A stretch of DNA of 64,000 nucleotides, taken from NCBI GenBank assembly GCA_000955795.1, contig JYOB01000016.1:335908-399907 (forward strand), in the 5' to 3' direction. Below are positions 1 to 64,000 of this stretch, in pieces; position 1 is the first letter of the stretch, and every line of letters starts with the position of its first letter. Below the pieces are notes generated by a model that saw nothing but the letters and a program-made list of their open reading frames with translations, had not been told where the DNA came from and searched no databases. Both the position numbers and the translations under genes were made by a program. This DNA comes from Burkholderiaceae bacterium 26 (GTDB taxonomy: Bacteria > Pseudomonadota > Gammaproteobacteria > Burkholderiales > Burkholderiaceae).

Positions 1-175
1 CACACCAAGCTGCGTGTGCGACGTCCAAGCGGTCCGCCGGTTTATGGGTGGTCGCTCTTACTCAAGAAGCATTCCATGCAGAAAACAGACGCGTCGATCC
101 GCCACAAACGCCCATGGCACCGGGCTTTGCGGGAAATCGACGGAACAACGGGAGATCGGAGAAGTGTGCGGTTTC

Positions 176-224
176 TCAGAATCGGCCGGGCAGCCTGTGC
201 GGAAACCCGCACGACCGATTCTGA
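176..224 (-). terminator. Stem-loop downstream of galU
   Basis: A perfect 10-bp inverted repeat, TCAGAATCGG (176-185) and CCGATTCTGA (215-224), encloses a second stem (GTGCGG/CCGCAC). It lies just past the galU stop codon on the minus strand, where a transcript end is expected. There is no clear U-tract, so it could be a processing or attenuator stem rather than an intrinsic terminator. I see nothing gene-like in bases 1-175. Confidence 0.4.
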
Positions 225-236
225 AAGAGGCGAAGC

Positions 237-1187
237 TCAGGCGGCCACGCTCAACGGAATGGTGTCGCGGACCAACGAATCCATCTCGGCAGACACATCT
301 TCATGCGTTTGGGACAGGCCCAGACGCTCATGCAGATACGCCTCAAAGTCAGCACGCACTTCCGGATGGCGCAGCGCAAACTCGACCGTCGCCTGCAGGT
401 AACCGAACTTGCTGCCGCAATCGAAACGCTGACCACGGTAGCGATACGCCAGGATCTGCTCTTCAGCGAGCAGACTCTGGATGGCGTCCGTCAACTGCAG
501 CTCGCCGCCCGCGCCAGGCTTCAGATTGCGCAGATGATCGAAGATGCGCGGCGTCAGGATGTAGCGCCCGACCACTCCCAAGTTGGATGGCGCATCCTTC
601 GGCGCCGGCTTTTCGACAATGGCATCGAGCTTGACCAAGCGGTCATCCCATTCACGGCCGGCAACCACGCCATACGACCGCGAGGCTTCCGGCGCAATCG
701 TTTCGACGCCGACGATGGAGCAACGGTAGTGATCGTAAAGCTCCGTCATCTGCTGCATGACGGGCGGCTGGTTGTCCAGCAAGTCATCAGCCAGGATCAC
801 GGCGAAAGGCTCGTCGCGTACCAGTTTCTGCGCGCACAACACTGCGTGGCCAAGGCCCAGCGTCTCGGGCTGACGCACGTAGAAGCACTCGACGCCGGGC
901 GGCTTGATCGACTGCACCATCTCCAGCAGCGCATGCTTGTTCTTGGCGGCCAGCTCAGTTTCAAGCTCGTAGGCCTTGTCGAAATGGTCTTCGATAGCGC
1001 GCTTGGCGCGGCCCGTGATGAAGATCATTTCCGTGATACCCGCGGCGGCAGCCTCTTCCACCGCATATTGGATCAGCGGCTTATCGACGATCGGCAGCAT
1101 CTCTTTCGGGCTGGCCTTGGTGGCGGGTAGAAAACGTGTACCGAGCCCCGCCACGGGAAACACGGCCTTGGTGATCTTCTCGTTCAT
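237..1187 (-). CDS. galU: UTP--glucose-1-phosphate uridylyltransferase
   Basis: Makes UDP-glucose from UTP and glucose-1-phosphate, a cytoplasmic step feeding surface polysaccharide, LPS and trehalose synthesis. The 316-residue protein starts MNEKITKAVFPVAGLGTRFL, carrying the nucleotidyltransferase signature GLGTRFLPATKASPKEM, followed by the GalU-type VEKP segment and a near-usual family length (about 300). I chose the ATG at 1187 because GGAG sits about 7 nt upstream and the family begins here; an upstream in-frame extension has no such support. It stands alone, next to the partition block. UDP-sugar supply fits the glycosyltransferases further along, but that link is inference. Confidence 0.93.
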   Translation of the reverse strand: MNEKITKAVFPVAGLGTRFLPATKASPKEMLPIVDKPLIQYAVEEAAAAGITEMIFITGRAKRAIEDHFDKAYELETELAAKNKHALLEMVQSIKPPGVECFYVRQPETLGLGHAVLCAQKLVRDEPFAVILADDLLDNQPPVMQQMTELYDHYRCSIVGVETIAPEASRSYGVVAGREWDDRLVKLDAIVEKPAPKDAPSNLGVVGRYILTPRIFDHLRNLKPGAGGELQLTDAIQSLLAEEQILAYRYRGQRFDCGSKFGYLQATVEFALRHPEVRADFEAYLHERLGLSQTHEDVSAEMDSLVRDTIPLSVAA

Positions 1188-1350
1188 GACAACTCCATTG
1201 GTGAGACGTAGCGTCATGAGCAAGTCATATGCCAGCGCAAATTAAAGGGGTCGACCCTTTGATGGAGCACCATCTGGCGCGCCCCCGCCGCAACGTCGCG
1301 AGCACGGCATCGGCACCTTTCCTACAACGGGTTGAAACTCCGTCGCACCA

Positions 1351-1368
1351 ACTTTCAGCGCCGAAAGT
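1351..1368. promoter_or_regulatory. parS-like palindrome (outlying copy)
   Basis: ACTTTCAGCGCCGAAAGT differs by one base from the perfect 18-bp palindrome just upstream of parA. It lies in the galU/KfrA-like intergenic region, 7 bases from an iteron (1376-1391). Identity as a ParB binding site is inferred from recurrence of the palindrome around parAB. Confidence 0.5.
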
Positions 1369-1375
1369 CGAAAAG

Positions 1376-1391
1376 CGTACCCAATTCTGCG
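1376..1391 (+). repeat. Outlying RepA-type iteron
   Basis: CGTACCCAATTCTGCG, a variant of the 16-bp repeat clustered at the origin more than 4 kb away. The same variant recurs at 8937-8952. It lies in the promoter region upstream of galU and downstream of the KfrA-like gene. Confidence 0.7.
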
Positions 1392-1455
1392 TGCCGTTCT
1401 GAGCCAACTCGCGGTCGACCAGACCAGTAAGCACCCGCTAACAGTGATTGTAAAA

Positions 1456-2274
1456 TCAGGAAGATGGCTTGACCCAGCCGCGCGAGACCGGCGCGGTGCG
1501 CTCGGGCGTGCGCCGGTAGGCATCGATCTGGGCGTTCAGTTGCGCGACCTCGGCTTCCAGGGTGCGGATGCGCTGGCGCAGTTGATCCGCTTCGTTTTGC
1601 GTCTGCTGGCGCACCGCATCGTTCTGCAAGCGTAGAAAGCGCTCGGTACCCGCCAGCGCGCTGGCCGCGCCCTCCAGGCGGGTCACGGTTTCCATGGTCT
1701 GTTCCAGGCGCTCGAGGGTCGCGTCGGTCAACTTGGGCGGGACGGCAGGCGCCGTGGCAAGCGCCTCGCCGAGACGGCGTTCCAAGTCGGCCATGGCGGC
1801 CTGCAATTGCCGATTGCGCGCGGCTTCGTGTTCCAGCGCGCGCTCCGCCACCTCAGCTCGGATGCGCGCTTCCATCCATTCGGCGCCCGCTCCCGGCGCA
1901 CCAATGGCGCGCGAGGCAATGCGGTTGCGCTCGTCACGTGCCGAAAGCGTACCCGTTTCTGCGTGCGCCAACGGGATCGGCCACGGCTCGACCGCATCCG
2001 CGGTGACACCGTTTCCAACCGGCCCGCGCCCCTGCGCTCGATCTATCGCCTTCTGTAACGTCGTATTGCTCGGACGCCGACGTACTCCCGCCTCCGCCAA
2101 CCACTGCACGTAGCGCCGAACGCCATAGATACGACGCGTCACGGCGTGGACGGCTTCGATCACCTCGTCGAGGAACACCGCGTTGTCGTGCGGGAAGGCG
2201 ATATCCAGCCTTCGGATCGCTTCAACGATCCGCTGCTGCTGCTCAGCCGAGAAATAGAGACCGGGGCGTGCCAT
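1456..2274 (-). CDS. KfrA-like DNA-binding coiled-coil protein
   Basis: A 272-residue protein with a basic N-terminal region (residues about 1-90, resembling the KfrA_N type of plasmid DNA-binding domain) and a long C-terminal coiled coil (about 120-255, rich in A/E/L/Q/R heptads). KfrA-type proteins of large replicons bind their own promoter and help stabilise partition, which fits its place beside parAB and repA. The start is the ATG at 2274 (MARPGLYF); an upstream TTG is possible, and neither has a strong ribosome site. An iteron (1948-1963) lies inside the coding sequence. The family assignment rests on architecture and context, not on clear sequence identity. Confidence 0.6.
   Translation of the reverse strand: MARPGLYFSAEQQQRIVEAIRRLDIAFPHDNAVFLDEVIEAVHAVTRRIYGVRRYVQWLAEAGVRRRPSNTTLQKAIDRAQGRGPVGNGVTADAVEPWPIPLAHAETGTLSARDERNRIASRAIGAPGAGAEWMEARIRAEVAERALEHEAARNRQLQAAMADLERRLGEALATAPAVPPKLTDATLERLEQTMETVTRLEGAASALAGTERFLRLQNDAVRQQTQNEADQLRQRIRTLEAEVAQLNAQIDAYRRTPERTAPVSRGWVKPSS
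1948..1963 (+). repeat. Iteron inside a coding sequence
   Basis: Exact consensus CGTACCCGTTTCTGCG embedded in the KfrA-like gene, where the opposite strand encodes A-E-T-G-T. Keeping the exact 16-mer inside a gene suggests selection on DNA binding or a recent origin by spread; both are inference. Confidence 0.75.
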
Positions 2275-2284
2275 AAGGGCTATC

Positions 2285-2310
2285 AAGTGTCTATACAGTG
2301 TACATGAAGG
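2285..2310 (-). promoter_or_regulatory. Possible operator/promoter of the KfrA-like gene
   Basis: The AT-rich segment just upstream of the start contains TGTCTATACAGTGTACA, an imperfect dyad. A second small palindrome, TTACATGTAA (2360-2369), lies further up. KfrA-type proteins repress themselves at such sites. This is a pattern call only. Confidence 0.3.
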
Positions 2311-2487
2311 GTTAAAAACCTCAAGTAATTCATATTAACAGTCATTATTTACATTTCGTTTACATGTAATTACAGTCGAGTCTTGAAACGTAGACATCCC
2401 CTTTGAAGGGGGAATCCACTCAATTCGGTGCCGAGCGGGCCGGGAAACGAGCCCTTCGATTGGGTACACCGGACACCGTTGAGCCGG

Positions 2488-2503
2488 CGCAGAAACGGGT
2501 ACG
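2488..2503 (-). repeat. Iteron between parB and the KfrA-like gene
   Basis: CGCAGAAACGGGTACG, the exact consensus in reverse orientation, in the roughly 320-base gap downstream of parB. Confidence 0.75.
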
Positions 2504-2542
2504 CTCCACGCTCCGATATGGCTTCCGAGCCCGAAATCAGGG

Positions 2543-2571
2543 TAAAAAAAAAGCGCCCCATGGGGCGCTTC
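2543..2571 (-). terminator. Intrinsic terminator of parAB
   Basis: The perfect palindrome AAGCGCCCCATGGGGCGCTT (2551-2570) is followed, on the minus strand, by a run of at least eight Ts. It sits 24 bases past the parB stop codon, so it should end the parAB transcript. Confidence 0.85.
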
Positions 2572-2594
2572 CAGTGAACAAACCTGCGGCGAAA

Positions 2595-3605
2595 CTACAG
2601 TAGGGCGACGTCCAGGCCAAATCGGCTTTTCAGCGCTTCCACCAGCGATTCCCGGGCGGCACGATCTCCGAGCTTCACATCGAGCATCACTCTTCCGGAA
2701 TCCCACTCCTTTATTGTGCCGAGAAGATCACCTTCCGCGCTTCGAATCTTATATTGGCGGCTGACTTCCTTCACCTTGCGGGTACGCCCTTCTTGAGCCA
2801 CCTTGCGGATCTGCTCCACGTCGCGGCTTGAGAGCCCCTCTTCCAGGACGCGATGTACCAGCTCACGCGTGCGGTCTTCGCCCGCGCTCTTGAAGTACAA
2901 CGTCAGCTCGTATCCGGTCGCGATACCGATGCCAGCCGGTCGTTCCTTCATGACTTCGAGCACTGACTCCGGCAGTTTCAGCAATGCCAACGTCTTGTTG
3001 ACCGTTCCCGCGGATACGCCGGTAATCTCACAAATATCTTCTTCTTTTTTAACTTTTCCTTCATCTAGCAGCTGCCGCCATGCGATGGCGTTGTCCAGCA
3101 CGGATTGGCCAGAACGCTGCTCGTTCAAGACGAAGGACAGACGGTAGAAATCGATGTCCGACAGGCCGTCTTCGATGAAGCAGTCCATCTCGGCCTTCCC
3201 AGCGGCGGCCAAGGCGCGCTTACGATAGTGACCGTCGATCAGGACATACCAGCCTGGCCGTGCGAGGTCTGGCGCCGCCAACCCTGGCGTCTGCTGACCA
3301 TGCGTAGCGATGGATGCCGCCCGCTCCTGAACGATCTGCGGATCGTAGATGCGGCGGGCGTTAAGCGGATTTTCCTGCAGCCGTTCCAGCGGAACCTTGA
3401 TCACCCTGCGTTCAGAAGTATTTGCAGGTGCGGGACTTTCAGCGCTGAAAGCAGGGGCAGGAGCCGCTTGCCCAAGCAGCCCGCGGGGGTGCGATGTAAT
3501 CGCTTTTTCCGCCAAAGCAAAACGATCAACCGGTGTCGCCTTGGTCTTCTCTGCGGCAATGCCGGCCAGCATGCCGTCTTTGAGCGATTTCAACTTCGCG
3601 CTCAT
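2595..3605 (-). CDS. parB: ParB partition protein
   Basis: Centromere-binding partner of ParA in segregation of this replicon. The 336-residue protein has a variable N-terminus, the ParB/Spo0J nuclease-like domain (about 66-160, with DGHYRKRAL as the CTP-binding region and NPLNARR before it), a helix-turn-helix region (about 165-215, ICEITGVSAGTVNKTLALL) and a C-terminal dimerisation part. The ATG overlaps the parA stop (ATGA), showing translational coupling in a parAB operon ended by a strong terminator. A candidate parS palindrome lies inside the N-terminal coding part (3435-3452). Confidence 0.93.
   Translation of the reverse strand: MSAKLKSLKDGMLAGIAAEKTKATPVDRFALAEKAITSHPRGLLGQAAPAPAFSAESPAPANTSERRVIKVPLERLQENPLNARRIYDPQIVQERAASIATHGQQTPGLAAPDLARPGWYVLIDGHYRKRALAAAGKAEMDCFIEDGLSDIDFYRLSFVLNEQRSGQSVLDNAIAWRQLLDEGKVKKEEDICEITGVSAGTVNKTLALLKLPESVLEVMKERPAGIGIATGYELTLYFKSAGEDRTRELVHRVLEEGLSSRDVEQIRKVAQEGRTRKVKEVSRQYKIRSAEGDLLGTIKEWDSGRVMLDVKLGDRAARESLVEALKSRFGLDVALL
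3435..3452. promoter_or_regulatory. parS-like palindrome inside parB
   Basis: CTTTCAGCGCTGAAAG (3436-3451) is a perfect 16-bp palindrome, identical to the core of the site upstream of parA, and lies within parB codons. Intragenic parS sites are common for ParB systems. ParB binding here is inferred. Confidence 0.6.
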
Positions 3606-4270
3606 ACACGTTCCTCCTGCAACAACTGCAACACCTCGTCGATCAAGATGTCGACTTCACTAACGGCTTCCCGGGCGCCCGGCACCCCGTGCACCGTCGC
3701 ACCGATCGCTTGGCACTCACGAAATGCAGAGCGCGAGCCGATCATGGAATCCATCAAAGGAATATCACCATCATCACCAAGAATCTCAATTGCTTGCTTG
3801 GCAAGCGAGACGCGCCGCTGAACCATGTTTGCCAGTACGCGAATACGCAGTGTCTCGTTGGTCACCTGAGCCTGCTGAGCCAAGGCTTTGGCGGCCACAG
3901 CAGCCCACAGATCGGGGGGCGATGGCACTACGGGGATCAACGCAATATCGGAGATGAGCAGCGCGCTTGACGAAGACGGTGAGTGGACCGCCGGAGGGCA
4001 ATCGACGACGATGTAATCGTAGTCCGCCACAAACTTGCGCACCTCTCGGTGCATTGCGCCGCCAGACGGTGCTAAACCGATCACCGAAGCCGGAAAGGGC
4101 TTGTCTTCAGGCGCTTGAGCGGCCCACCGAGTGGCCGTTCCTTGCTCGTCCATATCGACCAGCAGCGTCTTATTCCCCCGCAAACCAAGGGTTCCGGCGA
4201 TGTGCATGCTGACCGTGGTCTTGCCGCATCCGCCTTTCTGATTGAATACCGTTACGATCTTGGCGCTCAC
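3602..4270 (-). CDS. parA: ParA partition ATPase
   Basis: Walker-type ATPase that moves ParB-parS complexes over the nucleoid. The 222-residue protein starts GTG (SAKIVTVFNQKGG), with a deviant Walker A KGGCGKTT at residues 12-19, LLVDMDEQGTAT as the A' region, and IVVDCPPAV as Walker B. It is short, lacking an N-terminal DNA-binding extension, as in type Ib/chromosomal-like ParA. GGAGGG lies 4 nt before the GTG. A perfect parS-like palindrome lies immediately upstream of that ribosome site, so ParB probably regulates the operon as well as using the site for partition. Confidence 0.93.
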   Translation of the reverse strand: MSAKIVTVFNQKGGCGKTTVSMHIAGTLGLRGNKTLLVDMDEQGTATRWAAQAPEDKPFPASVIGLAPSGGAMHREVRKFVADYDYIVVDCPPAVHSPSSSSALLISDIALIPVVPSPPDLWAAVAAKALAQQAQVTNETLRIRVLANMVQRRVSLAKQAIEILGDDGDIPLMDSMIGSRSAFRECQAIGATVHGVPGAREAVSEVDILIDEVLQLLQEERV

Positions 4271-4279
4271 TGGCCCTCC

Positions 4280-4297
4280 ACTTTCAGCGCTGAAAGT
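4280..4297. promoter_or_regulatory. parS-like palindrome upstream of parA
   Basis: The perfect 18-bp palindrome ACTTTCAGCGCTGAAAGT lies between the parA promoter region and its Shine-Dalgarno. Its core recurs inside parB, with near copies at 1351 and 6767. It is the best candidate for the centromere and for a parAB operator. Confidence 0.7.
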
Positions 4298-4374
4298 CAG
4301 CAGCGCTCATCTTAGGGAAGACCGCATAAAAACACAAGTTCGATAAATTTCAATTCATACAAATTTCATCCGAA

Positions 4375-4398
4375 GGGCCCCGTCAAAAAAGGGGCCGG
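4375..4398. repeat. GC-rich inverted repeat between parA and csp
   Basis: GGCCCC and GGGGCC flank GTCAAAAAA in the divergent parA/csp intergenic region (4271-4686). The rest of this 416-base gap is AT-rich and should hold both promoters and the long cold-shock leader; I see no further gene in it. Confidence 0.35.
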
Positions 4399-4686
4399 TC
4401 AGGTGGTTTTCAATTCACCTAAACTGAGATGTAAATGCGGCCTTTAACGCATAACTTTCTGCGTTCACCCCAGCATTTATAGGCTTTGTAGGTGTTTACC
4501 AGCGGGATGCATAAAAGCGACATTTTGCGAAAATGCCGCCCATCGACACTCTGCCTCAAACTGGTTATGATGCTCAGACAGTCGTCTGAAGACTTTGTCT
4601 ACGCAAGATTCGGAATCAGCCGGTTCTTCGTGCGATGTCCGGATCGGCTGGACGACGTGTTTTTTGTTTTTTAAAGGAATTTTTGC

Positions 4687-4890
4687 ATGGCCACGGGTAC
4701 TGTCAAATGGTTTAACGAAACCAAAGGCTTCGGCTTCATCACTCCGGACGGCGGCGGCGCAGATCTGTTCGCGCACTTCTCCGAAATTCAGGGTTCGGGC
4801 TTCAAGACCCTGAAGGACGGCCAGAAGGTCACCTTCGAGGTGAAGCAAGGCCCGAAGGGTCTGCAAGCCTCGGCGATCAAGCCGGAATAA
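4687..4890 (+). CDS. Cold-shock domain protein
   Basis: A 67-residue single-domain CspA-type RNA chaperone, of normal family length. It has both RNA-binding motifs: KGFGFI (RNP1) and LFAHF (RNP2, usual form VFVHF). AAGGA lies 9 nt before the ATG. The long AT-rich leader upstream is typical of cold-shock mRNAs, which fold in a temperature-dependent way. A strong terminator follows at once, so it is a single-gene unit inserted between parA and the convergent repA. It probably has a general RNA-chaperone role rather than a replication role. Confidence 0.95.
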
Positions 4891-4914
4891 GTTTCAGGCT
4901 GATCGCCTGAGATG

Positions 4915-4945
4915 AAAAAGGGGAGCATCTGCTCCCCTTTTTTTG
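4915..4945 (+). terminator. Bidirectional intrinsic terminator between csp and repA
   Basis: AAAGGGGAGC-ATCT-GCTCCCCTTT is followed by Ts on the plus strand and flanked by As on the other side, so it can serve both csp and the convergent repA, whose stop codon is 20 bases away. Confidence 0.88.
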
Positions 4946-4964
4946 TCCAGCGCTTTTGCGTACC

Positions 4965-6041
4965 TCAGGCCAGCTTCCGCACGCTGGTACGCGATGGCTG
5001 CAGAATCAAGGCCTTGGACGAGTCAGCATCGACTTTCGCGTCTGGATAGACAACCAGCACGTCCTTCAGCGCCTTGCGGAACAACGCACGGAATTTCCGC
5101 TCGCTTTCGGTCTCAGTACCGAATTGCATCTGCAGCGCTTCCCAAGGGATCTCTGTACGCTTCTGGATCGTAAAGAAGCGGTATGTGAGCCACGAATACA
5201 CATCCAGCGCAAACGGCGATTGCTTGAGCGCCTTCAACGCACGCATATCCACCGGCACAGGGCGATTCACGAGTTCGTTGAAGAACGGTTCTGACAGCAC
5301 CACGAAGCTCTCGAACATCGAACCCTGGCCCGGCTGCATTGGATCCCACCACGTCGACAATTGATCGGCCAGCAGGTAACCGATGCGATCGATCGACAGT
5401 GGTTCTTGATTCTGATTCTGGCTGCTGGGCGCCGACTTGTTTTGCACGATGGCAATCGTGGCAGAGAACAAGCGGATCATCTGCTGGCGGACCAGCGTCA
5501 TGGTGCCCCGCTTGCCGCCGGTGGCCATTGGGATGCCCAAGTTGTACATGAACTCGGACAACGAGTTGCCCAGCGAAATGCGCCGGTCTTCCACCGTGCC
5601 TTGGAATTCGCCGCGCTTCTTCTTGGCCATGATTTCCTTGCCGATCCAGGCCAGCATGAGCCGAGGATACGAGCCATAGGGATAGCCGAAAGAGACCGTC
5701 TCGGAGACGATGCGCTGCCTCCCATTGCTGGCCCGTTCAGAACGCTGCTGCGTGAAGTAGCCCGGCTGAATCATCAGCGAAATGTTGCCGCTGGAACGCG
5801 TCCAGACCGGCGGCGCACCCTTGGGAGCGCGATAGGGGAGGGTGACCTGCACGCTGGCGCGGCTGAGAAAGCCAACTTCGCCGCTTTGCCAGGCGTCTTC
5901 CCGTTCCATCGCCTGTGCTTCGTCGAACAGGCGCTGAAACTTCTCTGGCGCGGCAATGACTTGCCCTCCCGAGGGGACGATGATGCGGCCGGGCGATTCG
6001 TCGGCCGGTTTCCCATTGGGTGTAAGGCGTTTGGTGACCAT
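4965..6041 (-). CDS. repA: RepA replication initiator
   Basis: Iteron-binding initiator of the secondary replicon. The 358-residue protein matches the plasmid/chromid RepA family (RepA_C type) by the central VSETVSFGYPYGSYPRLMLA and SFVVLSEPFFNELVNRPVP regions and the C-terminal SWLTYRF and FGTETESERKF regions. I use the ATG at 6041 (MVTKRLTP); a TTG at 6050 is possible, and an in-frame stop lies just above it. No good ribosome site is visible. One iteron (6094-6109) lies 53 bases upstream, in the promoter region, which suggests that RepA represses its own gene. The origin follows directly. Confidence 0.88.
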   Translation of the reverse strand: MVTKRLTPNGKPADESPGRIIVPSGGQVIAAPEKFQRLFDEAQAMEREDAWQSGEVGFLSRASVQVTLPYRAPKGAPPVWTRSSGNISLMIQPGYFTQQRSERASNGRQRIVSETVSFGYPYGSYPRLMLAWIGKEIMAKKKRGEFQGTVEDRRISLGNSLSEFMYNLGIPMATGGKRGTMTLVRQQMIRLFSATIAIVQNKSAPSSQNQNQEPLSIDRIGYLLADQLSTWWDPMQPGQGSMFESFVVLSEPFFNELVNRPVPVDMRALKALKQSPFALDVYSWLTYRFFTIQKRTEIPWEALQMQFGTETESERKFRALFRKALKDVLVVYPDAKVDADSSKALILQPSRTSVRKLA

Positions 6042-6093
6042 GGTGGGCAAGAATTGTTCAGAGCCTTTGTACTAAAACGCCTTCGCCTTGTCA

Positions 6094-6109
6094 CGCAGAA
6101 TCGGGTACG
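6094..6109 (-). promoter_or_regulatory. Iteron in the repA promoter region
   Basis: CGCAGAATCGGGTACG, one base off consensus, lies alone about 50 bases upstream of the repA start and 170 bases from the main array. Lone promoter iterons in RepA replicons usually mediate autorepression, which I infer here. Confidence 0.6.
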
Positions 6110-6164
6110 TTTTCTTATTTTTGCTCGTTGTCGCGGGAAGGGCATCGGTGGGCAACCGTTAAGG

Positions 6165-6420
6165 TTGTCCACGGAAGACCTTTCCTCACTACAAGCTATA
6201 TATACCTTCTACGTTTACTACAGGTAAACCGTATACGCGGCCCGCAAAGCCTTGCCAGTACTGGGTTTAGGGGGGCAAACCGAACCAGATTCTGCGGACG
6301 TGCGAACCAGATTCTGCGCGATGGCGTACCCGCTTCTGCGCGAAACCGTACCCGCTTCTGCGCATTCGGCGTACCGGAATCTGCGGGGACAACATCATGT
6401 TGTCCACAGTGTTATCCACA
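6165..6420. other. Replication origin core: DnaA boxes and AT-rich stretch
   Basis: A perfect DnaA box TTATCCACA (6412-6420) and two close variants, TTGTCCACA (6400-6408) and TTGTCCACG (6165-6173), bracket the five-copy iteron array. Between the first box and the array lies the most AT-rich stretch of the area (about 6176-6240, including TATATATA), a likely unwinding element. Position next to repA supports an origin. Confidence 0.8.
6281..6385 (+). repeat. Phased direct iteron array (five copies)
   Basis: Five direct 16-bp repeats start at 6281, 6303, 6325, 6347 and 6370, a 22-23 bp period (two helical turns). Copies 1-2 read CGAACCAGATTCTGCG, 3-4 CGTACCCGCTTCTGCG, 5 CGTACCGGAATCTGCG. They place RepA monomers on one face of the DNA beside the DnaA boxes, as in other iteron origins. 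Confidence 0.88.
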
Positions 6421-6465
6421 GAAAACTGGGGCCGGGCGACGCCGTTCGATGCGTTTCTGCACGTG

Positions 6466-7186
6466 CGTACCCGTTTCTGCGACCGATTTGATGACTTTTG
6501 AGACCGGCTCACCCTGTTCGCCGTCGAAGCGTACCTGTTTCTGCGTGGATCAAGGTAATTTCTGCACGTGCTGGCGTACCCAAATCTGCGCGCCTGCCGA
6601 TTCTGGTGATTTTTTGGCGCTCCTTATTACAGACCATTCCCTGAAAGCGAGCGCACGCTTCTGGCAGCCCGCCTAGGATTCACGCGTACCCGTTTCTGCG
6701 TGGCGGCTCGCAAGCTGTATGTGGCCACACCTCACCGAGCCTGTCGCCTCGATGGGCGAATTCTGAACTTTCATCGCTGAAACCTGCACGAGAGGATGCG
6801 GCTTGCCGAGGTCTTGTGGCTCCCCGTTCTGGCTACCGTACCTGTTTCTGCGGGTAAAAAGCCTTATTGGCCAAGGGCTTGGCGCGGCGGCTTGCAGATA
6901 AGGCGTACCCGTTTCTGCGCGATGCTCCGCAGAAACAGGTACGGCCCATTTAAGGCCACTTCCGCAGAAACGGGTTCGCTTTGAGTCGAGCCCGGCGTCA
7001 TCGCGCGCAGAAACGGGTACGGTGTGCTCTTCAAAGGCGCGCAGAAACAGGTACGCCATCGCCTTTCGTCACACGTTCCTACATTTGCAGAGGTTCGTAC
7101 CCGTTTCTGCGGAGACAGGCGCAGAAACGGGTACGCCAATCGCAACGCACGCCGCGCGGCATCGGGTGTTCGCAGAAACGGGTACG
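6466..7186. repeat. Irregular iteron cluster in both orientations
   Basis: Twelve further iterons. Forward starts: 6466, 6530, 6575, 6685, 6837, 6904, 7096. Reverse starts: 6928, 6963, 7006, 7040, 7120, 7171. (7096 and 7120 form an inverted pair, as do 6904 and 6928, giving thirteen sites in all.) Most match CGTACCCGTTTCTGCG or its CCTG variant. Such secondary sites usually titrate or handcuff the initiator to control copy number. I see no protein-coding gene between 6051 and 7474. Confidence 0.82.
6767..6784. promoter_or_regulatory. Degenerate parS-like site within the iteron cluster
   Basis: ACTTTCATCGCTGAAACC keeps the left arm and most of the right arm of the parS-like palindrome. It sits in the widest iteron-free gap of the origin (6701-6836). 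Weaker than the other three copies. Confidence 0.35.
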
Positions 7187-7231
7187 GTTTGCCGGTGGAG
7201 TCACGCCTTCCGTTGCCGAAGCGATGCGTCC

Positions 7232-7312
7232 CGCCGGGCGCGTGCACACGCCCGGCGTTTCGGGCATCATGCGCATCCCGCGCGCCGGCGTGGCACTTGG
7301 CCGGCGCGTTTT
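7232..7312 (+). terminator. Two tandem GC-rich stem-loops
   Basis: CGCCGGGCG/CGCCCGGCG (7232-7257) is followed by CGCGCCGGC/GCCGGCGCG (7281-7308) and a TTTT run. They separate the origin from the permease gene and could insulate it from transcription. The gap to 7474 otherwise holds only the permease leader. Confidence 0.5.
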
Positions 7313-7474
7313 CCATCATTCGATTCGCATGAACAGTATTTCGACCGCGCCGCTTGAGGGTGCCGGAATCTTGCTAAGAGTGGCCTCGCCCCGTGGTGGG
7401 CGTGCATCGGGGGAGCCAGGCGCAGGACGGCGTCGGCCAGCGATGACACTTCACAACAAGAGGAGACAACCTGA

Positions 7475-8779
7475 ATGACCTGGCTCGCGCGCACCTTCAA
7501 GCTCGAGGAACACCAGACCGACGTCCGCACCGAAGTGCTGGCCGGGCTGACGACGTTCCTCACGATGGCGTACATCATCTTCGTCAACCCGAACATCCTG
7601 GCTGACGCGGGCATGCCGCACGACGCGGTATTTGTCGCCACGTGCATTGCCGCGGTGATCGGCACGATCATCATGGGGATGTACGCGAACTACCCGATCG
7701 CGATGGCGCCGGGCATGGGGTTGAACGCCTACTTCGCGTACGCGGTGGTCAAGGGCATGGGCTTCACGTGGCAGGCGGCACTGGGCGCGGTGTTCATTTC
7801 CGGCTGCCTGTTCCTGCTGGTGAGCGTGTTCCGCATTCGCGAGATGATCGTGAACGGGATTCCGCATTCGATTCGCGTGGCGATCACCGCGGGTATCGGG
7901 CTGTTCCTGGGCATCGTCTCGCTGCGTGGTGCGGGGCTGATCGTCGGGAATCCGGCGACGCTCGTGACGCTCGGCGATGTGCACCAGCCTTCGGTCATCC
8001 TGGCGGTGATCGGCTTCTTCGTGATCGTCGCGCTGGACCACCTGCGCGTGAAGGGCGCCATCCTGATCGGCATTCTGGCCGTGACGGCAGCGAGCTTCTT
8101 CTTTGCGGGCAACACCTTCCACGGCGTGGTATCGATGCCGCCGTCGCTCGCGCCCACGCTGATGCAGCTCGACATCATGGGCGCGCTGTCGGTGGGTATC
8201 CTGAATGTGGTGCTGGTGTTCTTCCTGGTGGAGCTGTTTGACGCGACGGGCACGCTAATGGGCGTGGCTAACCGCGCGGGCCTGCTCAAGCAGGGCAAGA
8301 TGGACCGCCTGAACAAGGCGCTGCTGGCCGACAGCACGGCCATCATGGCGGGCTCCCTGCTGGGCACGTCGTCGACCACCGCCTATATCGAAAGCGCTTC
8401 GGGTGTGCAGGCCGGCGGCCGTACGGGGCTGACGGCGCTGACGGTGGCGGTGCTATTCCTGCTGTGTCTGTTCTTCTCGCCGCTGGCTGGCGTGGTGCCG
8501 GCCTACGCGACGGCGCCCGCGCTGCTGTATGTGTCGTGCCTGATGTTGCGCGAATTGGTGGATCTGAACTGGGAAGACACCACCGAAGCCGTGCCGGCCG
8601 TGCTGACAGCGCTGATGATGCCGTTCACGTATTCGATCGCCAACGGCGTCGCGTTCGGCTTCATCACGTACTCGGGGCTGAAGCTCTTCACGGGGCGCAT
8701 GCGCGAGGTGCCGATCATCGTGTGGATCATCTCGGCGGTGTTCCTGTTCCGCTTCTTCTATCTGTCGGGCGGGCACTGA
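7475..8779 (+). CDS. NCS2-family purine permease (AzgA/GhxP-like)
   Basis: Inner-membrane proton symporter for purine bases, most like the hypoxanthine/guanine/adenine branch of NCS2. The 434-residue protein opens with LAGLTTFLTMAYIIFVNP, the hallmark of that branch, has about 12-14 hydrophobic segments, and carries the conserved AMAPGMGLNAYFAY and VELFDATGTLMG motifs that bind substrate. AGGAG precedes the ATG by about 9 nt. It is a single-gene unit with its own terminator (8811-8838), lying between two iteron clusters. The exact substrate cannot be told from sequence alone. Confidence 0.9.
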   Translation: MTWLARTFKLEEHQTDVRTEVLAGLTTFLTMAYIIFVNPNILADAGMPHDAVFVATCIAAVIGTIIMGMYANYPIAMAPGMGLNAYFAYAVVKGMGFTWQAALGAVFISGCLFLLVSVFRIREMIVNGIPHSIRVAITAGIGLFLGIVSLRGAGLIVGNPATLVTLGDVHQPSVILAVIGFFVIVALDHLRVKGAILIGILAVTAASFFFAGNTFHGVVSMPPSLAPTLMQLDIMGALSVGILNVVLVFFLVELFDATGTLMGVANRAGLLKQGKMDRLNKALLADSTAIMAGSLLGTSSTTAYIESASGVQAGGRTGLTALTVAVLFLLCLFFSPLAGVVPAYATAPALLYVSCLMLRELVDLNWEDTTEAVPAVLTALMMPFTYSIANGVAFGFITYSGLKLFTGRMREVPIIVWIISAVFLFRFFYLSGGH

Positions 8780-8810
8780 GCGCCAGGGTCTTCAGGCAAC
8801 GCACAATGAA

Positions 8811-8838
8811 CGCGGACTCTCGGGTCCGCGCTTTTTTT
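8811..8838 (+). terminator. Intrinsic terminator of the purine permease
   Basis: CGCGGAC-TCTCGG-GTCCGCG is followed by C and seven Ts, 32 bases after the stop codon. Confidence 0.9.
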
Positions 8839-8858
8839 GGGGAGCATTTGCGCCAAAG

Positions 8859-9052
8859 CGTACCCGTTTCTGCGTGCGATTTCGGAGCCGAGCGTACCCG
8901 TTTCTGCGTGCCACCGTCGACGATTCAGCTGCGGAGCGTACCCAATTCTGCGGACGACGTTAGCGACAACTGTCGCGCGAATGGCGTCGACAATTGGTTC
9001 CGACAATGCGTGAATACGGCATCTGCGCAGGCGGAGCGTACCCGTTTCTGCG
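8859..9052 (+). repeat. Distal iteron cluster (four copies)
   Basis: Direct 16-bp repeats at 8859, 8893, 8937 (CCAATT variant) and 9037, three exact to consensus, lie between the permease terminator and the recombinase-like gene, about 1.7 kb from the main origin cluster. Spacings (34, 44, 100) are irregular, so this is more likely a titration or regulatory cluster than a second origin. Confidence 0.82.
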
Positions 9053-9069
9053 CGATGTGTGGAGGAATG

Positions 9070-10332
9070 TCAGGCGGACGGCAGGGCCAGTTTGCGGGCT
9101 GCGTCAGCAATGCTGGCGGCCAGATCGGCTTCGCGTGCACGCACGGAAGCGCTTGGCAGGGCGGCAAGGCCAAGCGCATGGGCGATGTCGGCTGCGGCCT
9201 CACCGGCGGCAAGCCGCTCGCGCAAATGAGCGCCGCGCACGCCGCGCAACGACGCATTCGCCAAGCGGACGGCCGCGTCGGCGTGGCCCATGGCGCGAGC
9301 GTACTCAGCGGCTTCGCCGAGCATGGCCTTGACGATGAGCAGCAGTTGCGAACGCGAGGCGATGCCCTTGCGCTCGCCGAAGTCGCGGCGCAGGGCGGGC
9401 GAGTCGATGATGGTGCCGTCTGCGCGTCGTGGCGATCGCTTGCGCACCGACAGCAGCAGCGGCGTGGCTTCATTCGGCAGCGGCAGCGGCGACAGGCCAA
9501 AGGCCGCACGGTATTCGCGCAGCGCAGACATCAACGCATCGCATGGCAGCCAGCGCTGCGAGCGGCCTGTGCCGATCGCCAGCAGCCAGACCGACGTCGG
9601 CAGCAATGCATCCGATGTCGCGTGCTCTGCCGGCACGGCGTGCAGCGCCACGTCGCCCATGCGGGCGGACACCAGCTCCGATACACGTATGCCCGCCTGT
9701 GCGAGCAGCACGGCAAGGAAGTGGTCGCGCGCCTGCCGCAAGCGCGCTTCACGGCCCAAGGCGACTCGGGCGCGCACGGCATCGATCATCAAAGCCATGT
9801 CGGATGCGCTCAGTGCCGTGTCCGGTTCGGATGCCGCGACGGATCTGGTTGCAGGCGCGCTTGGCGCAGGCACGGTGATGACGATCGCATCGTCATCGAG
9901 AAACGGGTTCACGCGCAGATAGCCCGCACGCTGCAGCCAGCCACAGAGGTTCGCCGCGATGATGCCGCTTTGCCGTGTGGAACGTGCCGAGAGCGGGCCG
10001 CGCAGCGGCGTCCAGTTGGCATCGTCGCGTTCAATGCCGCGCGCACTGATCGCCCATGCAGGCGGTTCTTGCAAAAAGCGCAAATAGGCCGACGCGTCGT
10101 CGCGCTGCCAGCTTGCGATCGGCTTACCGAACGTGCGCGCGTACCAGCACACGCGCTCGGCTTCCACGCGGTACTGCGACAGCGTGGAAGCACTCACCGC
10201 ACGGGCGCCAGAAGCGCGCGCAGCGAGCCACGCCTGCACGCGTTCGCGCTCTTGCGCGAAAGCCTGCAGATCGGCCTGGGAAGCGGCGTTATCGGGAAGG
10301 GGCACGGTATCAGCCGGGCGCGGTTCGAGCAT
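9070..10332 (-). CDS. Tyrosine-recombinase-like protein, catalytic residues degenerate
   Basis: A 420-residue protein with an N-terminal SAM-like DNA-binding domain (about 20-150) and a phage-integrase fold (about 175-400). The first catalytic Arg is present (AGIRVSELV). The C-terminal box that should read HxxR...GH...Y reads LRGVRGAHLRERLAAG and ALGLAAL, with no evident GH histidine or nucleophilic Tyr. It may bind DNA without cutting it. I use the ATG at 10332; the region above has no integrase similarity. Four iterons lie directly downstream of its stop, so a replicon-maintenance role is possible. Alternatives are a divergent active recombinase or a decaying gene. Confidence 0.7.
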   Translation of the reverse strand: MLEPRPADTVPLPDNAASQADLQAFAQERERVQAWLAARASGARAVSASTLSQYRVEAERVCWYARTFGKPIASWQRDDASAYLRFLQEPPAWAISARGIERDDANWTPLRGPLSARSTRQSGIIAANLCGWLQRAGYLRVNPFLDDDAIVITVPAPSAPATRSVAASEPDTALSASDMALMIDAVRARVALGREARLRQARDHFLAVLLAQAGIRVSELVSARMGDVALHAVPAEHATSDALLPTSVWLLAIGTGRSQRWLPCDALMSALREYRAAFGLSPLPLPNEATPLLLSVRKRSPRRADGTIIDSPALRRDFGERKGIASRSQLLLIVKAMLGEAAEYARAMGHADAAVRLANASLRGVRGAHLRERLAAGEAAADIAHALGLAALPSASVRAREADLAASIADAARKLALPSA

Positions 10333-10477
10333 GCGGAGCGTGTGTGGCGTACGAAGACAAAACAGATCGCGCAAGTATAGCGATCCGCCTCCACGCCCAG
10401 GCCGCGAGACCCGATTGGAGTGGTCATTCAACTGCGATGGGCACGCGCCGTGCTCAATGCGGGAACGTCGCTTCGTA

Positions 10478-10495
10478 TGTCGGACGCATCCGACA
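10478..10495. promoter_or_regulatory. Inverted repeat in a divergent promoter region
   Basis: TGTCGGA-CGCA-TCCGACA lies in the roughly 300-base gap between the recombinase-like gene and the lipoprotein gene. A 10-bp palindrome GAACCGGTTC lies nearby (about 10506). They may be operators; no regulator is evident. Confidence 0.3.
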
Positions 10496-10631
10496 AAACG
10501 ATCGGAACCGGTTCGATAGGCGCGCGGAATGTGCGCGTTTATCTTCGGCTCCACAAGTCGGCAACAACGTACACGGGCGTGCGATGTATGCGGCCCGGTT
10601 CATGACAAGACTCTCCCTCCGAGGTGCAAGA

Positions 10632-11414
10632 ATGAAGATACAGATCAGGAAGATTGTCGCCGTGCTGGCGCTGGGTTCGTTGGGTGTGCTTGCCGGATGC
10701 GGCGGCGGTGACGACGACATCGGGCAGATCATCGGTACCAGCTCGCCGCAATACCGCACGGTGCACGCCAACCCGTTCATCGGCAACGTTGACTTTGGTG
10801 TGAACGGCACCACGAAGATCACCAATGTCGGTTTCAAGAACGTCAGCAACTATTTCGGCATCGACGCGACGGCCAGCACGGCCACGGTGTCGAACACGGG
10901 CAGCAGTACGCCGCTGGCCTCGACCGGCTTCACGCCCGCAAACGGCCACCGCTACACGGCGCTGGCCATCGTGGGTGCCAATGGTTCTGCGACGAGCCTG
11001 GCGCTAATCGATGATCCGTACAACAAGTCGATCCTGTCGGACAAGGCGCGCGTGCGCACCTTCAACGCTTCGTACAACGCGCCCAACGTCGACGTCTACG
11101 TGACCGCGCCGAATGTGGATCTTTCCGCCATTGCGCCGACCATGAGCGCCGCTGCGTATGGCGGCGCTGCGCCGGCCAGCACGCAGGATTCGATCTACGT
11201 CGATGGCGGCACGTACCAGGTGCGCGTGGCGACGGCGGGAACGAAGAACATCATCTTCACCTCGCAGCCCTTCAGCCTGGCCAACAACGCCGACTGGCTG
11301 ATCACGACGCTGCCGGCGGGGGGTATTGGCGCGGTTACACCGAACGCGATTCGCGTGCTCGTGGCCCAGGCCAACGGCGCTTCGCAAACAGCTTCTGAAT
11401 TGCCCTCGCAGTAA
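10632..11414 (+). CDS. DUF4397 domain lipoprotein
   Basis: A 260-residue exported lipoprotein. The signal peptide ends in a lipobox (VLAG|C, Cys about residue 23) followed by GGGDDD. The body contains repeated beta-rich segments of the DUF4397 type (VRTFNASYNAPNVDVYVT, GGTYQVRVATAG), a domain found in surface proteins of unknown function. Asp after Gly/Cys favours no simple inner-membrane rule here. GAGG lies 8 nt before the ATG. It is followed by a short gap and a sensor kinase transcribed in the same direction, but no link is evident. Confidence 0.85.
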   Translation: MKIQIRKIVAVLALGSLGVLAGCGGGDDDIGQIIGTSSPQYRTVHANPFIGNVDFGVNGTTKITNVGFKNVSNYFGIDATASTATVSNTGSSTPLASTGFTPANGHRYTALAIVGANGSATSLALIDDPYNKSILSDKARVRTFNASYNAPNVDVYVTAPNVDLSAIAPTMSAAAYGGAAPASTQDSIYVDGGTYQVRVATAGTKNIIFTSQPFSLANNADWLITTLPAGGIGAVTPNAIRVLVAQANGASQTASELPSQ

Positions 11415-11501
11415 CTTCGCTCCACGCTCTATGATGCGGTGCTGCGGCACCGCATTTTTTTCGCGGTGCCCCGGGAATGAAAACTGCTAACGAAGGGCGC
11501 A

Positions 11502-13919
11502 ATGAGTGAATCCGTAACGGGCTGGTCGGCACCCGTGCGCGCCGCGCGCGAGACGCGTACCCCACTGGCCGCAAGGAAGCAGGTTGATGTGTTCTGGGTA
11601 GACGATCCGTTGACGGGTACGCGTCTGCACGTGAGCGCCGGGGCGCAGACGTGGGGCGTGCAGCCCGATTCGTTGTGCGGTATCCGCGACCGCTGGCTCG
11701 TCCATGTGCATCCGGATGACCATATCGCCCTGCGTGCCGCCTGGGAGGGCTTGGCGCGGGGGCAGGAGTTCGTCCTCGAATACCGCTGGCTCGGCACCGA
11801 CGACGGCCAAACGCGCGAATACCGCGTTCGTGAGCGCGGCTACCTCATGCCAAGCCTCGACGGTGCATCCGCCCACGCCGTCGGCGTGGTCGAAGACGTG
11901 CCGCAGGGCCAGCAGACCCTGGCGGCACTCGCCGAGTCGGAATTCCAGTTGCAATGGCTGACCGAAAGCGTGCCGTTTCCGCTTGTGCAGATCGACCCCG
12001 AGCACCGCGTGCGCTTTGCAAACCGCGCTTATGCAGAGCGCTTTGGCGCTCGGCACGAAGACGTGCTGGGGCGCCATCAGCGCGAACTGATGGGCGAGAC
12101 TGCGTACGCGCGCGTCCTGCCATACCTAAGCGATGCATTCGCGGGGCAACGCGTCGAATTTGAAATGGAGCTGTCGTACCCGGCTGATGTTGGTCGCCGA
12201 TTTGTGCATGCCGCGTATTCGCCGCAGCACGGTCCGGACGGCAGCGTGCAGGCGCTCGTTTGCGTGGTGGAAGACATCACCGAGCGAAAGGAGGCCGAGC
12301 ACGAGCGCTTTCGCCATCAGCGCGAATTCGTCACGCTGGTCGAGAACGCGCCCGACGTGATTGCCCGGCTCGATCGCGAACTGCGCTGCGTATATGTCAA
12401 CCGCGCCGTAACCGAAGCGTTTGGCGTGGCGCCTGCCGGGCTGATTGGCAAGACGCTGGCTGCATCGTCCCTTTCCGCCGAGGTCACGTGCCCGCTGGAG
12501 GACGCCGCGCGCCGCGCCTTCGTCTTGGGCGCAGAACAGACGCTTGCATTGCATCTGGACGTGCGGGACGGGCGCCCGCGCATTGCGCACTACAACGCGC
12601 GCGTCATTCCCGAAGCCGACCGGAATGGTGCGATGGAATCGGCGTTGCTCATCATTTACGACGTGACCGAACGTACCGAGGCCGAGCGCGAGCGCGATGC
12701 CTTGTTGTTGCGCGAACAAGCCGCACGTGCACAAGCGGAGGCCGCAGCGCTGGCGCGCGATCAGTTCCTGGCAGTGGTGTCGCACGAACTGCGCTCGCCG
12801 CTCAATGGCATCCAGAACTGGGCGTATGTGCTGGAGAGCCAGATCGCAGGCGGTGCGCCGCTGATGCAGCGTGCGCTCGCAGGTATCAAGACCGGCGTCG
12901 AGCAGCAGGTGCGCTTGATTGAAGATTTGCTGGACGCCACGCGCGTGATGAGTGGCAAGCTGCGCCTGACACGCGAGCCATTCGTGCTGCGCGCGGCGCT
13001 GGAAAGCGCGCTCAACAGCGTGCACGCGCTGGCAGCCGAACGCCGCATCACCCTGCACACCACCATCGAACTGAACGATCACGAGATTGACGGCGATGCC
13101 GATCGTGTCGAGCAGATTGCGTGGAACCTGCTGACCAACGCCATCAAGTTCACGCAGGAAGGTGGCGAGGTCTGGCTGTCGGCCGATCTGCTGGGCGAGG
13201 TGGCGCGCATTGTCGTGCGCGATAACGGCCGGGGGATTGCGCCGGCGTTCCTGCCGTATCTGTTCGATCCATTCCGTCAGGCTGACGGCGCGCACACGCG
13301 GCGCACGGGCGGCCTCGGACTGGGTCTGGCGTTGGTCAAGCGCTTGACCGAACTGCATGGCGGGCGCGTGTATGCGCGCAGTGAGGGCGACCAGCAAGGC
13401 ACCACCTTCACCGTATATCTGCCGCTGCATGCCGGCGCCGATCTGATCACACCGCTGGCTGAAGACCCCGAGCGCACTGGGCCGTTGCCCTCACTGGCGG
13501 GCCTGCGCGTGCTGCTGGTCGACGATCAGGAGGACGCGCGCGACGCGCTGGCCACCCTGCTCACGCAAGTCGGTGCGGAAGTCGGCAGCGTGGGCTCCGG
13601 CCACGAGACGATGACGCTGCTCGACGTCTGGAGCGCGCGAGGCGAAGCAGGCCGCCCGCAGGCGGTGGTCTGCGACATCGCGCTGCCCGATGAAGACGGC
13701 TACGCGATCCTGCAGAGAATTCGTGCGTGGGAACACGAACACCTTCCTACCGGCGCTGCGCCGATGGCCGCCATCGCGCTGACCGCATTTGCACAACCGC
13801 ACGATCGTGCTCAGGCATTGGCCACCGGTTTTCAGGAACACCTGATCAAGCCTGTGTCGCCGTACGATTTGGTGCGCACCTTGCGCATGCTTGCCATGCC
13901 TGTTTCCACGCCTTCATAG
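11502..13919 (+). CDS. Hybrid histidine kinase with three PAS domains
   Basis: An 805-residue soluble sensor with no clear membrane segment. Three PAS-type domains occupy about 25-130, 145-262 and 275-392; the first is followed by a PAC-like EYRVRERG segment. Then come a HisKA dimerisation domain with phospho-acceptor H428 (VVSHELRSPLNG), an HATPase with N-box NLLTNAIKF and G-box DNGRGI/GGLGLGLALVK, and a C-terminal receiver with phospho-acceptor D725 (VVCDIALPDEDG). The ligand is unknown; PAS domains suggest redox, light or small molecules. No response regulator lies next to it; the sigma-54 activator at 23.8 kb is one possible partner, by inference only. Confidence 0.9.
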   Translation: MSESVTGWSAPVRAARETRTPLAARKQVDVFWVDDPLTGTRLHVSAGAQTWGVQPDSLCGIRDRWLVHVHPDDHIALRAAWEGLARGQEFVLEYRWLGTDDGQTREYRVRERGYLMPSLDGASAHAVGVVEDVPQGQQTLAALAESEFQLQWLTESVPFPLVQIDPEHRVRFANRAYAERFGARHEDVLGRHQRELMGETAYARVLPYLSDAFAGQRVEFEMELSYPADVGRRFVHAAYSPQHGPDGSVQALVCVVEDITERKEAEHERFRHQREFVTLVENAPDVIARLDRELRCVYVNRAVTEAFGVAPAGLIGKTLAASSLSAEVTCPLEDAARRAFVLGAEQTLALHLDVRDGRPRIAHYNARVIPEADRNGAMESALLIIYDVTERTEAERERDALLLREQAARAQAEAAALARDQFLAVVSHELRSPLNGIQNWAYVLESQIAGGAPLMQRALAGIKTGVEQQVRLIEDLLDATRVMSGKLRLTREPFVLRAALESALNSVHALAAERRITLHTTIELNDHEIDGDADRVEQIAWNLLTNAIKFTQEGGEVWLSADLLGEVARIVVRDNGRGIAPAFLPYLFDPFRQADGAHTRRTGGLGLGLALVKRLTELHGGRVYARSEGDQQGTTFTVYLPLHAGADLITPLAEDPERTGPLPSLAGLRVLLVDDQEDARDALATLLTQVGAEVGSVGSGHETMTLLDVWSARGEAGRPQAVVCDIALPDEDGYAILQRIRAWEHEHLPTGAAPMAAIALTAFAQPHDRAQALATGFQEHLIKPVSPYDLVRTLRMLAMPVSTPS

Positions 13920-13942
13920 GCGCCCCAAGGCACAACTTTTGC

Positions 13943-13970
13943 GCAGAGAACGGTGAACCACATTCTCTGC
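13943..13970 (+). promoter_or_regulatory. Inverted repeat abutting a start codon
   Basis: A perfect repeat, GCAGAGAA (13943-13950) and TTCTCTGC (13963-13970), ends one base before the ATG of the AI-2E-type transporter and takes the place of a normal Shine-Dalgarno. It could be an operator or a leader stem controlling translation. Confidence 0.45.
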
Positions 13971-13971
13971 C

Positions 13972-15228
13972 ATGCCAGCCGAACTCACTCCTCCTCCCAC
14001 GCAGCCGGAACCGCTGCACGGCAGCCTTCTCGACGGGCTGCGGCAGCCGGCCTGGCGCGTGGCGATGGTGCTGGTGGCCATTGGCGGCACCCTGGTATTT
14101 CTGCAATGGGCACGCGCGTTTCTGGTGCCGTTCACCCTTGGCGTGGTGCTCGCGTTTGCGCTGAACCCGGTGGTCGTGTGGTTGCGGCGCTGCTATGTGC
14201 CGCGCCCCATTGCAGCGGCCATCGTGGTGCTCGGCCTGTGGATTGCCGGTGCAGTGCTGGTCTTCGGGATGCAAGACGGCGTCTCTGCCATGGCGGACCG
14301 GTTGCCCGTGGCGGCGGAGCGCATGGCAGAAGCCATCGACGGTATGCGTGGGCATATGGGCGGCGCGTTCGACAAGATGCGCGATGTGACTGTCGCACTC
14401 GAACATGCCGCCGAAGGCGTGCAGGGCAAGCCGGCGCCAGCGCTTGCCAAACGGTCGCCTGCAGTCGCTGCTCCTGCCGCGCAGCCGGTGCTGCCGCTGC
14501 GCGAGTTTCTATGGACGGGTTCCGCCAACCTCTTCGCGCTGGTGGGGCAACTCGTCGTGGTCTCGTTTCTCGTCTACTTCCTGCTCGCTTCGGGCCAGGC
14601 ACTCAAGCGTAAATGGGTGCGCGCGGTGGGCAACACGTTGAGCGAAAAGAAGCGCGCGGTGCGCATGATGGCGGTCATCGGCACACAGATCCAGTATTCG
14701 TTGCTGGTGCTGTTTGCAACCAACATCGTGTTGGGCGTACTCACCACGGTGGCCTTTGTGCTGCTCGGCATGGAAGACGCGGCGGTCTGGGGTCTGGCGA
14801 CGGCCGTTCTGCACTTCGTGCCGTATCTCGGTTCGGTGGTGATTGCCGTGGCCAGCGGCATCGGTGCGTACCTGCAGATGGGCGCGTGGCCAGATGCGCT
14901 TGTCGTGGCAGGCGTCACGCTGCTGCTGGCCACGCTGGTCGGCACGCTGCTCGTGACGTGGCTGCAGAGCCGGGCGTCCAAGCTCGATCCGTGCGTGGTC
15001 TACATCGGCCTTCTGCTGTGGGGCTGGCTGTGGGGCCTGTGGGGCTTGCTGCTTGGGACGTCGATCACGGCGATGATCAAGGTGGTATGTGATCACGTCG
15101 ATCGGCTGCGTCCGCTCGGTACGCTGCTCGGCACCACTGACGCGCCGGCAGGTGTGTCGCAGCGGTTGCTGGACCGACTGCGCGGCCGCCCGACGCGTCG
15201 CTCGGAACGCGTGCAGCTTCCTCGCTGA
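13972..15228 (+). CDS. AI-2E family transporter (PerM/YdiK-like)
   Basis: A 418-residue inner-membrane protein of the AI-2 exporter-like superfamily. It has the usual pattern: paired N-terminal helices (LVAIGGTLVFLQWARAFLVPFTLGVV begins the first), a periplasmic/amphipathic middle section, and a C-terminal helix bundle with the conserved VPYLGSVV motif. Members have been linked to autoinducer-2 or ion export, but most are uncharacterised. No ribosome site is visible because an inverted repeat occupies the place where it should be. It stands alone between the sensor kinase and a probable sigma-54-dependent operon. Confidence 0.88.
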   Translation: MPAELTPPPTQPEPLHGSLLDGLRQPAWRVAMVLVAIGGTLVFLQWARAFLVPFTLGVVLAFALNPVVVWLRRCYVPRPIAAAIVVLGLWIAGAVLVFGMQDGVSAMADRLPVAAERMAEAIDGMRGHMGGAFDKMRDVTVALEHAAEGVQGKPAPALAKRSPAVAAPAAQPVLPLREFLWTGSANLFALVGQLVVVSFLVYFLLASGQALKRKWVRAVGNTLSEKKRAVRMMAVIGTQIQYSLLVLFATNIVLGVLTTVAFVLLGMEDAAVWGLATAVLHFVPYLGSVVIAVASGIGAYLQMGAWPDALVVAGVTLLLATLVGTLLVTWLQSRASKLDPCVVYIGLLLWGWLWGLWGLLLGTSITAMIKVVCDHVDRLRPLGTLLGTTDAPAGVSQRLLDRLRGRPTRRSERVQLPR

Positions 15229-15253
15229 TTGGACAAGAGTCACTTTGCGCAGC

Positions 15254-15281
15254 AAGCGTTACAAGCGCGCATGTAACGCTT
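15254..15281. terminator. Stem-loop after the AI-2E transporter gene
   Basis: A perfect 9-bp repeat, AAGCGTTAC (15254-15262) and GTAACGCTT (15273-15281), lies 25 bases past the stop codon. It lacks a T-tract, so it may be a weak terminator, a Rho-related stem or an operator. Confidence 0.4.
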
Positions 15282-15398
15282 ACGCAACGACCACGCCACG
15301 ACGCCGGCAGATGCGTGGGTACGCTGCAATGTTTCCGTCGCGCCGTTGTGCAGCAGTGGTGCAGGTCTTGTCGATTGCAGCATGCGCGCGTGGGTTGT

Positions 15399-15414
15399 GG
15401 GCACGGTGGTTGCG
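15399..15414 (+). promoter_or_regulatory. Candidate sigma-54 promoter for the 15454-17579 operon
   Basis: GGGCACGGTGGTTGCG matches TGGCACGNNNNTTGCW at 10 of 12 defined positions with exact GG-N10-GC spacing (15400-15401 and 15412-15413). It lies 40 bases upstream of the first start codon, in the correct orientation. Confidence 0.55.
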
Positions 15415-15453
15415 GTGCGCAAGGCAACCAGATCACGTCCGCAGGAGGGCACC

Positions 15454-15885
15454 ATGAACCGACCACGCCCCACCTTACGCGGCTCGCATGAGCGCGGCGA
15501 ACGGCCGGCAGGTACGACACCGCCGCGTGCGCCAAGCGCGGGCCGAAACGCTGAAAACATCGACAAGATGCTCGGCAAGCCGGAGCAGGGCAAGCCAGAG
15601 TCGGGCTCGGCAGATCGGTTGCCGCACGAGCGCGACCAACACCTTGAAGAGCAACGTTCCGCCCCGCGCAGCAATGTCGAGCAGGCCGCGCGCGACATCG
15701 AAAGCGGGCAGCTTGACACCGATCTGCACAACACCCCCGGCGTAGAGCGCGTCGTGCGCGAGCGCCATGCGGCCAACCGCGACGACAGCGATCGCCAAGT
15801 CGCCAATCGCAGCGCAGACGACCTTGCTGACAAACGAGGCCAGACGGGCGGCCCCTCGCACAGCCGCGATGAGCACAAAGGTTGA
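15454..15885 (+). CDS. Hypothetical hydrophilic, probably disordered protein
   Basis: A 143-residue protein of unrecognised family. It is rich in R, E, D, H, Q and G, with almost no hydrophobic stretches, so it should be largely unfolded and soluble. I chose the ATG at 15454 (MNRPRPTLRG) because GGAGGG lies 5 nt upstream. A candidate sigma-54 promoter sits 40 bases above. It ends 8 bases before a glycosyltransferase, so it probably heads an operon with that gene and the PAP2 phosphatase. Similar charged small proteins are often stress-related; that is inference. Confidence 0.7.
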   Translation: MNRPRPTLRGSHERGERPAGTTPPRAPSAGRNAENIDKMLGKPEQGKPESGSADRLPHERDQHLEEQRSAPRSNVEQAARDIESGQLDTDLHNTPGVERVVRERHAANRDDSDRQVANRSADDLADKRGQTGGPSHSRDEHKG

Positions 15886-15892
15886 TCGGCCC

Positions 15893-17065
15893 ATGCGCAT
15901 TGCCTATGTGACCGAAACCTGGCCGCCGGAACTTAACGGCGTATCGCTTACTGCCGCGCGCACCGTGGCATTTTTGCAGGCGCGCGGGCATGACGTGATG
16001 GTCGTGCGCCCGCGCCAGCGTGCCATCGATGCCGGCCAGCCTGCGTTGGCGGACGACGCGCTCCGCGTTCCTGGCGTGCCGATTCCGCTGTATCCGGATT
16101 TGCGTATGGGTCTGCCCGCGCGCAGGCGGTTGCTTCGTGCGTGGGGCGCCTACCGACCCGATCTTGTGCATGTCGCCACGGAAGGACCGCTCGGCTGGTC
16201 GGCCATTCGGGCTGCGCGGCACCTTGGTGTGCCCGTGACTTCGGATTTCAGAACGCGCTTTGACGAGTACGGCCGCCACTACGCGTGGGAAGGTGCCGTA
16301 ACGCTGGTGCGCGCCTATCTGCGCTCGTTTCACAATCGCGCCGATCGCACCTTCGTTCCCACGCGCGAACTGCAGCGGCAGTTAAGCGACCTCGATTTCG
16401 AGCGCCTGACGGTCAGTACGCGCGGCGTGGACGCACACAGGTTCACGCCGCAAGCCCGCAGTCACGCATTGCGTGCGCAATGGGGGGCTGACGCCGACAC
16501 GCCGGTCGTGCTCGCGGTGGGGCGTCTTGCGTTGGAAAAGAACCTGGGTGTCGCGCTGGATGCGTTTGATGCCGTGCGCGAGCGGGTGCCCGAGGCACGC
16601 CTCGTCATAGTGGGCGATGGTCCACAACGCAACGCACTGCGCCGTCGTTGCCCCGGTGCCATCTTTGCAGGCACGCAGCACGGCGAGGCGTTGGCCGCGC
16701 ACTATGCATCGGCAGACGTGTTTCTCTTTCCAAGCGTGACCGAGACCTTCGGCAACGTGGTGGTCGAGGCGATGGCCAGTGGCTTGCCCGTGGTGGCGTT
16801 CGATACCGCTGCGGCCGGCATGCACGTGCGGAGCCACGAGAACGGTTGGCTCGCGCCCGTCGGCGATGCCGCGTTGTTCACGCAGGCTGCCGTCACACTT
16901 GCCACCGATGCCGGCTTGCGGCAGCGCCTGGGGCAAGCGGCGCGGTTGACAGCGCAGGCGCTGGATTGGCCGCGCGTGCTCGAACGTTTTGAAGCCGCGC
17001 TCATCGCCGTGCACGACGCTGCCACCAACGGGGAGGCCTACCATGGCGACCCACGCCTGGCCTGA
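15893..17065 (+). CDS. GT4-family glycosyltransferase
   Basis: A 390-residue retaining glycosyltransferase with two Rossmann-like domains. The N-terminus MRIAYVTETWPPELNGV with a Gly-containing loop is typical of the branch that glycosylates lipids such as diacylglycerol or inositol lipids. The donor-binding half has AVGRLALEKN and the E-x7-E element SVTETFGNVVVEAMASG. I use the ATG at 15893 with AAAGG upstream; ATG 15869 is an alternative that would overlap the previous gene. It overlaps the PAP2 gene by 23 bases. A lipid glycosylation or dephosphorylation pathway is plausible from this pairing. Confidence 0.85.
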   Translation: MRIAYVTETWPPELNGVSLTAARTVAFLQARGHDVMVVRPRQRAIDAGQPALADDALRVPGVPIPLYPDLRMGLPARRRLLRAWGAYRPDLVHVATEGPLGWSAIRAARHLGVPVTSDFRTRFDEYGRHYAWEGAVTLVRAYLRSFHNRADRTFVPTRELQRQLSDLDFERLTVSTRGVDAHRFTPQARSHALRAQWGADADTPVVLAVGRLALEKNLGVALDAFDAVRERVPEARLVIVGDGPQRNALRRRCPGAIFAGTQHGEALAAHYASADVFLFPSVTETFGNVVVEAMASGLPVVAFDTAAAGMHVRSHENGWLAPVGDAALFTQAAVTLATDAGLRQRLGQAARLTAQALDWPRVLERFEAALIAVHDAATNGEAYHGDPRLA

Positions 17066-17579
17066 CTGGAAGCGCTGGCGCGAGCGCGATCGGCAGCTCG
17101 CCGTGGCGCTCAATCACGTGGCCGGCGATGCGTCGGCCATGCGCTTCTATCGTGGTGTCAGTCGCCTTGGCGACGGCATGCTTTGGTATGCGTTGATGGC
17201 GGCGTTGCCCGTGGTAGGCGGTGACACCGGCTGGGAATGCGCCAAGCAGATGGGGCTCACGGGGCTGCTCTCGCTGGTCATCTACATCCTGCTCAAGCGC
17301 GGCGTGTGCCGGCCCCGGCCTTACCTCTCTTGTGAAGAGATCCACCTGTGCGGGCGCGTGCTCGATCAGTTCAGCTTTCCATCGGGCCATACGCTGCATG
17401 CGGTGTCGTTCAGCATTGTGATGGCGGCGTATTACCCGCGCATGGCGCTGGCGCTCGTGCCGTTTACGCTCATGGTGGCCGTCTCTCGCGTCGTGCTCGG
17501 CCTGCACTATCCGAGCGACGTGCTTGCGGGTGCCGGGCTCGGGATGCTGATCGGCGGATTGTCGGTGTGGTTGTTCTAG
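17043..17579 (+). CDS. PAP2-family membrane phosphatase
   Basis: A 178-residue integral membrane lipid phosphatase. All three signature motifs are present: KRGVCRPRP (motif 1), FPSGHT (motif 2) and SRVVLGLHYPSD (motif 3), with the catalytic His in motif 3 and the acid/base His in motif 2. It has about five membrane helices. Such enzymes dephosphorylate phosphatidic acid, undecaprenyl-PP or similar lipids on the periplasmic side. GGGGAGG precedes the ATG by 6 nt. Overlap with the glycosyltransferase gene indicates coupled translation. Confidence 0.9.
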   Translation: MATHAWPDWKRWRERDRQLAVALNHVAGDASAMRFYRGVSRLGDGMLWYALMAALPVVGGDTGWECAKQMGLTGLLSLVIYILLKRGVCRPRPYLSCEEIHLCGRVLDQFSFPSGHTLHAVSFSIVMAAYYPRMALALVPFTLMVAVSRVVLGLHYPSDVLAGAGLGMLIGGLSVWLF

Positions 17580-17589
17580 CGCTTGCGGT

Positions 17590-18384
17590 TTAGTACGACG
17601 TTTGCGCGTGCCCGGCGACGGTGGTTTCCGGGCCGCCCATCCAGGCTTGGGCCAGCACCTGCGCAAAGCCGTTCTTGGTAACGGGCGTGCGCGTCTCCAG
17701 GCATGCAGCGAGCAATTCCTGCCAATGGCGAATGACGTCGGGATGCGCCGCGTCGGCCGGATGCAGGCCCAGACGCACCAGTGGCGCCTCCGCGTGTCGC
17801 TGCGCCAGCCAGCGCAGGTAGTACCGCGACACCAGCCGGCGCGCTGGCGAGCGCACGCTGTACGTCAGGCATGGCGCCTTGAGCGGGCGCCGCGGGTGCA
17901 GCAAGTAGAAGCGTTGCAGCGTGGTCGTATAGCGCAGGGGCAGGCCGTCGAGCGCCTCCCAGGTTGGCCGGTTCATCAGCCACGCCGGGGCGACAAAGCC
18001 ATGCAGCGGCCAGCCGTTGGCGGCAAACCAGGCAGCTCCAGCTTCAATGCGCGCGCGCGCCGCCGCCAGCGGAATGGCAGAGAATTCGCCTTCGCCCGCG
18101 GTATAGCGGGTGCGGATCAGTTGGTCGATCACGCCGCCGGGGGGCTGGTCGTCCAGGTGCGCATAGCCGTGCAGGACAAGCTCATCGCCCTCGGCCAGGC
18201 ATTCGCTCATGACGCGGCAGAAACGCTCACTGCTGCGTGCGGTCGGGCCGCGATAGAAGTTCGGAATGACCAGCAGCGACTTGGGTACGCGCGCCACCTC
18301 ATCCAACGCAGAAAGCAACACCTTGCACGCAGGCCATGTGGCGGGCGTGACATCGTGCATGGCAAGAATGAGATGGCGCGACAT
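17590..18384 (-). CDS. DUF2334-type polysaccharide deacetylase family protein
   Basis: A 264-residue protein with the NodB-like fold. Visible elements: LAMHDVTP near the N-terminus (catalytic/metal Asp), LVLHGYAHLDD (metal-binding His pair), FVAPAWLMN and LGLHPADAAH (late catalytic His). This is the DUF2334 branch, which removes N-acetyl groups from sugars or glycolipids; no signal peptide is seen, so it probably acts in the cytoplasm. It lies 22 bases after the glycosyltransferase at 18406-19620 and may share its transcript, starting from rpoN. The substrate is unknown. Confidence 0.82.
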   Translation of the reverse strand: MSRHLILAMHDVTPATWPACKVLLSALDEVARVPKSLLVIPNFYRGPTARSSERFCRVMSECLAEGDELVLHGYAHLDDQPPGGVIDQLIRTRYTAGEGEFSAIPLAAARARIEAGAAWFAANGWPLHGFVAPAWLMNRPTWEALDGLPLRYTTTLQRFYLLHPRRPLKAPCLTYSVRSPARRLVSRYYLRWLAQRHAEAPLVRLGLHPADAAHPDVIRHWQELLAACLETRTPVTKNGFAQVLAQAWMGGPETTVAGHAQTSY

Positions 18385-18405
18385 GATGAACAGGATCGAT
18401 CAGGG

Positions 18406-19620
18406 CTACCGGCCGCGCGATGCACGCACGCGCTCGCGAGCCGGTTGTGGAAGTGTCTCCGCAGCGGCGCTGGTTTGCCGGCCGAGCAGCGCGCGGTAGC
18501 GTTGCAGAAGTTGCGGCAGGATGGCCTGCCAGTCGTACTGCATGGCATGCCGGCGCGCCGCGTGCGCCAGTGCGACCGGATCGCGCTGGCGCAGCGCCTG
18601 CAGTGCCTGCGCGAAATCGTCAGCGCGGCAACGCGGCACCGCATAGCCGACACGCTCGTTCACCAGTTCGCTCAAGCCGCCGGCCGCGCAGGTGACGACC
18701 GGCACGCCGCTGGCCATCGCTTCCAATGCGACGAGGCCGAATGTTTCCTGGTCGCCCGCGTGCACAAACGCGTCGGCACTCGCCATGGCCGCAGCTAGGT
18801 GCTGCGTGTCGCCTTCATAAGCGAGCGCGCGCACATGCTTGCCGCGTGGGGGTGTGGGACCCGAACCAATGGTGACGAGCACGCTGCCGTCGTCGAGCTT
18901 GTCCACCGCGTCGCACAGCACGTGCAGATTCTTCTCGGGTGCGTAGCGGCCGACGTAAAGCAGCACACGTGCATCGCGCGGCAGGTCGAGCTGTTCGCGC
19001 CAGCGCAGCGAGCGCCGCGCGGGGTGGAACAGGCGCGTGTCCACGCCCAACGGCTGCAGTTCAATGCGTTGCACGCCAAGGTCAGCCACTTTCTGCGCGA
19101 TGTAGCGGCTGGGCACGAACACTGTATCGAAGTGCGGATATAGCTTGCGGGCGTACGCGGCAGCGGCCAGCTCGGCAGGCGGGCCGCCCAGGCGGCGGAA
19201 GAACGCGGGCAGATCGGAGTGATAGAACGCCGCCACCGGCACCTGCAGTTGCGCGCCGGCATGCACCGCCGCCCACGACAGCCGGTACGGGTCACCCGCT
19301 TCAATCAGATCGGGCGACAGCGCACACAGTGCCCGCATGGCTGGCCCGGTCCGCAAGGGAATGCGATAACCATGCGACAGCGGCAGCGGCACGCCCGGCA
19401 CCACGGCGATCTCATTGGTAGCGTCGTCCGCCGTGCCGGGCACGACCAACGTGTGCCGCCATTGCGTGGAGCGCAGGAAGTCGTGCTTGGCGCGCAGGTA
19501 GCGTTTGACCCCACCGCTTTCCGCCGCCCAGAACATCGTCACGTCGGCCAGATGGAATGACGCGTTCGTCGCATCGTCGATGCGGCGTGGCGGGTAATGA
19601 TCGGTGGGCAGCTTGCGCAC
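18406..19620 (-). CDS. GT4-family glycosyltransferase
   Basis: A 404-residue glycosyltransferase of the GT-B fold. The acceptor half starts ADVTMFWAAESGGVKRYL; the donor half has YVGRYAPEKNL and DQETFGLVALEAMASG, the E-x7-E element. I chose a GTG start at 19620 because AGGAG lies 5 nt upstream; it begins 25 bases after the rpoN stop. It is followed by a DUF2334 deacetylase, giving rpoN-glycosyltransferase-deacetylase in one direction. GlcNAc transfer followed by deacetylation is the usual logic of such pairs, as an inference. It differs from the plus-strand GT4 gene at 15893. Confidence 0.86.
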   Translation of the reverse strand: MRKLPTDHYPPRRIDDATNASFHLADVTMFWAAESGGVKRYLRAKHDFLRSTQWRHTLVVPGTADDATNEIAVVPGVPLPLSHGYRIPLRTGPAMRALCALSPDLIEAGDPYRLSWAAVHAGAQLQVPVAAFYHSDLPAFFRRLGGPPAELAAAAYARKLYPHFDTVFVPSRYIAQKVADLGVQRIELQPLGVDTRLFHPARRSLRWREQLDLPRDARVLLYVGRYAPEKNLHVLCDAVDKLDDGSVLVTIGSGPTPPRGKHVRALAYEGDTQHLAAAMASADAFVHAGDQETFGLVALEAMASGVPVVTCAAGGLSELVNERVGYAVPRCRADDFAQALQALRQRDPVALAHAARRHAMQYDWQAILPQLLQRYRALLGRQTSAAAETLPQPARERVRASRGR

Positions 19621-19645
19621 GGGGCTCCTGTCGGTGGCGGGCGCG

Positions 19646-21148
19646 TCAGACTTGGCGCCGCATTTCCGCCGGCGCAATGCGCATCAGCCCGCGATATTTG
19701 GCCACTGTGCGGCGCGCAACGATCACGCCCTGCTCGGCCAGCATCTTGGCGAGCGACACATCGGAGAGCGGCGCATCCGAATCTTCGGCTTCGATCATCT
19801 CCTTGAGCAACGCCCGCACCGAGGCCGCCGAGCATGCGCCGCCGGTGTCGGTTGCCAGTTGGCGCGAGAAGAAGTACTTGAACTCGAAGATGCCGCGCGG
19901 TGTGGCCATGTACTTGTTGCCCGTGGCGCGCGAGATGGTCGATTCGTGCAGGCCCAGCTCTTCGGCCACGTCACGCAGCACCAGCGGCTTCATGGCCACC
20001 TCGCCGTATTCCAGGAAGTGCTTCTGGTGCGCGACGATCGCCTCGGCCACGCGCTGGATGGTGGCGAAGCGCTGCTGCGCGTTGCGGATCAGCCAGCGTG
20101 CTTCCTGCAGTTGGTGTGCCAGCGGCGTGCGATTGTGGCCGCGCGTCTGGGCAAACAACTCCGCGTAGACCTTGTTGACGCGCGCGCACGGCGCCACCGC
20201 CGGGTTCGTCAGGGCAATCCATTTGCCCTTGATCTTGGTGACGATCACATCCGGCACGATGTAGCCCGCATGGGCCTGCGAAAAGCGCAGCCCCGGGCGC
20301 GGGTCCAGCATGCGGATCAGTGCGCAGGCGTCGCGCAGCTCCTCTTCGGTACAGGCGAGCGCGCGACGCATCTGCGTGAGTTCGCGCTTGGCCAATCGGG
20401 GCAGGTGGCTGCGCACGATGTCTTGCGCGATCTCCTGGATGCGTTCTTCGGCCTCGGTGTCGGCGGGGCGCGCTTCGATCTGCAGGCGCAGGCACTCCGC
20501 CAGATCACGCGCCGCCACGCCCGGCGGGTCCAGGCTCTGTACGAGCGCCAGCGCAATCTGCATCTCCTTCTCGGTGGGCGGCGGCTCCACCGGCGCCAGC
20601 GGCATCAGCTCGGAGAGCAACTGACGCAGGTAACCGTCGTCGTCCAGCGCTTCAATCAGCGTCTGTGCGAGGAGGCAGTCGCGCTCTGACAGGCGATAGC
20701 TGCGCAACTCCTGATGCAGATGTTCGCGCAGGCTCGGCGTGGAGTGCACCCATTCGCCGATGTCGCTGTCTTCACCATCGCCATGGTGGGCGCCACCGTG
20801 GCTGTAATAGGTGCTGAAGTCGGTGGGGAAATCTTCCGATGCGGCCAGCGTCGGGTCGGTTTCGATGGCGCTCGTGGTGGTTTCCAGCGGAGCGTCGTCT
20901 GCAGGCGTGTGATCGGCTGCGGCGCCTTCCCGATCGACAGAAATGGCAATGTCGCCGGTGCGCGCGGCATCAGGCTGCGCACCTGCTTCTTGCTCGACTT
21001 CTTCGAGGAACGGATTGCTTGCGAGCGCTTCTTGCATTTCCTGCGCAAATTCGGTTGCAGACAACTGCAGCAGCTTGACGGATTGCTGCAGTCGCGGCGT
21101 TAGCGCGAGATGCTGCTTCGCACGCATTTCCAGAGCGGCCTTGACCAT
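19646..21148 (-). CDS. rpoN: RNA polymerase sigma-54 factor (probably second copy, RpoN2)
   Basis: Directs RNA polymerase to -24/-12 promoters and needs an AAA+ activator. The 500-residue protein has region I (residues 1-50, Q/L rich, RAKQHLALTPRLQQSVKLLQLS), an acidic linker (about 55-125), the core-binding domain and the C-terminal DNA-binding part with the RpoN box ARRTVAKYRG. AAAGGAGG precedes the ATG. Ralstonia-type genomes carry rpoN1 with ptsN genes on the main chromosome; here ptsN neighbours are absent and two activators are close by, so this is likely the accessory copy. A sigma-54-like promoter sits 61 bases upstream, suggesting self-activation. Confidence 0.93.
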   Translation of the reverse strand: MVKAALEMRAKQHLALTPRLQQSVKLLQLSATEFAQEMQEALASNPFLEEVEQEAGAQPDAARTGDIAISVDREGAAADHTPADDAPLETTTSAIETDPTLAASEDFPTDFSTYYSHGGAHHGDGEDSDIGEWVHSTPSLREHLHQELRSYRLSERDCLLAQTLIEALDDDGYLRQLLSELMPLAPVEPPPTEKEMQIALALVQSLDPPGVAARDLAECLRLQIEARPADTEAEERIQEIAQDIVRSHLPRLAKRELTQMRRALACTEEELRDACALIRMLDPRPGLRFSQAHAGYIVPDVIVTKIKGKWIALTNPAVAPCARVNKVYAELFAQTRGHNRTPLAHQLQEARWLIRNAQQRFATIQRVAEAIVAHQKHFLEYGEVAMKPLVLRDVAEELGLHESTISRATGNKYMATPRGIFEFKYFFSRQLATDTGGACSAASVRALLKEMIEAEDSDAPLSDVSLAKMLAEQGVIVARRTVAKYRGLMRIAPAEMRRQV

Positions 21149-21208
21149 TCGCCTTGCCTCCTTTGGTGAGTGGGCGTCGACATTTCCGTCGACCGGTCAC
21201 CGCATCGA

Positions 21209-21224
21209 TGCAAAGGGTATGCCA
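21209..21224 (-). promoter_or_regulatory. Candidate sigma-54 promoter of rpoN
   Basis: Read on the minus strand, TGGCATACCCTTTGCA matches TGGCACGNNNNTTGCW at 10 of 12 positions with exact GG-N10-GC spacing, 61 bases before the rpoN start. The same strand then carries the glycosyltransferase and deacetylase genes. Confidence 0.55.
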
Positions 21225-21377
21225 TGTCAACAAAGCCAGTCGCCACAAGGCTTTACGGGCGGCTGGCACGCCGTTTCTACATGGTCATGTCGTTTTTATA
21301 TGCCCATTGTTGCCGGCACATGACAGCGCCAGCGGCGGTTGCGGGCTGCGTGCGCGGGTGCAGATGGGTGGCACCGC

Positions 21378-21393
21378 AGGTACATGCGTTGCT
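21378..21393 (+). promoter_or_regulatory. Candidate sigma-54 promoter for the exported protein
   Basis: AGGTACATGCGTTGCT matches the -24/-12 consensus at 9 of 12 positions with correct spacing, 77 bases upstream of the start at 21470. The gap 21149-21469 contains this, the rpoN promoter candidate and a GTCGAC-N6-GTCGAC repeat, but no convincing gene. Confidence 0.42.
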
Positions 21394-21469
21394 GCGACGA
21401 AGGCGGGAGACGCGCCGCAGTGCGCTTCCATCGCCTTCTAATCGAGCATCACATCCCAGGAGAAACCAC

Positions 21470-21877
21470 ATGCGAACACGTTTCCTGACCGCTGCCCTCG
21501 CCAGCGCCATCTTCGGGCTTGGCATCGGCACGGCCGTCGCCCAGACGACGACCGCACCGGTCGACAACCAGGAATCCAGCAACCCCACCAAGGCGCCGGG
21601 CAAGCGCACCGACCCGCCGTCTTCGACTGCCGACCGCACGGCCAATACAGCGATGCCCGGCAGCGAGGCGGCCCCCGCCGCAGGGAGCGGCAACGACACC
21701 AGCAAGCCGATGCACAAGAAGTATCGCCATCACAAGAAATCGAAATCGAATTCGACCGTGCCGGGCGGTACCAACAGCGCGGGCGACATGTCGCACTCGG
21801 GCGTGCAGGCGGGGGGCAATGACGCCGCAACGACCACCGGGAATTCCTACCCCGGTAGCTCAAAGCCAGGCCAGTAA
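21470..21877 (+). CDS. Exported low-complexity protein
   Basis: A 135-residue protein with a clear Sec signal peptide (MRTRFLTAALASAIFGLGIG, cleavage near AVA|QTT). The mature part is rich in S, T, N, G, P and A, with a basic patch (HKKYRHHKKSKS), and has no recognisable domain. It should be periplasmic or secreted and mostly unfolded. AGGAG lies 10 nt before the ATG. It lies divergent from rpoN with a sigma-54-like promoter upstream. No function can be given; proteins of this type often accompany envelope-stress gene sets. Confidence 0.75.
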   Translation: MRTRFLTAALASAIFGLGIGTAVAQTTTAPVDNQESSNPTKAPGKRTDPPSSTADRTANTAMPGSEAAPAAGSGNDTSKPMHKKYRHHKKSKSNSTVPGGTNSAGDMSHSGVQAGGNDAATTTGNSYPGSSKPGQ

Positions 21878-21899
21878 CGTTGAAAGGGAAGGGCTCGCC

Positions 21900-22046
21900 A
21901 TGCCGATGACACTTACCACCGCCGTCCGCACGGGCCCGCGCGCCCGCGCGGAGACCGAACCCACTCCGCGCCGGCCGACGCCGGAACCGCAGGAGCGCCG
22001 CCGCCATGAGCATCCGGGCGAGCGCGCGCACGCGCATCCGCGCTAG
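21900..22046 (+). CDS. Possible small Pro/Arg-rich protein
   Basis: A 48-residue reading frame (MPMTLTTAVRTGPRARAETE...) starting 20 bases after the exported-protein gene, with GAAAGGGAAGGG upstream as a fair ribosome site. Composition is dominated by R, P, E, H and T. It may be a genuine small protein in the same transcript or chance coding in GC-rich DNA. Confidence 0.35.
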   Translation: MPMTLTTAVRTGPRARAETEPTPRRPTPEPQERRRHEHPGERAHAHPR

Positions 22047-22111
22047 AACGTCAGCGCGGATGCGGCGGGTGCGTCAGGGCCGGGGGGCGTTTGAGCTTGA
22101 AAAGCGCGCGG

Positions 22112-23215
22112 TCAAGCCGCCATGGCGGCGGCTGCGGTGCTTTGATAGAGGTCGAGGCGGTTGTACAGCGTCTTCAGGCTGACGCCGAGCGTCTTGGCGG
22201 CTTGGCGCTTGTCACCATGAAAATGCTCCAGCGTGGCCAGGATCATTGCGCGTTGCGCATCGGCCAGCGTCACGCCCACCGACAGGCTGAGCACACCTTC
22301 CTTGACGGTCGGGCGCGCAGGGCCGCGTGCGGGCGCCAACGGCGCGGCCAGTTCGACGGTTTTCTCGCCGAGGATGTATCCGCGCTGCACGGCATTGCGC
22401 AACTCGCGCACATTGCCGGGCCACGGCTGGCCCCGCAGTGCCGACAGGGCTTGGCGCGAGAACACCTTGTCGGTCTGGTGCGCGGCGTTGAACTGGGCAA
22501 GGAAGTGCAGGGCCAGCTCTTCGATATCGTCTTCGCGATCGCGCAGCGGCGGTACCTGCAGCGGCACCACGGCCAGGCGATACATCAGATCTTCGCGAAA
22601 GGCGCCTTCACTCACCGCTTCCAGCAGGTTGCGGTTGGTGGCCGCGATGATGCGTGCGCGCGTCTGGATGGGCTCAGTGCCGCCCACTCGCATGAATACG
22701 CCGGTCTCCAGTACGCGCAGCAGCTTGACCTGCATCTCGACCGGCATCTCGGTAATTTCATCGAGGAAGATCGTGCCGCCGCAGGCATGTTCGAAATAGC
22801 CGACATGACGCTGGGCCGCGCCAGTAAAGCTGCCCTTCTCGTGGCCGAACAGTTCCGACTCGATCAGGTTGGGCGAGATGGCGCCGCAGTTCACCGCGAT
22901 GAAGGCCTGATCTGCGCGCGGGCTCATGTCGTGCACCGTGCGTGCAATCAACTCCTTGCCCGTACCCGATTCACCCATGATGAGCACCGTGGCCAGCGTG
23001 CCTGACACCTTGCCGATCTGGTCGTACAGCGCACGCATCACGGGCGAGCGGCCGTAGAGGTGACCGAAATCCGGCTCGGCGATCGGTTGGGCAGGGGATG
23101 TTTCGGCGTCAGACGGCACGCTTTCGGTGTCGTCAAAGTCGGCCAGGGCGGGGGGATAGCGCAGGCGCCCGATGGTCACTGCGCGGTCGTCGGCGAAGGC
23201 TTCGCTCAAGGACAT
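22112..23215 (-). CDS. Sigma-54-dependent activator without receiver domain
   Basis: A 367-residue bacterial enhancer-binding protein. It has a short unrecognised N-terminus (1-50), an AAA+ domain (about 55-285, Walker A GESGTGKE, Walker B GGTIFLDE, sensor-type arginines in [14 protein letters not shown]) and a Fis-type helix-turn-helix at the end ([16 protein letters not shown]). The sigma-54 contact loop reads GSFTGA instead of the usual GAFTGA. With no receiver or ligand domain it may be constitutively active or controlled by a partner. GAGGGAG precedes the ATG. It lies head to head with a second, receiver-bearing activator whose central domain is very similar. Confidence 0.9.
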
Positions 23216-23656
23216 GGCTCCCTCGTGGTTGGTCGCGACGGGGACGTCCTGGCGAGCGGCTGCATCTTCAGCGATGCAGTCTTCGGAAGGCAGGGTACGT
23301 CGTCATCCCGTCACATTGTGTTGAAAAGTTGAGCCATTATCAGGGCCGCCCAAGTGCGTTGTATGTCGGGCATGCGCTGACGTTTCTTCCATCCTGTCGG
23401 CCAAACGCTGACAAGAAACGGGCCTGAGACGCAGATGCCGCGCGGGTTTCACATTTGTCATGCGGCGTAAGGTGTCCATTTCGGCCCGCAGGTGGCGAAG
23501 CGCGGACCTTCTCAACTATGCTGACTCCTGCGTAGTACCAGTGCCCACCCTGGAGTGATGTATTCGATCCATTTCTTGCATGCGTGCGTGTAAAAATTAC
23601 CGACACCCGCGTTGACGACGCGGGCTGAGGCGCGTGATGGCGGAGGTTGTATTGGA
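23216..23656. other. Divergent intergenic region between two sigma-54 activators
   Basis: The 540-base gap (23216-23755) contains no convincing gene. It has a run of moderately AT-rich segments, the sigma-54-like site at 23657, and should hold the upstream binding sites of one or both activators. I could not recognise an obvious dyad by eye. Confidence 0.4.
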
Positions 23657-23672
23657 TGGAATACTTTTTGCA
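23657..23672 (+). promoter_or_regulatory. Candidate sigma-54 promoter of the response regulator
   Basis: TGGAATACTTTTTGCA has exact GG-N10-GC spacing (23658-23659, 23670-23671), a T-rich spacer and a perfect TTGCA -12 box; 9 of 12 positions match. It lies 84 bases upstream of the start. Confidence 0.5.
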
Positions 23673-23755
23673 CCTGCCGCCGGTCCTCTAGTCGAGCGGG
23701 CCGTTGTGCCCTGCATGACCGCCGGCACATAACCGGCTCCTCCAACCAAATCGAG

Positions 23756-25162
23756 ATGCCACATATCCTGATTGTCGAAGACGATGCCAACGCGCGCGCC
23801 GCTCTAGGTGAGCTGGTGGGCGCCGAAGGCTTCACCACCGCGCTGGCCGGGTCGCTGCGCGATGCGCGCATTCAGATGTCGCGTCACAGCCCCGATGCCG
23901 TGCTGATCGACCTTGTCCTGCCCGACGGCAACGGCATGGATCTGATGGAAGACATCGCGCCGCACTCCGGCACCGAGATCATCGTCATGACGGGCCACGC
24001 CAGCGTGGAAACTGCCGTCGAGGCCCTGCGCATGGGCGCGGCCGACTACCTGGTCAAGCCTGTCAATTTCCAACGTTTGAAATCCGTACTGGCGCGCATC
24101 CCGCGCCCGGGCGATCTGAAAGCCGAGATTGGCAACCTGCGTGGTGAGCTGCGCCGCCTGGGGCTCTTCGGCCAGATGCTCGGCAACTCGACCGTGATGC
24201 AGACGCTGTATGACCAGGTCAGCCGCGTGGCGCCCACCGAGGCGACCGTGCTGCTGATTGGCGAATCGGGCACCGGCAAGGAACTGGCCGCGCAGACCAT
24301 CCACGACCTCAGTCTGCGTCGCAAGCAGCCGTTTCTGCCGGTCAACTGCGGTGCCATTTCGCCCAACCTGATCGAGTCGGAAATGTTCGGCCACGAGCGC
24401 GGCAGCTTTACCGGCGCCGACCGCCAGCACAAGGGCTATTTCGAACGCGCCAATGGCGGCACGCTGTTCCTCGATGAAATTACCGAGATGCCGATCGAGC
24501 TGCAGGTGAAACTGCTGCGTGTGCTGGAAACCGGCGTGTTCATGCGCGTGGGCACCAACCGCGAGATCGACTCCGATGTGCGCGTGATTGCCGCCACCAA
24601 CCGCGACCCGGAAGAGGCCGTGGCCGACGGCAAGCTGCGCGCCGACCTGTATCACCGCCTGAACGTGTTTCCGTTGCAATTGCCGCCGCTGCGCGAGCGC
24701 GGCAAGGATGTCGAGCTGCTGGCTCAACATTTCCTCGATCAGCTCAACGCGCAGAGCAATACCAAGAAGGCATTCCTGCCACCGGCCATGGACACGCTGC
24801 GCGGTTATCACTGGCCGGGCAACGTGCGTGAACTGCGCAATTACGTGCAACGCGCATACATCCTGTCGGACGACGCCGGCATCGATACGGCCAATGTGCC
24901 GCTGCAGGTGTCGAGCACGCAGGTCTCGTCTGGTTCCACACTGACGATTTCGGTTGGCACCTCACTGGCGAGCGCCGACAAGAAGATCATTCTTGCCACG
25001 CTGGAACAGTGCGGTGGCGTGAAAAAGCGCGCGGCTGAACTGCTCGGTATCAGCCTCAAGACGCTCTACAACCGGCTGGAGGAATACGGCAACAGCAACG
25101 CCGACGACGGCGGCGACGGCAACAGCGCGGGCTCCGGCCGCGCGCATGCCACCGAGGCATAA
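23756..25162 (+). CDS. NtrC-family response regulator, sigma-54 activator
   Basis: A 468-residue activator: receiver domain (1-120, acidic pocket EDD, phospho-acceptor D52 in VLIDLVLPDGNG, Lys in YLVKP), AAA+ domain (about 140-375, [22 protein letters not shown] loop, R finger region LRADLYHRL), and a C-terminal Fis helix-turn-helix ([16 protein letters not shown]). I use the ATG at 23756 because the receiver begins MPHILIVEDD. No kinase is adjacent, so it is an orphan; the hybrid kinase at 11.5 kb is a candidate partner. Its own promoter looks sigma-54 dependent, and a sigma-54-like site precedes the next operon. Confidence 0.93.
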   Translation: MPHILIVEDDANARAALGELVGAEGFTTALAGSLRDARIQMSRHSPDAVLIDLVLPDGNGMDLMEDIAPHSGTEIIVMTGHASVETAVEALRMGAADYLVKPVNFQRLKSVLARIPRPGDLKAEIGNLRGELRRLGLFGQMLGNSTVMQTLYDQVSRVAPTEATVLLIGESGTGKELAAQTIHDLSLRRKQPFLPVNCGAISPNLIESEMFGHERGSFTGADRQHKGYFERANGGTLFLDEITEMPIELQVKLLRVLETGVFMRVGTNREIDSDVRVIAATNRDPEEAVADGKLRADLYHRLNVFPLQLPPLRERGKDVELLAQHFLDQLNAQSNTKKAFLPPAMDTLRGYHWPGNVRELRNYVQRAYILSDDAGIDTANVPLQVSSTQVSSGSTLTISVGTSLASADKKIILATLEQCGGVKKRAAELLGISLKTLYNRLEEYGNSNADDGGDGNSAGSGRAHATEA

Positions 25163-25177
25163 CCCGAACCCCTGGCG

Positions 25178-25193
25178 CGGTACGCGGCTTGCT
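25178..25193 (+). promoter_or_regulatory. Candidate sigma-54 promoter of the DUF1328 operon
   Basis: CGGTACGCGGCTTGCT matches TGGCACGNNNNTTGCW at 10 of 12 positions with exact spacing, 60 bases upstream of the DUF1328 start and just past the activator gene. Confidence 0.58.
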
Positions 25194-25252
25194 GAACCGG
25201 TGGGGTATCCGCCCCATGGCGGCAAGCTCACTCAACTGCACAGGAGGTCACC

Positions 25253-25420
25253 ATGCTGCGTTACGCAGTCGTCTTTTTCATCATCGCCCTGATTGCGGCC
25301 GTGCTCGGGTTTGGCGGCATCGCTGCCGGCGCAGCGAGCATCGCCAAGATCCTGTTCATGATTTTCGTGGTGCTGTTCGTGGTCAGCCTGATCTGGGGCC
25401 TGGTCGCGGGCAGGGGATGA
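25253..25420 (+). CDS. DUF1328 small membrane protein
   Basis: A 55-residue protein made almost entirely of two hydrophobic helices ([20 protein letters not shown] and [19 protein letters not shown]) joined by the conserved [12 protein letters not shown] loop that defines the DUF1328/YtjA family. CAGGAGG lies 6 nt before the ATG, a very strong ribosome site. It sits in the inner membrane; members are induced by stress in several proteobacteria but have no known biochemical role. It probably heads an operon with the DUF883 protein 69 bases downstream, under a sigma-54-like promoter. Confidence 0.88.
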
Positions 25421-25489
25421 CGCCGGGATGAAGCGCGCAGCTTCCAGCCCGGCTCTCACGATGCCACGAAACTCCAGGAGCGCTGACTG

Positions 25490-25795
25490 ATGGAACCGTC
25501 TCAAACCAACCCGTTTCCCAAATCCGATGCCAACGGCAACCTCATCCGCGGCGACGTTGCGCAAGCCGCCGAGCGTGTGAAGGCGACCACAGCACAGGCC
25601 ATCGACCGCACTGCAGACGCAGCGGCCACCGCACTTGACGAGGCGGCTGCCAAGCGCGATCAATGGCGTGCCTCGCAGCAGCGTCTGATGAGCGATGCGG
25701 CGGACTGCATGCGATCGCATCCGCTTGCGACGATTGGCCTGGCGTTCGGCGCAGGCTTTCTGATCAGCCGGTTGCTGGGCAGCGGTAACGACTGA
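25490..25795 (+). CDS. DUF883/ElaB-type membrane-anchored protein
   Basis: A 101-residue protein with a soluble Ala-rich helical N-terminal part (about 20-75, RVKATTAQAIDRTADAAATA) and one C-terminal membrane helix ending in a glycine-rich segment (HPLATIGLAFGAGFLISRLL). This is the ElaB/YqjD/YgaM plan: tail-anchored proteins that bind stationary-phase ribosomes in E. coli, although the role here is not known. AGGAG precedes the ATG. A paralogue lies on the opposite strand beyond the YihY gene, at 26942-27268. Confidence 0.82.
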   Translation: MEPSQTNPFPKSDANGNLIRGDVAQAAERVKATTAQAIDRTADAAATALDEAAAKRDQWRASQQRLMSDAADCMRSHPLATIGLAFGAGFLISRLLGSGND

Positions 25796-25876
25796 GGGCG
25801 CAAGCCCTCAAGATTCCTCGCAGCCACGGTCGCGCTTGCGCGCGTGCCGTGCGCTGACTAGGCTCAAGGTCGAGGC

Positions 25877-25892
25877 CGGCACAGCGCTGGCC
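25877..25892 (+). promoter_or_regulatory. Weak sigma-54-like site upstream of yihY
   Basis: CGGCACAGCGCTGGCC keeps GG-N10-GC spacing but matches only 8 of 12 positions. It is listed because it lies 24 bases upstream of a gene in the same block; it may be chance. Confidence 0.25.
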
Positions 25893-25915
25893 GCATCGCC
25901 TTGCAAGGAACCTCC

Positions 25916-26923
25916 ATGCGCCCGGCTGCCTTCTTCGACCGCGACCTGCTCAAGCGCTCTGCCCAAGTGCTGATGGGGGCGGTGCGGCAGTGGTCTGCGC
26001 ACCGCGCGGCGAGCAAGGGCGCGGCGCTGTCGTTCTACACGTTGTTCTCGATGGCGCCGGTGCTGGTGCTGGTCATTTCCATTGCCGGTTTGTTCTTTGG
26101 CGAACAGGCGGCGCGTGGCGAAATCTTTGGGCAGATCCAAGGTCTGGTGGGGGCGCAGGGCGCCTCTGCGGTGGAAGCCGTGCTCGCCGCTACCCGGCGC
26201 TCGGGCAGCGGCCTTTTCGCTGCAGTCACGGCCGTCGCGCTATTGCTGGTGGGGGCCACCACGGCTTTCTCCGAACTCAAGGACAGCCTGGACGAACTGT
26301 GGGAGGTGCCGCCGCGCCAGCAGACAGGGCTCTGGGGCTTGCTGCGTTCGCGCCTGCTGTCGTTCAGCCTGATCCTGGTGCTGGCGTTTCTGCTGCTGGT
26401 GTCGCTCACCATCAACGCGGCGCTGGCCGTGGTGGAGCGCTTTTGGGGGGCGTTGTGGGCGGGCTCCACTTCGGGCATGGCGCTGCTGGTGGCGCAGGTG
26501 CTGTCGTCGGCGTTTTCGTTTGCTGTCGTATCGCTGTTGTTCGGCACCATTTTCAAAATGCTGCCCGAAACGCGCGTGGCCTGGCGAGACGTTGCTCTGG
26601 GCGCCATCGTTACGGCGCTGCTCTTCACGCTGGGCAAACACCTCATCGGTCTGTATCTCGGCAACAGCGCTGTGGCGTCGTCTTACGGGGCGGCGGGTTC
26701 GGTGGTGGCGCTGATGCTGTGGATTTACTACTCTGCCCAGATTTTCTTCTTTGGCGCGCTGGTCACGCGGCAATACGCGCTTCGATTCGGCAGCCGCCAG
26801 TACGAAGCGTCAGGTCAGACCGGTGCGGCCGCGCAGGCGGCGTTGCTCAACCCGGCGCTGGCGGCAAATCTCTCCAATGGTGGGACAGGGGCAACCCGCC
26901 CCTCCGCGCGCAACAGCGGCTAA
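25916..26923 (+). CDS. YihY/BrkB-family inner-membrane protein
   Basis: A 335-residue membrane protein of the family once misnamed ribonuclease BN. Characteristic features are the N-terminal HRAASKGAALSFYTLFSMAP motif, six membrane segments, GATTAFSELKDSLDELWEV, and the C-terminal SYGAAGSVVALMLWIYYSAQIFFFGA-type helix (positions about 265-290). Function is unresolved; transport of lipids or anions has been suggested. AAGGA precedes the ATG. It lies with DUF1328 and two DUF883 genes in a cluster of small stress-type envelope proteins. Confidence 0.9.
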   Translation: MRPAAFFDRDLLKRSAQVLMGAVRQWSAHRAASKGAALSFYTLFSMAPVLVLVISIAGLFFGEQAARGEIFGQIQGLVGAQGASAVEAVLAATRRSGSGLFAAVTAVALLLVGATTAFSELKDSLDELWEVPPRQQTGLWGLLRSRLLSFSLILVLAFLLLVSLTINAALAVVERFWGALWAGSTSGMALLVAQVLSSAFSFAVVSLLFGTIFKMLPETRVAWRDVALGAIVTALLFTLGKHLIGLYLGNSAVASSYGAAGSVVALMLWIYYSAQIFFFGALVTRQYALRFGSRQYEASGQTGAAAQAALLNPALAANLSNGGTGATRPSARNSG

Positions 26924-26941
26924 GCCTAGGAAGACGCCAAC

Positions 26942-27268
26942 TCAATCCCGCGTCAACTGCTCCAGCAGCATTCCGGCCACGAACGCCAAGCCGATCGTAA
27001 TGACCGGATGCTGACGCACGGACCCGCTTGCCTGTTCCGAGACATTTGCGTGCAGGTTCTTCAACTGTTCGGTGCGTTTGTCGAACTGTGTGAGCGCCGT
27101 GGAAAGAACGCTTGCCAGCCGGTCGATGCCTTCTGCCGTGGCATCTTTGACGCGCTGCGCGGTGTGATCGATCTGCGGACGCAGCGTGGTGACCGTCGCA
27201 CCGTTGGCGCCGTTCGTACCGTTGGTTCCATTGCTGCTGGTGGGCGGCTTGGGGGTCAGTTCGGTCAT
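26942..27268 (-). CDS. DUF883-like membrane-anchored protein
   Basis: A 108-residue paralogue of the gene at 25490: low-complexity N-terminus with repeated NGTNG units (11-25), helical middle (RVKDATAEGIDRLASVLSTA) and a C-terminal membrane segment (HPVITIGLAFVAGMLLEQL). GGAGG lies 7 nt before the ATG. A sigma-54-like site precedes it at 27306-27321. It converges with the YihY gene (19 bases apart). It is probably tail-anchored in the inner membrane, function unknown. Confidence 0.8.
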   Translation of the reverse strand: MTELTPKPPTSSNGTNGTNGANGATVTTLRPQIDHTAQRVKDATAEGIDRLASVLSTALTQFDKRTEQLKNLHANVSEQASGSVRQHPVITIGLAFVAGMLLEQLTRD

Positions 27269-27305
27269 GTCGGCCTCCTGAGTTGAGTCGTGTCAGCCAA
27301 TCACA

Positions 27306-27321
27306 AGCAACCGCCATGCCC
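27306..27321 (-). promoter_or_regulatory. Candidate sigma-54 promoter of the second DUF883 gene
   Basis: On the minus strand, GGGCATGGCGGTTGCT matches the -24/-12 consensus at 10 of 12 positions with exact spacing, 38 bases before the start codon. Confidence 0.52.
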
Positions 27322-27351
27322 CGTCTCATGGCACCCGATCGTTGCGTGACG

Positions 27352-27382
27352 CCCAAAAGAAAAGGGCCACGACTGTGGCCCT
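27352..27382 (-). terminator. Intrinsic terminator of the 27406-27633 gene
   Basis: AGGGCCAC-GACT-GTGGCCCT (27363-27382) followed on the minus strand by TTTTCTTTT, 24 bases past the stop codon. Confidence 0.82.
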
Positions 27383-27405
27383 CGACACGGTGAGGAACTG
27401 CGCGA

Positions 27406-27633
27406 CTAGCCGACCGTCACCACGGTCTTGCGCACGGCCCAGATTTCAGCTTGTAGGGCGAGTGCGGCGAGTGCCTGCAGGCTGTCCTGCGGCAAAGCCT
27501 TGATCCGTTTGCGGCGATTGGCGGCACGCTGCTGACGCGCCGCGCGCACGCTTTGCTCGTCGAGTTGCCACGCCTTGCGGGTGGTCTCGATGATGCGTTG
27601 CACTGCCGGATCGACAGGGATTCGACTACGCAC
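27406..27633 (-). CDS. Small basic hypothetical protein
   Basis: A 75-residue cytoplasmic protein (VRSRIPVDPAVQRII...) with a strongly basic centre (RAARQQRAANRRKRIKALP). The start is GTG at 27633, with AAGGAG about 9 nt upstream; an upstream extension has no ribosome site. A good terminator follows. No family is recognised; the basic, helical composition suggests a nucleic-acid-binding protein, but that is only a guess. Confidence 0.65.
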   Translation of the reverse strand: MRSRIPVDPAVQRIIETTRKAWQLDEQSVRAARQQRAANRRKRIKALPQDSLQALAALALQAEIWAVRKTVVTVG

Positions 27634-27993
27634 GATGTTGGACTCCTTGCTTCTTTGCTTCTTTCGACGTCGCGGCGTACCCAAAGGCGGGTTTCGCGAC
27701 GGCCTCCACAATACGGGAGCTTCATGACAACTTCGATAACATCGACTCCGAAAGGGTTGTCAGTGCATTCCCACAACGGGTTGGTCTCCTCCGTCCGGGG
27801 GACGGTTCCTAGGGAGTTTCCCCTGTTTGCCGCTCGGATCAGTCGATCTTAAGCAAGGGCGCCGATCGCGTACAATCTCGGCTGCCCGGATTGACAACTC
27901 CGATCGGGCAGTCCATCGGCCGCCGGGATGACCCCGCCAGCCAGCGCCCATGCCATGGGCGCATTCATCACTTCTCCCTTTCGGTTTTTGCCC

Positions 27994-29589
27994 GTGAGTA
28001 CGCTGCAGCAGGAGATCCGGCGCCGCCGGACGTTCGCCATCATTGCCCACCCGGATGCGGGTAAAACCACGCTCACCGAGAAACTGCTGTGGTTCGGGGG
28101 CGCCATCCAGATGGCCGGCGCCGTGCGTGCGCGCAAGGCCAACCGCCACGCCACCTCCGACTGGATGGAGATGGAAAAGCAGCGCGGCATCTCGGTCACG
28201 TCTTCAGTGATGCAGTTCCCGTACCGCAACGCCGGCGGCGATTACATCGTCAACCTGCTCGACACCCCGGGCCACGAAGACTTCTCGGAAGACACGTACC
28301 GCACGCTCACGGCAGTCGACTCCGCCGTGATGGTGATCGACTCCGTCAACGGCGTGGAAGCGCAGACCATCAAGCTGCTCAACGTCTGCCGCCTGCGCAG
28401 CACGCCCATCCTCACGTTCATCAACAAGCTCGACCGCGAAGGCCGTGCGCCCATCGAATTGCTCGATGAAATCGAAAGCGTGCTGCAGATCCAGTGCGCG
28501 CCGATGACGTGGCCGATCGGCATGGGCAAGTCGTTCAAGGGCGTGTATCACCTCGTGAACGATACGGTCCAGCTGTTCGACCCGAACGCCGACAGCGAGA
28601 AGGGCGCCACCGCCGGCCTGATTCAAGGCCTGGATAACCCCGAACTTGACCGCGTGCTGGGCTCGCAGGCCGAAGAACTGCGCATCGACATCGAACTCGT
28701 GCGCGGCGCATCGCACACGTTCGACAAAGAGGCATTCCTGGCCGGCAAGCAGTGCCCGGTGTATTTCGGTTCGGCGGTGAACAACTTCGGTGTGCAATCG
28801 CTGCTGGATGCATTGGTCGATCAGTCGCCCGAGCCGCTGGCACGCCCCACCGAAACGCGCGAAGTCAAGCCGATGGAAGAGAAGTTCACCGGCTTCGTCT
28901 TCAAGATCCAGGCCAACATGGACCCGAAGCACCGTGACCGCATCGCCTTTGTGCGCGTGTGCTCGGGCCGCTTCGAGCGCGGCATGAAGCTGCTGCAGGT
29001 GTCGACCGGCAAGACGGTTGCCATCAACAACGCCATCACGTTCATGGCGCAGGACCGCAACACTACGGAAGAAGCATTTGCCGGCGACATCATTGGCGTG
29101 CCCAACCACGGCACGATCCGGCTGGGCGATGCCTTTACGGAAGGCGAGGCGCTCAAGTTCACGGGCATCCCGTCGTTTGCGCCGGAATTCTTCCGCCGCG
29201 CGCGCCTGAACAACCCGCTGCGCCTGAAGCAGTTGCAGAAGGGTTTGCAGCAACTGGCCGAAGAAGGCGCCACGCAGATGTTCCGCCCGCTGGCGTCGAA
29301 CGATCTGGTGCTCGGCGCCGTCGGTATCCTGCAGTTCGACGTGGTGGCGCACCGCCTTGAGCACGAGTACGGCGTCGATGCCATCTTCGAACCGCACGAG
29401 TGCTCCACGGCCCGCTGGCTGCGCGGCAAGCAGGAAGATATCGACAAGCTGATCGACAAGGCCGGCCACAACGTGGCCCTGGATGGTGCGGGTGACTACG
29501 TGTATCTGGCGCCGAGCCAGGTGAACCTGCGGCTGACGCAGGAGCGCTTTCCGGACATTCAGTTCATGGAAACGCGGGAAATTGTCTAA
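27994..29589 (+). CDS. prfC: Peptide chain release factor 3
   Basis: GTPase that recycles RF1/RF2 from the ribosome after termination. The 531-residue protein has G1 [10 protein letters not shown], the switch I region with RGISVTSS, G3 DTPGHEDF and G4 NKLDRE, then EF-Tu-like domains II and III; length matches the E. coli protein (529). I prefer the GTG at 27994 ([15 protein letters not shown]), which aligns with the family N-terminus; ATGs at 27928 and 27955 give 13-22 extra residues, and none has a clear ribosome site. It is a single-gene unit with its own terminator. Confidence 0.93.
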
Positions 29590-29609
29590 GCGGCGATGGG
29601 TGAAAAGAG

Positions 29610-29635
29610 ACGGGGCGTAGAGCCCCGTTTTTTAT
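29610..29635 (+). terminator. Intrinsic terminator of prfC
   Basis: ACGGGGC-GTAGA-GCCCCGT followed by a T-run, 20 bases after the prfC stop. It overlaps the stop codon of the convergent gene by a few bases. Confidence 0.9.
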
Positions 29636-30126
29636 TGACCTGTTCGGCGCGCCACCGGGCAAACCGCTTCAAGTCCGCGAGCACCGGTGTCGGCGTTTCG
29701 CGGTGAGAGCTGCAGAAGCTGCAGAGGTTGCGGGTCTGCGCCGGTCACTTTGACCGTGATCGGCTTGCCTGTATGGAACAACGCGTAGAAGCGCGCCCGC
29801 GACTTCACGCCCCCCACGGCATACGCGTCCATGTCCGACACCTCAAGGCGCGCCGGGATCATCAAACGGAGAGGGCCGGAAGCCAATTGGATGCGGAGGG
29901 CCTTTCCGTTTTGCTCCGGTTGCGCGTTTGTGAATACCGCAACGTGGAGCCGCTTCTCCTCGCAGTCGGCGGAAAAGCTCAGGCCATCGGTTTCATAACC
30001 GCCATAAGTCAATGACTGTGGGACGTAGTACCAGCTTGCCAGCTCCTCTTCGGCGGTCTCCCTGGCGGCCGCCAACGCGGATGTGGCGAACAAGATGGCG
30101 ATGGCAGCAATGGACAGGACGCGCAA
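29632..30126 (-). CDS. Exported hypothetical protein
   Basis: A 164-residue protein with a signal peptide (LRVLSIAAIAILFATSALA, cleavage near ALA|AAR). The mature part is about 140 residues, with two cysteines (SADCEEKR, EAVCPVA) that could form a disulfide, and alternating beta-type segments. I use a TTG start at 30126, with GAGAGG 7 nt upstream; a GTG at 30141 adds five residues. No known domain is recognised. It sits between prfC and the end of the malonate cluster and is probably periplasmic. Confidence 0.6.
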   Translation of the reverse strand: MRVLSIAAIAILFATSALAAARETAEEELASWYYVPQSLTYGGYETDGLSFSADCEEKRLHVAVFTNAQPEQNGKALRIQLASGPLRLMIPARLEVSDMDAYAVGGVKSRARFYALFHTGKPITVKVTGADPQPLQLLQLSPRNADTGARGLEAVCPVARRTGQ

Positions 30127-30205
30127 TTCGGAGCCTCTCACGAGCGATGAAATCCGGTGCGCAACAATGCCGGAATGCCGCTGAAAAATCCATGGTGCAG
30201 ACAAA

Positions 30206-31141
30206 TCAAAGGCCATCCCCGCGGCGTTGACGCTGGATGCGCACCCGCACCGCATCCAGTCCGCCGCCTGCATCCAGCACCGCATTGTCCGCAAACACAC
30301 CCTGCGCCAGACGCGCCAGCGTGCCGCCACCCGGCACCTCCACCGCCATGCGCGCGCCGCGCTCGAGTGCATGCTGCAGCGTGTCGTGCCAAAGCACGGG
30401 CCGCGCCATGTTCCACGCAAGATCCTCGACGATGAGATTGGCGCGAAAGAGCGCTCGCGCCCGGCTGCTGCTGACGTAGGTGAGTTGCGGCGCGTGGGCC
30501 GTGACCTTTGCGGCAGCGGCAGCTAGCTCGGCAGCCTGTGCATCCAGCAGCGGGCAGTGTGATGGCACTGCCATGCACAGCCGCGTTGCCGTTGATGCGC
30601 CCGCCGTTTGCGCGCGCGCCATGACTTGCGTGAGCGCCGCATCGTTGCCCGCTACGACAATCTGCCGTTCCGCATTCAGGTTGGCGACATAGGCTGGCGT
30701 GGCCGCCGAGTTGACCTGCGCAACGATGGCGGCGACCTCGGGTTCAGTCAGCCCGGCCGTGACGGCCATGCCGTAGCCGCTCGGATATGCGTCTTCCATC
30801 AGCTTGCCGCGTAGGCGGACAAGGCGCAGCGCATCGCTGAAATCCAGCACGCCCGCTACGACAGCGGCAGGCCACGCGCCTATCGACAAGCCGGCCACCA
30901 TGTCGGGCGCTGCGTCCTGCCGAACCAACGTGCGCGCCACGGCAACACTCGCAATCAGCAGGCAAAGTTGAACGGCCACGGTCGAGCGCAGCGCCTCGGC
31001 CGTATCCAGTGTGAGCGGACCCGTACCTAGCACGTCGCCCGCTTCGGCCAGCGTCTGAACGACGGCGGGATCGTCAGGCAACGTGTGCAGCATGCCCACG
31101 CGCTGGCTCCCCTGGCCAGGAAACATGAACAGCACGCTCAT
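30206..31141 (-). CDS. mdcH: Malonyl-CoA:ACP transacylase subunit of malonate decarboxylase
   Basis: Loads malonyl groups from malonyl-CoA onto the decarboxylase acyl carrier protein, priming the enzyme with acetyl/malonyl-S-ACP. The 311-residue FabD-like protein has the N-terminal FMFPGQGSQ oxyanion loop, the nucleophile in GLSIGAWPA (GHSxG-like, with Leu for His) and PSHCPLL with the catalytic His. Its ATG overlaps the mdcG stop (ATGA). It is the last gene of the minus-strand malonate operon. Confidence 0.92.
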   Translation of the reverse strand: MSVLFMFPGQGSQRVGMLHTLPDDPAVVQTLAEAGDVLGTGPLTLDTAEALRSTVAVQLCLLIASVAVARTLVRQDAAPDMVAGLSIGAWPAAVVAGVLDFSDALRLVRLRGKLMEDAYPSGYGMAVTAGLTEPEVAAIVAQVNSAATPAYVANLNAERQIVVAGNDAALTQVMARAQTAGASTATRLCMAVPSHCPLLDAQAAELAAAAAKVTAHAPQLTYVSSSRARALFRANLIVEDLAWNMARPVLWHDTLQHALERGARMAVEVPGGGTLARLAQGVFADNAVLDAGGGLDAVRVRIQRQRRGDGL

Positions 31142-31773
31142 GCGAGTTCGCTCCACGGGTCTGCAACGAGGTGTGGGCCGTGATCGGTCTTGAGCAAGGT
31201 CTGGCGTGGCGAGGTCAGCCAGTCGCGCCACGCGAATCCACCGCGCCCGGTGTCGATCTGCAGGTCGACGCGGCATTCGGTTTCGGCCAGCACGTGCACG
31301 AGCTGATCGCGCTGCGCGGCCGACGGTGCATGCGGCATGCGCAGCACGAGATCGAGATCGCTGTTCGCATGCAGCACCGCCAAGCCGCTGGCGAGCGCAA
31401 AGCCAGCTCCGCCGGTCGGGCCCCATGCCCAGCCCAGCGCGTCGAGTTTTGGCGCAAGCGCACGCAAGGTGCGCAGTGCCGCAAACGGCGCGTCGGGTGC
31501 GACGGAGGCCGTTGTGGTCGCCAGCGCTTCGGGCGAGAGCACGCGCGTGATGGCGTTGGCGGCGACGGTGGCTGCACAGCGTTCATGCCGCGCACCGCCG
31601 CGCAGGCCGACCGGCACTGCACCATTGCTGCCGCGCGGCGCCCTTCGCACAACGACGGGCGCGCCTTGCCGGCATGCTGCAATGGCCCAGTCCGGCAAGG
31701 GTGCGCCATCCGCCGCCATGGGTGTCTCAGACACCCAAAGCAGATCGTGCGCGCGCAGCGGCGTCTGTGTCAT
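31138..31773 (-). CDS. mdcG: Phosphoribosyl-dephospho-CoA transferase (holo-ACP synthase of malonate decarboxylase)
   Basis: Attaches the 2'-(5''-triphosphoribosyl)-3'-dephospho-CoA prosthetic group to the acyl carrier subunit MdcC. The 211-residue protein has the nucleotidyltransferase-like NSDLDLVL motif (two Asp for metal) and the RWLRWPTSP-like end seen as FAWRDWLTSP. The start is the ATG at 31773 (MTQTPLRAHDLLW), overlapping the madM stop. It works with MdcB, which makes the prosthetic group. Confidence 0.92.
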   Translation of the reverse strand: MTQTPLRAHDLLWVSETPMAADGAPLPDWAIAACRQGAPVVVRRAPRGSNGAVPVGLRGGARHERCAATVAANAITRVLSPEALATTTASVAPDAPFAALRTLRALAPKLDALGWAWGPTGGAGFALASGLAVLHANSDLDLVLRMPHAPSAAQRDQLVHVLAETECRVDLQIDTGRGGFAWRDWLTSPRQTLLKTDHGPHLVADPWSELA

Positions 31774-32534
31774 CGCAGCAATGCCTGCGTGGCCAGGAAC
31801 AGGATCGACGGCCCGAGCAGGCAACCGATACCCGTATGGAACGTCGCCACCAGCGAGCCGTAGGGCACCAGGCGTCGGTCGGTGGCCGCCAGACCTGCAG
31901 ACACGCCGCTGACCGTACCCGCCAACCCGCCGAACACCATGGCCGCGCGCGGGTTGTTCAAGCCCAGTGCTTTGGCCGCGAATGGCGTGCCGACCATCAC
32001 CAGGATCGCCTTGACGAGCCCCGTGGCAATCGACAGCGCCATCACATCGGAGGTGGCACCCAGCGCCGCACCGGTGACCGGCCCGACGATGTACGTGACG
32101 GCACCCGCGCCGATGGTGGTGACGCTCACCGGATCGGTGTAACCGAAGGCGTAGGCTACGCTGGCACCGACGATGAACGGCAGCACCGTGCCCAGCAGCA
32201 GCGAGATGGCGCCGATCATGCCGGCCTTGCGGGCCTCGGTTACCTGCACTTCAAAGGCCGTGGCAACGATGGCGAAGTCGCGCAGCATTGCACCGCCCAT
32301 CAGGCCGATCCCGCCGAACAACTTCAGGTCAGCAAGGCCGCGTTCGCCGCCGGTCTGCATGCCGCCCCAATAGGCGAGCACCAGCCCGATCATGATGGCG
32401 ATGGCCGAGCCGTGCACGCGCCCAAACGTCAGCTTCTTGGACACCCACATCGACAGGCCCATGACGATGCCGACCAGCGCAAACGCCGCGACCAGCCCGT
32501 TGTGCTGCAGAACTTTCTCTAGCATTGACAGCAT
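31770..32534 (-). CDS. madM: Malonate transporter subunit MadM
   Basis: Large subunit of the sodium-dependent MadLM malonate uptake system. The 254-residue protein has six to seven membrane helices and the conserved GGIGLMGGAMLRDFAIVATA and VGPVTGAALGATSDVMALS segments. AAGGAG lies 8 nt before the ATG. It follows madL by 11 bases and overlaps mdcG, so transport and enzyme maturation are expressed together. Confidence 0.92.
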   Translation of the reverse strand: MLSMLEKVLQHNGLVAAFALVGIVMGLSMWVSKKLTFGRVHGSAIAIMIGLVLAYWGGMQTGGERGLADLKLFGGIGLMGGAMLRDFAIVATAFEVQVTEARKAGMIGAISLLLGTVLPFIVGASVAYAFGYTDPVSVTTIGAGAVTYIVGPVTGAALGATSDVMALSIATGLVKAILVMVGTPFAAKALGLNNPRAAMVFGGLAGTVSGVSAGLAATDRRLVPYGSLVATFHTGIGCLLGPSILFLATQALLR

Positions 32535-32545
32535 GGTGTGGCTCC

Positions 32546-32953
32546 TTAAGCGCGGGCTTGTTCGGACTCAGGCAGCGGGGGCAGGGGCCGCCGGTCTTCG
32601 GCGTTGCCTGTGCGGTTGATGAGTGCAATGCAGACACCGCACACGAGCACCGCGCCGATGGCGCCGAGCAGTGCAACGGGGCCGCCGCGCAGTGCCGTCA
32701 CCACGTTCTGCGTGGCCGCCATGGCCACCACGACCGGGATGTACATTGCGCCCCAGAACGAGACGCCCGCCTCGGTGGCGGCGGGCATGAGCCCGTGCCT
32801 GTGCAGGTAGAGCCGCGCGAAGATGAGCAGCAGCATGGCGATGCCCACGCCGCCGACATTGGCCTTTACGCCGATGGCCTGGCCGAGCAGGTCGCCCAGG
32901 AAGAGGCCGGCGAGATGACATAGCGCCAGCAGGGTTGTACCGTAGATGATCAC
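32546..32953 (-). CDS. madL: Malonate transporter subunit MadL
   Basis: Small subunit of MadLM. It has 135 residues and four membrane helices, with the family motif LGDLLGQAIGVKANVGGVGIAM near the start (about 20-42). The start is GTG at 32953 with AGGAG 8 nt upstream. It is separated from mdcE by about 350 bases that contain a large hairpin element, unlike the tight spacing elsewhere in the operon. Confidence 0.92.
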   Translation of the reverse strand: MIIYGTTLLALCHLAGLFLGDLLGQAIGVKANVGGVGIAMLLLIFARLYLHRHGLMPAATEAGVSFWGAMYIPVVVAMAATQNVVTALRGGPVALLGAIGAVLVCGVCIALINRTGNAEDRRPLPPLPESEQARA

Positions 32954-33074
32954 GTCTTTGTCTCCTGAAGGAACGGCGATGGGTCGCCTGTTGTGGGTGT
33001 TTTGGTGATCGAGGGTTGAGGACTAAATTTTTTGCTGGTGGTGCATCCCTTGTTTCATCCCCTGCCGGGGCTGA

Positions 33075-33241
33075 CTTACTTTCTTTGTCTTGCCAAAGAA
33101 AGTAAGCAAAGAAAGGCGCGCCCAAGATGGCGACTTCCCCTTGAATTTCTGCAACCGGGCGGGGAAGGGGAAAACTCGCTGCGCTCAGACAGTTCCCCTT
33201 CCTTTTTCCGCCCGCTTGCAAAAATTCAAGGCGCCATCTAG
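33075..33241. repeat. Large compound palindromic element between mdcE and madL
   Basis: Part one is a perfect 13-bp inverted repeat, CTTACTTTCTTTG (33075-33087) and CAAAGAAAGTAAG (33094-33106). Part two is a long imperfect hairpin: AGATGGCG (33125), TTGAATTT (33141) and GGGGAAGGGGAA (left arm) pair with TTCCCCTTCC (33193), AAATTCAA (33222) and CGCCATCT (33232). It has the look of a dispersed intergenic REP/MITE-like element of this genus. The stretch from 32954 to 33301 holds no real gene; apparent reading frames here are artefacts of the repeat. Confidence 0.8.
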
Positions 33242-33301
33242 GGCAGGTACGGCCAAACCATCGGAGCGCATGTGTTCGCGCCGCGATGCGTTTTCTATTC
33301 G

Positions 33302-34132
33302 TTATGCGCCTTCTGGCTGCGCGTTCCATTGCTTGCGCAGGCGTTTGCGTACTTCTGACGACGCGCTGCGCAGCGGTGTGCCCAGGCGGCTTTCCAGCCC
33401 GCGCGATGGGTCGGCTGCGATATCGGCCAGCGCTGCTGCAAGCGCGGTCTGCACGGTATCGACGTCACCTGCATCGGGCGCGTCGGCAGACTTCACCTTC
33501 AGCAATTTCCACAGCAACCCGAGCGACGCGAAGCTGGCAATGTCGTACGCCATGGGCGGAATCTCTTGCGCGAGGCGTTCCAGATCGGCGACCGAGCGCA
33601 GCGTTACGCGCGCCGCCGCCGCCTTGCCCATGGCGTGCACCATCACCTCGGCATCGTCCAGGGCGAGCAGTCGGTTGGCTTGATAGCCATGTGCCAGCAA
33701 TGCGCCCGACATGGCGCGACCGACGATGAGGCCGATGACGGGGTGGCCGGCCAATCGGGCAGCCGCGTAGGCATCCGCCGCTGCCGCCAGTGCGAGGTGG
33801 ATGCCGTAGGCCTCTTCCCTGCGCCCGTAGGCTTGGCTTGCCACATCGATGACGGCGATGATGGCGCGCTTCTTTTCCTGCCCCGCATCTGCAGTCATGG
33901 CATCGCGCACGGCACGCGCAAGCTGCCAGCCTTCGACGAGGCCGACTTCACCGTTGCGTGCGCGGGGGAAGCGGTTCTGGGCATCGGGCACGACGGCGAT
34001 GTAGCGCGCGGGCTGACCTGCGAGCGCCGCATCGACGACTTGCAGCGTGCTGCCGTAGCCCGCCACCGGCGTGCCGCCGGCAAGCGCGCGCATCCAGGTT
34101 GCGCCGCGCGTGAAAAGTTCGTTCTGGCTCAT
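33302..34132 (-). CDS. mdcE: Malonate decarboxylase gamma subunit
   Basis: With MdcD forms the decarboxylase that acts on malonyl-S-ACP (biotin-independent type). The 276-residue crotonase/carboxyltransferase-fold protein shows AIIAVIDVASQAYGRREEAYG, the conserved SQAYG region, and GLIVGRAMSGALLAHGYQA. Its ATG at 34132 overlaps the mdcD stop (ATGA). The stop is followed by the hairpin element at 33075-33241. Confidence 0.92.
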   Translation of the reverse strand: MSQNELFTRGATWMRALAGGTPVAGYGSTLQVVDAALAGQPARYIAVVPDAQNRFPRARNGEVGLVEGWQLARAVRDAMTADAGQEKKRAIIAVIDVASQAYGRREEAYGIHLALAAAADAYAAARLAGHPVIGLIVGRAMSGALLAHGYQANRLLALDDAEVMVHAMGKAAAARVTLRSVADLERLAQEIPPMAYDIASFASLGLLWKLLKVKSADAPDAGDVDTVQTALAAALADIAADPSRGLESRLGTPLRSASSEVRKRLRKQWNAQPEGA

Positions 34133-34974
34133 GCGACGTCCTTTGCATAGTGCGTGCGCACATCGTCTGCCGTGGCTTGGCGCGATGTGTCGACGGCGGC
34201 GAGTTGGGCGAGGTAGTGATCGATCTGCTTGCTGCGCTGGTGCTTGGGCGCGCCGGCGCGCAGCCACTCGATCACCTGCGCGCGGATGGCGACGGAATCG
34301 TCTTCGATGCAGACATCGGCCAGCCCGGTGGCGGCACGTTGTTCGCCGCCCGTCAGGCTCCAGATGAAGGGGCGATCCCGCGAGTCGTATTCTTCAATGC
34401 CGGCTTCCTGCTCGATCACCTGTGGGCCGTTCAGGCCGAGGCGTGCCTCACGCGTCATCAGCAGGTAGCTGCACAGGCCTGCAGCGATGCTCATGCCGCC
34501 AAAGCAACCGACCACGCCCGCCGTGATGCCGATTACAGGCCCGTACTCGCGCAGCGCACGTATGCCTGCGTGAATCTCGGCAATGGCGGCCAGGCCCAAG
34601 TTGGCTTCCTGCAGCCGCACGCCGCCGGTTTCAAAGACGATGACGGCGCGTGTGGGAATGCCGTTGCGGTTGTCTTCTGCCGCCAGCTCCAGCGCGCCGG
34701 CAATCTTGGCGCCGGACACCTCACCCATGCTGCCGCCCTGGAATGCGCCTTCAATGGCAAGCACCACGGCGGGCTGTCCGCCCAGCGTGCCGCGTGCTAC
34801 CACCACGCCGTCGTCGGCCTGCGTGACGATGCCCTGGCGCGGCAGCCACGGCGAGGTCAATTGCTCGAACGGATCGAGCAGCTCGCGGAAGGTGCCGGGG
34901 TCGAGCAGGGCGATGGCGCGTCGGCGCGCATCGCGTTCGATAAAGCTGTCTCGTTCAATCGGGTTGCGCGACAT
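34129..34974 (-). CDS. mdcD: Malonate decarboxylase beta subunit
   Basis: Carboxyltransferase-like beta subunit, 281 residues. It contains SFIERDARRRAIALLD at the start and the substrate-binding region FETGGVRLQEANLGLAAIAE, ITAGVVGCFGGMSIAAGL and LGLNGPQVIEQEAG. GAGGAG lies 8 nt before the ATG at 34974. It follows mdcC by 10 bases and overlaps mdcE by 4. Confidence 0.93.
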   Translation of the reverse strand: MSRNPIERDSFIERDARRRAIALLDPGTFRELLDPFEQLTSPWLPRQGIVTQADDGVVVARGTLGGQPAVVLAIEGAFQGGSMGEVSGAKIAGALELAAEDNRNGIPTRAVIVFETGGVRLQEANLGLAAIAEIHAGIRALREYGPVIGITAGVVGCFGGMSIAAGLCSYLLMTREARLGLNGPQVIEQEAGIEEYDSRDRPFIWSLTGGEQRAATGLADVCIEDDSVAIRAQVIEWLRAGAPKHQRSKQIDHYLAQLAAVDTSRQATADDVRTHYAKDVA

Positions 34975-34984
34975 GCGTGTCTCC

Positions 34985-35284
34985 TCAAGGCTGGGCGAGC
35001 GCTTCAAGCGCTTGCTCAAGCCGCAACCGGACCACGGCCGGTGTCGCGCCGAAGTCGTTGATGATGATCTTGGCCGCCGGCCACGCGTGCGAGCCGAACA
35101 CGCGTGCAAGCTGCGCCTGCCACGTCGCGCTCATGCCGTTGACGGATGTAGTGATGGCCACGTCGATCTGGCCGGCGCTGCCGGGGGTCAGCAGCACTTC
35201 GAGGTCGCCCGAGCCGACCACGCCGGCATACGCGCGGCGCCCAGCGGGTGCGCCGCCGGTGAACTGAAAATCAAGATGCTCCAT
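34985..35284 (-). CDS. mdcC: Malonate decarboxylase acyl carrier protein (delta subunit)
   Basis: The 99-residue acyl carrier subunit. The Ser that takes the phosphoribosyl-dephospho-CoA group is expected in GVVGSGDLEVLL (Ser25). AGGAAA precedes the ATG. The start lies inside the end of mdcB (14-base overlap). Its length and the C-terminal INDFGATPAVVRLRLEQALE segment fit the family. Confidence 0.92.
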   Translation of the reverse strand: MEHLDFQFTGGAPAGRRAYAGVVGSGDLEVLLTPGSAGQIDVAITTSVNGMSATWQAQLARVFGSHAWPAAKIIINDFGATPAVVRLRLEQALEALAQP

Positions 35285-36200
35285 GTTCGGTTTCCTGATG
35301 AGCGGATTCGATATCGGACACGGCGTGCGCGCTTGCAGGCAGGCGGTCGAGGAAGAGTGCGGCGGCCAGCAAGTCGGCCGCGCCGCCGGGTGACACGTGC
35401 AGCGCCAGTATGTCTTGTTCAAGCGTGCGGAAAGCGCGGCGGCCTTGTGCTGTTGCCAAGCCGCCTTCTGTACGCACGGTGGCCGCGCCGGTTTGCACGA
35501 CGTGCAGTGCCTTGGCGCCGCCGCGTGCGAGCACGCAGGTGTCGTCAAGCGCAGCCATGACGGCAAGCAATGCATCCACGCGTGCGTGGTCTTCACGGAT
35601 GCCTGCTGCACGCGCTTCGCGCAGCGCCGGCAGCGCCACTTTGATCACGTGCGGGAAGCCGGCACAGGCTTGGCCCTTGGCCCCGCCGACGCCGTAATCG
35701 TTGCAGGCGCGCTCGCCTTTGTGGCCAGTCGAGACGGGCGCAAAGCGATCGGGAATGTTCGCCAGACGCGCGGCGCGGCCCGCAACAGCGGCTGCGCTTA
35801 ACGCTTGCGGCGCTTGGCTCGCCGCCGTGACCAGCAGGCCGAGCGCCCAGATGGCGCCGCGGTGCGTGTTGATGCCGCCCGTGGCATCGAGCATGGCCGC
35901 TTCGCCTTCGCGCCCCAGGCGGCCGATGCGCTCGCGCAGCGCGAGTTGTGCGCCGGCTTGCATTTCGATCTGCGCGCCGGCCAGTGCCATGGCTTCAAAC
36001 ACCGGGCGCAGGGTTTGGGCGGAATGCACCATCAGCGTCCAGTCGAGATCGTGATGCGCGCCGTTGCCACGCACATCCACAAGACCGGGTTTGGGCGACA
36101 GCGTTACCTCGTCGATGAGGGCGGACTCGACCAGCGCGGCCAACCGCTTTGCACGCGCTTTCGGGCTGGCCGGCAGAGGCCGTTGCAATGTCTTCTCCAT
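35271..36200 (-). CDS. mdcB: Triphosphoribosyl-dephospho-CoA synthase
   Basis: Makes the prosthetic-group precursor from dephospho-CoA and ATP. The 309-residue CitG/MdcB-family protein shows EVTLSPKPGLVDVRGNGAHH (36-55 region), GINTHRGAIWALGLL, and STGHKGERACNDYGVGGAKG. The ATG shares a base with the mdcA stop (TAATG). The pairing of mdcB with mdcG is diagnostic for malonate decarboxylase. Confidence 0.93.
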   Translation of the reverse strand: MEKTLQRPLPASPKARAKRLAALVESALIDEVTLSPKPGLVDVRGNGAHHDLDWTLMVHSAQTLRPVFEAMALAGAQIEMQAGAQLALRERIGRLGREGEAAMLDATGGINTHRGAIWALGLLVTAASQAPQALSAAAVAGRAARLANIPDRFAPVSTGHKGERACNDYGVGGAKGQACAGFPHVIKVALPALREARAAGIREDHARVDALLAVMAALDDTCVLARGGAKALHVVQTGAATVRTEGGLATAQGRRAFRTLEQDILALHVSPGGAADLLAAALFLDRLPASAHAVSDIESAHQETEHGAS

Positions 36201-37888
36201 TACCAGCTCCGGAAGCGTGCAGGCGGTTCGTACAGACCGCCGGACCATTCGACTAGGTCGGCGATGCTCTTGGCGGCAAGCAGCTCGCGGCTGGCATCGC
36301 TGCGGCGCACGTCGAGGTCTTCTGGCAGGGCGATCAGGCCGTCGCGGCGCATCTGCTCGGTCTTGGACGGATCGTGGCGCAGGCCGATCGACGTCACGCC
36401 AGCCACGGCGGCAATCATGGCGCGCCGCTCTTCCAGCGAGCGCGCCTTGTAGAGATACGCAATGCCGTCTTCGGTGAGCAGGTGCGTGACGTCGTCGCCG
36501 TAGATCATGATGGGCGCGAGCGGCATGCCGCTTTGCTTGGCCACAGCCACCGCGTCGAGCGTGTCGACGAAGGTCGGCTTGCCGCCTTCCTGGAACGTCT
36601 CGACCATCTGCACGACAAGCTTCTTGCCGCGCTCGAGCATCGTCACCGGTTCGGTCATGTCGAGCCACGCAGGCGTAGCGTGACGGCGGCCGCGCGGGTC
36701 GTGGCCCATGTTGGGCGCGCCGCCAAAGCCGGCCAGGCGCCCGCGCGTGACGGTGGACGAATGCCCGTCGCCATCCACCTGCAGCGTCGCGCCAATGAAC
36801 AGGTCGACCGCATATTGGCCGGCGAGTTGGCACAGCATGCGATTCGAGCGCAGCGAACCGTCGCGGCCGGTGAAGAACACATCGGGGCGCGCCGCCACGT
36901 AGCGTTCCATGCCGAGTTCTGTACCGAAGCAGTGCACGCTTTCCACCCAGCCCGATTCAATGGCGGGAATGAGCGTCGGGTGCGGGTTGAGCGTCCAGTT
37001 GCGGCAGATCTTGCCCTTGAGGCCCAGGCGTTCGCCATACGTCGGCAGGATCAGCTCGATGGCGGCGGTGTTGAAGCCAATGCCGTGGTTGAGCGACTGC
37101 ACGTTGTGCCGCTGGTAGATGCCGCGAATGGCCATCATCGCCATCAGCACGTGCACGGGCTTGATGAGGCGCGGGTCGCGTGTGAACAGCGGCTCGATGT
37201 AGAACGGCTTGTCGGCCTGCACGATGAAGTCGACCCACGAGCCGGGAATGTCCACACGTGGCAGATCGGCCGGATCGTCGACGATCTCGTTCACCTGCAC
37301 GATGACGATGCCGTCAGAAAACGCCGTGGGCTCCACCAGCGCGGGCGTGTCTTCGGTGCTCGGACCGGTGTAGATGTTGCCGTCGCGGTCGGCCTTGAAA
37401 CCGGCCACCAGCGACACGTTCGGAATCAGGTCCACCACCAGCCGCGCATACAGCTCGATATAGGTGTGGATGGCGCCGACTTCCAGTAGCCCGTCGGCCA
37501 GCAACTGGCTGATGCGCAGGCTCTGCGGCCCGGCAAACGAGAAGTCCAGCTTGTGGGCGATGCCGGCTTCGAAAATGTCGAGGTGTTCGGCCCGGCTTAC
37601 GCTCGGCATGATCATGTGCAGATCGTGCAGGCGCTCGGGGTTGACCTTGGCCAGCGAGCGCGAGAGGAAATCTGCCTGCTTCTGGTTATTGCCTTCCAGC
37701 ACGACGCGATCGCCCGGGGCGAGCAACGCTTCGAGTGCGGCAACGATATCGCTGGTGGGGATGACCTTGCCGTTGGCAATGCGCCGGGCTGCAGTCAGGC
37801 GGCGTTCTTTCTCGTCGCGCCGGCGGCGCCATTGGGGCGGGATGGGTGCGTTGGCCCCGTTTGCCGATTGGGTGGGCATCGGTTGCAT
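36200..37888 (-). CDS. mdcA: Malonate decarboxylase alpha subunit (acetyl-S-ACP:malonate ACP transferase)
   Basis: First gene of the operon. The 562-residue CoA-transferase-like subunit swaps malonate for acetate on the acyl carrier protein. Visible: LEGNNQKQADFLSRSL, the long conserved GFKADRDGNIYTGPSTEDTPA, GRLAGFGGAPNMGHDPRGRRH and YGDDVTHLLTEDGIAYLYKA. I use the ATG at 37888; ATG 37879 is close, and the ribosome site GGAGA is about 11 nt from the former. A perfect 27-bp palindrome lies 83 bases upstream and is a likely MdcR operator. Confidence 0.93.
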   Translation of the reverse strand: MQPMPTQSANGANAPIPPQWRRRRDEKERRLTAARRIANGKVIPTSDIVAALEALLAPGDRVVLEGNNQKQADFLSRSLAKVNPERLHDLHMIMPSVSRAEHLDIFEAGIAHKLDFSFAGPQSLRISQLLADGLLEVGAIHTYIELYARLVVDLIPNVSLVAGFKADRDGNIYTGPSTEDTPALVEPTAFSDGIVIVQVNEIVDDPADLPRVDIPGSWVDFIVQADKPFYIEPLFTRDPRLIKPVHVLMAMMAIRGIYQRHNVQSLNHGIGFNTAAIELILPTYGERLGLKGKICRNWTLNPHPTLIPAIESGWVESVHCFGTELGMERYVAARPDVFFTGRDGSLRSNRMLCQLAGQYAVDLFIGATLQVDGDGHSSTVTRGRLAGFGGAPNMGHDPRGRRHATPAWLDMTEPVTMLERGKKLVVQMVETFQEGGKPTFVDTLDAVAVAKQSGMPLAPIMIYGDDVTHLLTEDGIAYLYKARSLEERRAMIAAVAGVTSIGLRHDPSKTEQMRRDGLIALPEDLDVRRSDASRELLAAKSIADLVEWSGGLYEPPARFRSW

Positions 37889-37970
37889 TGGGTGGCGTCT
37901 CCAGCCTTGATTGATTTGATGCCCTGTACCGTAGGTGGGAACCCCGTGCGCTTCAATCAACCTAGACGCA

Positions 37971-37997
37971 GTTTCATTAACTTGAAGTTAATGAAAC
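37971..37997. promoter_or_regulatory. 27-bp perfect palindrome, probable MdcR operator
   Basis: GTTTCATTAACTT (37971-37983) and AAGTTAATGAAAC (37985-37997) flank a single G at 37984. The inner ATTAACTTGAAGTTAAT fits the T-N11-A form of LysR-type binding sites. It lies 83 bases upstream of mdcA, the usual place for a LysR activator. Confidence 0.72.
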
Positions 37998-38367
37998 AAT
38001 GGCCGATTCTGATAGCAGCGCGCCGACAAGGACACTTCGAATAGTTGCGGTGACCTGCTCTCTGGCCCGCGTGATGCGTCTGTCCAGCAGGTGCGCGCCA
38101 TTGACGCCGACGCGGTAGACCCGGACTGTTCGCTGCTGCGATGGATGGCAGCGCAGGGGCTCGTGCTATCGGTCGTCTTGGGGCTCTGCCCATTCACCGA
38201 TGCGGTGCGTGGCCGCCTGTTTGACCGCTTGCAAGACGACAGTCAATCGCCTGCAGTTTCACGGAAATCGGACCCGTCGTTGGAAGGCGCACTGAACTCC
38301 TCGCGCTAGGCTTTGCAAGCGAGTTACGTTGCCGAGGGACAACGCTCAACGGGAGCAGAGATCGCCC
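37998..38367. other. Intergenic stretch without a recognised gene
   Basis: Between the mdcA operator and the ferredoxin gene. Short reading frames exist on both strands, but none has a ribosome site or recognisable domain. It may be debris from the insertion that separated mdcR from mdcA. Confidence 0.4.
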
Positions 38368-38685
38368 TCAGTTGGGGCGATCAATACGGAGTCTCTGGAC
38401 GATCCGACCGTTGACAAGATGCTCGTCCACAATCTCGTCGATGTCTTTTGTATCGATGTAGGTGTACCAGACTGCCTCGGGATAAATCACCACGGTCGGA
38501 CCGTATTCGCATTGCGATAAGTAACCCGCACGGTTGACGCGAATCTGGCCTGTCAGATGTGGGGCCGCTTCAGTCAAACGCCGTTTGGCATACGCACAGA
38601 GTTCCGTTGCTCCGTGGTGGTCGCACGCATCACCGTTCTCGCGGCGATTCGTGCAGAAGAAGATGTGACGCTGATAGAACGTCAT
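38368..38685 (-). CDS. Thioredoxin-fold (2Fe-2S) ferredoxin
   Basis: A 105-residue ferredoxin of the thioredoxin-like family. Cluster ligands are expected among FFCTNRRENGDACDHHG (two Cys in an eight-residue spacing) and the later LSQCEYGPTVVIYPEAVWY segment, the family's signature C-E-x-G-P. The ATG overlaps the stop of the EamA transporter gene (ATGA), so translation is coupled. The redox partner is unknown; it has no obvious link to malonate. Confidence 0.88.
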   Translation of the reverse strand: MTFYQRHIFFCTNRRENGDACDHHGATELCAYAKRRLTEAAPHLTGQIRVNRAGYLSQCEYGPTVVIYPEAVWYTYIDTKDIDEIVDEHLVNGRIVQRLRIDRPN

Positions 38686-39686
38686 GGTGTGGGTTCCGTC
38701 GTGGTATGCGTCGGTGCACGAGAGGATGTCGCCACGGTCTTGGGACGTTTTTTGGGCGTCCACTGGATGATGACGATCCCGCTGAGCAGGATGACGGTGC
38801 CCAGCACGCCTACCCACGCCATGTGTTCGTGCAGCAGGATGACGGCCAGCACGGTGGACACCAATGGCTCCAGCAGGCTCGCAATCGCGCCCCCGATGGC
38901 GCCCGTGCCCTTGAGTCCGCTCAGGAACAGGGTCTGGGCAATCGCCGTGGGCACGGCGGCCACATACAACAGCATCGCCCAGCCGCCCGGTGAGTAGCTC
39001 AGTTGCAAGCCCTCGACCAAGCCGAAGGGCAGCAGCGCAAGTGCGCCGATGGCGAAGCCGATGCCTCCGGCGTGCATGGGTCCGCAGACTGAGCCTGAGG
39101 CGCGCGCTGCAAGCACGTAAAACGCCTGGCAGACTGCGCATGCAATGGCGATAGCGACACCGATCCAGAAACCATGGCTGTTCTGGTTGGCCTCGGTAGG
39201 CAAGCCCACCAGCAACACGGTCCCTACGATGGCCGTGACCAGGGCGACCAGGGTCTGCGCTTGAAGACGTTCACCGAGCCACACCACTGAGATGAGCGCC
39301 ACGAAGATCGGCGCGCCACAGATGCTGATCAGCACTGAGATGGCGACGCCCACGCGCTCAATGGCCAACACATATGTAAGTTGATAGGCGGCCATCCCGA
39401 GCCCGAGTCCGATCAACACGAAGAAGCCGCGCATCGTCAGCGGCGCAAGCCAAGTGCCCATGCGGATACGGGCCATGACCAAGAGGAATGGCACCGATAG
39501 CGCAAGCCGCAGGAAACTGATGGACACGGCGTTGGCGCCCCCCGATGTTCCCAGCGCGTGAAAGACAATGCCGGTTGTGCCCCACAGCGTGGCGGCCGTG
39601 AGCACTGCGGCCCAGCCGTCGCGAGCAGATTTTCCGCTGGAACTATCTGGGGTGACGGGACGTTGAGTCGGATTGGCGCTGTCCAT
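38682..39686 (-). CDS. EamA/DMT-family transporter
   Basis: A 334-residue inner-membrane metabolite exporter with two EamA repeats and about ten helices (first repeat about 25-155, second about 165-310). Typical features are LWGTTGIVFHAL near the start and the LLEPLVSTVLAVILLHE motif in the second repeat. AAAGG precedes the ATG. It is divergent from the TetR gene at 39979, which probably represses it; the inducer may be its substrate. Confidence 0.9.
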   Translation of the reverse strand: MDSANPTQRPVTPDSSSGKSARDGWAAVLTAATLWGTTGIVFHALGTSGGANAVSISFLRLALSVPFLLVMARIRMGTWLAPLTMRGFFVLIGLGLGMAAYQLTYVLAIERVGVAISVLISICGAPIFVALISVVWLGERLQAQTLVALVTAIVGTVLLVGLPTEANQNSHGFWIGVAIAIACAVCQAFYVLAARASGSVCGPMHAGGIGFAIGALALLPFGLVEGLQLSYSPGGWAMLLYVAAVPTAIAQTLFLSGLKGTGAIGGAIASLLEPLVSTVLAVILLHEHMAWVGVLGTVILLSGIVIIQWTPKKRPKTVATSSRAPTHTTTEPTP

Positions 39687-39688
39687 GG

Positions 39689-39832
39689 TTAGCCTTTGAA
39701 AAGCGAGAATTGCTTGGTCAGGGGTTCGACATCCTCGCGCGGCCCGAAGAGCACGACGACGACAAAATCGAGCCCTTCACCAGCGGCCGCTTGTGTTGCC
39801 GTTATTTGCGCATCGGCGGATCGGCCAATCAT
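39689..39832 (-). other. 47-codon open frame ending next to the EamA start
   Basis: The frame MIGRSADAQITATQAAAGEG... ends in TAA two bases before the EamA ATG. The C-terminal half reads like a folded domain end (LDFVVVVLFGPREDVEPLT). No ribosome site is seen. It may be a leader peptide, a remnant of a lost gene, or chance. Confidence 0.25.
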
Positions 39833-39908
39833 GGAAGTGGTGAACACGCGGCGGCTTGGCACGTACCTGGGGCGGGACTGTTCAGAAGAGTCCTTTGCGC
39901 AATCGCGC

Positions 39909-39950
39909 TATAATTTTTGTCATGGTCGTCAATGTTGACACCAGTGTCAA
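39909..39950 (+). promoter_or_regulatory. -10 box and operator of the tetR gene
   Basis: TATAAT (39909-39914) is followed by the dyad TTGACAC-CA-GTGTCAA (39935-39950), which lies between the expected transcription start and the ATG at 39979. This is the standard place for TetR autorepression. Confidence 0.62.
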
Positions 39951-39978
39951 ATATCAAAAGGTGGAGATCTCAAAGACG

Positions 39979-40569
39979 ATGGCCATGGTTCGGCAGTTCG
40001 ATGAGGAAGCTGTGCTCAGCAAGGTGCTGGAGCTGTTCTGGGTCAAAGGCTGGCAGGCGACCTCCATGGCTGACCTGGCGGAGGCCACTGACGTGCAGCG
40101 CGGCTCCCTCTATCACGCGTATGGCGGCAAGGAGCAGCTTTTTCAGCTGGCGTTCGATCGATATGCGGAAGCGGTTCTGACCGAGTCGCGACAGGCGCTG
40201 GAGGCTCCATCCGCGCGTCGCGCGCTGGAGCGCTTCTTCGACGTGTCCATTACCAGCATGACGGCCGACGTGCCACCACGAGGCTGCTTCACGACCAAGA
40301 CGGCCGTGGAGAGTGACGTGATTGGGGAGGCCATGCAGAACCGCGTGCGCGAGCTTCTGGAACAGTTGGAGGCGGTTATCGCCGAAGCGCTGTCTCGTGA
40401 TGCGGTGCGCGCATCGCTCGCCGTGCCGCCCGATAAAGCTGCTCAGGCCATCATTGCGTTTACGCGCGGGCTGGCCGTGATGGAGCGCATCTATCATGAT
40501 CCAGTTCGGCTACGCGAACTGGCCGCGCTTCAGATCAAGCTGCTTGTGGGGCCCGAAGGCGGCAATTGA
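39979..40569 (+). CDS. TetR-family repressor
   Basis: A 196-residue regulator. The helix-turn-helix is LAEATDVQRGSLYHAYGGKEQLF (about residues 30-52); the C-terminal ligand domain has PPRGCFTTKTAVES, typical of the AcuR/YezE-like group. I chose ATG 39979 (MAMVRQFDEEAVL) rather than ATG 39922 because the family starts here and because the operator dyad would otherwise lie inside the gene. Divergent from the EamA transporter, which it likely controls. Confidence 0.85.
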   Translation: MAMVRQFDEEAVLSKVLELFWVKGWQATSMADLAEATDVQRGSLYHAYGGKEQLFQLAFDRYAEAVLTESRQALEAPSARRALERFFDVSITSMTADVPPRGCFTTKTAVESDVIGEAMQNRVRELLEQLEAVIAEALSRDAVRASLAVPPDKAAQAIIAFTRGLAVMERIYHDPVRLRELAALQIKLLVGPEGGN

Positions 40570-40802
40570 GTTGCGGCATTTCCCACGCGGGGGCGGGCGC
40601 CTTCAACCAGGGAAGTGAACGCTCCTGAGGCGGAGTCCAAGCGCTGGGATGAGCTCGAAGCCGGTCTCGCGAAATCTCACCTGTAATCGGGTCGACTTGA
40701 GCGATTGGCACTGGCGGTGTGGTATTGATGGCGCGCCGTCGCCACAATTCGCTGCAAAGTGTCACCTCAACTATTTAGAACGCGCCCGGACAAGACCCAG
40801 CC

Positions 40803-41708
40803 ATGGCAATCGATGAAGACATCACCCTGAAGAAGCTGGAGGTGTTCCAGTCGTTCATGACGCTGGGCAACATGGCGCGTGTGTCGGAAGCGCTCGGGCA
40901 AAGCACGGTGAGCGTGCACCGCGCGCTGCATTCGCTGGAGGAAGGTTTGCGCTGCCCGCTGTTCAAGCGCGATGGCCGCAAGCTGATTCCGCTGTCGACC
41001 GCCTATGTGTTTGCGGAACACGTGGAGCGCATCCTGGCCGAGTGCGAAGCCGGTGTGCGCCGCACGCGCGAAGCGGCGGGGTTCTCTTCGACCACGCTGA
41101 AGATCGGCGGGCTGTATTCGATGACGGTGGGCACGTTGCCGCGCATCTTTGCGGGCCTGAAGACGCGCCGCTCCGCGCTCGACATCGAACTCACGCTGGG
41201 CTCAAACCGCAGCCTGCTCGCCAAGCTGGAAGACGGCCAGCTCGACGCCATCGTCATCGCACTGGGCGAGCCGCTGCGCAATCCCGATCTGCTGACCGTG
41301 CCGATGTTTGCTGACGAGATCCTTTTTGCCGCGCCGCTCGGCTCGCCGTATGCGGCGTCGGCGGAGATCGATTTGCAAGCCGTGCGCGGCGAGAAGTTCG
41401 TTGCGCTCGGCGACGATTTTGCGACGTATCACGATTTCATGGCCGCCTTCGACAAGGCCGGCTTTGCGCCGCAGATTGCCCTGCGCGTGGGCGACATCTT
41501 CTCGCTCATGAACCTCGTGAGCGGCGGCATCGGCTACGCGTTGCTGCCCCGTCGCGTGGCTGATTTCAGCCCCAAGGTGCAACTGATTCCGCTGGCCGCG
41601 CGTTATGCGATCAGCCAGCACATCGTGCTGGTGATGCAGCGCAATCGCGAGCGCGATCCGAACCTGCTGGCGTTGTCGGCGGAGTGTCGGTTGCTGGGCG
41701 CGAGGTAG
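40803..41708 (+). CDS. mdcR: LysR-family regulator, MdcR-like
   Basis: A 301-residue LysR-type regulator. The N-terminal ITLKKLEVFQSFMTLGNMAR and LGQSTVSVHRALHSLEEGLRCPLFKRDGRKL match the MdcR group (malonate utilisation activator) rather than typical LysR proteins (VHRAL for the usual VSRxI). The ligand domain follows (about 95-295). In most species mdcR is adjacent to mdcA; here 2.9 kb of unrelated genes separate them. It probably binds the 27-bp palindrome at 37971. The MdcR assignment is from family resemblance. Confidence 0.8.
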   Translation: MAIDEDITLKKLEVFQSFMTLGNMARVSEALGQSTVSVHRALHSLEEGLRCPLFKRDGRKLIPLSTAYVFAEHVERILAECEAGVRRTREAAGFSSTTLKIGGLYSMTVGTLPRIFAGLKTRRSALDIELTLGSNRSLLAKLEDGQLDAIVIALGEPLRNPDLLTVPMFADEILFAAPLGSPYAASAEIDLQAVRGEKFVALGDDFATYHDFMAAFDKAGFAPQIALRVGDIFSLMNLVSGGIGYALLPRRVADFSPKVQLIPLAARYAISQHIVLVMQRNRERDPNLLALSAECRLLGAR

Positions 41709-41747
41709 CGCGGGCCGAGCCGCGCACCACGCTTCAGGGTGATGGGT

Positions 41748-41818
41748 GGGCGAGCCCAGGCAAGCCCCGCACCGATGCTGCAACATCGGCGCGCAGACCT
41801 CATGCGCCTGGGTCGCCC
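41748..41818. repeat. Three-way-junction palindromic element A
   Basis: The outer stem GGGCGAGCCCAGGC (41748) pairs with GCCTGGGTCGCCC (41806), with one bulge. Inside are hairpins CCGATG-CTGCAA-CATCGG (41772-41789) and GCGCA-GACCTCA-TGCGC (41791-41807 approx.). It lies between two convergent genes without a T-tract. A related element lies at 42056. It could be a structured RNA or an intergenic repeat unit. Confidence 0.6.
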
Positions 41819-41824
41819 GAGAAG

Positions 41825-42019
41825 TCAGCGTTGTTGATCCGGATGTTCTGACGCAGGCGTCGTGCCTGTATCACACGTGTTGCCCACGGCGTTGCGGCTG
41901 AACACTGCGCGCAGGAATTCACGCGCAGACAGCACGCCTTTCTGATATTCGCTAAGCGCGTCGCCAGCCGGTGAATTGGTGGCGTGGAAGATCGAGCAGG
42001 TCACGGCATTCCTCTTCAT
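41825..42019 (-). CDS. Small hypothetical protein between paired hairpin elements
   Basis: A 64-residue frame (MKRNAVTCSIFHATNSPAGD...) with a GDALSEYQKGVLSAREFLRAVF helical section. No ribosome site is evident and no family is recognised. It is bracketed by two related palindromic elements, so it may be the cargo of a small repeat unit or a spurious frame. The following 42134-42365 contains nothing I can name. Confidence 0.35.
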   Translation of the reverse strand: MKRNAVTCSIFHATNSPAGDALSEYQKGVLSAREFLRAVFSRNAVGNTCDTGTTPASEHPDQQR

Positions 42020-42055
42020 GTGATGAACGGAACCGCGCCCAACCCTTGGGAGGGG

Positions 42056-42133
42056 TGGGCGAGCACAGGCAGGTTTGGAACACCGAGACATAACGATCGG
42101 CACGGCCGAAGCCGTACAAGCCTGGCTCGCCCA
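42056..42133. repeat. Three-way-junction palindromic element B
   Basis: TGGGCGAGCACAGGC (42056-42070) pairs with GCCTGGCTCGCCCA (42120-42133). The left arm, with GGGTGGGCGAGC-CAGGC in common, is nearly the same as element A at 41748. Inner sequence differs but also folds (CGGC...GCCG). The two copies flank a 64-codon frame. Confidence 0.55.
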
Positions 42134-42365
42134 ATGAGGGAGACGAAGCCAAGCCATAGCGGTTGAGGACAAGCACCTATGCCCGGCGCTTGCCCGTTAT
42201 GTCCGAGGGTTCCAAGCCTCGATCGCTTTCTCTATGGCACGGAAAACGATGGCGCAGAGTGTACCGATGGCTGCTTCGTCTGAGCAGGGGCGAAACTATA
42301 AATCAGAATCGGCGTATGCCCGGTCGGATGTGTCCCGACGCTCTACGCTCGTGAAAACTCGGCAG

Positions 42366-42947
42366 CTATTGACGCAGGCCAAACAACCCTTGCCAGAACG
42401 TCTCGAACGCGCTTGTGTGCCGCTGGGGCGAAGTCGCTTCATCGGGTTGGACCGTCGCTTCACTGGCGTGCGTGTCTGTGGCGGCCACGTTGTCGCGCCG
42501 TGCTTCCTGCAAGGCCCACACGCTGTCGGCAATGCGCGCGGCAAGTTCTGCATCGCAGTCCCGGCCGAGCAGCACGCCGAACAAGACGTCGCGATTGTGG
42601 CCCTCGTCGGCAAAACGCATTGCGATGGCGACCATCTTTTCGTAATGCTCCTGCGCAAGGCGTTCGCGCTCGCGTTGCGCCTCTCGCTCCTGTGCTTCCT
42701 GCGCATCACGCTCGGCCTGCCAGCGCTGCATTTCCTGCGCGAAGACCTCGTCGTACACGCGGCGCTGTTCAGCGTCGGAGAGGATGGCGTAGGCTTCGCG
42801 AATTTCCTGGAACGCCGCATAGGCCTCGGCTTCGCGGCCGAGGTTGCGGTCGGGATGCCACTTCATCGTGGCGCGGCGGTAAGCGCGCTTGATTTCGTCC
42901 AGGGTCGCGTCGGGCTGCACGCCGAGTGTCGCGTAGATGGTCGTCAT
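42366..42947 (-). CDS. J-domain protein
   Basis: A 193-residue DnaJ-type co-chaperone: J-domain at residues 1-68 with the essential HPD (MKWHPDRN), followed by a highly charged coiled coil (about 70-105, QERERLAQEHYEK) and an unrecognised C-terminal part. It lacks the zinc-finger and CTD of DnaJ proper, so it is a type III J-protein that would direct Hsp70 to a specific client. The start at 42947 (MTTIYATLGV) fits the J-domain; 42980 is an alternative. The client is unknown. Confidence 0.85.
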   Translation of the reverse strand: MTTIYATLGVQPDATLDEIKRAYRRATMKWHPDRNLGREAEAYAAFQEIREAYAILSDAEQRRVYDEVFAQEMQRWQAERDAQEAQEREAQRERERLAQEHYEKMVAIAMRFADEGHNRDVLFGVLLGRDCDAELAARIADSVWALQEARRDNVAATDTHASEATVQPDEATSPQRHTSAFETFWQGLFGLRQ

Positions 42948-43047
42948 GTGCGGTGTGGCTGCTGCCGGGGGGAAGGTCATCCTAGCATGGGGGTGTGTGC
43001 ATGCCGACCGGCCACCCGCCTGCGTTACAACATGCTGTTGAACCCGG

Positions 43048-43076
43048 TTGCATCAACGCATTCTCACGTATATAGT
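43048..43076 (+). promoter_or_regulatory. Promoter of the ArsR-SRPBCC pair
   Basis: TTGCAT (43048-43053), a 17-base spacer and TATAGT (43071-43076), with the start codon 8 bases downstream. The transcription start should therefore fall on or next to the ATG, giving a leaderless mRNA. Confidence 0.55.
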
Positions 43077-43083
43077 TAGCCAA

Positions 43084-43428
43084 ATGGATAACAATGGAAT
43101 TGCGCTAGACGCGGTATTTCACGCGCTTTCGGACCCAACGCGCAGGGCAGTTATTCAGCGGCTCGGCGAAGGGCCCGCGACGGTGAGTGAGCTGGCAGAG
43201 CCATTCGACATGGCGCTGCCGTCATTCATGAAGCACATGCGGGTGCTGGAAGGCGTCGGGCTGGTCAGCTCGCAGAAGACCGGCCGAATCCGGACGTGCA
43301 CGCTCGAGCGCAAGAAGCTGGCCGCAGCCGAGCGCTGGTTTGAGAAGCAGCACGCGATCTGGGCGAGCAGGTACAGCAATCTGGACAACCTCTTAGAGAA
43401 ACTCCAAGGAGAAAACAATGAAGGCTGA
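43084..43428 (+). CDS. ArsR-family helix-turn-helix regulator
   Basis: A 114-residue winged-helix regulator (ALSDPTRRAVIQRLGEGPATVSELAEPFDMALPSFMKHMRVLE). It lacks the metal-binding CxC of ArsR proper, and belongs to the group paired with SRPBCC/AHSA1 proteins. The ATG at 43084 has no ribosome site but a promoter close enough to be leaderless. It overlaps the next gene by 11 bases. Confidence 0.88.
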   Translation: MDNNGIALDAVFHALSDPTRRAVIQRLGEGPATVSELAEPFDMALPSFMKHMRVLEGVGLVSSQKTGRIRTCTLERKKLAAAERWFEKQHAIWASRYSNLDNLLEKLQGENNEG

Positions 43429-43936
43429 TCTTCGGTTTGATTTCCTCGTCGACATGCAAAAGAGCAGCCTCACCGTGAGGCGAGAGTTCGCGGCCAAGCG
43501 CCAGCTTGTGTGGGATTGCCATACAAAGCGCGAACTGCTCGATCAGTGGTTTGCGCCCAAGCCGCTCGCCACCAAGACCAAGCATATGGAATTCAAGGAA
43601 GGCGGCTACTGGCACTACGCCATGATCACGCCCGATGGAGAGTCATTCTGGAGCCGTCTGGACTATCAGAAGATCAACCCGATCGACAGCTATGCGGCCA
43701 TTGATGGTTTTTCTGATGAAACCGGGGCCGTGAATCCGCATATGCCTCGCGCCCGCTGGGATGTCACCTTTGCCGATGCGAACGAACGCACCCTCGTCAC
43801 GACTGTGGTGCTGTACAACTCGCCGGAAGATGTGCAGAAGGTCATCGACATGGGTATGAAAGACGGTATGACCTCCACCATGGAGCGGCTCGACGAACTG
43901 CTGCTCACCCTGGCTGTGCCGGACGCGCTGGCCTGA
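43418..43936 (+). CDS. SRPBCC/AHSA1-domain protein
   Basis: A 172-residue lipid/ligand-binding fold (residues 15-165: VRREFAAKRQLVWDCHTKRELLDQWFAPK, WDVTFADANERTLVTTVVLY), the usual partner of the ArsR-like gene before it. AAGGAG lies 7 nt before the ATG. Such pairs commonly sense a hydrophobic small molecule, but the ligand is unknown. A strong terminator follows. Confidence 0.88.
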   Translation: MKADLRFDFLVDMQKSSLTVRREFAAKRQLVWDCHTKRELLDQWFAPKPLATKTKHMEFKEGGYWHYAMITPDGESFWSRLDYQKINPIDSYAAIDGFSDETGAVNPHMPRARWDVTFADANERTLVTTVVLYNSPEDVQKVIDMGMKDGMTSTMERLDELLLTLAVPDALA

Positions 43937-43953
43937 GGCAGCGCTCGCAGATG

Positions 43954-43982
43954 AAAACGCCCCGACTTGTTCGGGGCGTTTT
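43954..43982. terminator. Bidirectional intrinsic terminator
   Basis: AAAACGCCCCGA-CTTG-TTCGGGGCGTTTT ends the ArsR-SRPBCC operon and lies 26 bases from the cupredoxin remnant. A near copy lies at 46246-46272, in the same spacing to the intact cupredoxin gene. Confidence 0.88.
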
Positions 43983-44007
43983 GCGTTGGGCGTCGGGCGC
44001 TGGCCGC

Positions 44008-44138
44008 TGCGCTTCAGGTGACGGTCAATGTTCCATTCATCGTCTCGTGGCCCGAGCCGCAGAAGATGTCGCACAGGAAATCAAACGTGCCGGTCTTGTC
44101 CGGCGTGAGCGCCAGCCGCACGGTCTGCCCCGGCACGA
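44008..44138 (-). repeat. 131-bp direct repeat, copy A
   Basis: Matches 46297-46427 at 128 of 131 bases by direct comparison; the three differences are near the left end and silent in the cupredoxin reading frame. Both copies are in the same orientation, so recombination between them would delete the beta-propeller/DUF305 operon. Confidence 0.9.
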
Positions 44139-44157
44139 ACGCCGCAGGGGCGCACAT
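44014..44157 (-). pseudogene. 3' fragment of a cupredoxin gene
   Basis: A 47-codon frame whose last 42 residues copy the C-terminus of the cupredoxin at 46303 (VPGQTVRLALTPDKTGTFDF... to TLTVT), including the copper-ligand motif CDIFCGSGH, but lacks the first two-thirds of the protein and any signal peptide. A start (ATGTGCGCC) exists but no ribosome site. It is the remnant of a duplication. Confidence 0.75.
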
Positions 44158-44160
44158 TGC

Positions 44161-45636
44161 CTAGCGTGCCTGAATCTGCACCGCAGTCCCAAGCTTGCCG
44201 GACACCACCGGTGCAATCACAAGATACCGGCGCGTGTTGCCAGCGTCCGCGTTGCCAGGCGTGACCACCTGCCGAATCTGCCCGATCGAGTTGACGATGG
44301 CGCCACCGGCCGGGTTGGTCATGAAGCTCGCCAGGGTCTCAAGCGGGCCGCTGCCATCCGCATTCTGTGACAAGGCAATCGCATAGGGCTGCTTCGGCTG
44401 CAATCCGGTCACCGATGCCTGGAACACCTGGACGAGCCCCTGATCGAACAGCGCCACGCTGGTGGGGGCGGCAGATGCGTCGGACTTGTCTGCGGCGGCC
44501 GGCACGAGTGCGAGATGGCTGACCTGCCCCGCTGTGCCAAGCGGTTGCAGGTTCTCCGTGCCGTTGCCATCAGGCACAGCGTTCGGCACGTACGTCAGCG
44601 CCTGCGGTGCCTGCCCAATCGGAACAGTCGATACGACCTTGTTCGTCAGTGTGTCGATGACGGCCAGTGCGTCGTCATTCTCCAGGCCGACATAGATGCG
44701 GGTGCCGTCACCAGACGGCCATAGACCGTGCGGAAGCTTGCCGACGGGAATCGTCGCGACCTGTTCGAAATTGTCGGTCCGGAATACCTTGACCTGGTTC
44801 GTGCCGCCGATCGTCACATAGGCAAACGTGCCCTTGGCGTTATGCGCGAAGTTGACGTGGTTGGTGATGGGCCCGGTCTCGAACGACGTGATCGCATTGA
44901 ACGGCGGGCGGGCGTTGAATACCTGCACCTTGCCGATGTCCTTCAATGTGAACCACACCTGCTTGCCATCCGGCGTGGCAGCAATGTTGGGACAGAACGG
45001 CGATTCCTGTTTGATGTGTCCCACGATCTTGTGATCAGCCGTCGAGATCACGACCGTTTCCGGATTGAACGACGAGCACACGTAGCCGTACTTGCCGTCC
45101 GGCGAGAAGATCTGCATGCCAGGGCCCGACGGTACGGTAACGCGCGCCTTCTCTGCATAGGTATTGGCATCGAGCACGGCGATGTAGTTTTCGCCGCGCA
45201 CGGTCACCCAGACCTCGCTGCCATCCGGCGTGTAGAACGCTTCGTGAGGCGAGCGGCCAACATACGTGGTGTGTTTGACGGCGTTGGTCTGCGTATCGAT
45301 GAACGTGACCGAGTTGGAGCCGATGGAGACGACCGCCAAGGTCCGGTGATCTGGCGAGAAGCCCATGCCGTGCACCAGCACCTGTCCGCGATAGAGCGGG
45401 CTGAAGTTGCCGGGCGCAGGATCGCCCAGCTTGATCACACCCAGGAGCGTGTTGCTGGCGGGGTCCGTGACGGACACCGTGTTCGAGAATTGCTCGGCCG
45501 CGTAGACGCGATCCCTGTGGCTGATGGGAATGTCAGGCGAGGCAAGGGATGCGGGTGCCTGCCCGGCGCTGGCGCTCGCGGCGCACGTGATGGCCGTTGC
45601 GGCAAGCGCCGTGGCAACAAACAGTCGGTTCTTCAT
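44161..45636 (-). CDS. Exported YVTN-type beta-propeller protein
   Basis: A 491-residue periplasmic or surface protein. The signal peptide is MKNRLFVATALAATAITCAA with ASA|G cleavage; then seven-bladed beta-propeller repeats of the YVTN/cytochrome d1-like kind (NTVSVTDPASNTLLGVIKLG, NYIAVLDANTYAEKARVTVP, NQVKVFRTDNFEQVATIPVG, DALAVIDTLTNKVVSTVPIG). No heme-binding motif is seen. AGGAAG precedes the ATG, which overlaps the DUF305 stop (ATGA). The pair with a DUF305 protein and a nearby cupredoxin suggests metal or redox handling in the periplasm, by inference. Confidence 0.85.
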   Translation of the reverse strand: MKNRLFVATALAATAITCAASASAGQAPASLASPDIPISHRDRVYAAEQFSNTVSVTDPASNTLLGVIKLGDPAPGNFSPLYRGQVLVHGMGFSPDHRTLAVVSIGSNSVTFIDTQTNAVKHTTYVGRSPHEAFYTPDGSEVWVTVRGENYIAVLDANTYAEKARVTVPSGPGMQIFSPDGKYGYVCSSFNPETVVISTADHKIVGHIKQESPFCPNIAATPDGKQVWFTLKDIGKVQVFNARPPFNAITSFETGPITNHVNFAHNAKGTFAYVTIGGTNQVKVFRTDNFEQVATIPVGKLPHGLWPSGDGTRIYVGLENDDALAVIDTLTNKVVSTVPIGQAPQALTYVPNAVPDGNGTENLQPLGTAGQVSHLALVPAAADKSDASAAPTSVALFDQGLVQVFQASVTGLQPKQPYAIALSQNADGSGPLETLASFMTNPAGGAIVNSIGQIRQVVTPGNADAGNTRRYLVIAPVVSGKLGTAVQIQAR

Positions 45637-46115
45637 CGGTCTTCCTGTTGGGGGGTGGTGGTGTGGGCGTGATGCGCCGCATGGGATGCGGGCGCAGTCG
45701 TTGCGGAGGCCGGGCGGAGCTGCGTGGGGACCGGTGCCGACGGGGGCGGCGGCTGGCCAAGCGCCAAGCGCATCGCTGCAATCTCTTGCTGTTGCGCGAC
45801 GACGATTTCCTGCGCGATGCGGCGCAGTTGTTCGTTCTGGCCGTAGCGCAGGTAGGCCACGGCCATGTCGATGGCGCCCTGGTGATGTGGCGTCATCATC
45901 GCGACGAAATCCTGGTCGATGTTGCCGCTGGGCTTCGCGGCCATGCCATCCATCATCTTTGTCATGGCGACATCGTTTTCGGCGAGGAAGGCCTGCTCGC
46001 GATTGGCCTGTGGCGGCGCCTCCTGCGCAACTGCAGCGTGCGTCCCGATGCCTGACATGAGTGTGAACACAGCAAACAGCAACGTGCGTAGACGACGCTT
46101 CGAACGTGACGACAT
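45633..46115 (-). CDS. DUF305 exported protein
   Basis: A 160-residue protein with an N-terminal signal/anchor (RLRTLLFAVFTLMSGIG) and a DUF305 four-helix domain (FLAENDVAMTKMMDGMAAKP and FVAMMTPHHQGAIDMAVAYL). The Met- and His-rich DUF305 fold occurs with copper-resistance genes. The C-terminus is a His/Pro-rich tail (ASHAAHHAHTTTP). GGAGG precedes the ATG by about 6 nt. First gene of the two-gene operon with the beta-propeller. Confidence 0.87.
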   Translation of the reverse strand: MSSRSKRRLRTLLFAVFTLMSGIGTHAAVAQEAPPQANREQAFLAENDVAMTKMMDGMAAKPSGNIDQDFVAMMTPHHQGAIDMAVAYLRYGQNEQLRRIAQEIVVAQQQEIAAMRLALGQPPPPSAPVPTQLRPASATTAPASHAAHHAHTTTPQQEDR

Positions 46116-46156
46116 GTAGGTCCTCCAGAGTGCGGGTCGATGGCGTGTTAGTGGAG

Positions 46157-46184
46157 TAAACACCGTAGGCCAACGGTTTATTCC
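46157..46184 (-). promoter_or_regulatory. Possible ECF-type promoter of the DUF305 operon
   Basis: On the minus strand GGGAATAAAC occurs 65 bases upstream of the DUF305 start, the same 10-mer as the -35 region of the ECF sigma gene. The -10 is less clear: CGGTG at 13 or TGTTTA at 16 bases. Confidence 0.35.
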
Positions 46185-46245
46185 CGCGCGTCGTGAAGAA
46201 TCTGTATGCCGCTGCACGCACGTCATGCGTGCATCCCGCCAATGA

Positions 46246-46272
46246 AAACGCCCCGAACAGGTCGGGGCGTTT
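46246..46272 (-). terminator. Intrinsic terminator of the metallophosphoesterase-cupredoxin operon
   Basis: AAACGCCCCGA and TCGGGGCGTTT with a 5-base loop, followed by TTTT on the minus strand, 30 bases past the cupredoxin stop. Confidence 0.85.
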
Positions 46273-46296
46273 CACTTCGCTTTCTTCTTTGCTCTT

Positions 46297-46427
46297 TGCG
46301 CTTCAGGTGACGGTCAATGTTCCGTTCATCGTTTCGTGGCCGGAGCCGCAGAAGATGTCGCACAGGAAATCAAACGTGCCGGTCTTGTCCGGCGTGAGCG
46401 CCAGCCGCACGGTCTGCCCCGGCACGA
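46297..46427 (-). repeat. 131-bp direct repeat, copy B
   Basis: The parent copy, comprising the last third of the cupredoxin gene and a few bases beyond its stop; see the copy at 44008-44138. Each copy has a similar terminator about 25 bases outside it. Confidence 0.9.
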
Positions 46428-46680
46428 CGTCGGCGCGCACGTTGAAATCCGGAATCGAAAAACCCATCAGGATGTCTTGCCCGGTCAGCTCGAACACCAC
46501 GGGCACGCCGCGCTTGAGCGAGATCTTGTCGGGCGTGAAGGTGAACTTGCGCGCGTGCACGCGAATGACCGTCGGGCCCTCGCCATGCGCAACACAGGCG
46601 AGCGCCGCACCTGCCGCGAGCACGGTGAACTGACGCAGCGCCAAGCGGCGCTTGGGGTTGTGTGCAATGAGAGGGCGCAT
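46303..46680 (-). CDS. Exported cupredoxin-domain protein
   Basis: A 125-residue protein. Signal sequence: basic N-terminus (NPKRRLALRQFTVLAAGAAL) with ACVAHG cleavage region. The cupredoxin beta-sandwich ends in CDIFCGSGHETM, spacing C-x3-C-x3-H as in the CuA site of cytochrome c oxidase subunit II and nitrous-oxide reductase. No membrane hairpin, so it is a soluble periplasmic copper protein, possibly a copper-delivery or stress factor. It follows the metallophosphoesterase gene with one base between. Confidence 0.87.
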   Translation of the reverse strand: MRPLIAHNPKRRLALRQFTVLAAGAALACVAHGEGPTVIRVHARKFTFTPDKISLKRGVPVVFELTGQDILMGFSIPDFNVRADVVPGQTVRLALTPDKTGTFDFLCDIFCGSGHETMNGTLTVT

Positions 46681-46681
46681 G

Positions 46682-47644
46682 TCAGGTGGTCTCCGGCGTC
46701 TTGGGGGTGGTGTTAGCTTCGCTGGTCGCCTGGATTGGCTGTTCGGCCAGCGCCCAGGTGGCGGTGTCCTGCTGGCCGTGCTCGGTGATGCTGCGCCAGC
46801 CCAGGCCGCGATACGGCGCGGCGGCATCCCACGGGACCGGGTTGCGTTTTGCTTGCGAGCCCGGCGCGGGTGGCGCGGGCAGCGGAAACATCAGCGAGCG
46901 TGCCGAATGGTGCGCAATGTGCCCCGTCATGTGATGGTGTTCCTGGTGGATGTGGCCGTAGAACACCGTCACGTTCGGGTGCGGCATCAACAGGTCGATG
47001 ACCTGCTGGCCGTCTCGCGTGGCCCAGTCCCATTGCGGGTACAGATCGAACAGCGGCCGGTGCGTGAACACGACGATGGGCGTGTGCTCAGGCACGGACC
47101 GCACATCCGCGGCCAGCCACGCGAGCTGTGCCTCGCCCACGCGCGCGGAGGGGTCTGACACGTTGTCGATGGCGATGAAATGCACACCCTTGTGGTCGAA
47201 CGAATAATGCGTGCGGCCGAAGAGTTCGATATAGGCCTCGCCGTTGTCGAGCGAGGCATCGTGCTCGCCCGGCATGTAGTGCACAACCGGCACCTTGATC
47301 TTGGCGGCAATGTCGCGAAACTCGGCCAGCCGCTTGCGGCGCACGGCAGGATCGTCGCTGATGTGGCTCAGGTCGCCTGTAAAGATGACGAAGTCCGGCG
47401 CGGGCGAAAGCGCGTTCACGGCCGCAATCGCCTTGGGCAGCGTGCCTTGCGAATCCGGATTGGGCGCGCCCTTGAAGCCCCAGTGGGTATCGGATAACTG
47501 CACGAAGTAGAAATCGTCTGGCTTGGCGCCGGCAGCGCGCGTGGTGGCCGCCATCGCCTGCCAGCCGGGCAGGCCGGATGCGTACACCAGACCGCCGACC
47601 GCGGCCAGTTGCAGGAACTGGCGTCGTCCGGGTTGCTTGCTCAT
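46682..47644 (-). CDS. Tat-exported metallophosphoesterase
   Basis: A 320-residue calcineurin-like phosphoesterase. The N-terminal GRRQFLQLAAVGG is a twin-arginine signal, so it is exported folded. Metal-binding motifs: QLSDTHWG (D-x-H), FTGDLSH (GD), MPGEHD (GNHD-like, with E for N), FTHRP and GHIHQEHHH (GHxH). Substrate unknown; related secreted members act on phosphodiesters or cAMP. AGGGGA precedes the ATG. It forms a two-gene operon with the cupredoxin, divergent from an ECF sigma gene, with matching promoters. Confidence 0.88.
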   Translation of the reverse strand: MSKQPGRRQFLQLAAVGGLVYASGLPGWQAMAATTRAAGAKPDDFYFVQLSDTHWGFKGAPNPDSQGTLPKAIAAVNALSPAPDFVIFTGDLSHISDDPAVRRKRLAEFRDIAAKIKVPVVHYMPGEHDASLDNGEAYIELFGRTHYSFDHKGVHFIAIDNVSDPSARVGEAQLAWLAADVRSVPEHTPIVVFTHRPLFDLYPQWDWATRDGQQVIDLLMPHPNVTVFYGHIHQEHHHMTGHIAHHSARSLMFPLPAPPAPGSQAKRNPVPWDAAAPYRGLGWRSITEHGQQDTATWALAEQPIQATSEANTTPKTPETT

Positions 47645-47724
47645 GGGTGTCCCCTGCAATAGATGACTGAGTTGGATAGCGGCCCGGCGCGACGGCAATG
47701 ACGGAAGCGCCGGTCCTGTCTGTC

Positions 47725-47751
47725 ATACCGGCCGGGGTGCCTGCGTATTCC
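47725..47751 (-). promoter_or_regulatory. ECF-type promoter of the metallophosphoesterase operon
   Basis: On the minus strand GGAATA (47746-47751), 15 bases, CGGTAT (47725-47730), the same hexamers and spacing as the divergent promoter at 47788. It lies about 80 bases upstream of the start. Confidence 0.68.
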
Positions 47752-47787
47752 ACAAGATTGGCGTTTTCACAAAATTTCTTCGGTGCG

Positions 47788-47814
47788 GGAATAAACTGGA
47801 TTGCGCCCCGGTAT
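47788..47814 (+). promoter_or_regulatory. ECF-type promoter of the sigma-factor operon
   Basis: GGAATA (47788-47793), 15 bases, CGGTAT (47809-47814), 28 bases upstream of the start. It shares both boxes and spacing with the divergent promoter, supporting autoregulation by the ECF factor. Confidence 0.68.
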
Positions 47815-47841
47815 ACGGAGGTCAACTGCCTCCAGGCCGTC

Positions 47842-48477
47842 ATGCCCGACCTGTCAGACACCCCGCTCGATTCGCCCACCGACGCCCAGCGCTTTGCGCA
47901 GGCGGTGTTGCCGCATGTCGACGCCGCCTACAACCTGGCGCGCTGGCTCTCGGGCGACGCGCAAGACGCCGACGACATCGTCCAGGAAGCCTGCCTGCGC
48001 GCATTCCGGCTGTTTGGCGGGTTTCGCGGCGGCGATGGTCGCCCGTGGCTGCTCGCCATCGTGCGCAACACGTGGTTCTCGGAATGCGCGCGCCGCAAAC
48101 AGGCCCCGGCCCAGCCGTGGGATGACGACGCGGCCGCCGGCCAGGCGAGCGACGACAACGCCAGCTTTGGCGTCGACCCCGCCGCGCTGCTTGCCCGCAT
48201 CGACGACGTGCGCCGCGTGCATGCCGCGCTGGCGCAGTTGCCGGTGCCGTATCGCGAGGTGCTCGTGCTGCGCGAGCTGGAAGACCTGCCGTACCGCGAC
48301 ATTGCCGCCGTGGTGGACGCGCCCATCGGCACGGTCATGTCGCGGCTGGCGCGTGCTCGGCAGCAGCTCGCACGCCTGCTCACGGAAGACAATGCGCCGC
48401 TGCGCACCAATGTGACGCCCATCCGCGCATCGGGCGGTCTGGGAAACAGCACCAAGGAGTTCCGCCATGAACTGTGA
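47842..48477 (+). CDS. ECF sigma factor
   Basis: A 211-residue extracytoplasmic-function sigma factor with region 2 (DAAYNLARWLSGDAQDADDIVQEACLRAFR, about residues 28-60) and region 4 (LPVPYREVLVLRELEDLPYRDIAAVVDAPIGTVMSRLARAR, about 130-175). The start ATG 47842 follows the ECF-type promoter by 28 bases. It overlaps the anti-sigma gene by 11 bases. The regulon probably includes itself and the divergent metallophosphoesterase-cupredoxin operon. Confidence 0.92.
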   Translation: MPDLSDTPLDSPTDAQRFAQAVLPHVDAAYNLARWLSGDAQDADDIVQEACLRAFRLFGGFRGGDGRPWLLAIVRNTWFSECARRKQAPAQPWDDDAAAGQASDDNASFGVDPAALLARIDDVRRVHAALAQLPVPYREVLVLRELEDLPYRDIAAVVDAPIGTVMSRLARARQQLARLLTEDNAPLRTNVTPIRASGGLGNSTKEFRHEL

Positions 48478-49297
48478 CGACATCCGCGCGTTGCTGGCTG
48501 CCCGCGCCGATGGCGAACTTGGAGCGGCCGACAGCCTGCGCATGGAAGCGCATCTGGCCACGTGTGCCGCTTGTACCGACATTGCGGCGCGCCACGATGG
48601 TGTGGTGCGTGCGCTGCGGCAGGGCTTGCGTGCGCCGGCGCTGTACATGAAGGCGCCGGCGGGTTTGAGCCAGCGTGTATTGCAAGCGGTGCAGGCCGCG
48701 CAGGCGGAGGCTGGCGTGCGCCCCGAATCGCCCAGCCCGCGCGCGCCGCGCCGGACGGAATCACCATGGCGGCACTTGGCCAATTGGTTGGTCACGCCAT
48801 CTCGGGGGCTCGGCTTGGGATTGGGCGCAGGCGCGCTCGCGGCGGTAGCACTCGGTGTGGGCGTGCTGGTTGGCCGGCCCGATGCCGCTGCGCTCACCGC
48901 GCACGACATCACCGCCAGCCATGTGCGGGCGCTGCTGGGCGCGCGAGAGACGGATGTACTGTCGTCCGATCGCCACACGGTCAAGCCGTGGTTCAACGGC
49001 CGCATCGACTATGCGCCGCCCGTTACCGACCTTGCCGCACGAGGGTTCCCGCTCATCGGCGGCCGGTTGGACTACATCGACGGCCGCCCGGTGGCGGTGC
49101 TGGTCTACCGCTCCGCGAAGCATCCCGTCGACTTGTATGTACGCCCCGAGGCGGGCGGCGACACCGAGCCCACGCTGCGCACCGAGCGCGGCTACCAGTT
49201 GATGGTCTGGCGCACTGCCGGCATGGGCTACTGGGCCATCACCGATGCGTCTGCCGACGTGGTGCAAGCGTTTGCGCATGCCCTGCGGGGCGGTTGA
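48467..49297 (+). CDS. Anti-sigma factor with zinc-finger domain
   Basis: A 276-residue membrane anti-sigma factor. The N-terminal ZAS/zf-HC2 domain has the ligands H-x3-C-x2-C (HLATCAACTD, about residues 29-38). One membrane helix (about 112-135, GLGLGLGAGALAAVALGVGV) separates it from a periplasmic C-terminal part. It should hold the ECF factor inactive until an envelope signal is sensed. AAGGAG lies 8 nt before the ATG. Coupled to the sigma gene. The gap 49298-49525 to wspA holds no gene. Confidence 0.9.
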   Translation: MNCDDIRALLAARADGELGAADSLRMEAHLATCAACTDIAARHDGVVRALRQGLRAPALYMKAPAGLSQRVLQAVQAAQAEAGVRPESPSPRAPRRTESPWRHLANWLVTPSRGLGLGLGAGALAAVALGVGVLVGRPDAAALTAHDITASHVRALLGARETDVLSSDRHTVKPWFNGRIDYAPPVTDLAARGFPLIGGRLDYIDGRPVAVLVYRSAKHPVDLYVRPEAGGDTEPTLRTERGYQLMVWRTAGMGYWAITDASADVVQAFAHALRGG

Positions 49298-49525
49298 GAC
49301 GACCGCGCAGACGCCGCCTATGTGCGCGCCTGTGCTCAATGGGCGGCGCGTCAATCTTGACATGGCAGGGGCTTACCCTCGTATTGACGCGGAATCACAC
49401 AGGTTTCGGTTCCGGTGACCGATACGTTCCTTTACCATTCCAAACACTTCTGTGTGGCGCGCTCTGGGCCGCTCTCACGTCTTTTTCGCCACGGCTTTCT
49501 TGTCGGTTTCTTCTAGGTTTCAAAC

Positions 49526-51202
49526 ATGGTCTCTGCGACGCCCCGCATCAGCAACGCAACCCTGTCAGGCATGCTTCGCGGCGGCCGCTTCTCACTCGGC
49601 AACCGCATCGTCTTGAGCTTCGGCGTGCTGTTCATTTTGATGGTCATCATGGCGGCGGTGTCGTACACGCGGCTTCGCGCGATTGACGAAGAGGCCATGA
49701 GCCTGGAGCGCGATTCGGTACCGGGTTTGTATTTGTCGACATCGCTGCGCGCGGCAACGCGCAGTAGCCAGGCGATGCTCGAACGTGCATTGTTTGTCGA
49801 TACCGATGCAGATGCCGTGCGGCGCGATCTGGACCGCGCGGCCAAAAGCGTGCGGGAGCTGGATCAATACTCGACCGCCTACGATGCCACCATCTTCCGC
49901 GAGGATGACCGCCAGCGGTTCCGCGTGTATCGCGCCGCCATCGACAAATACCTGGTCATGTTCAACGACGCTGTGCAACAGGCGGCCAAATCCCGGCCGG
50001 CTGCACAGGTTGCGGCGCAACGTGCCATTCCTGCCTGGGAAGAGGCCGTGAAGGTTGCCGAACAGCTCGTGACCGACAACCGCGCAGCAGCCGACCAATC
50101 GGCGCAGCAGATTCGCAGCTCCGTACAGAGCACCGAGGTGACGCTGGCCGTGGCGCTTGGCGTGGTGTTGCTCGCCGCGCTGGCGTTGGGCTATGCGCTG
50201 TTCAAGGCGATTACGGTGCCGATGGCCCGTGTGGTGGATGCGCACGATGACATGCGCACCGGTAACCTGTCTGGCCGGCTCGATTTGCGGCGCAACGATG
50301 AGTTCGGCACGCTGGAAGAAGGCTTCAACCGCATGGCCGAAGAGCTGGCGAGCTTGGTGTCGCAGGCGCAGAAGTCTTCCCTGCAGGTGACGACGTCCGT
50401 GGCCGAGATTGCCGCCACCTCCAAGGAGCAGCAGGCCACCGCCGCCGAGACCGCCGCGACGACCACCGAGATCGGCGCCACCTCGCGTGAGATCTTTGCC
50501 ACATCCCGCGACCTGCTGCGCACGATGAACGAGGTGTCGAGCGTGGCCGAGCAATCCGCCACGCTGGCCGGTGCCAGCCAGAGCGGCCTCACGCGCATGG
50601 AAGACACCATGCGCGGCGTGATGGAAGCTGCGGGTTCGGTGAACGCCAAACTGGCGATCCTCAATGAAAAGGCGACCAACATCAACCAGGTGGTGTCGAC
50701 CATCACCAAGGTGGCTGACCAGACGAACCTGCTGTCGCTTAACGCGGCTATTGAGGCGGAGAAAGCTGGCGAATACGGCCGCGGGTTTGCGGTGGTGGCC
50801 ACGGAAATCCGCCGGCTGGCCGACCAGACCGCAGTCGCCACCTACGACATTGAGCAGACGGTCAAGGAAATCCAGTCGGCCGTTTCCGCAGGCGTGATGG
50901 GCATGGACAAGTTCTCGGAAGAGGTGCGACGCGGTATGCGTGACGTGCAGCAGGTCGGCACGCAGCTCTCCCAGATCATTACCGAAGTGCAGACGCTGGC
51001 GCCGCGCTTCCAGATGGTGAACGAGGGCATGCAGACGCAGGCCACCGGCGCCGAGCAGATTACGCAGGCGCTGTCGCAGTTGTCCGAAGCCGCGCAGCAG
51101 ACGGCGGAATCGCTGCGCCAGTCGTCGCAGGCGATTGATGACCTGACGCTAGTGGCCAACCAGCTTCGTACCGGCGTGTCGCGCTTCAAGATCGAAGCCT
51201 GA
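49526..51202 (+). CDS. wspA: Methyl-accepting chemotaxis protein WspA
   Basis: Membrane chemoreceptor of the Wsp surface-sensing system. The 558-residue protein has an N-terminal membrane helix (about 28-47), a periplasmic four-helix-bundle sensor (50-205), a second helix (about 208-228), a HAMP linker (230-282) and a long methyl-accepting/signalling coiled coil whose hairpin tip is [36 protein letters not shown]. It heads the complete wspABCDEFR operon, which in pseudomonads raises c-di-GMP on surface contact. Confidence 0.93.
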
Positions 51203-51250
51203 CCCGCCGCGCATCCGCATTGAGGTGTTTTTGCCGTAGCGAGAATCGCC

Positions 51251-51715
51251 ATGCTTTATCTCCTGTTCCAGCTCGATGGCGACCGCTATGCGCTCAACGT
51301 GGCGCAGATTGCTGAAGTGCTGCCCTTGGCCGCCACCAAGTCGATTCCCGGTGCGCCAGCGTGGGTGGCGGGCGTGATTGAACGGCATGGCGCGCCCGTG
51401 CCGGTGATCGACGTGCCGCAGCTTGCCTTGGGCCGCCCCGCGCGGCCGTTGCGCTCGACGCGGCTGGTGCTGGTGCGCTATGAATCCGGCACCCGTGGCG
51501 ACGAAGCACCGCTGCTGGGCCTGATGCTCGAGCACGCAACGCACACGCGACGTATCGATGATGCGCACTTTGCCGACAGCGGTGTCGCCACGCCCAATGC
51601 GCGCTGGCTCGGTTCCGTGGCAAGCCTGGACGACGGCCTCGTGCAGCGGGTCGATACCGAGGCGGTGCTCGACGCGCGCGTGCGTGCGTTGCTGTTTCCG
51701 GCCACCGTTGGCTGA
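51251..51715 (+). CDS. wspB: CheW-like coupling protein WspB
   Basis: A 154-residue CheW-fold adaptor (MLYLLFQLDGDRYALNVAQIAEVLPL) linking the receptor WspA to the kinase WspE. It starts 48 bases after wspA and ends 5 bases before wspC. It is one of two CheW-type proteins in the operon, as in the Pseudomonas Wsp system. Confidence 0.9.
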   Translation: MLYLLFQLDGDRYALNVAQIAEVLPLAATKSIPGAPAWVAGVIERHGAPVPVIDVPQLALGRPARPLRSTRLVLVRYESGTRGDEAPLLGLMLEHATHTRRIDDAHFADSGVATPNARWLGSVASLDDGLVQRVDTEAVLDARVRALLFPATVG

Positions 51716-51720
51716 TCGTC

Positions 51721-53136
51721 ATGGTGGCCGTTGATCCCCGCTTTGAAGCCTGGCTCTCGCACGAGACGGGCATTGACGCGCCGTCGCTTGGTGCGAACAC
51801 GCTGGAGCGCGCCGTGCTGGACCGCACGCGCGCAATGCTGGCCGAGCGCGGCATGCCGAACACCGTGGACGCAGCGGCGCTGGACGCGTACTGGCTGCGC
51901 CTGAACACCGCCCCGGAAGAACGGCAGGCCCTGATCGAAGCGCTGGTCGTGCCCGAGACGTGGTTTTTCCGAGACCGCGAGGCCTTCGTCACGCTGGCGC
52001 GCGTGGTGGGCGAAAAACTTGCGCGCGTGCCGATGCGCGTACTGCGCATCCTGAGTGCGCCGTGCTCGACCGGTGAAGAGCCGTACTCTGCAGCGATGGC
52101 GCTGCTCGATGCAGGCATCGACCCCGCGCGCTTTACCATTGACGCGATCGACATCAGCGCGCGCGCCATTGAACAGGCAAGGCGTGCGGTGTACGGGCGC
52201 AATGCTTTCCGAGGCCACCCGCTGACCTTCCGCGACCGGCATTTCACCGAGGTCGACGGCGGCTGGCAGTTGAGCGACACCGTGCGCGGGCTGGTACGCT
52301 TTGCTCAGGCCAACCTGTCGGACGCACCGGCCGATGACACACGCTACGACTTCATCTTCTGCCGCAACGTGCTGATCTACTTCCACCGCGATGCGCAGGA
52401 TCAGGCGATTCGCCGGCTCGATTCACAGCTGGCGGAAGACGGCATGATCTTCGTCGGCCCTGCTGAAACGGGCCTGATGATGCGTCATGCGATGAGCTCT
52501 GCGCGCATTCCGCTGGCGTTTGCGTTTCAACGCACGGCGGCCAGTGAAACAGGTGTTCGGGCGCCGTTGCCATTTCGCTTGCCACTGCCGCCCGAGCATG
52601 CGGCTCCGGTGGTGGGGTTGCCCGGCGTGGCGTTGCCGTCGGTGCCTGTGCGCCCTGTAGCGGTGCGCGCGCCTGCGCCCTCCAGGCACAATCCTGGGCC
52701 CAGCCTTGCCGAGCGGCCGTCGCGTCCGACCATTCCCGAGATCGACACCGTGCTGCGCGAGCCGGCCACCGTGGCCGACGCACGGCGGCTGGCCGACGCC
52801 GGCAATCTTGACGAAGCCGAACGTGTGGCGCTGGAGATCGCCAACCTGCGCGCCCCCGAAGCCGATACGTTCTACCTGCTCGGCCTGATTGCCGATGCGC
52901 GCGGGCGCCAGGCGGATGCAGGCGACTTTTATCGCAAGGCGCTGTACCTGGAACCCGCGCATTACGAAGCGCTGACCCACCTGGCCGCGCTGCTCGACGT
53001 TGCCGGGGATACCGTGGGCGCACGCCAGCTCATGCTGCGTGCGGAGCGCGCCCTGGCGCGCCAGGACAAGACCCCATCTGCACTCTCCGGAACCCCGGAG
53101 CACTCACGAGGAACGCATGGCGCACGCCGTCCATGA
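51721..53136 (+). CDS. wspC: CheR-type methyltransferase WspC with TPR tail
   Basis: A 471-residue protein combining a SAM-dependent CheR domain (about 10-270: AVLDRTRAMLAERG, VPETWFFRDREAF, LSAPCSTGEEPYSAAM, FIFCRNVLIYF) with a Pro-rich linker and a C-terminal TPR region (about 365-455). It methylates WspA glutamates and opposes WspF. The TPR extension is characteristic of WspC. It overlaps wspD by 20 bases. Confidence 0.92.
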   Translation: MVAVDPRFEAWLSHETGIDAPSLGANTLERAVLDRTRAMLAERGMPNTVDAAALDAYWLRLNTAPEERQALIEALVVPETWFFRDREAFVTLARVVGEKLARVPMRVLRILSAPCSTGEEPYSAAMALLDAGIDPARFTIDAIDISARAIEQARRAVYGRNAFRGHPLTFRDRHFTEVDGGWQLSDTVRGLVRFAQANLSDAPADDTRYDFIFCRNVLIYFHRDAQDQAIRRLDSQLAEDGMIFVGPAETGLMMRHAMSSARIPLAFAFQRTAASETGVRAPLPFRLPLPPEHAAPVVGLPGVALPSVPVRPVAVRAPAPSRHNPGPSLAERPSRPTIPEIDTVLREPATVADARRLADAGNLDEAERVALEIANLRAPEADTFYLLGLIADARGRQADAGDFYRKALYLEPAHYEALTHLAALLDVAGDTVGARQLMLRAERALARQDKTPSALSGTPEHSRGTHGARRP

Positions 53137-53818
53137 CCACGCGGGCGTTACCACGCTCGTTGATGACTGCTGGAACCGCATCGGCACGCGTGGCGATCAA
53201 TCCTGCCCGCGCCTGCCTGAGTACGCGCGCTGCCTGAACTGCCCCATCTTTGAAGAGGGGGCCGCTGCACTGCTGGATCGCGCGCTGAGCGATGCCGACC
53301 TGGAAACCGCGGCGCTGGCGCATCGCACGGCCGCGCCGCTGCGTACGCTGGAGCAGGCGGGCGCGGAGCTGGCCGTGCTCGTATTCCGTATCGCCGACGA
53401 ATGGCTCGCGCTGCCGGCCACCGCGCTGCGGCAGATCGATACGCCGCGCGCCATCCACACGTTGCCGCATCGGCGTAACCGGGTGGTGCTGGGGCTGGTC
53501 AACATTCGCGGGGCGCTGACGGTGGCGGTGTCGCTTGGCGAGTTGCTGGGGCTGGATCAAGCGGGCAGCAAGCACGCCGGGCGCAATGGTTATGCGCGGC
53601 TCTTGGTGGCTGCACACCGCGATGAACCGGCCGTCTTCCCGGTGGATGAAGTGGAAGGCGTGCTGCGCTTTCCGGCCACCGCGCTGCTGCCGGTGCCGTC
53701 CACGCTCACGCACGCGACCACGGCCCACGCACGTGGCGTGCTGGCGTGGCGCGATGCCACCATTGGCCTGCTTGATACCGACCGCGTGTTCGACTCGATT
53801 GCCCGGAGCCTGCGATGA
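53117..53818 (+). CDS. wspD: CheW-like coupling protein WspD
   Basis: A 233-residue CheW-type adaptor with an N-terminal extension containing a Cys cluster (SCPRLPEYARCLNCPIFEEG) followed by the CheW fold (about 85-225: VFRIADEWLALPATALRQID, LVNIRGALTVAVSLGELLGL). GAGGAA precedes the ATG. The Cys-rich segment recurs in WspD homologues. It overlaps wspE by 4 bases (ATGA). Confidence 0.9.
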   Translation: MAHAVHDHAGVTTLVDDCWNRIGTRGDQSCPRLPEYARCLNCPIFEEGAAALLDRALSDADLETAALAHRTAAPLRTLEQAGAELAVLVFRIADEWLALPATALRQIDTPRAIHTLPHRRNRVVLGLVNIRGALTVAVSLGELLGLDQAGSKHAGRNGYARLLVAAHRDEPAVFPVDEVEGVLRFPATALLPVPSTLTHATTAHARGVLAWRDATIGLLDTDRVFDSIARSLR

Positions 53819-56145
53819 GCATGGATGACGATCTGGGCCGCCAATCGTTGCTGGCGCTGTTCCATGAAGAAGCGCAGACGCAGACACGTGTGCTGTCCAC
53901 CGGTTTGCTGACGCTTGAGCGCGCGCCAACCGACGCCGCCGCGCTCGAAGCCTGCATGCGTGCGGCACATTCGCTCAAGGGCGCGGCGCGCATCGTCGGC
54001 CTGCAGGACGGTGTAGACGTTGCACACCGCATGGAAGAATGGTTCGTGGCAGCGCAGCACGGCACGCTGGTACTCAGCGCTGCGCATATCGACGTGCTGC
54101 TGCGTGGCACCGATCTTCTGCTGCGTGTCGGCCTGCCTGCTACGGGCGGGCAGGTGCCGCGAGCGGAGGTCGATGCCGTGCTGGCTGCGTTTTCCGCGCC
54201 GGAGAGCGCCGCCGTCGCACGCGCAGCTACAACGTTTGCCGAACCGGAGCTCGCCACCGAAGACGCCACGCTGCAGGCCGCGATGGCGCTGCTCAATGCC
54301 GAGGTGGCGGCGCTCTCTACGCCTCCGGTGCCGCCACCCGAACCCGCTGCACCCGCACCGCAACGTGCGCCCATCGGCAGCACGAGCGATTCGCATCGCA
54401 TGCTGCGCGTGCGCGCCGACAACCTCGATCGTCTGCTGAGCCTGTCGGGTGAATCGCTGGTGGAGTCTCGCTGGCTCAAGCCGTTTGGCGAATCGATGTT
54501 GCGCGTCAAACGCACGCACCGTGCGGCAGCGCTGGCGCTCGATACGCTTTACGAAACGCTGGTCGAGCGGCTCGACCGGCATGCCGACGCAGACATGCAC
54601 GCTGCGCTCAACGACGTGCGCCAGATGCTCAGCCACATGCAGCAGACGCTGGGCGAGCACATCGACGATCTCGACCGCTTCGATCGTCGCAGCACACACC
54701 TTGCTCAGCAGCTGTACGACGAGGCATTGCAGTGCCGCATGCGGCCGTTTGGCGATGCTACGCATGCCTATCCGCGCGTGGTGCGCGATCTGGCCCGCTC
54801 ACTGGGCAAGCAGGTGCGCTTCACCATCGTCGGTGAGACCACGCAGGTCGACCGTGACATTCTCGACATGCTTGACGCACCGCTTGGCCACCTCCTGCGC
54901 AACGCCGTCGACCATGGCGTGGAAACGCCCGCAACCCGCGAGGCACAAGGCAAGCCAGCGGAAGCAGGCATCACGCTGGAAGCGCGCCACAGCGCGGGCA
55001 AACTGCTGATTACCGTGGCCGATGATGGCGCCGGTATCGACCTGGAGGCGGTGCGTGCAGCGGTGGTACGGCGCGGGCTGTCCGATGCCGAGACCGCCAG
55101 CCGCCTGTCGGATCACGAGTTGCTCGACTTCCTGCTGCTGCCGGGTTTCTCGATGCGCGAGCAGGTGACGGATGTGTCCGGACGTGGTGTCGGGCTCGAT
55201 GCCGTGCACGAGATGGTCAAGGCGGTGCGTGGCACTGTTCGCATCCACAACGAGCCGGGGCGCGGCACGCGCTTTATGCTGCAGTTGCCGCTCACGCTGT
55301 CGGTGATCCGCAGCTTGCTGGTGGACGTAGGCGGTGAGGCGTATGCGTTTCCACTGGCCTACGTGCGGCGCACGCTTGAGCTGGGCCGCGCCGAGATCGA
55401 CATGCTCGAAGGCCAGCAACATTTCCGCTTCGAGGGCCGCCCGACGGGATTGGTGACGGCGCACCAGTTGCTCGGTACGCAACCCCCGGGCGAAGCGCGC
55501 GAGAGCGTGCCGGTGGTCGTGATTGGCGAGGGCGCGGAGACATACGGCATTGCTGTCGACCGCTTCCTGGGCGAGCGCATGCTGGTGGTTCAGCCGCTGG
55601 ATGCTCGGCTTGGCAAGGTGCGTGACATTGCCGCCGGTGCGCTGATGGAAAACGGCGATGCCGTGCTGATCGTCGATGTCGACGACCTGCTGCGTTCAGT
55701 CGACAAGCTCGTGCGCGGCGGCCAGCTCGACAAGGTGCAGCGCGGGCAGGGCGTGACCGTGCAGCAGCGCAAGCACGTGCTGGTGGTGGACGATTCGCTC
55801 ACGGTGCGCGAGCTGGAACGCAAGCTGTTGGAAAAACGCGGCTACGCCGTCACCGTGGCCGTAGACGGCATGGACGGTTGGAACGCCTTGCGCGGCGCAG
55901 ACTTCGACCTTGTCGTTACCGACATCGACATGCCGCGCATGGATGGCATCGAACTTGTCACGCTCATCAAGCGCGACGCCGCGCTCAAGGCGCTGCCCGT
56001 GATGGTGGTGTCCTACAAGGACCGCGAGGAAGACCGCCGCCGTGGCCTGGATGCCGGCGCGGATTATTACCTCGCCAAAGGCAGTTTCCACGATGAAGCG
56101 CTGCTCGACGCAGTGCGCGACCTGATTGGAGAAGCGCGGACATGA
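53815..56145 (+). CDS. wspE: Hybrid CheA-type kinase WspE
   Basis: A 776-residue chemotaxis kinase with a fused receiver. Hpt domain with phospho-His H52 (RAAHSLKGAARIV), a dimerisation section, HATPase (LLRNAVDHGVE, ADDGAGIDL, GRGVGLDAVHEMVKAV), a CheW-like regulatory domain (VIRSLLVDVGGEAYAFPLAYV, IGEGAETYGIAVDRFLGE) and a C-terminal receiver (VLVVDDSLTVRELERKLL, phospho-Asp in VVTDIDMPRMDG). It phosphorylates WspF and WspR. It overlaps wspD and wspF by 4 bases each. Confidence 0.94.
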   Translation: MSMDDDLGRQSLLALFHEEAQTQTRVLSTGLLTLERAPTDAAALEACMRAAHSLKGAARIVGLQDGVDVAHRMEEWFVAAQHGTLVLSAAHIDVLLRGTDLLLRVGLPATGGQVPRAEVDAVLAAFSAPESAAVARAATTFAEPELATEDATLQAAMALLNAEVAALSTPPVPPPEPAAPAPQRAPIGSTSDSHRMLRVRADNLDRLLSLSGESLVESRWLKPFGESMLRVKRTHRAAALALDTLYETLVERLDRHADADMHAALNDVRQMLSHMQQTLGEHIDDLDRFDRRSTHLAQQLYDEALQCRMRPFGDATHAYPRVVRDLARSLGKQVRFTIVGETTQVDRDILDMLDAPLGHLLRNAVDHGVETPATREAQGKPAEAGITLEARHSAGKLLITVADDGAGIDLEAVRAAVVRRGLSDAETASRLSDHELLDFLLLPGFSMREQVTDVSGRGVGLDAVHEMVKAVRGTVRIHNEPGRGTRFMLQLPLTLSVIRSLLVDVGGEAYAFPLAYVRRTLELGRAEIDMLEGQQHFRFEGRPTGLVTAHQLLGTQPPGEARESVPVVVIGEGAETYGIAVDRFLGERMLVVQPLDARLGKVRDIAAGALMENGDAVLIVDVDDLLRSVDKLVRGGQLDKVQRGQGVTVQQRKHVLVVDDSLTVRELERKLLEKRGYAVTVAVDGMDGWNALRGADFDLVVTDIDMPRMDGIELVTLIKRDAALKALPVMVVSYKDREEDRRRGLDAGADYYLAKGSFHDEALLDAVRDLIGEART

Positions 56146-57149
56146 ATATCGGCATCGTCAACGATATGCCGCTGGCCGTTGAAGCCATGCGCCGCACGAT
56201 CGCACGCCGGCCCGAGCACCGCGTGCTGTGGGTGGCGACCGATGGGGCGCAGGCCGTCGAATTTTGCGCTGCGCAGCCGCCCGACGTGGTGCTGATGGAT
56301 CTGATCATGCCCCGCTTTGATGGCGTGGAAGCCACCCGACGGATCATGGCGTCGCGCAACCCGTGCGCGATCCTGGTGGTGACCAGCAGCGTGGGTGCCA
56401 ACGCGTGGCGCGTGTACGAGGCGATGGGCGCCGGTGCGCTGGACGCCGTGGATACGCCCACGCTCGGCGGTGGTCCGGATGCCGGCGCCAACCACCCGCT
56501 GCTCACCAAGATCGATCAGATTGGCCGCCTGCTGGATAAACCCGTGGTGCCGAGGCCGTGTGCGGGCACCCCCGCGCGTGATGGCGCGGTGCCTCTGGTG
56601 GCCATCGGCGCCTCTGCCGGTGGGCCCACCGCACTGGCCGCCGTGCTGGGCAAACTTCCAGCGGAGTTTGCCGCGGGCATTGCCGTGGTTCAGCACGTTG
56701 ACCAGGCCTTCGCAGCCGGGATGGCCGAATGGCTGAACGGCCAGACTGCCCTGAAAGTGCGCGTGGCCGTGGAAGGCGACCGCCCGCATGCAGGCGAGGT
56801 GCTGCTCGCGGCCACCAATGACCACATGCATGTGCTGCCCGGCGGTACCTTCGGCTACACGCATGAGCCGGCCAGCACGCCCTATCGGCCGTCGGTCGAC
56901 GTGTTCTTCCACAGCGTGGTCGAGCACTGGCGGGGCAACGCCATCGGTGTACTGCTTACGGGCATGGGCCGCGACGGCGCCATCGGTCTGAAGGCAATGC
57001 GCGCCAAGGGTTACCACACCATCGCGCAGGACGCGGCCACCAGCGCGGTGTACGGCATGCCCAAGGCCGCGGCTGCGCTGGATGCGGCGCGCGCCATCCT
57101 GCCGCTTGACCGCATCGCCGACGAACTCATCGCGCTCGTGCGCGCCTGA
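56142..57149 (+). CDS. wspF: Methylesterase response regulator WspF
   Basis: A 335-residue CheB-type methylesterase that removes methyl groups from WspA and dampens signalling; its loss switches Wsp on permanently in pseudomonads. Receiver (1-120, phospho-Asp in VVLMDLIMPRFDG) and catalytic domain (150-335) with the Ser-His-Asp triad in GASAGGPTAL, VQHVDQAF and GMGRDGAIG. All residues look intact, so the system should be switchable. Confidence 0.93.
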   Translation: MNIGIVNDMPLAVEAMRRTIARRPEHRVLWVATDGAQAVEFCAAQPPDVVLMDLIMPRFDGVEATRRIMASRNPCAILVVTSSVGANAWRVYEAMGAGALDAVDTPTLGGGPDAGANHPLLTKIDQIGRLLDKPVVPRPCAGTPARDGAVPLVAIGASAGGPTALAAVLGKLPAEFAAGIAVVQHVDQAFAAGMAEWLNGQTALKVRVAVEGDRPHAGEVLLAATNDHMHVLPGGTFGYTHEPASTPYRPSVDVFFHSVVEHWRGNAIGVLLTGMGRDGAIGLKAMRAKGYHTIAQDAATSAVYGMPKAAAALDAARAILPLDRIADELIALVRA

Positions 57150-57202
57150 AGCACGCACGAGCCATCGCCATGACACACATAACCAGAAACGGGGAGCATC
57201 AC

Positions 57203-58318
57203 ATGACCAACCAACCACCTGAGATTCCGGATCATCCGGATGGTGCTGACCAGAATAAGCCCATGCCTGCAGCGGAAGCCGCATTGGAGGCCGCACGCGC
57301 GCTGTTGCGTACACCGGCAGCTGCCGATGTGCCAGTGATGGTGCTGCTGGTGGACGATCAGGCCATCGTGGCCGAGGCCATTCGTCAGGCGCTGAGCAGT
57401 GAAGATCGTATCGATTTCCACTACTGCGCGCGCTCGGACGAGGCGATGATCGCCGCCATCCAGACGCGTCCCACCGTCATCCTCCAAGACTTGGTGATGC
57501 CGGGCACCGACGGCCTGACGCTGGTGCGCGACTATCGCGCCAACCCGGTGCTGCGCGACGTGCCGATCATCGTGCTGTCGACCAAGGAGGAGCCGGTCAT
57601 CAAGAGCGCTGCGTTTGCAGCGGGCGCCAACGACTACCTTGTCAAATTGCCGGACCGCATCGAATTGCTGGCGCGCATCCGTTACCACTCGCGCTCGTAC
57701 GTCAACCTGCTGCAGCGTGACGAGGCGTACCGCGCGCTGCGCCAGTCGCAGCAGCAGTTGCTCGAAGCCAATCTGGAACTGCGCCGCCTGACCAACTCCG
57801 ATGGCCTGACCGGCTTGGCCAACCGCCGCTATCTCGACGAATACCTGAGCGCGGAATGGCGGCGCGGCGCACGCGAGGGCACGACGCTGTCGTTCCTGAT
57901 GATCGATGTCGACAACTTCAAGCTCTACAACGACACCTACGGCCATGTGGCCGGGGACGAGGTGCTCAAGCGCATCGGTAGCACGGTGGAAGCGTGCCTG
58001 GGCCGCCCTGGTGACTTGGCGGCGCGTTTTGGCGGAGAGGAGTTTGCCGTCGTGCTCCCCGGCAACAGTGCCGAGGGGTTGAAGCAGTTGGCAGAGAAGA
58101 TCCGCGGTGCGATCGAGACCCTGCAGGTGCCGCACCTGCATTCGTCCACTGGCGACTACGTAACGGTCAGCATCGGCGGCGCGCTGGTGAATCCGGTGCA
58201 CGACGTGCCGACCACCACGCTGATCGAAGCCGCCGACCTTGCGCTGTATCAGGCCAAGCACGAAGGCAAGAACCGCACCGTGGTGGGCGCGGGTTCACGT
58301 GCGGCCCGGGGCGTCTAG
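57203..58318 (+). CDS. wspR: Diguanylate cyclase response regulator WspR
   Basis: A 371-residue output protein: N-terminal extension (about 50 residues), receiver (about 52-175, phospho-Asp in VILQDLVMPGTDG), a coiled linker (QRDEAYRALRQSQQQLLEAN) and a GGDEF domain (SDGLTGLANRRYLDEYL, active site GGEEF in ARFGGEEFAVV). The product-inhibition I-site RPGD lies five residues before it. It makes c-di-GMP when phosphorylated. I use ATG 57203 with GGGGAG 8 nt upstream; ATG 57170 would add 11 residues. Confidence 0.94.
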   Translation: MTNQPPEIPDHPDGADQNKPMPAAEAALEAARALLRTPAAADVPVMVLLVDDQAIVAEAIRQALSSEDRIDFHYCARSDEAMIAAIQTRPTVILQDLVMPGTDGLTLVRDYRANPVLRDVPIIVLSTKEEPVIKSAAFAAGANDYLVKLPDRIELLARIRYHSRSYVNLLQRDEAYRALRQSQQQLLEANLELRRLTNSDGLTGLANRRYLDEYLSAEWRRGAREGTTLSFLMIDVDNFKLYNDTYGHVAGDEVLKRIGSTVEACLGRPGDLAARFGGEEFAVVLPGNSAEGLKQLAEKIRGAIETLQVPHLHSSTGDYVTVSIGGALVNPVHDVPTTTLIEAADLALYQAKHEGKNRTVVGAGSRAARGV

Positions 58319-58369
58319 TTGCTGCAAGCCATACGGGCCGAATGATCGAAGCGGCCTGCGCCGTGGTAC

Positions 58370-61039
58370 CTAGGTTTCGGCAAGCTGGCTTTTGGCCACA
58401 AAGGCTTCAAACGCGGCGGGCGGCACCGGCGGGCAGAAGAGGTGGCCCTGGCCGTAGTCACAGCCCGCCGCCACCAGGATCGCCTTCTGCTCCTCGGTCT
58501 CAATCCCTTCGGCAATGACCTTGATGCGCAGCGCGTGCGCCATGCTTACGATGGCGCTGCACAGTGCGATGTCTTTCGGGTCATGCGCGAGGCTGCGCAC
58601 GAACGACTGGTCGATCTTGATGTAGTCGATATCAAAGCGCTTCAGGTACGAGAGCGACGAATACCCCGTGCCGAAATCGTCGAGTGCAATGTCCACGCCC
58701 GCGCGCCGGAATTCGTGCAGGTGCTCGATCACCTCCGCGTTGTCGTCCATCAACGAGCCTTCGGTTATTTCAACGACCAGACTGTGCGGCGGAAGCCCCC
58801 GGCGCTCCACCACCTTGGGCCACGATTCGGTGCCCGACTGGTGCGCGCGGAACTCCAACGGCGACTTGTTGACCGACACCTGCATCGTGTTGTCGAGCGT
58901 GGCCTGCCAGTGCGTGAGCTGGTCCAGCGCTCTGTTCAGCACCCATTTGCCGATCTCGACGATCAGCCCGGTGTCCTCAGCCACCGGAATGAAATCTCCC
59001 GGATCGATCTCGCCCCGCACGGGGTGCGTCCAGCGGATCAGCGCCTCTGCCTTGCGGACCTTGCCCGTGAGCAGATCGACGATGGGCTGGTAGTGCACCG
59101 CAAGCTGCCCGTGCGCGAGCGCCACGCGCAGGTCGCTGGTCACGCGCAGGCGTTCCTGTTCGGCGCGCTGCAATGCCGGGGTAAAGACGGCCCATTGATT
59201 CCGTCCCGCGCTCTTGGCCGCGAACATGGCCTGGTCTGCGCGCACGAGCAACGATTCTGCGGAGTCGGCATCGCGCGGGTACAGCGCCACCCCGATGCTG
59301 GCCGACACTTCCACGCTTTCCTGGCCAAGCTGCAGCGGCGTGGCAATGCGCGCGAGCAGGCTGCGAATGATGGGCGTGACCGCCCCGGCATCGGACAGGT
59401 CCGGAAGGATGATGGTGAACTCGTCGCCCGCCAGCCGCGCGACCGTATCGGTGCCGCGCACGATGGCCGAGATGCGCCGGGCGATCTCCTTGAGCAGAAC
59501 GTCGCCCTGGTCATGGCCGAGCGTGTCGTTCACTTCCTTGAAACGGTCCAGATCGATGAACAGCAACGCCAGTTGTGTAGACGTCTGCCGCGCCCGCGCA
59601 ATCTCCTGCCGCAGGCGGTTGTAGAACATGTGCCGGTTGGGCAGATCGGTGAGCGCATCGAAGTTGGCCTGCCGCCAGATGACCTCTTCGGCGCGCTTTT
59701 TCTCCGTCATGTCGTGGATGAGCGCAACCCGGCGCGGCTCGCCCAGCGTGCTGTCGGCAAATGTGTCGATGGTGAGCAGCGCGGGGAACTCGCTGCCGTC
59801 CTTGCGGCGGATCAGGTATTCGCCGCTCCACGACCCCTTGGTTGCAACGCCCTCGCGCATGGCTTCGATCACAGCCCGCTCGTTGCATTCGGAGCGGATG
59901 GCGTCGCTGGACTGACCCTTGAATTCCTGCGCCGAATAGCCCGTGGTGACGGTAAAGGCAGGGTTCACGTCGATCACGCGCCCATCAAGCGTCGTCACCA
60001 TCATCGCTTCGCTGCTCGATGCATAGACCATGGAGGCCAGGCGCATCTCTTCGATGTGCCGCTTGCGCTCGGCCCCCTGGTGGCGAAGCGTGAAATACAG
60101 CAGCGCGAGCAGCAGGGTGGAGCCGGCTGCCTCCACCAGCGCAGTGCGCCGATAGCCGTCGTAAGGCGCGAGCACCGAGGCCACCGACTCGCCCACCAGG
60201 AAGTAGAGCCCGATCTCGGGCACATGGTGATAGCCGATGATGCGCTCCACGCCGTCGGTGCCCGATACCACGCGGTAGCTACCTGTTCCCAGTGCACCCG
60301 GCTTGTTGAAATGCCGGGCGCGGGGCGGTTTTTCGATACCCGCGGTCGGGTTGGGCACGCGGGCCAGGACCTGCCCAGACTCGCGGATGATCGTGGCAGC
60401 CCCGTCCTTGCCAATCGCAAGCGTATTCGCAAAGCTGGCGAACTGTTCCGGGCTGACCGACACCACAACGACACCCGCAAACTGCCCAGCCCTGAGGATG
60501 GGGCGCGTGAACTGGATCGACCACTTTTTCGAGACCTTGCCCTGCACCGGGTCGCTGATGAACAGCACGTCGCGTCCGCCCGATTCCTTGTGCACGCGAA
60601 AGTGCTCGCGCTGGCTCAGGTCGAGGCGTTCTGTTGTGGGGCCGATGCTGGAGTAGACCAGCATTCCGTTCTCATCGATCACGGCCACCTGGAAGGTCAG
60701 ATCGCGCACGGCTTCCTGCCGGTCGTGGATGACGTGCTCGAACACGTCGCGACCGGACAGCCAGCTCGCGCGCAGATCCAGGAGGAACTCCGACACGCGC
60801 CGCACGCTGCCAAGTGAGTACTCACCAAATGCCCGGGCTTCAACCTGGGTGCGCGCCTGCGCATCACGGATCAGCCTGTCGCGTTCTTGCGTGAGTTGAT
60901 GGAACGTGAACGTCCAAATGAACAACAAGACCACCGCCGCGCCGACGTTCAGCGGCGACAGCAGCCTCTGCCGCCATCCTTGCTCGGGCGTGTTATCAGT
61001 CGTGCCATCAGAAGAAGCCTTCGATTGCTCTGCGGGCAT
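58370..61039 (-). CDS. Membrane GGDEF-EAL c-di-GMP protein with PAS domain
   Basis: An 889-residue protein: membrane helix (about 27-45), periplasmic dCache-like sensor (about 50-295), second helix (about 300-320), PAS domain (about 330-445), GGDEF-like domain with AGDEF in place of GGDEF (ARLAGDEFTIIL), and an EAL domain with KAEALIRW, the DDFGTGYSS motif 6 region and KIDQSFV. The EAL residues look intact, so phosphodiesterase activity is likely; the AGDEF form often still binds or makes c-di-GMP, so the balance is uncertain. It converges with wspR, 51 bases away. GGAG precedes the ATG. Confidence 0.9.
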   Translation of the reverse strand: MPAEQSKASSDGTTDNTPEQGWRQRLLSPLNVGAAVVLLFIWTFTFHQLTQERDRLIRDAQARTQVEARAFGEYSLGSVRRVSEFLLDLRASWLSGRDVFEHVIHDRQEAVRDLTFQVAVIDENGMLVYSSIGPTTERLDLSQREHFRVHKESGGRDVLFISDPVQGKVSKKWSIQFTRPILRAGQFAGVVVVSVSPEQFASFANTLAIGKDGAATIIRESGQVLARVPNPTAGIEKPPRARHFNKPGALGTGSYRVVSGTDGVERIIGYHHVPEIGLYFLVGESVASVLAPYDGYRRTALVEAAGSTLLLALLYFTLRHQGAERKRHIEEMRLASMVYASSSEAMMVTTLDGRVIDVNPAFTVTTGYSAQEFKGQSSDAIRSECNERAVIEAMREGVATKGSWSGEYLIRRKDGSEFPALLTIDTFADSTLGEPRRVALIHDMTEKKRAEEVIWRQANFDALTDLPNRHMFYNRLRQEIARARQTSTQLALLFIDLDRFKEVNDTLGHDQGDVLLKEIARRISAIVRGTDTVARLAGDEFTIILPDLSDAGAVTPIIRSLLARIATPLQLGQESVEVSASIGVALYPRDADSAESLLVRADQAMFAAKSAGRNQWAVFTPALQRAEQERLRVTSDLRVALAHGQLAVHYQPIVDLLTGKVRKAEALIRWTHPVRGEIDPGDFIPVAEDTGLIVEIGKWVLNRALDQLTHWQATLDNTMQVSVNKSPLEFRAHQSGTESWPKVVERRGLPPHSLVVEITEGSLMDDNAEVIEHLHEFRRAGVDIALDDFGTGYSSLSYLKRFDIDYIKIDQSFVRSLAHDPKDIALCSAIVSMAHALRIKVIAEGIETEEQKAILVAAGCDYGQGHLFCPPVPPAAFEAFVAKSQLAET

Positions 61040-61294
61040 CCCCACTCCAGCGTTTGCGTGTCCAGTTGGCTCCGGCACGCGCGCGGCGTGCCTGATGTCG
61101 GCAATTTTATGTGCCTTCCACTCTATATCGGAGCGAAGCACATGTGTCTTAAGCCGAACGGTCAGACCAACGCCTGGATGCGCAATCGTTTGCTTCTGGG
61201 TGGGCAACCCTGGGCGGCACCCGGGTTGGTGCTTGGGCGCAACGCTTGCCGTGTGAGGCACCGCGCGAACTTGGCTCGCGCGGTGCTGGAGAGG

Positions 61295-63421
61295 TCAGCG
61301 CTCGTAAAACGCGGTGCCTTTATCTGCCATGTCACGCAGCAGGGCGGGCGGCGCGAAACGGCGGCCGTGTTTCGCAGCCAGCCGGTCGCACAGCTCGACA
61401 AAGGCGCCTACCCCCATCCGATGGATATGTGACACCGGTCCGCCCCGGAATGCAGGAAATCCCCAACCCAGCAGCGCGCCCACATCGGCATCGCGCGGGT
61501 CGGTCACCACGCCTTCATCCAGACAGCGCGCCGTTTCCACGGCCTGCACTGTGATGAGACGATCGACCAGCGTCTGAACGTCGGGCTGCGTGGCGGCTTT
61601 GGGGTATTCGGTCGCCAGCCCGGGCCACAGCGTTTTCTTGCCGCTCTCCGGATAGTCGTAGAAGCCCTGGCCCGCTTTGCGGCCGATGCGGCCCAGCGCC
61701 ACCATGCGCTCGGCCACGGCTTCACCGGGGCGCTCGATGTAGGCAACACCCAGATCGGCACGGGTCTGCTGGTTGACCTTGTGGATCAGCTCGCTCGAAA
61801 CCTCGTCGATGAGCGCGAGCGGCCCGACGGGCATGCCGGCCAGCAGCCCGGCGTTCTCGATCAATGCGGGCGCCACGCCTTCGGCGAGCATCGCCAGGCC
61901 TTCGAGCACGTAGGTCGAAAATACGCGGCTCGTATAAAAGCCGCGGCTGTCATTGACGACAATGGGTGTCATGCCGATGGCTTTCACGTAATCGAGCGCC
62001 TGCGCCCGCGTGGCCCGCGTGGTCTGCCGGGCGACGATCACCTCCACCAGCGGCATCTTGTCGACTGGCGAGAAGAAATGCAGCCCGATGAAGTTGCCCG
62101 GCCGCTGGCTCGCTTCGGCCAGCCCCGTGATCGGCAGCGTGGACGTGTTGGACGCGAAGATGGCATCGGGGGACAGCACGGCCTCGGCCTGGCTGGTGAC
62201 GTCGGCCTTGATTTCGCGCTGCTCAAACACGGCTTCCACAACGAGCCCCGCGCCATCCAGGTCGGCGTAGGACGTGGTGGGCTGAATGCGCGCGAGCAGC
62301 GCTTCAGCCTGGTCGGCATGCAGGCGGCCGCGCTGTACCTGTTTCTCGACGAGCTTGCGGGAATAGTCTTTACCGCGTTCGGCGGCTTCCTGCGTGGTGT
62401 CGAGCAGCACGACGGGCAGCCCCGCCTTGGCCGTGACGTAGGCGATGCCGGCGCCCATCATGCCGGCGCCCAGCACGCCGATCTTCGCGTAGCGACGCGT
62501 GGGCACATCGGCGGGACGCGCGGCCAGTTTGTTGGCCGCGTTCAGGCTGAAGAAAAGGGTACGGATCATCGCCCGTGCCTCCGGCGACAGCACCGCTTGC
62601 ACAAAGTAGCGTGCCTCGGTTTTGAGGCCCGTATCAAGATCGGTGATGAGCCCTTCGTACACGCACGACAGGATGCTGGCCGCTGCCGGATAGTTGCCGT
62701 AGGTCTTCTGCCGCAGCATGGCGTTGGCCGCAGTGAATAGCTGCTGCACGGCGGGGCTGGAGATGCCGCCCCCGGGCACCTTGTAGCCCTTGATGTCCCA
62801 CGGTTGCTGCGCGCGGGTCTGGCCTTCGCCCAGCAGCCACGCGCGCGCGGCATCGACTTCTTCCCCCGCGTTGACGACCGCATCGACAATGCCGAGCTTG
62901 AGCGCCTCCGCCGCCTTGATACGCTTGCCTTCAAGCAGCATGGGCAACGCCTTCTGCACACCAATAAGGCGCGGCAAACGCTGCGTGCCGCCACCACCCG
63001 GCAACAGGCCGAGCGTGACTTCTGGCAGGCCGAAGCGCGCGCGGGCGTTGTCGGCCGCCACGCGGTAGTGGCAAGCGAGCGCAATCTCCAGCCCGCCGCC
63101 CAGCGTGGAGCCCGGCAGTGCCGCTGCCACGGGTTTGCCGCAGGATTCCAGCTTGCGCAGCATGCGGTGCAGCTCGCACGTGCGGTCAAACAACGTGGCT
63201 GCGTCGTCGCTGGCCTGGAGCCATTCGAGGTCGCCGCCGGCAATGAAATCCGCCTTGGCGGAGGTGACCAGAATACCTTTGACGCTTGCATCCGCGCACA
63301 CGCGGTCGATGGCGGCAAAGAAGGCGGCGCAGGTTTCGCCGTTAAGCACGTTCTGTGCGCGGCCCGGCTGGTTCCACGTCAGCGTGGCGATGCCGTCGGT
63401 GTCGATGGTGATGTCGATCAT
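61295..63421 (-). CDS. Multifunctional enoyl-CoA hydratase / 3-hydroxyacyl-CoA dehydrogenase
   Basis: Fatty-acid beta-oxidation alpha subunit of the FadJ/FadB type, 708 residues. The N-terminal crotonase domain (1-190) has FIAGGDLEWL and PGGGGTQRLPRLIG; its usual second acid is in the LPEVTLGLLPG region. The Rossmann domain starts IGVLGAGMMGAGIAYV (about 316), followed by the catalytic His region GLHFFSPVDKMPLVEV and C-terminal helical domains. AAGGAG is 11 nt from the ATG. It follows a thiolase gene by 13 bases in one operon. Confidence 0.92.
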   Translation of the reverse strand: MIDITIDTDGIATLTWNQPGRAQNVLNGETCAAFFAAIDRVCADASVKGILVTSAKADFIAGGDLEWLQASDDAATLFDRTCELHRMLRKLESCGKPVAAALPGSTLGGGLEIALACHYRVAADNARARFGLPEVTLGLLPGGGGTQRLPRLIGVQKALPMLLEGKRIKAAEALKLGIVDAVVNAGEEVDAARAWLLGEGQTRAQQPWDIKGYKVPGGGISSPAVQQLFTAANAMLRQKTYGNYPAAASILSCVYEGLITDLDTGLKTEARYFVQAVLSPEARAMIRTLFFSLNAANKLAARPADVPTRRYAKIGVLGAGMMGAGIAYVTAKAGLPVVLLDTTQEAAERGKDYSRKLVEKQVQRGRLHADQAEALLARIQPTTSYADLDGAGLVVEAVFEQREIKADVTSQAEAVLSPDAIFASNTSTLPITGLAEASQRPGNFIGLHFFSPVDKMPLVEVIVARQTTRATRAQALDYVKAIGMTPIVVNDSRGFYTSRVFSTYVLEGLAMLAEGVAPALIENAGLLAGMPVGPLALIDEVSSELIHKVNQQTRADLGVAYIERPGEAVAERMVALGRIGRKAGQGFYDYPESGKKTLWPGLATEYPKAATQPDVQTLVDRLITVQAVETARCLDEGVVTDPRDADVGALLGWGFPAFRGGPVSHIHRMGVGAFVELCDRLAAKHGRRFAPPALLRDMADKGTAFYER

Positions 63422-63434
63422 GTCAGCACGCTCC

Positions 63435-64000
63435 TTAAATGCGTTCGATGATGGTGGCGGTGCCCATGCCGGCGCCGACGCACAGCGTGGCGAGGCCCGT
63501 GCTTGCTCCACGCCGTTCCAGCTCATCCAGCAGCGTGCCCAGAATCATGGCGCCCGTTGCACCCAGCGGATGGCCCATCGCAATGGCGCCGCCGTTGACG
63601 TTGATGCGGTCATGCGGCACGGCCAACACCTCCATGAAGCGCAGCACGACGGAGGCAAAGGCTTCGTTGAGCTCGTACAGGTCGATGTCGGACGCGGACA
63701 TGCCGGCGCGCTTGAGCGCCTTCTCTGCTGCGTAGGAAGGGCCGGTCAACATGATCGACGGCTCCGAGCCAATGCTCGCAAAGCTGCGGATGCGCGCACG
63801 TGGCTTGAGGCCCGCGCGCTTGCCGGCCTCGCGGCTGCCGATCAGCACAGCCGCGGCGCCATCGACGATGCCCGAGCTGTTGCCTGCGTGGTGCACGTGT
63901 TTGATGCGCTCAAGCTCTGGATAGCGCTGGCGGATCACCGCGTCAAAGCCGTATTGCTCGCCCAGTTCCGCAAACGACGGTTTGAGCTGTGCGAGCGTGT
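63435..64000 (-). CDS. Acetyl-CoA acyltransferase (thiolase), partial
   Basis: The last 188 codons of a thiolase; the gene continues past the window edge. The C-terminal half has [24 protein letters not shown], the catalytic His in [15 protein letters not shown] and the second Cys in LCVGAGMG. Paired with the multifunctional protein it would complete the last beta-oxidation step. FadA/FadI-type; the branch cannot be told from the part visible. Confidence 0.9.

What the first reader, a model, noticed from the sequence alone, without database searches (positions are those of the whole stretch)
15399..27321. A probable sigma-54 regulon packed around a second rpoN
Seen: six -24/-12-like sites with exact GG-N10-GC spacing and 9-10 of 12 matches to TGGCACGNNNNTTGCW lie 38-84 bases upstream of genes in the right orientation (15399+, 21209-, 21378+, 23657+, 25178+, 27306-), plus one weaker (25877). 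They precede a hypothetical-glycosyltransferase-PAP2 operon, rpoN itself, an exported protein, an NtrC-type regulator, DUF1328-DUF883 and a second DUF883 gene. Established: such promoters need RpoN and an AAA+ activator; both, twice over for activators, are in the same 12 kb. Inference: an envelope/lipid-modifying system with its own sigma factor, activators and targets, possibly portable as a unit.
Basis: partly seen in the sequence, partly recalled or inferred. Interest (0 to 1): 0.78.

Follow-up and report, generated by a model that had tools for sequence, protein, structure and literature searches.

The report
Sigma-54 stress regulon around rpoN2
Next to a spare copy of the nitrogen sigma factor, these bacteria keep a conserved set of sigma-54 switches that in related genera sit in front of classic stress-survival genes, which suggests that this puzzling second sigma factor and its two partner activators run a stress response rather than nitrogen use.

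Summary
Confirmed and extended. All six sites are present and share the core GGHAYRNNNNTTGC, found once per 33 kb in this genome. In 16 genomes of the genus, 102 of 110 strict matches fall at these seven positions, the rest at background rate. The weak 25877 site is not conserved.

The island recurs in other Burkholderiaceae (93 sites, 9.2 expected, in 17 loci), where sites precede RpoS-type stress genes: otsA, BON, DJ-1/PfpI, CsbD. In the window's genome four further sites (cfa, hemerythrin, DUF3175, RsbRD-type kinase) are conserved. Best reading: a sigma-54 stress regulon gated by a paired EBP1/EBP2. A published rpoN2 mutant with low katE fits. Behind rpoN2 lies a glucosaminyl-phosphatidylglycerol-like enzyme pair.

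Not shown: that RpoN2 rather than RpoN1 reads the targets; Cupriavidus-like genomes with one rpoN keep the activators and similar sites. 'Portable unit' is not supported. Two of the seven promoters, perhaps three, were already predicted in print for R. solanacearum; my searches found no description of the stress regulon.

The parts
13928..13943 (+). sigma-54 site AGGCACAACTTTTGCG, 28 bp before the AI-2E transporter ATG (not in the finding)
   Evidence: strict match in 11 of 12 genus genomes that have the gene; weakest footprint of the seven
15399..15414 (+). sigma-54 site GGGCACGGTGGTTGCG before hyp1-GT4a-PAP2
   Evidence: 14 of 15; core 100% conserved in those 14, in a diverging region
21209..21224 (-). 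sigma-54 site TGGCATACCCTTTGCA before rpoN2-GT4b-DUF2334
   Evidence: 16 of 16; also predicted in print for R. solanacearum
21378..21393 (+). sigma-54 site AGGTACATGCGTTGCT before a small exported protein
   Evidence: 15 of 16 at this position
23657..23672 (+). sigma-54 site TGGAATACTTTTTGCA before EBP2
   Evidence: 16 of 16
25178..25193 (+). sigma-54 site CGGTACGCGGCTTGCT before DUF1328-DUF883a
   Evidence: 15 of 15
27306..27321 (-). sigma-54 site GGGCATGGCGGTTGCT before the DUF883-like gene
   Evidence: 15 of 15
13972..15228 (+). AI-2E family transporter
   Evidence: PF01594
15454..15885 (+). hyp1, 143 aa hydrophilic protein of unknown family
   Evidence: no NCBIfam match
15893..17065 (+). 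GT4a glycosyltransferase, glycolipid-synthase-like
16989..17579 (+). PAP2 phosphatase
   Evidence: PF01569
17590..18384 (-). DUF2334, GlcNAc-PG-deacetylase-like (GpgD-like)
   Evidence: NF053788, 258 bits, cut-off 280
18406..19677 (-). GT4b, GlcN-PG-synthase-like (GpgS-like); the real start is probably near 19550, where the model match begins
   Evidence: NF053787, 408 bits, cut-off 480
19646..21148 (-). rpoN2, second sigma-54 factor
21470..21877 (+). small exported protein
   Evidence: signal peptide judged by eye
22112..23215 (-). EBP1, AAA+ activator without receiver domain, GSFTGA loop
23756..25162 (+). EBP2, NtrC-type response regulator, GSFTGA loop
25253..25420 (+). DUF1328 small membrane protein
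   Evidence: PRK13682 models
25490..25795 (+). DUF883a
   Evidence: DUF883_C below the curated cut-off
26942..27268 (-). DUF883b, DUF883-like by eye only
   Evidence: no Pfam match

Best explanation
The block is the nucleus of a sigma-54-dependent stress-survival regulon of Burkholderiaceae. Its activators are a paired set: EBP1, which has no receiver domain, and EBP2, an NtrC-type response regulator. Under starvation, osmotic or membrane stress, phosphorylated EBP2, with EBP1, opens sigma-54 polymerase at weak-consensus -24/-12 promoters (VGG-N10-GC) in front of protective genes: small membrane and periplasmic proteins, lipid-modifying enzymes, and in sister genera trehalose synthesis, BON proteins, DJ-1/PfpI and CsbD. 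rpoN2 has a full-consensus promoter (TGG-N10-GC) and probably enters as a second tier, made when RpoN1 switches it on, adding sigma-54 capacity for the targets. Shown here: the sites, their conservation, their spacing to genes, and the content of the downstream genes. Inferred: the inducing signals, which activator acts where, and that RpoN2 is the sigma factor used.
For: Seven conserved sites in 16 genus genomes. The same island in other genera: 93 sites in 17 loci against 9.2 expected and 10 for the read-backwards pattern; 190 against 20 in 40 loci. Genes after sites are enriched in stress families: of 129 scanned, 16 OtsA, 16 BON, 6 DJ-1/PfpI, 4 CsbD, 4 DUF883, 4 DUF3175, 3 DUF4142 (ten of the named families' members checked one by one); of 129 site-less control genes from the same loci, 5 BON, 3 DUF883, and no OtsA, DJ-1 or CsbD among the 25 of 94 families shown, whose smallest count is 2. 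Annotated B. pyrrocinia locus: 6 of 7 sites are 39-131 bp before annotated genes, none inside a gene. Further conserved sites in the window's genome: cfa 16/16, DUF3175 13/13, hemerythrin 13/13 close orthologues, RsbRD-type kinase 8/11. Published: R. solanacearum rpoN2 is silent in rich medium, induced in minimal medium, and needs rpoN1; a B. pseudomallei rpoN2 mutant has normal nitrogen use but low katE, with an RpoN box before katE.
Against: No transcript data. In this genome otsA has no strict site in front of it. The genes in the window block are mostly of unknown function; the stress reading rests on relatives and on four other own-genome sites that I picked by eye from 48. The cfa site lies 134-148 bp before the start, in a region conserved beyond the site. 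Family loci share ancestry, so gene counts are not independent. Cupriavidus-like genomes with one rpoN keep EBP1, EBP2 and similar sites, so RpoN2 is not essential to the scheme. Three of 13 rpoN2 loci with a genome rate show only 2 sites each. In 4 of 20 family loci fetched around an rpoN-like gene (L076-L078 of genus g12, and L080, a third rpoN) no strict site precedes that gene, nor in B. pyrrocinia. BON and DUF883 also occur among control genes. An earlier study, cited in the katE paper, assigned katE to RpoS.
Confidence: 0.7

Rival explanations
1. The promoters are real, but the single ancestral RpoN (RpoN1) reads them all; RpoN2 is a redundant or antagonistic paralogue that happens to sit inside the regulon.
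For: Cupriavidus-like g3 genomes have one rpoN match (all 21 listed), yet the nine with EBP2 keep similar sites; four have one before a BON gene and one before a DUF4142 gene. Published rpoN2 mutants of R. solanacearum have no phenotype in the tests used, and an antagonist role was proposed there.
Against: rpoN2 is kept in 16 of 16 genus genomes and in many genera. The published katE effect of an rpoN2 mutant points to a positive role. rpoN2 promoters have T before GG in 15 of 15 family cases, the other sites in 15 of 125, so the two promoter classes differ.
Confidence: 0.3
2. The block is mainly a membrane-lipid remodelling system (GlcN-PG, glycolipids, cyclopropane fatty acids) with its own regulators; stress genes in other genera are later recruits.
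For: GT4b and DUF2334 score close to the GlcN-PG synthase and deacetylase models; GT4a resembles glycolipid synthases; PAP2; cfa site 16/16.
Against: In the 40 family loci DUF2334 has no tblastn match and GT4b only weak ones (24-31%); what recurs there is rpoN2, EBP1, EBP2 and stress genes. DUF3175, hemerythrin and the RsbRD kinase are not lipid genes.
Confidence: 0.15
3. The matches are chance GC-rich sequence plus conserved intergenic DNA, not promoters.
For: The loose consensus is not enriched, the tight core was chosen after seeing the sites, and genome-wide it barely exceeds its read-backwards control (170 against 129).
Against: Island-like conservation with exact spacing in 16 genomes, recurrence in other genera with ten-fold excess over genome rate and over the read-backwards control, placement before starts in an annotated record and at conserved distances.
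Confidence: 0.03

Closest known systems
RpoN1/RpoN2 of Ralstonia solanacearum GMI1000 (Ray 2015, PMC4371752; Lundgren 2015, PMC4676750)
   Same: Apparently the orthologous locus: rpoN2 (RSp1671) with two EBPs (Rsp1667, Rsp1668) carrying GSFTGA; predicted sigma-54 promoters before rpoN2, RSp1674 and Rsp1668; rpoN2 expression needs rpoN1. The printed RSp1674 site is letter for letter the hyp1 site of L047, so RSp1674 is taken as hyp1; which EBP is Rsp1668 I cannot tell.
   Different: The passages read report no phenotype for rpoN2 and no stress regulon. Besides rpoN2 and RSp1674 no other gene of this block is recognisable in the 40-gene table of Ray.
RpoN2 of Burkholderia pseudomallei and katE (Diep 2015, PMC4745423)
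   Same: A second sigma-54 factor that is dispensable for nitrogen use but needed for full catalase E expression, with an RpoN box before katE.
   Different: One stress target only (two amino-acid enzymes also fell); the EBPs and a wider stress set are not mentioned in the abstract and the discussion part that I read.
RpoS general stress regulon of enterobacteria (recalled)
   Same: Content: trehalose synthesis, OsmY-like BON proteins, DUF883/ElaB, DJ-1/PfpI, cfa, katE.
   Different: Here the promoters are -24/-12 and need ATP-driven activators, so the response has an obligatory signal gate.
gpgSDF glucosaminyl-PG pathway of Pseudomonas aeruginosa (Khan 2025, PMC12713373)
   Same: Glycosyltransferase plus deacetylase in one predicted operon; the lipid is reported to rise in stationary phase.
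   Different: Here the pair lies behind rpoN2 under a sigma-54 site; scores fall below NCBI's equivalog cut-offs; a gpgF was not looked for.
Two RpoN factors of Rhodobacter sphaeroides (Poggio 2002, 2006; seen only as cited in PMC4676750 and PMC3162934)
   Same: Paralogous sigma-54 factors with divided duties.
   Different: There the promoter difference is at position -11; a -11 rule was tried here and failed.

Membership tests
sigma-54 (-24/-12) promoters | GG and GC dinucleotides exactly 10 bases apart within a TGGCAC-N5-TTGC-like sequence | tested here: met
   all seven sites match GGHAYRNNNNTTGC; the first T is present at only two of the seven in the window
sigma-54 (-24/-12) promoters | transcription start about 12 bases downstream, dependent on sigma-54 and an activator | not testable with these tools
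   needs transcript-end mapping and mutants
sigma-54 factor (RpoN) | AID, core-binding and DNA-binding domains | tested here: met
   PF00309, PF04963, PF04552 all over cut-off
sigma-54 factor (RpoN) | RpoN box ARRTVAKYRE (motif recalled) | tested here: inconclusive
   ARRTVAKYRG here and ARRTVAKYR followed by G, H or R in the six RpoN2 rows aligned; the three RpoN1 rows keep the E
sigma-54 activators (bEBP) | sigma-54 interaction AAA+ domain with GAFTGA loop and Fis-type HTH | tested here: met
   PF00158 and PF02954 in both; the loop is the GSFTGA variant in both
sigma-54 activators (bEBP) | receiver domain with phospho-acceptor Asp (NtrC type) | tested here: met
   EBP2 has PF00072 and D52 is invariant in 14 aligned sequences; EBP1 has no receiver domain
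general stress regulon | gene content typical of stress survival | tested here: met
   in related genera by Pfam against a control set; in the own genome only for part of the targets
general stress regulon | induction by several unrelated stresses | not testable with these tools
   no expression data held
GlcN-PG pathway (gpgS, gpgD) | NCBIfam equivalog cut-offs NF053787 (480) and NF053788 (280) | tested here: not met
   408 and 258 bits, nearly full length; so called GpgS-like and GpgD-like only

The most novel reading that the evidence does not exclude
Burkholderiaceae, and perhaps Neisseriales (one genome seen), run a general stress response on sigma-54: an activator pair gates RpoS-type genes, and most genera have added a dedicated second sigma-54 factor with relaxed -24 recognition, itself switched on by the nitrogen sigma-54. 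This would be a further architecture beside RpoS, SigB and EcfG-PhyR, and the first broad job for rpoN2 in these bacteria.
Probability: 0.4. Interest if true: 0.8.

Novelty: new variant of a known kind. Interest (0 to 1): 0.62.

Why it matters
rpoN2 of R. solanacearum was left with no phenotype and an 'enigmatic' role after mutants were tested for nitrogen use, metabolism, motility and virulence. The promoter map says where to look instead: stress survival, trehalose and membrane lipids. A stress response gated by sigma-54 activators would differ in kind from RpoS or SigB control, because it cannot fire without an ATP-driven activator, and the island gives a ready list of targets and two candidate regulators to test.

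Tried and rejected
Rejected: (1) Position -11 as the mark of RpoN2 promoters. In this genus the structural genes mostly have G or T after TTGC, while rpoN2 and nearly all EBP2 sites have A; but in other genera 12 of 16 otsA sites have A, 11 of 15 rpoN2 promoters have T, and in nine Cupriavidus-like loci 25 of 32 sites have G or C (my counts). (2) GSFTGA as a mark of RpoN2-coupled activators: EBP2 keeps GSFTGA in the nine g3 loci, whose genomes have one rpoN match, and has GAFTGA in L126 and L127, whose genomes have a second. (3) The 25877 site. (4) An enhancer motif: the palindrome ACATGGTCATGT between rpoN2 and exp is kept in 14 of 16 genomes, but the window has no other exact copy. (5) OtsA as a direct member in this genome: no strict plus-strand site between C1:54645 and the gene at C1:59664.

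The first RpoN alignment had wrong strands for some rows and was redone. The outputs were cut; for the missing alignments were printed again. Some 'EBP1' rows are cross-hits on EBP2 and were not used. For the Pfam count 139 of 179 site-gene pairs passed a filter (score over 30, unique, up to 700 aa), and 129 of the 139 were scanned; I dropped ten by hand: near-duplicates, an alternative start, two EBP1 genes and an ORF antisense to EBP2. Genome rates were taken for 15 genomes I chose, covering 17 of 40 loci. Of 170 own-genome sites 100 were listed; 95 of those lie in sequence I held (8 in the window, 87; one on C10 and four on C11 were not fetched), and 48 site-gene pairs passed the score threshold, some surely false. 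In one search the hyp1 row of L045 was left out. Of the 11 RsbRD-kinase loci three lack a site; one of these, L319, is a partial match whose start was not located.
Full report
What is there. The window is contig C8:335908-399907 of a 5.68 Mb genome, Ralstonia-like by inference from the match of its rpoN2 region to published R. solanacearum genes; no call named it. The genome has two rpoN genes; the one here (19646-21148, minus) is 46% identical to the other. Around it lie two sigma-54 activators, EBP1 and EBP2, and several smaller genes.

Checking the sites. The loose consensus has no power: 145 matches at up to 3 mismatches against 159 in shuffles. All six reported sites share GGHAYRNNNNTTGC. 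That core was written after seeing them, but it is narrow: 170 matches in the genome, 129 for the pattern read backwards.

Footprinting. I fetched the block from 15 other genomes of the genus. Gene order is kept, with losses in the more distant ones. Upstream alignments show the sites as islands of identity, clearest where the surrounding DNA diverges. Of 110 strict matches in 16 stretches (318 kb), 102 are at the seven syntenic positions and 8 elsewhere, close to the 9.5 expected from the genome rate (the sums are mine). Losses: one of 12 AI-2E genes, one of 15 hyp1 genes and one of 16 exp positions lack the site. The seven core columns are fully conserved at six sites (hyp1 without L045) and 95% at the AI-2E site. 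Ranked among 125 placements of the same mask, the sites come 1st (hyp1, EBP2), 3rd (DUF1328), 7th (rpoN2), 9th (exp), 13th (DUF883b) and 26th (AI-2E); the weak BrkB site comes 35th with 88%. The AI-2E footprint is therefore the weakest of the seven, and the upstream regions of rpoN2 and exp are highly conserved as a whole.

Other genera. rpoN2 orthologues at roughly 52-61% identity occur in many genera of the family; 21 listed genomes of genus g3 have only one rpoN match. EBP2 is found at E <= 1e-150 in 75 of 120 family genomes, including nine of g3 at 67-70%. Cupriavidus records match EBP2 at 68-69% and Cupriavidus is reported to lack rpoN2, so g3 is taken as Cupriavidus-like. In 17 loci for which I had whole-genome rates (13 around rpoN2, 4 around EBP2) there are 93 sites against 9.2 expected, and 10 for the read-backwards pattern; three rpoN2 loci (L067, L072, L073) have only 2. 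Cupriavidus-like loci L112 and L113 are also enriched (7 and 6 sites); the other seven of g3 have 1-5. A strict site precedes rpoN2 in 16 of the 20 rpoN-centred loci (in L079 some 300 bp away); it is missing in the three g12 loci and at the third rpoN of G008.

What the sites precede. Genes starting 10-160 bp after sites were called by script and 129 scanned with Pfam: 16 trehalose-phosphate synthases, 16 BON, 15 rpoN2, 6 DJ-1/PfpI, 4 CsbD, 4 DUF883, 4 DUF3175, 3 DUF4142, 3 CBS, 3 DUF1488. A random 129 of 562 site-less genes from the same 40 loci gave 14 activators, 5 BON, 3 DUF883, 3 DUF1488, 2 rpoN, and none of OtsA, DJ-1 or CsbD among the 25 of 94 families listed, the last of which have 2 members. 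The OtsA cases come from six genera (g8, g10, g14, g16, g21, g25). In an annotated Burkholderia pyrrocinia record the rpoN2 region holds PRC-barrel, CBS, DUF1328, DUF3175, a type 1 glutamine amidotransferase-like (PfpI-type) gene and treY, and 6 of 7 sites lie 39-131 bp before annotated genes, none inside one; rpoN2 itself has no strict site there. In Gulbenkiania mobilis, outside the family, the EBP1-EBP2 locus has 8 sites in 21 kb; no genome rate was taken there.

More members in the window's own genome. Of the sites outside the block, four with stress-like downstream genes were tested across the genus: cfa 16 of 16, DUF3175 13 of 13, hemerythrin 13 of 13 close orthologues (a fourteenth, distant copy lacks it), RsbRD-type histidine kinase 8 of 11. 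I chose these four by eye from 48 candidates; others were not tested. The cfa site is unusually far from the start (134-148 bp). otsA of this genome has no strict site before it.

Lipid genes. GT4b and DUF2334, behind rpoN2 in the same direction, match NCBI models for GlcN-PG synthase (408 bits, cut-off 480) and GlcNAc-PG deacetylase (258, cut-off 280). The pathway was worked out in P. aeruginosa in 2025, where the discussion links GlcN-PG to stationary phase and stress (abstract and passages). I call them GpgS-like and GpgD-like only.

Which sigma factor? In the family loci the base before GG is T in 15 of 15 rpoN2 promoters but in 1 of 16 otsA and 14 of 109 other sites; the last group will include chance matches. 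In this genus T is fixed for rpoN2 and EBP2 (16/16 each) and rarer elsewhere (0/11 AI-2E, 5/14 hyp1, 0/15 exp, 1/15 DUF1328, 0/15 DUF883b). With the published need of rpoN1 for rpoN2 expression, this suggests that RpoN1 reads the TGG promoter of rpoN2, and that RpoN2, whose RpoN box ends in G, H or R instead of E in the rows aligned, may read the relaxed ones. Against this, four Cupriavidus-like genomes of g3 have a VGG site before a BON gene. So the sigma assignment stays open.

Literature seen. PMC4371752: passages and one whole section with its table. PMC4676750: passages. PMC4745423: abstract and the first part of the discussion. PMC12713373: abstract and passages. PMC3162934, PMC12316311, PMC12322963 and PMC11722255: passages. 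The other papers in the search listings were not opened. Searches touching a sigma-54 or RpoN2 stress regulon in these bacteria showed none beyond katE in what I saw; the library lacks most subscription journals.

Verdict. The best-supported reading is an EBP1/EBP2-gated sigma-54 stress regulon with rpoN2 as a probable second-tier factor. On re-checking, hyp1 was mended from 14/14 to 14/15, the low rpoN2 loci from 3 of 12 to 3 of 13, and the printed predictions from three to two or three; none of these moves the odds.

Noticed in passing
L187 (G000:C8:287236-299100), sites at 2100(-) and 2191(+): About 47 kb before the window, a kinase with an RsbRD N-terminal domain and a divergent hybrid PAS kinase share back-to-back sigma-54 sites; possible sensors of the same regulon.
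   Followed up: partly
window 21279-21290: Perfect palindrome ACATGGTCATGT, kept in 14 of 16 genus genomes, between the divergent rpoN2 and exp promoters; candidate activator site.
   Followed up: partly
window 23216-23375: The region upstream of EBP1 is strikingly conserved (mean 0.92 over 16 genomes) without a strict sigma-54 site; another promoter or RNA element may lie there.
   Followed up: no
L112-L116, L118-L120: In Cupriavidus-like genomes with one rpoN match EBP1 carries GGFTGA instead of GSFTGA in 8 of 9 loci (one not resolved); possible loss or change of sigma-54 contact.
   Followed up: no
L080 (G008:C1, third rpoN) and L349: One genus genome has a third rpoN (51% identical to rpoN2) with a hemerythrin gene about 0.6 kb away.
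   Followed up: no
window 11502-13919: Hybrid PAS histidine kinase with receiver directly upstream of the AI-2E gene; candidate partner of EBP2, no direct evidence.
   Followed up: no
L294 (Paraburkholderia sabiae plasmid): An EBP2 relative (72%) sits on a plasmid typed as mobilizable, near kinases and a BREX defence cluster.
   Followed up: no
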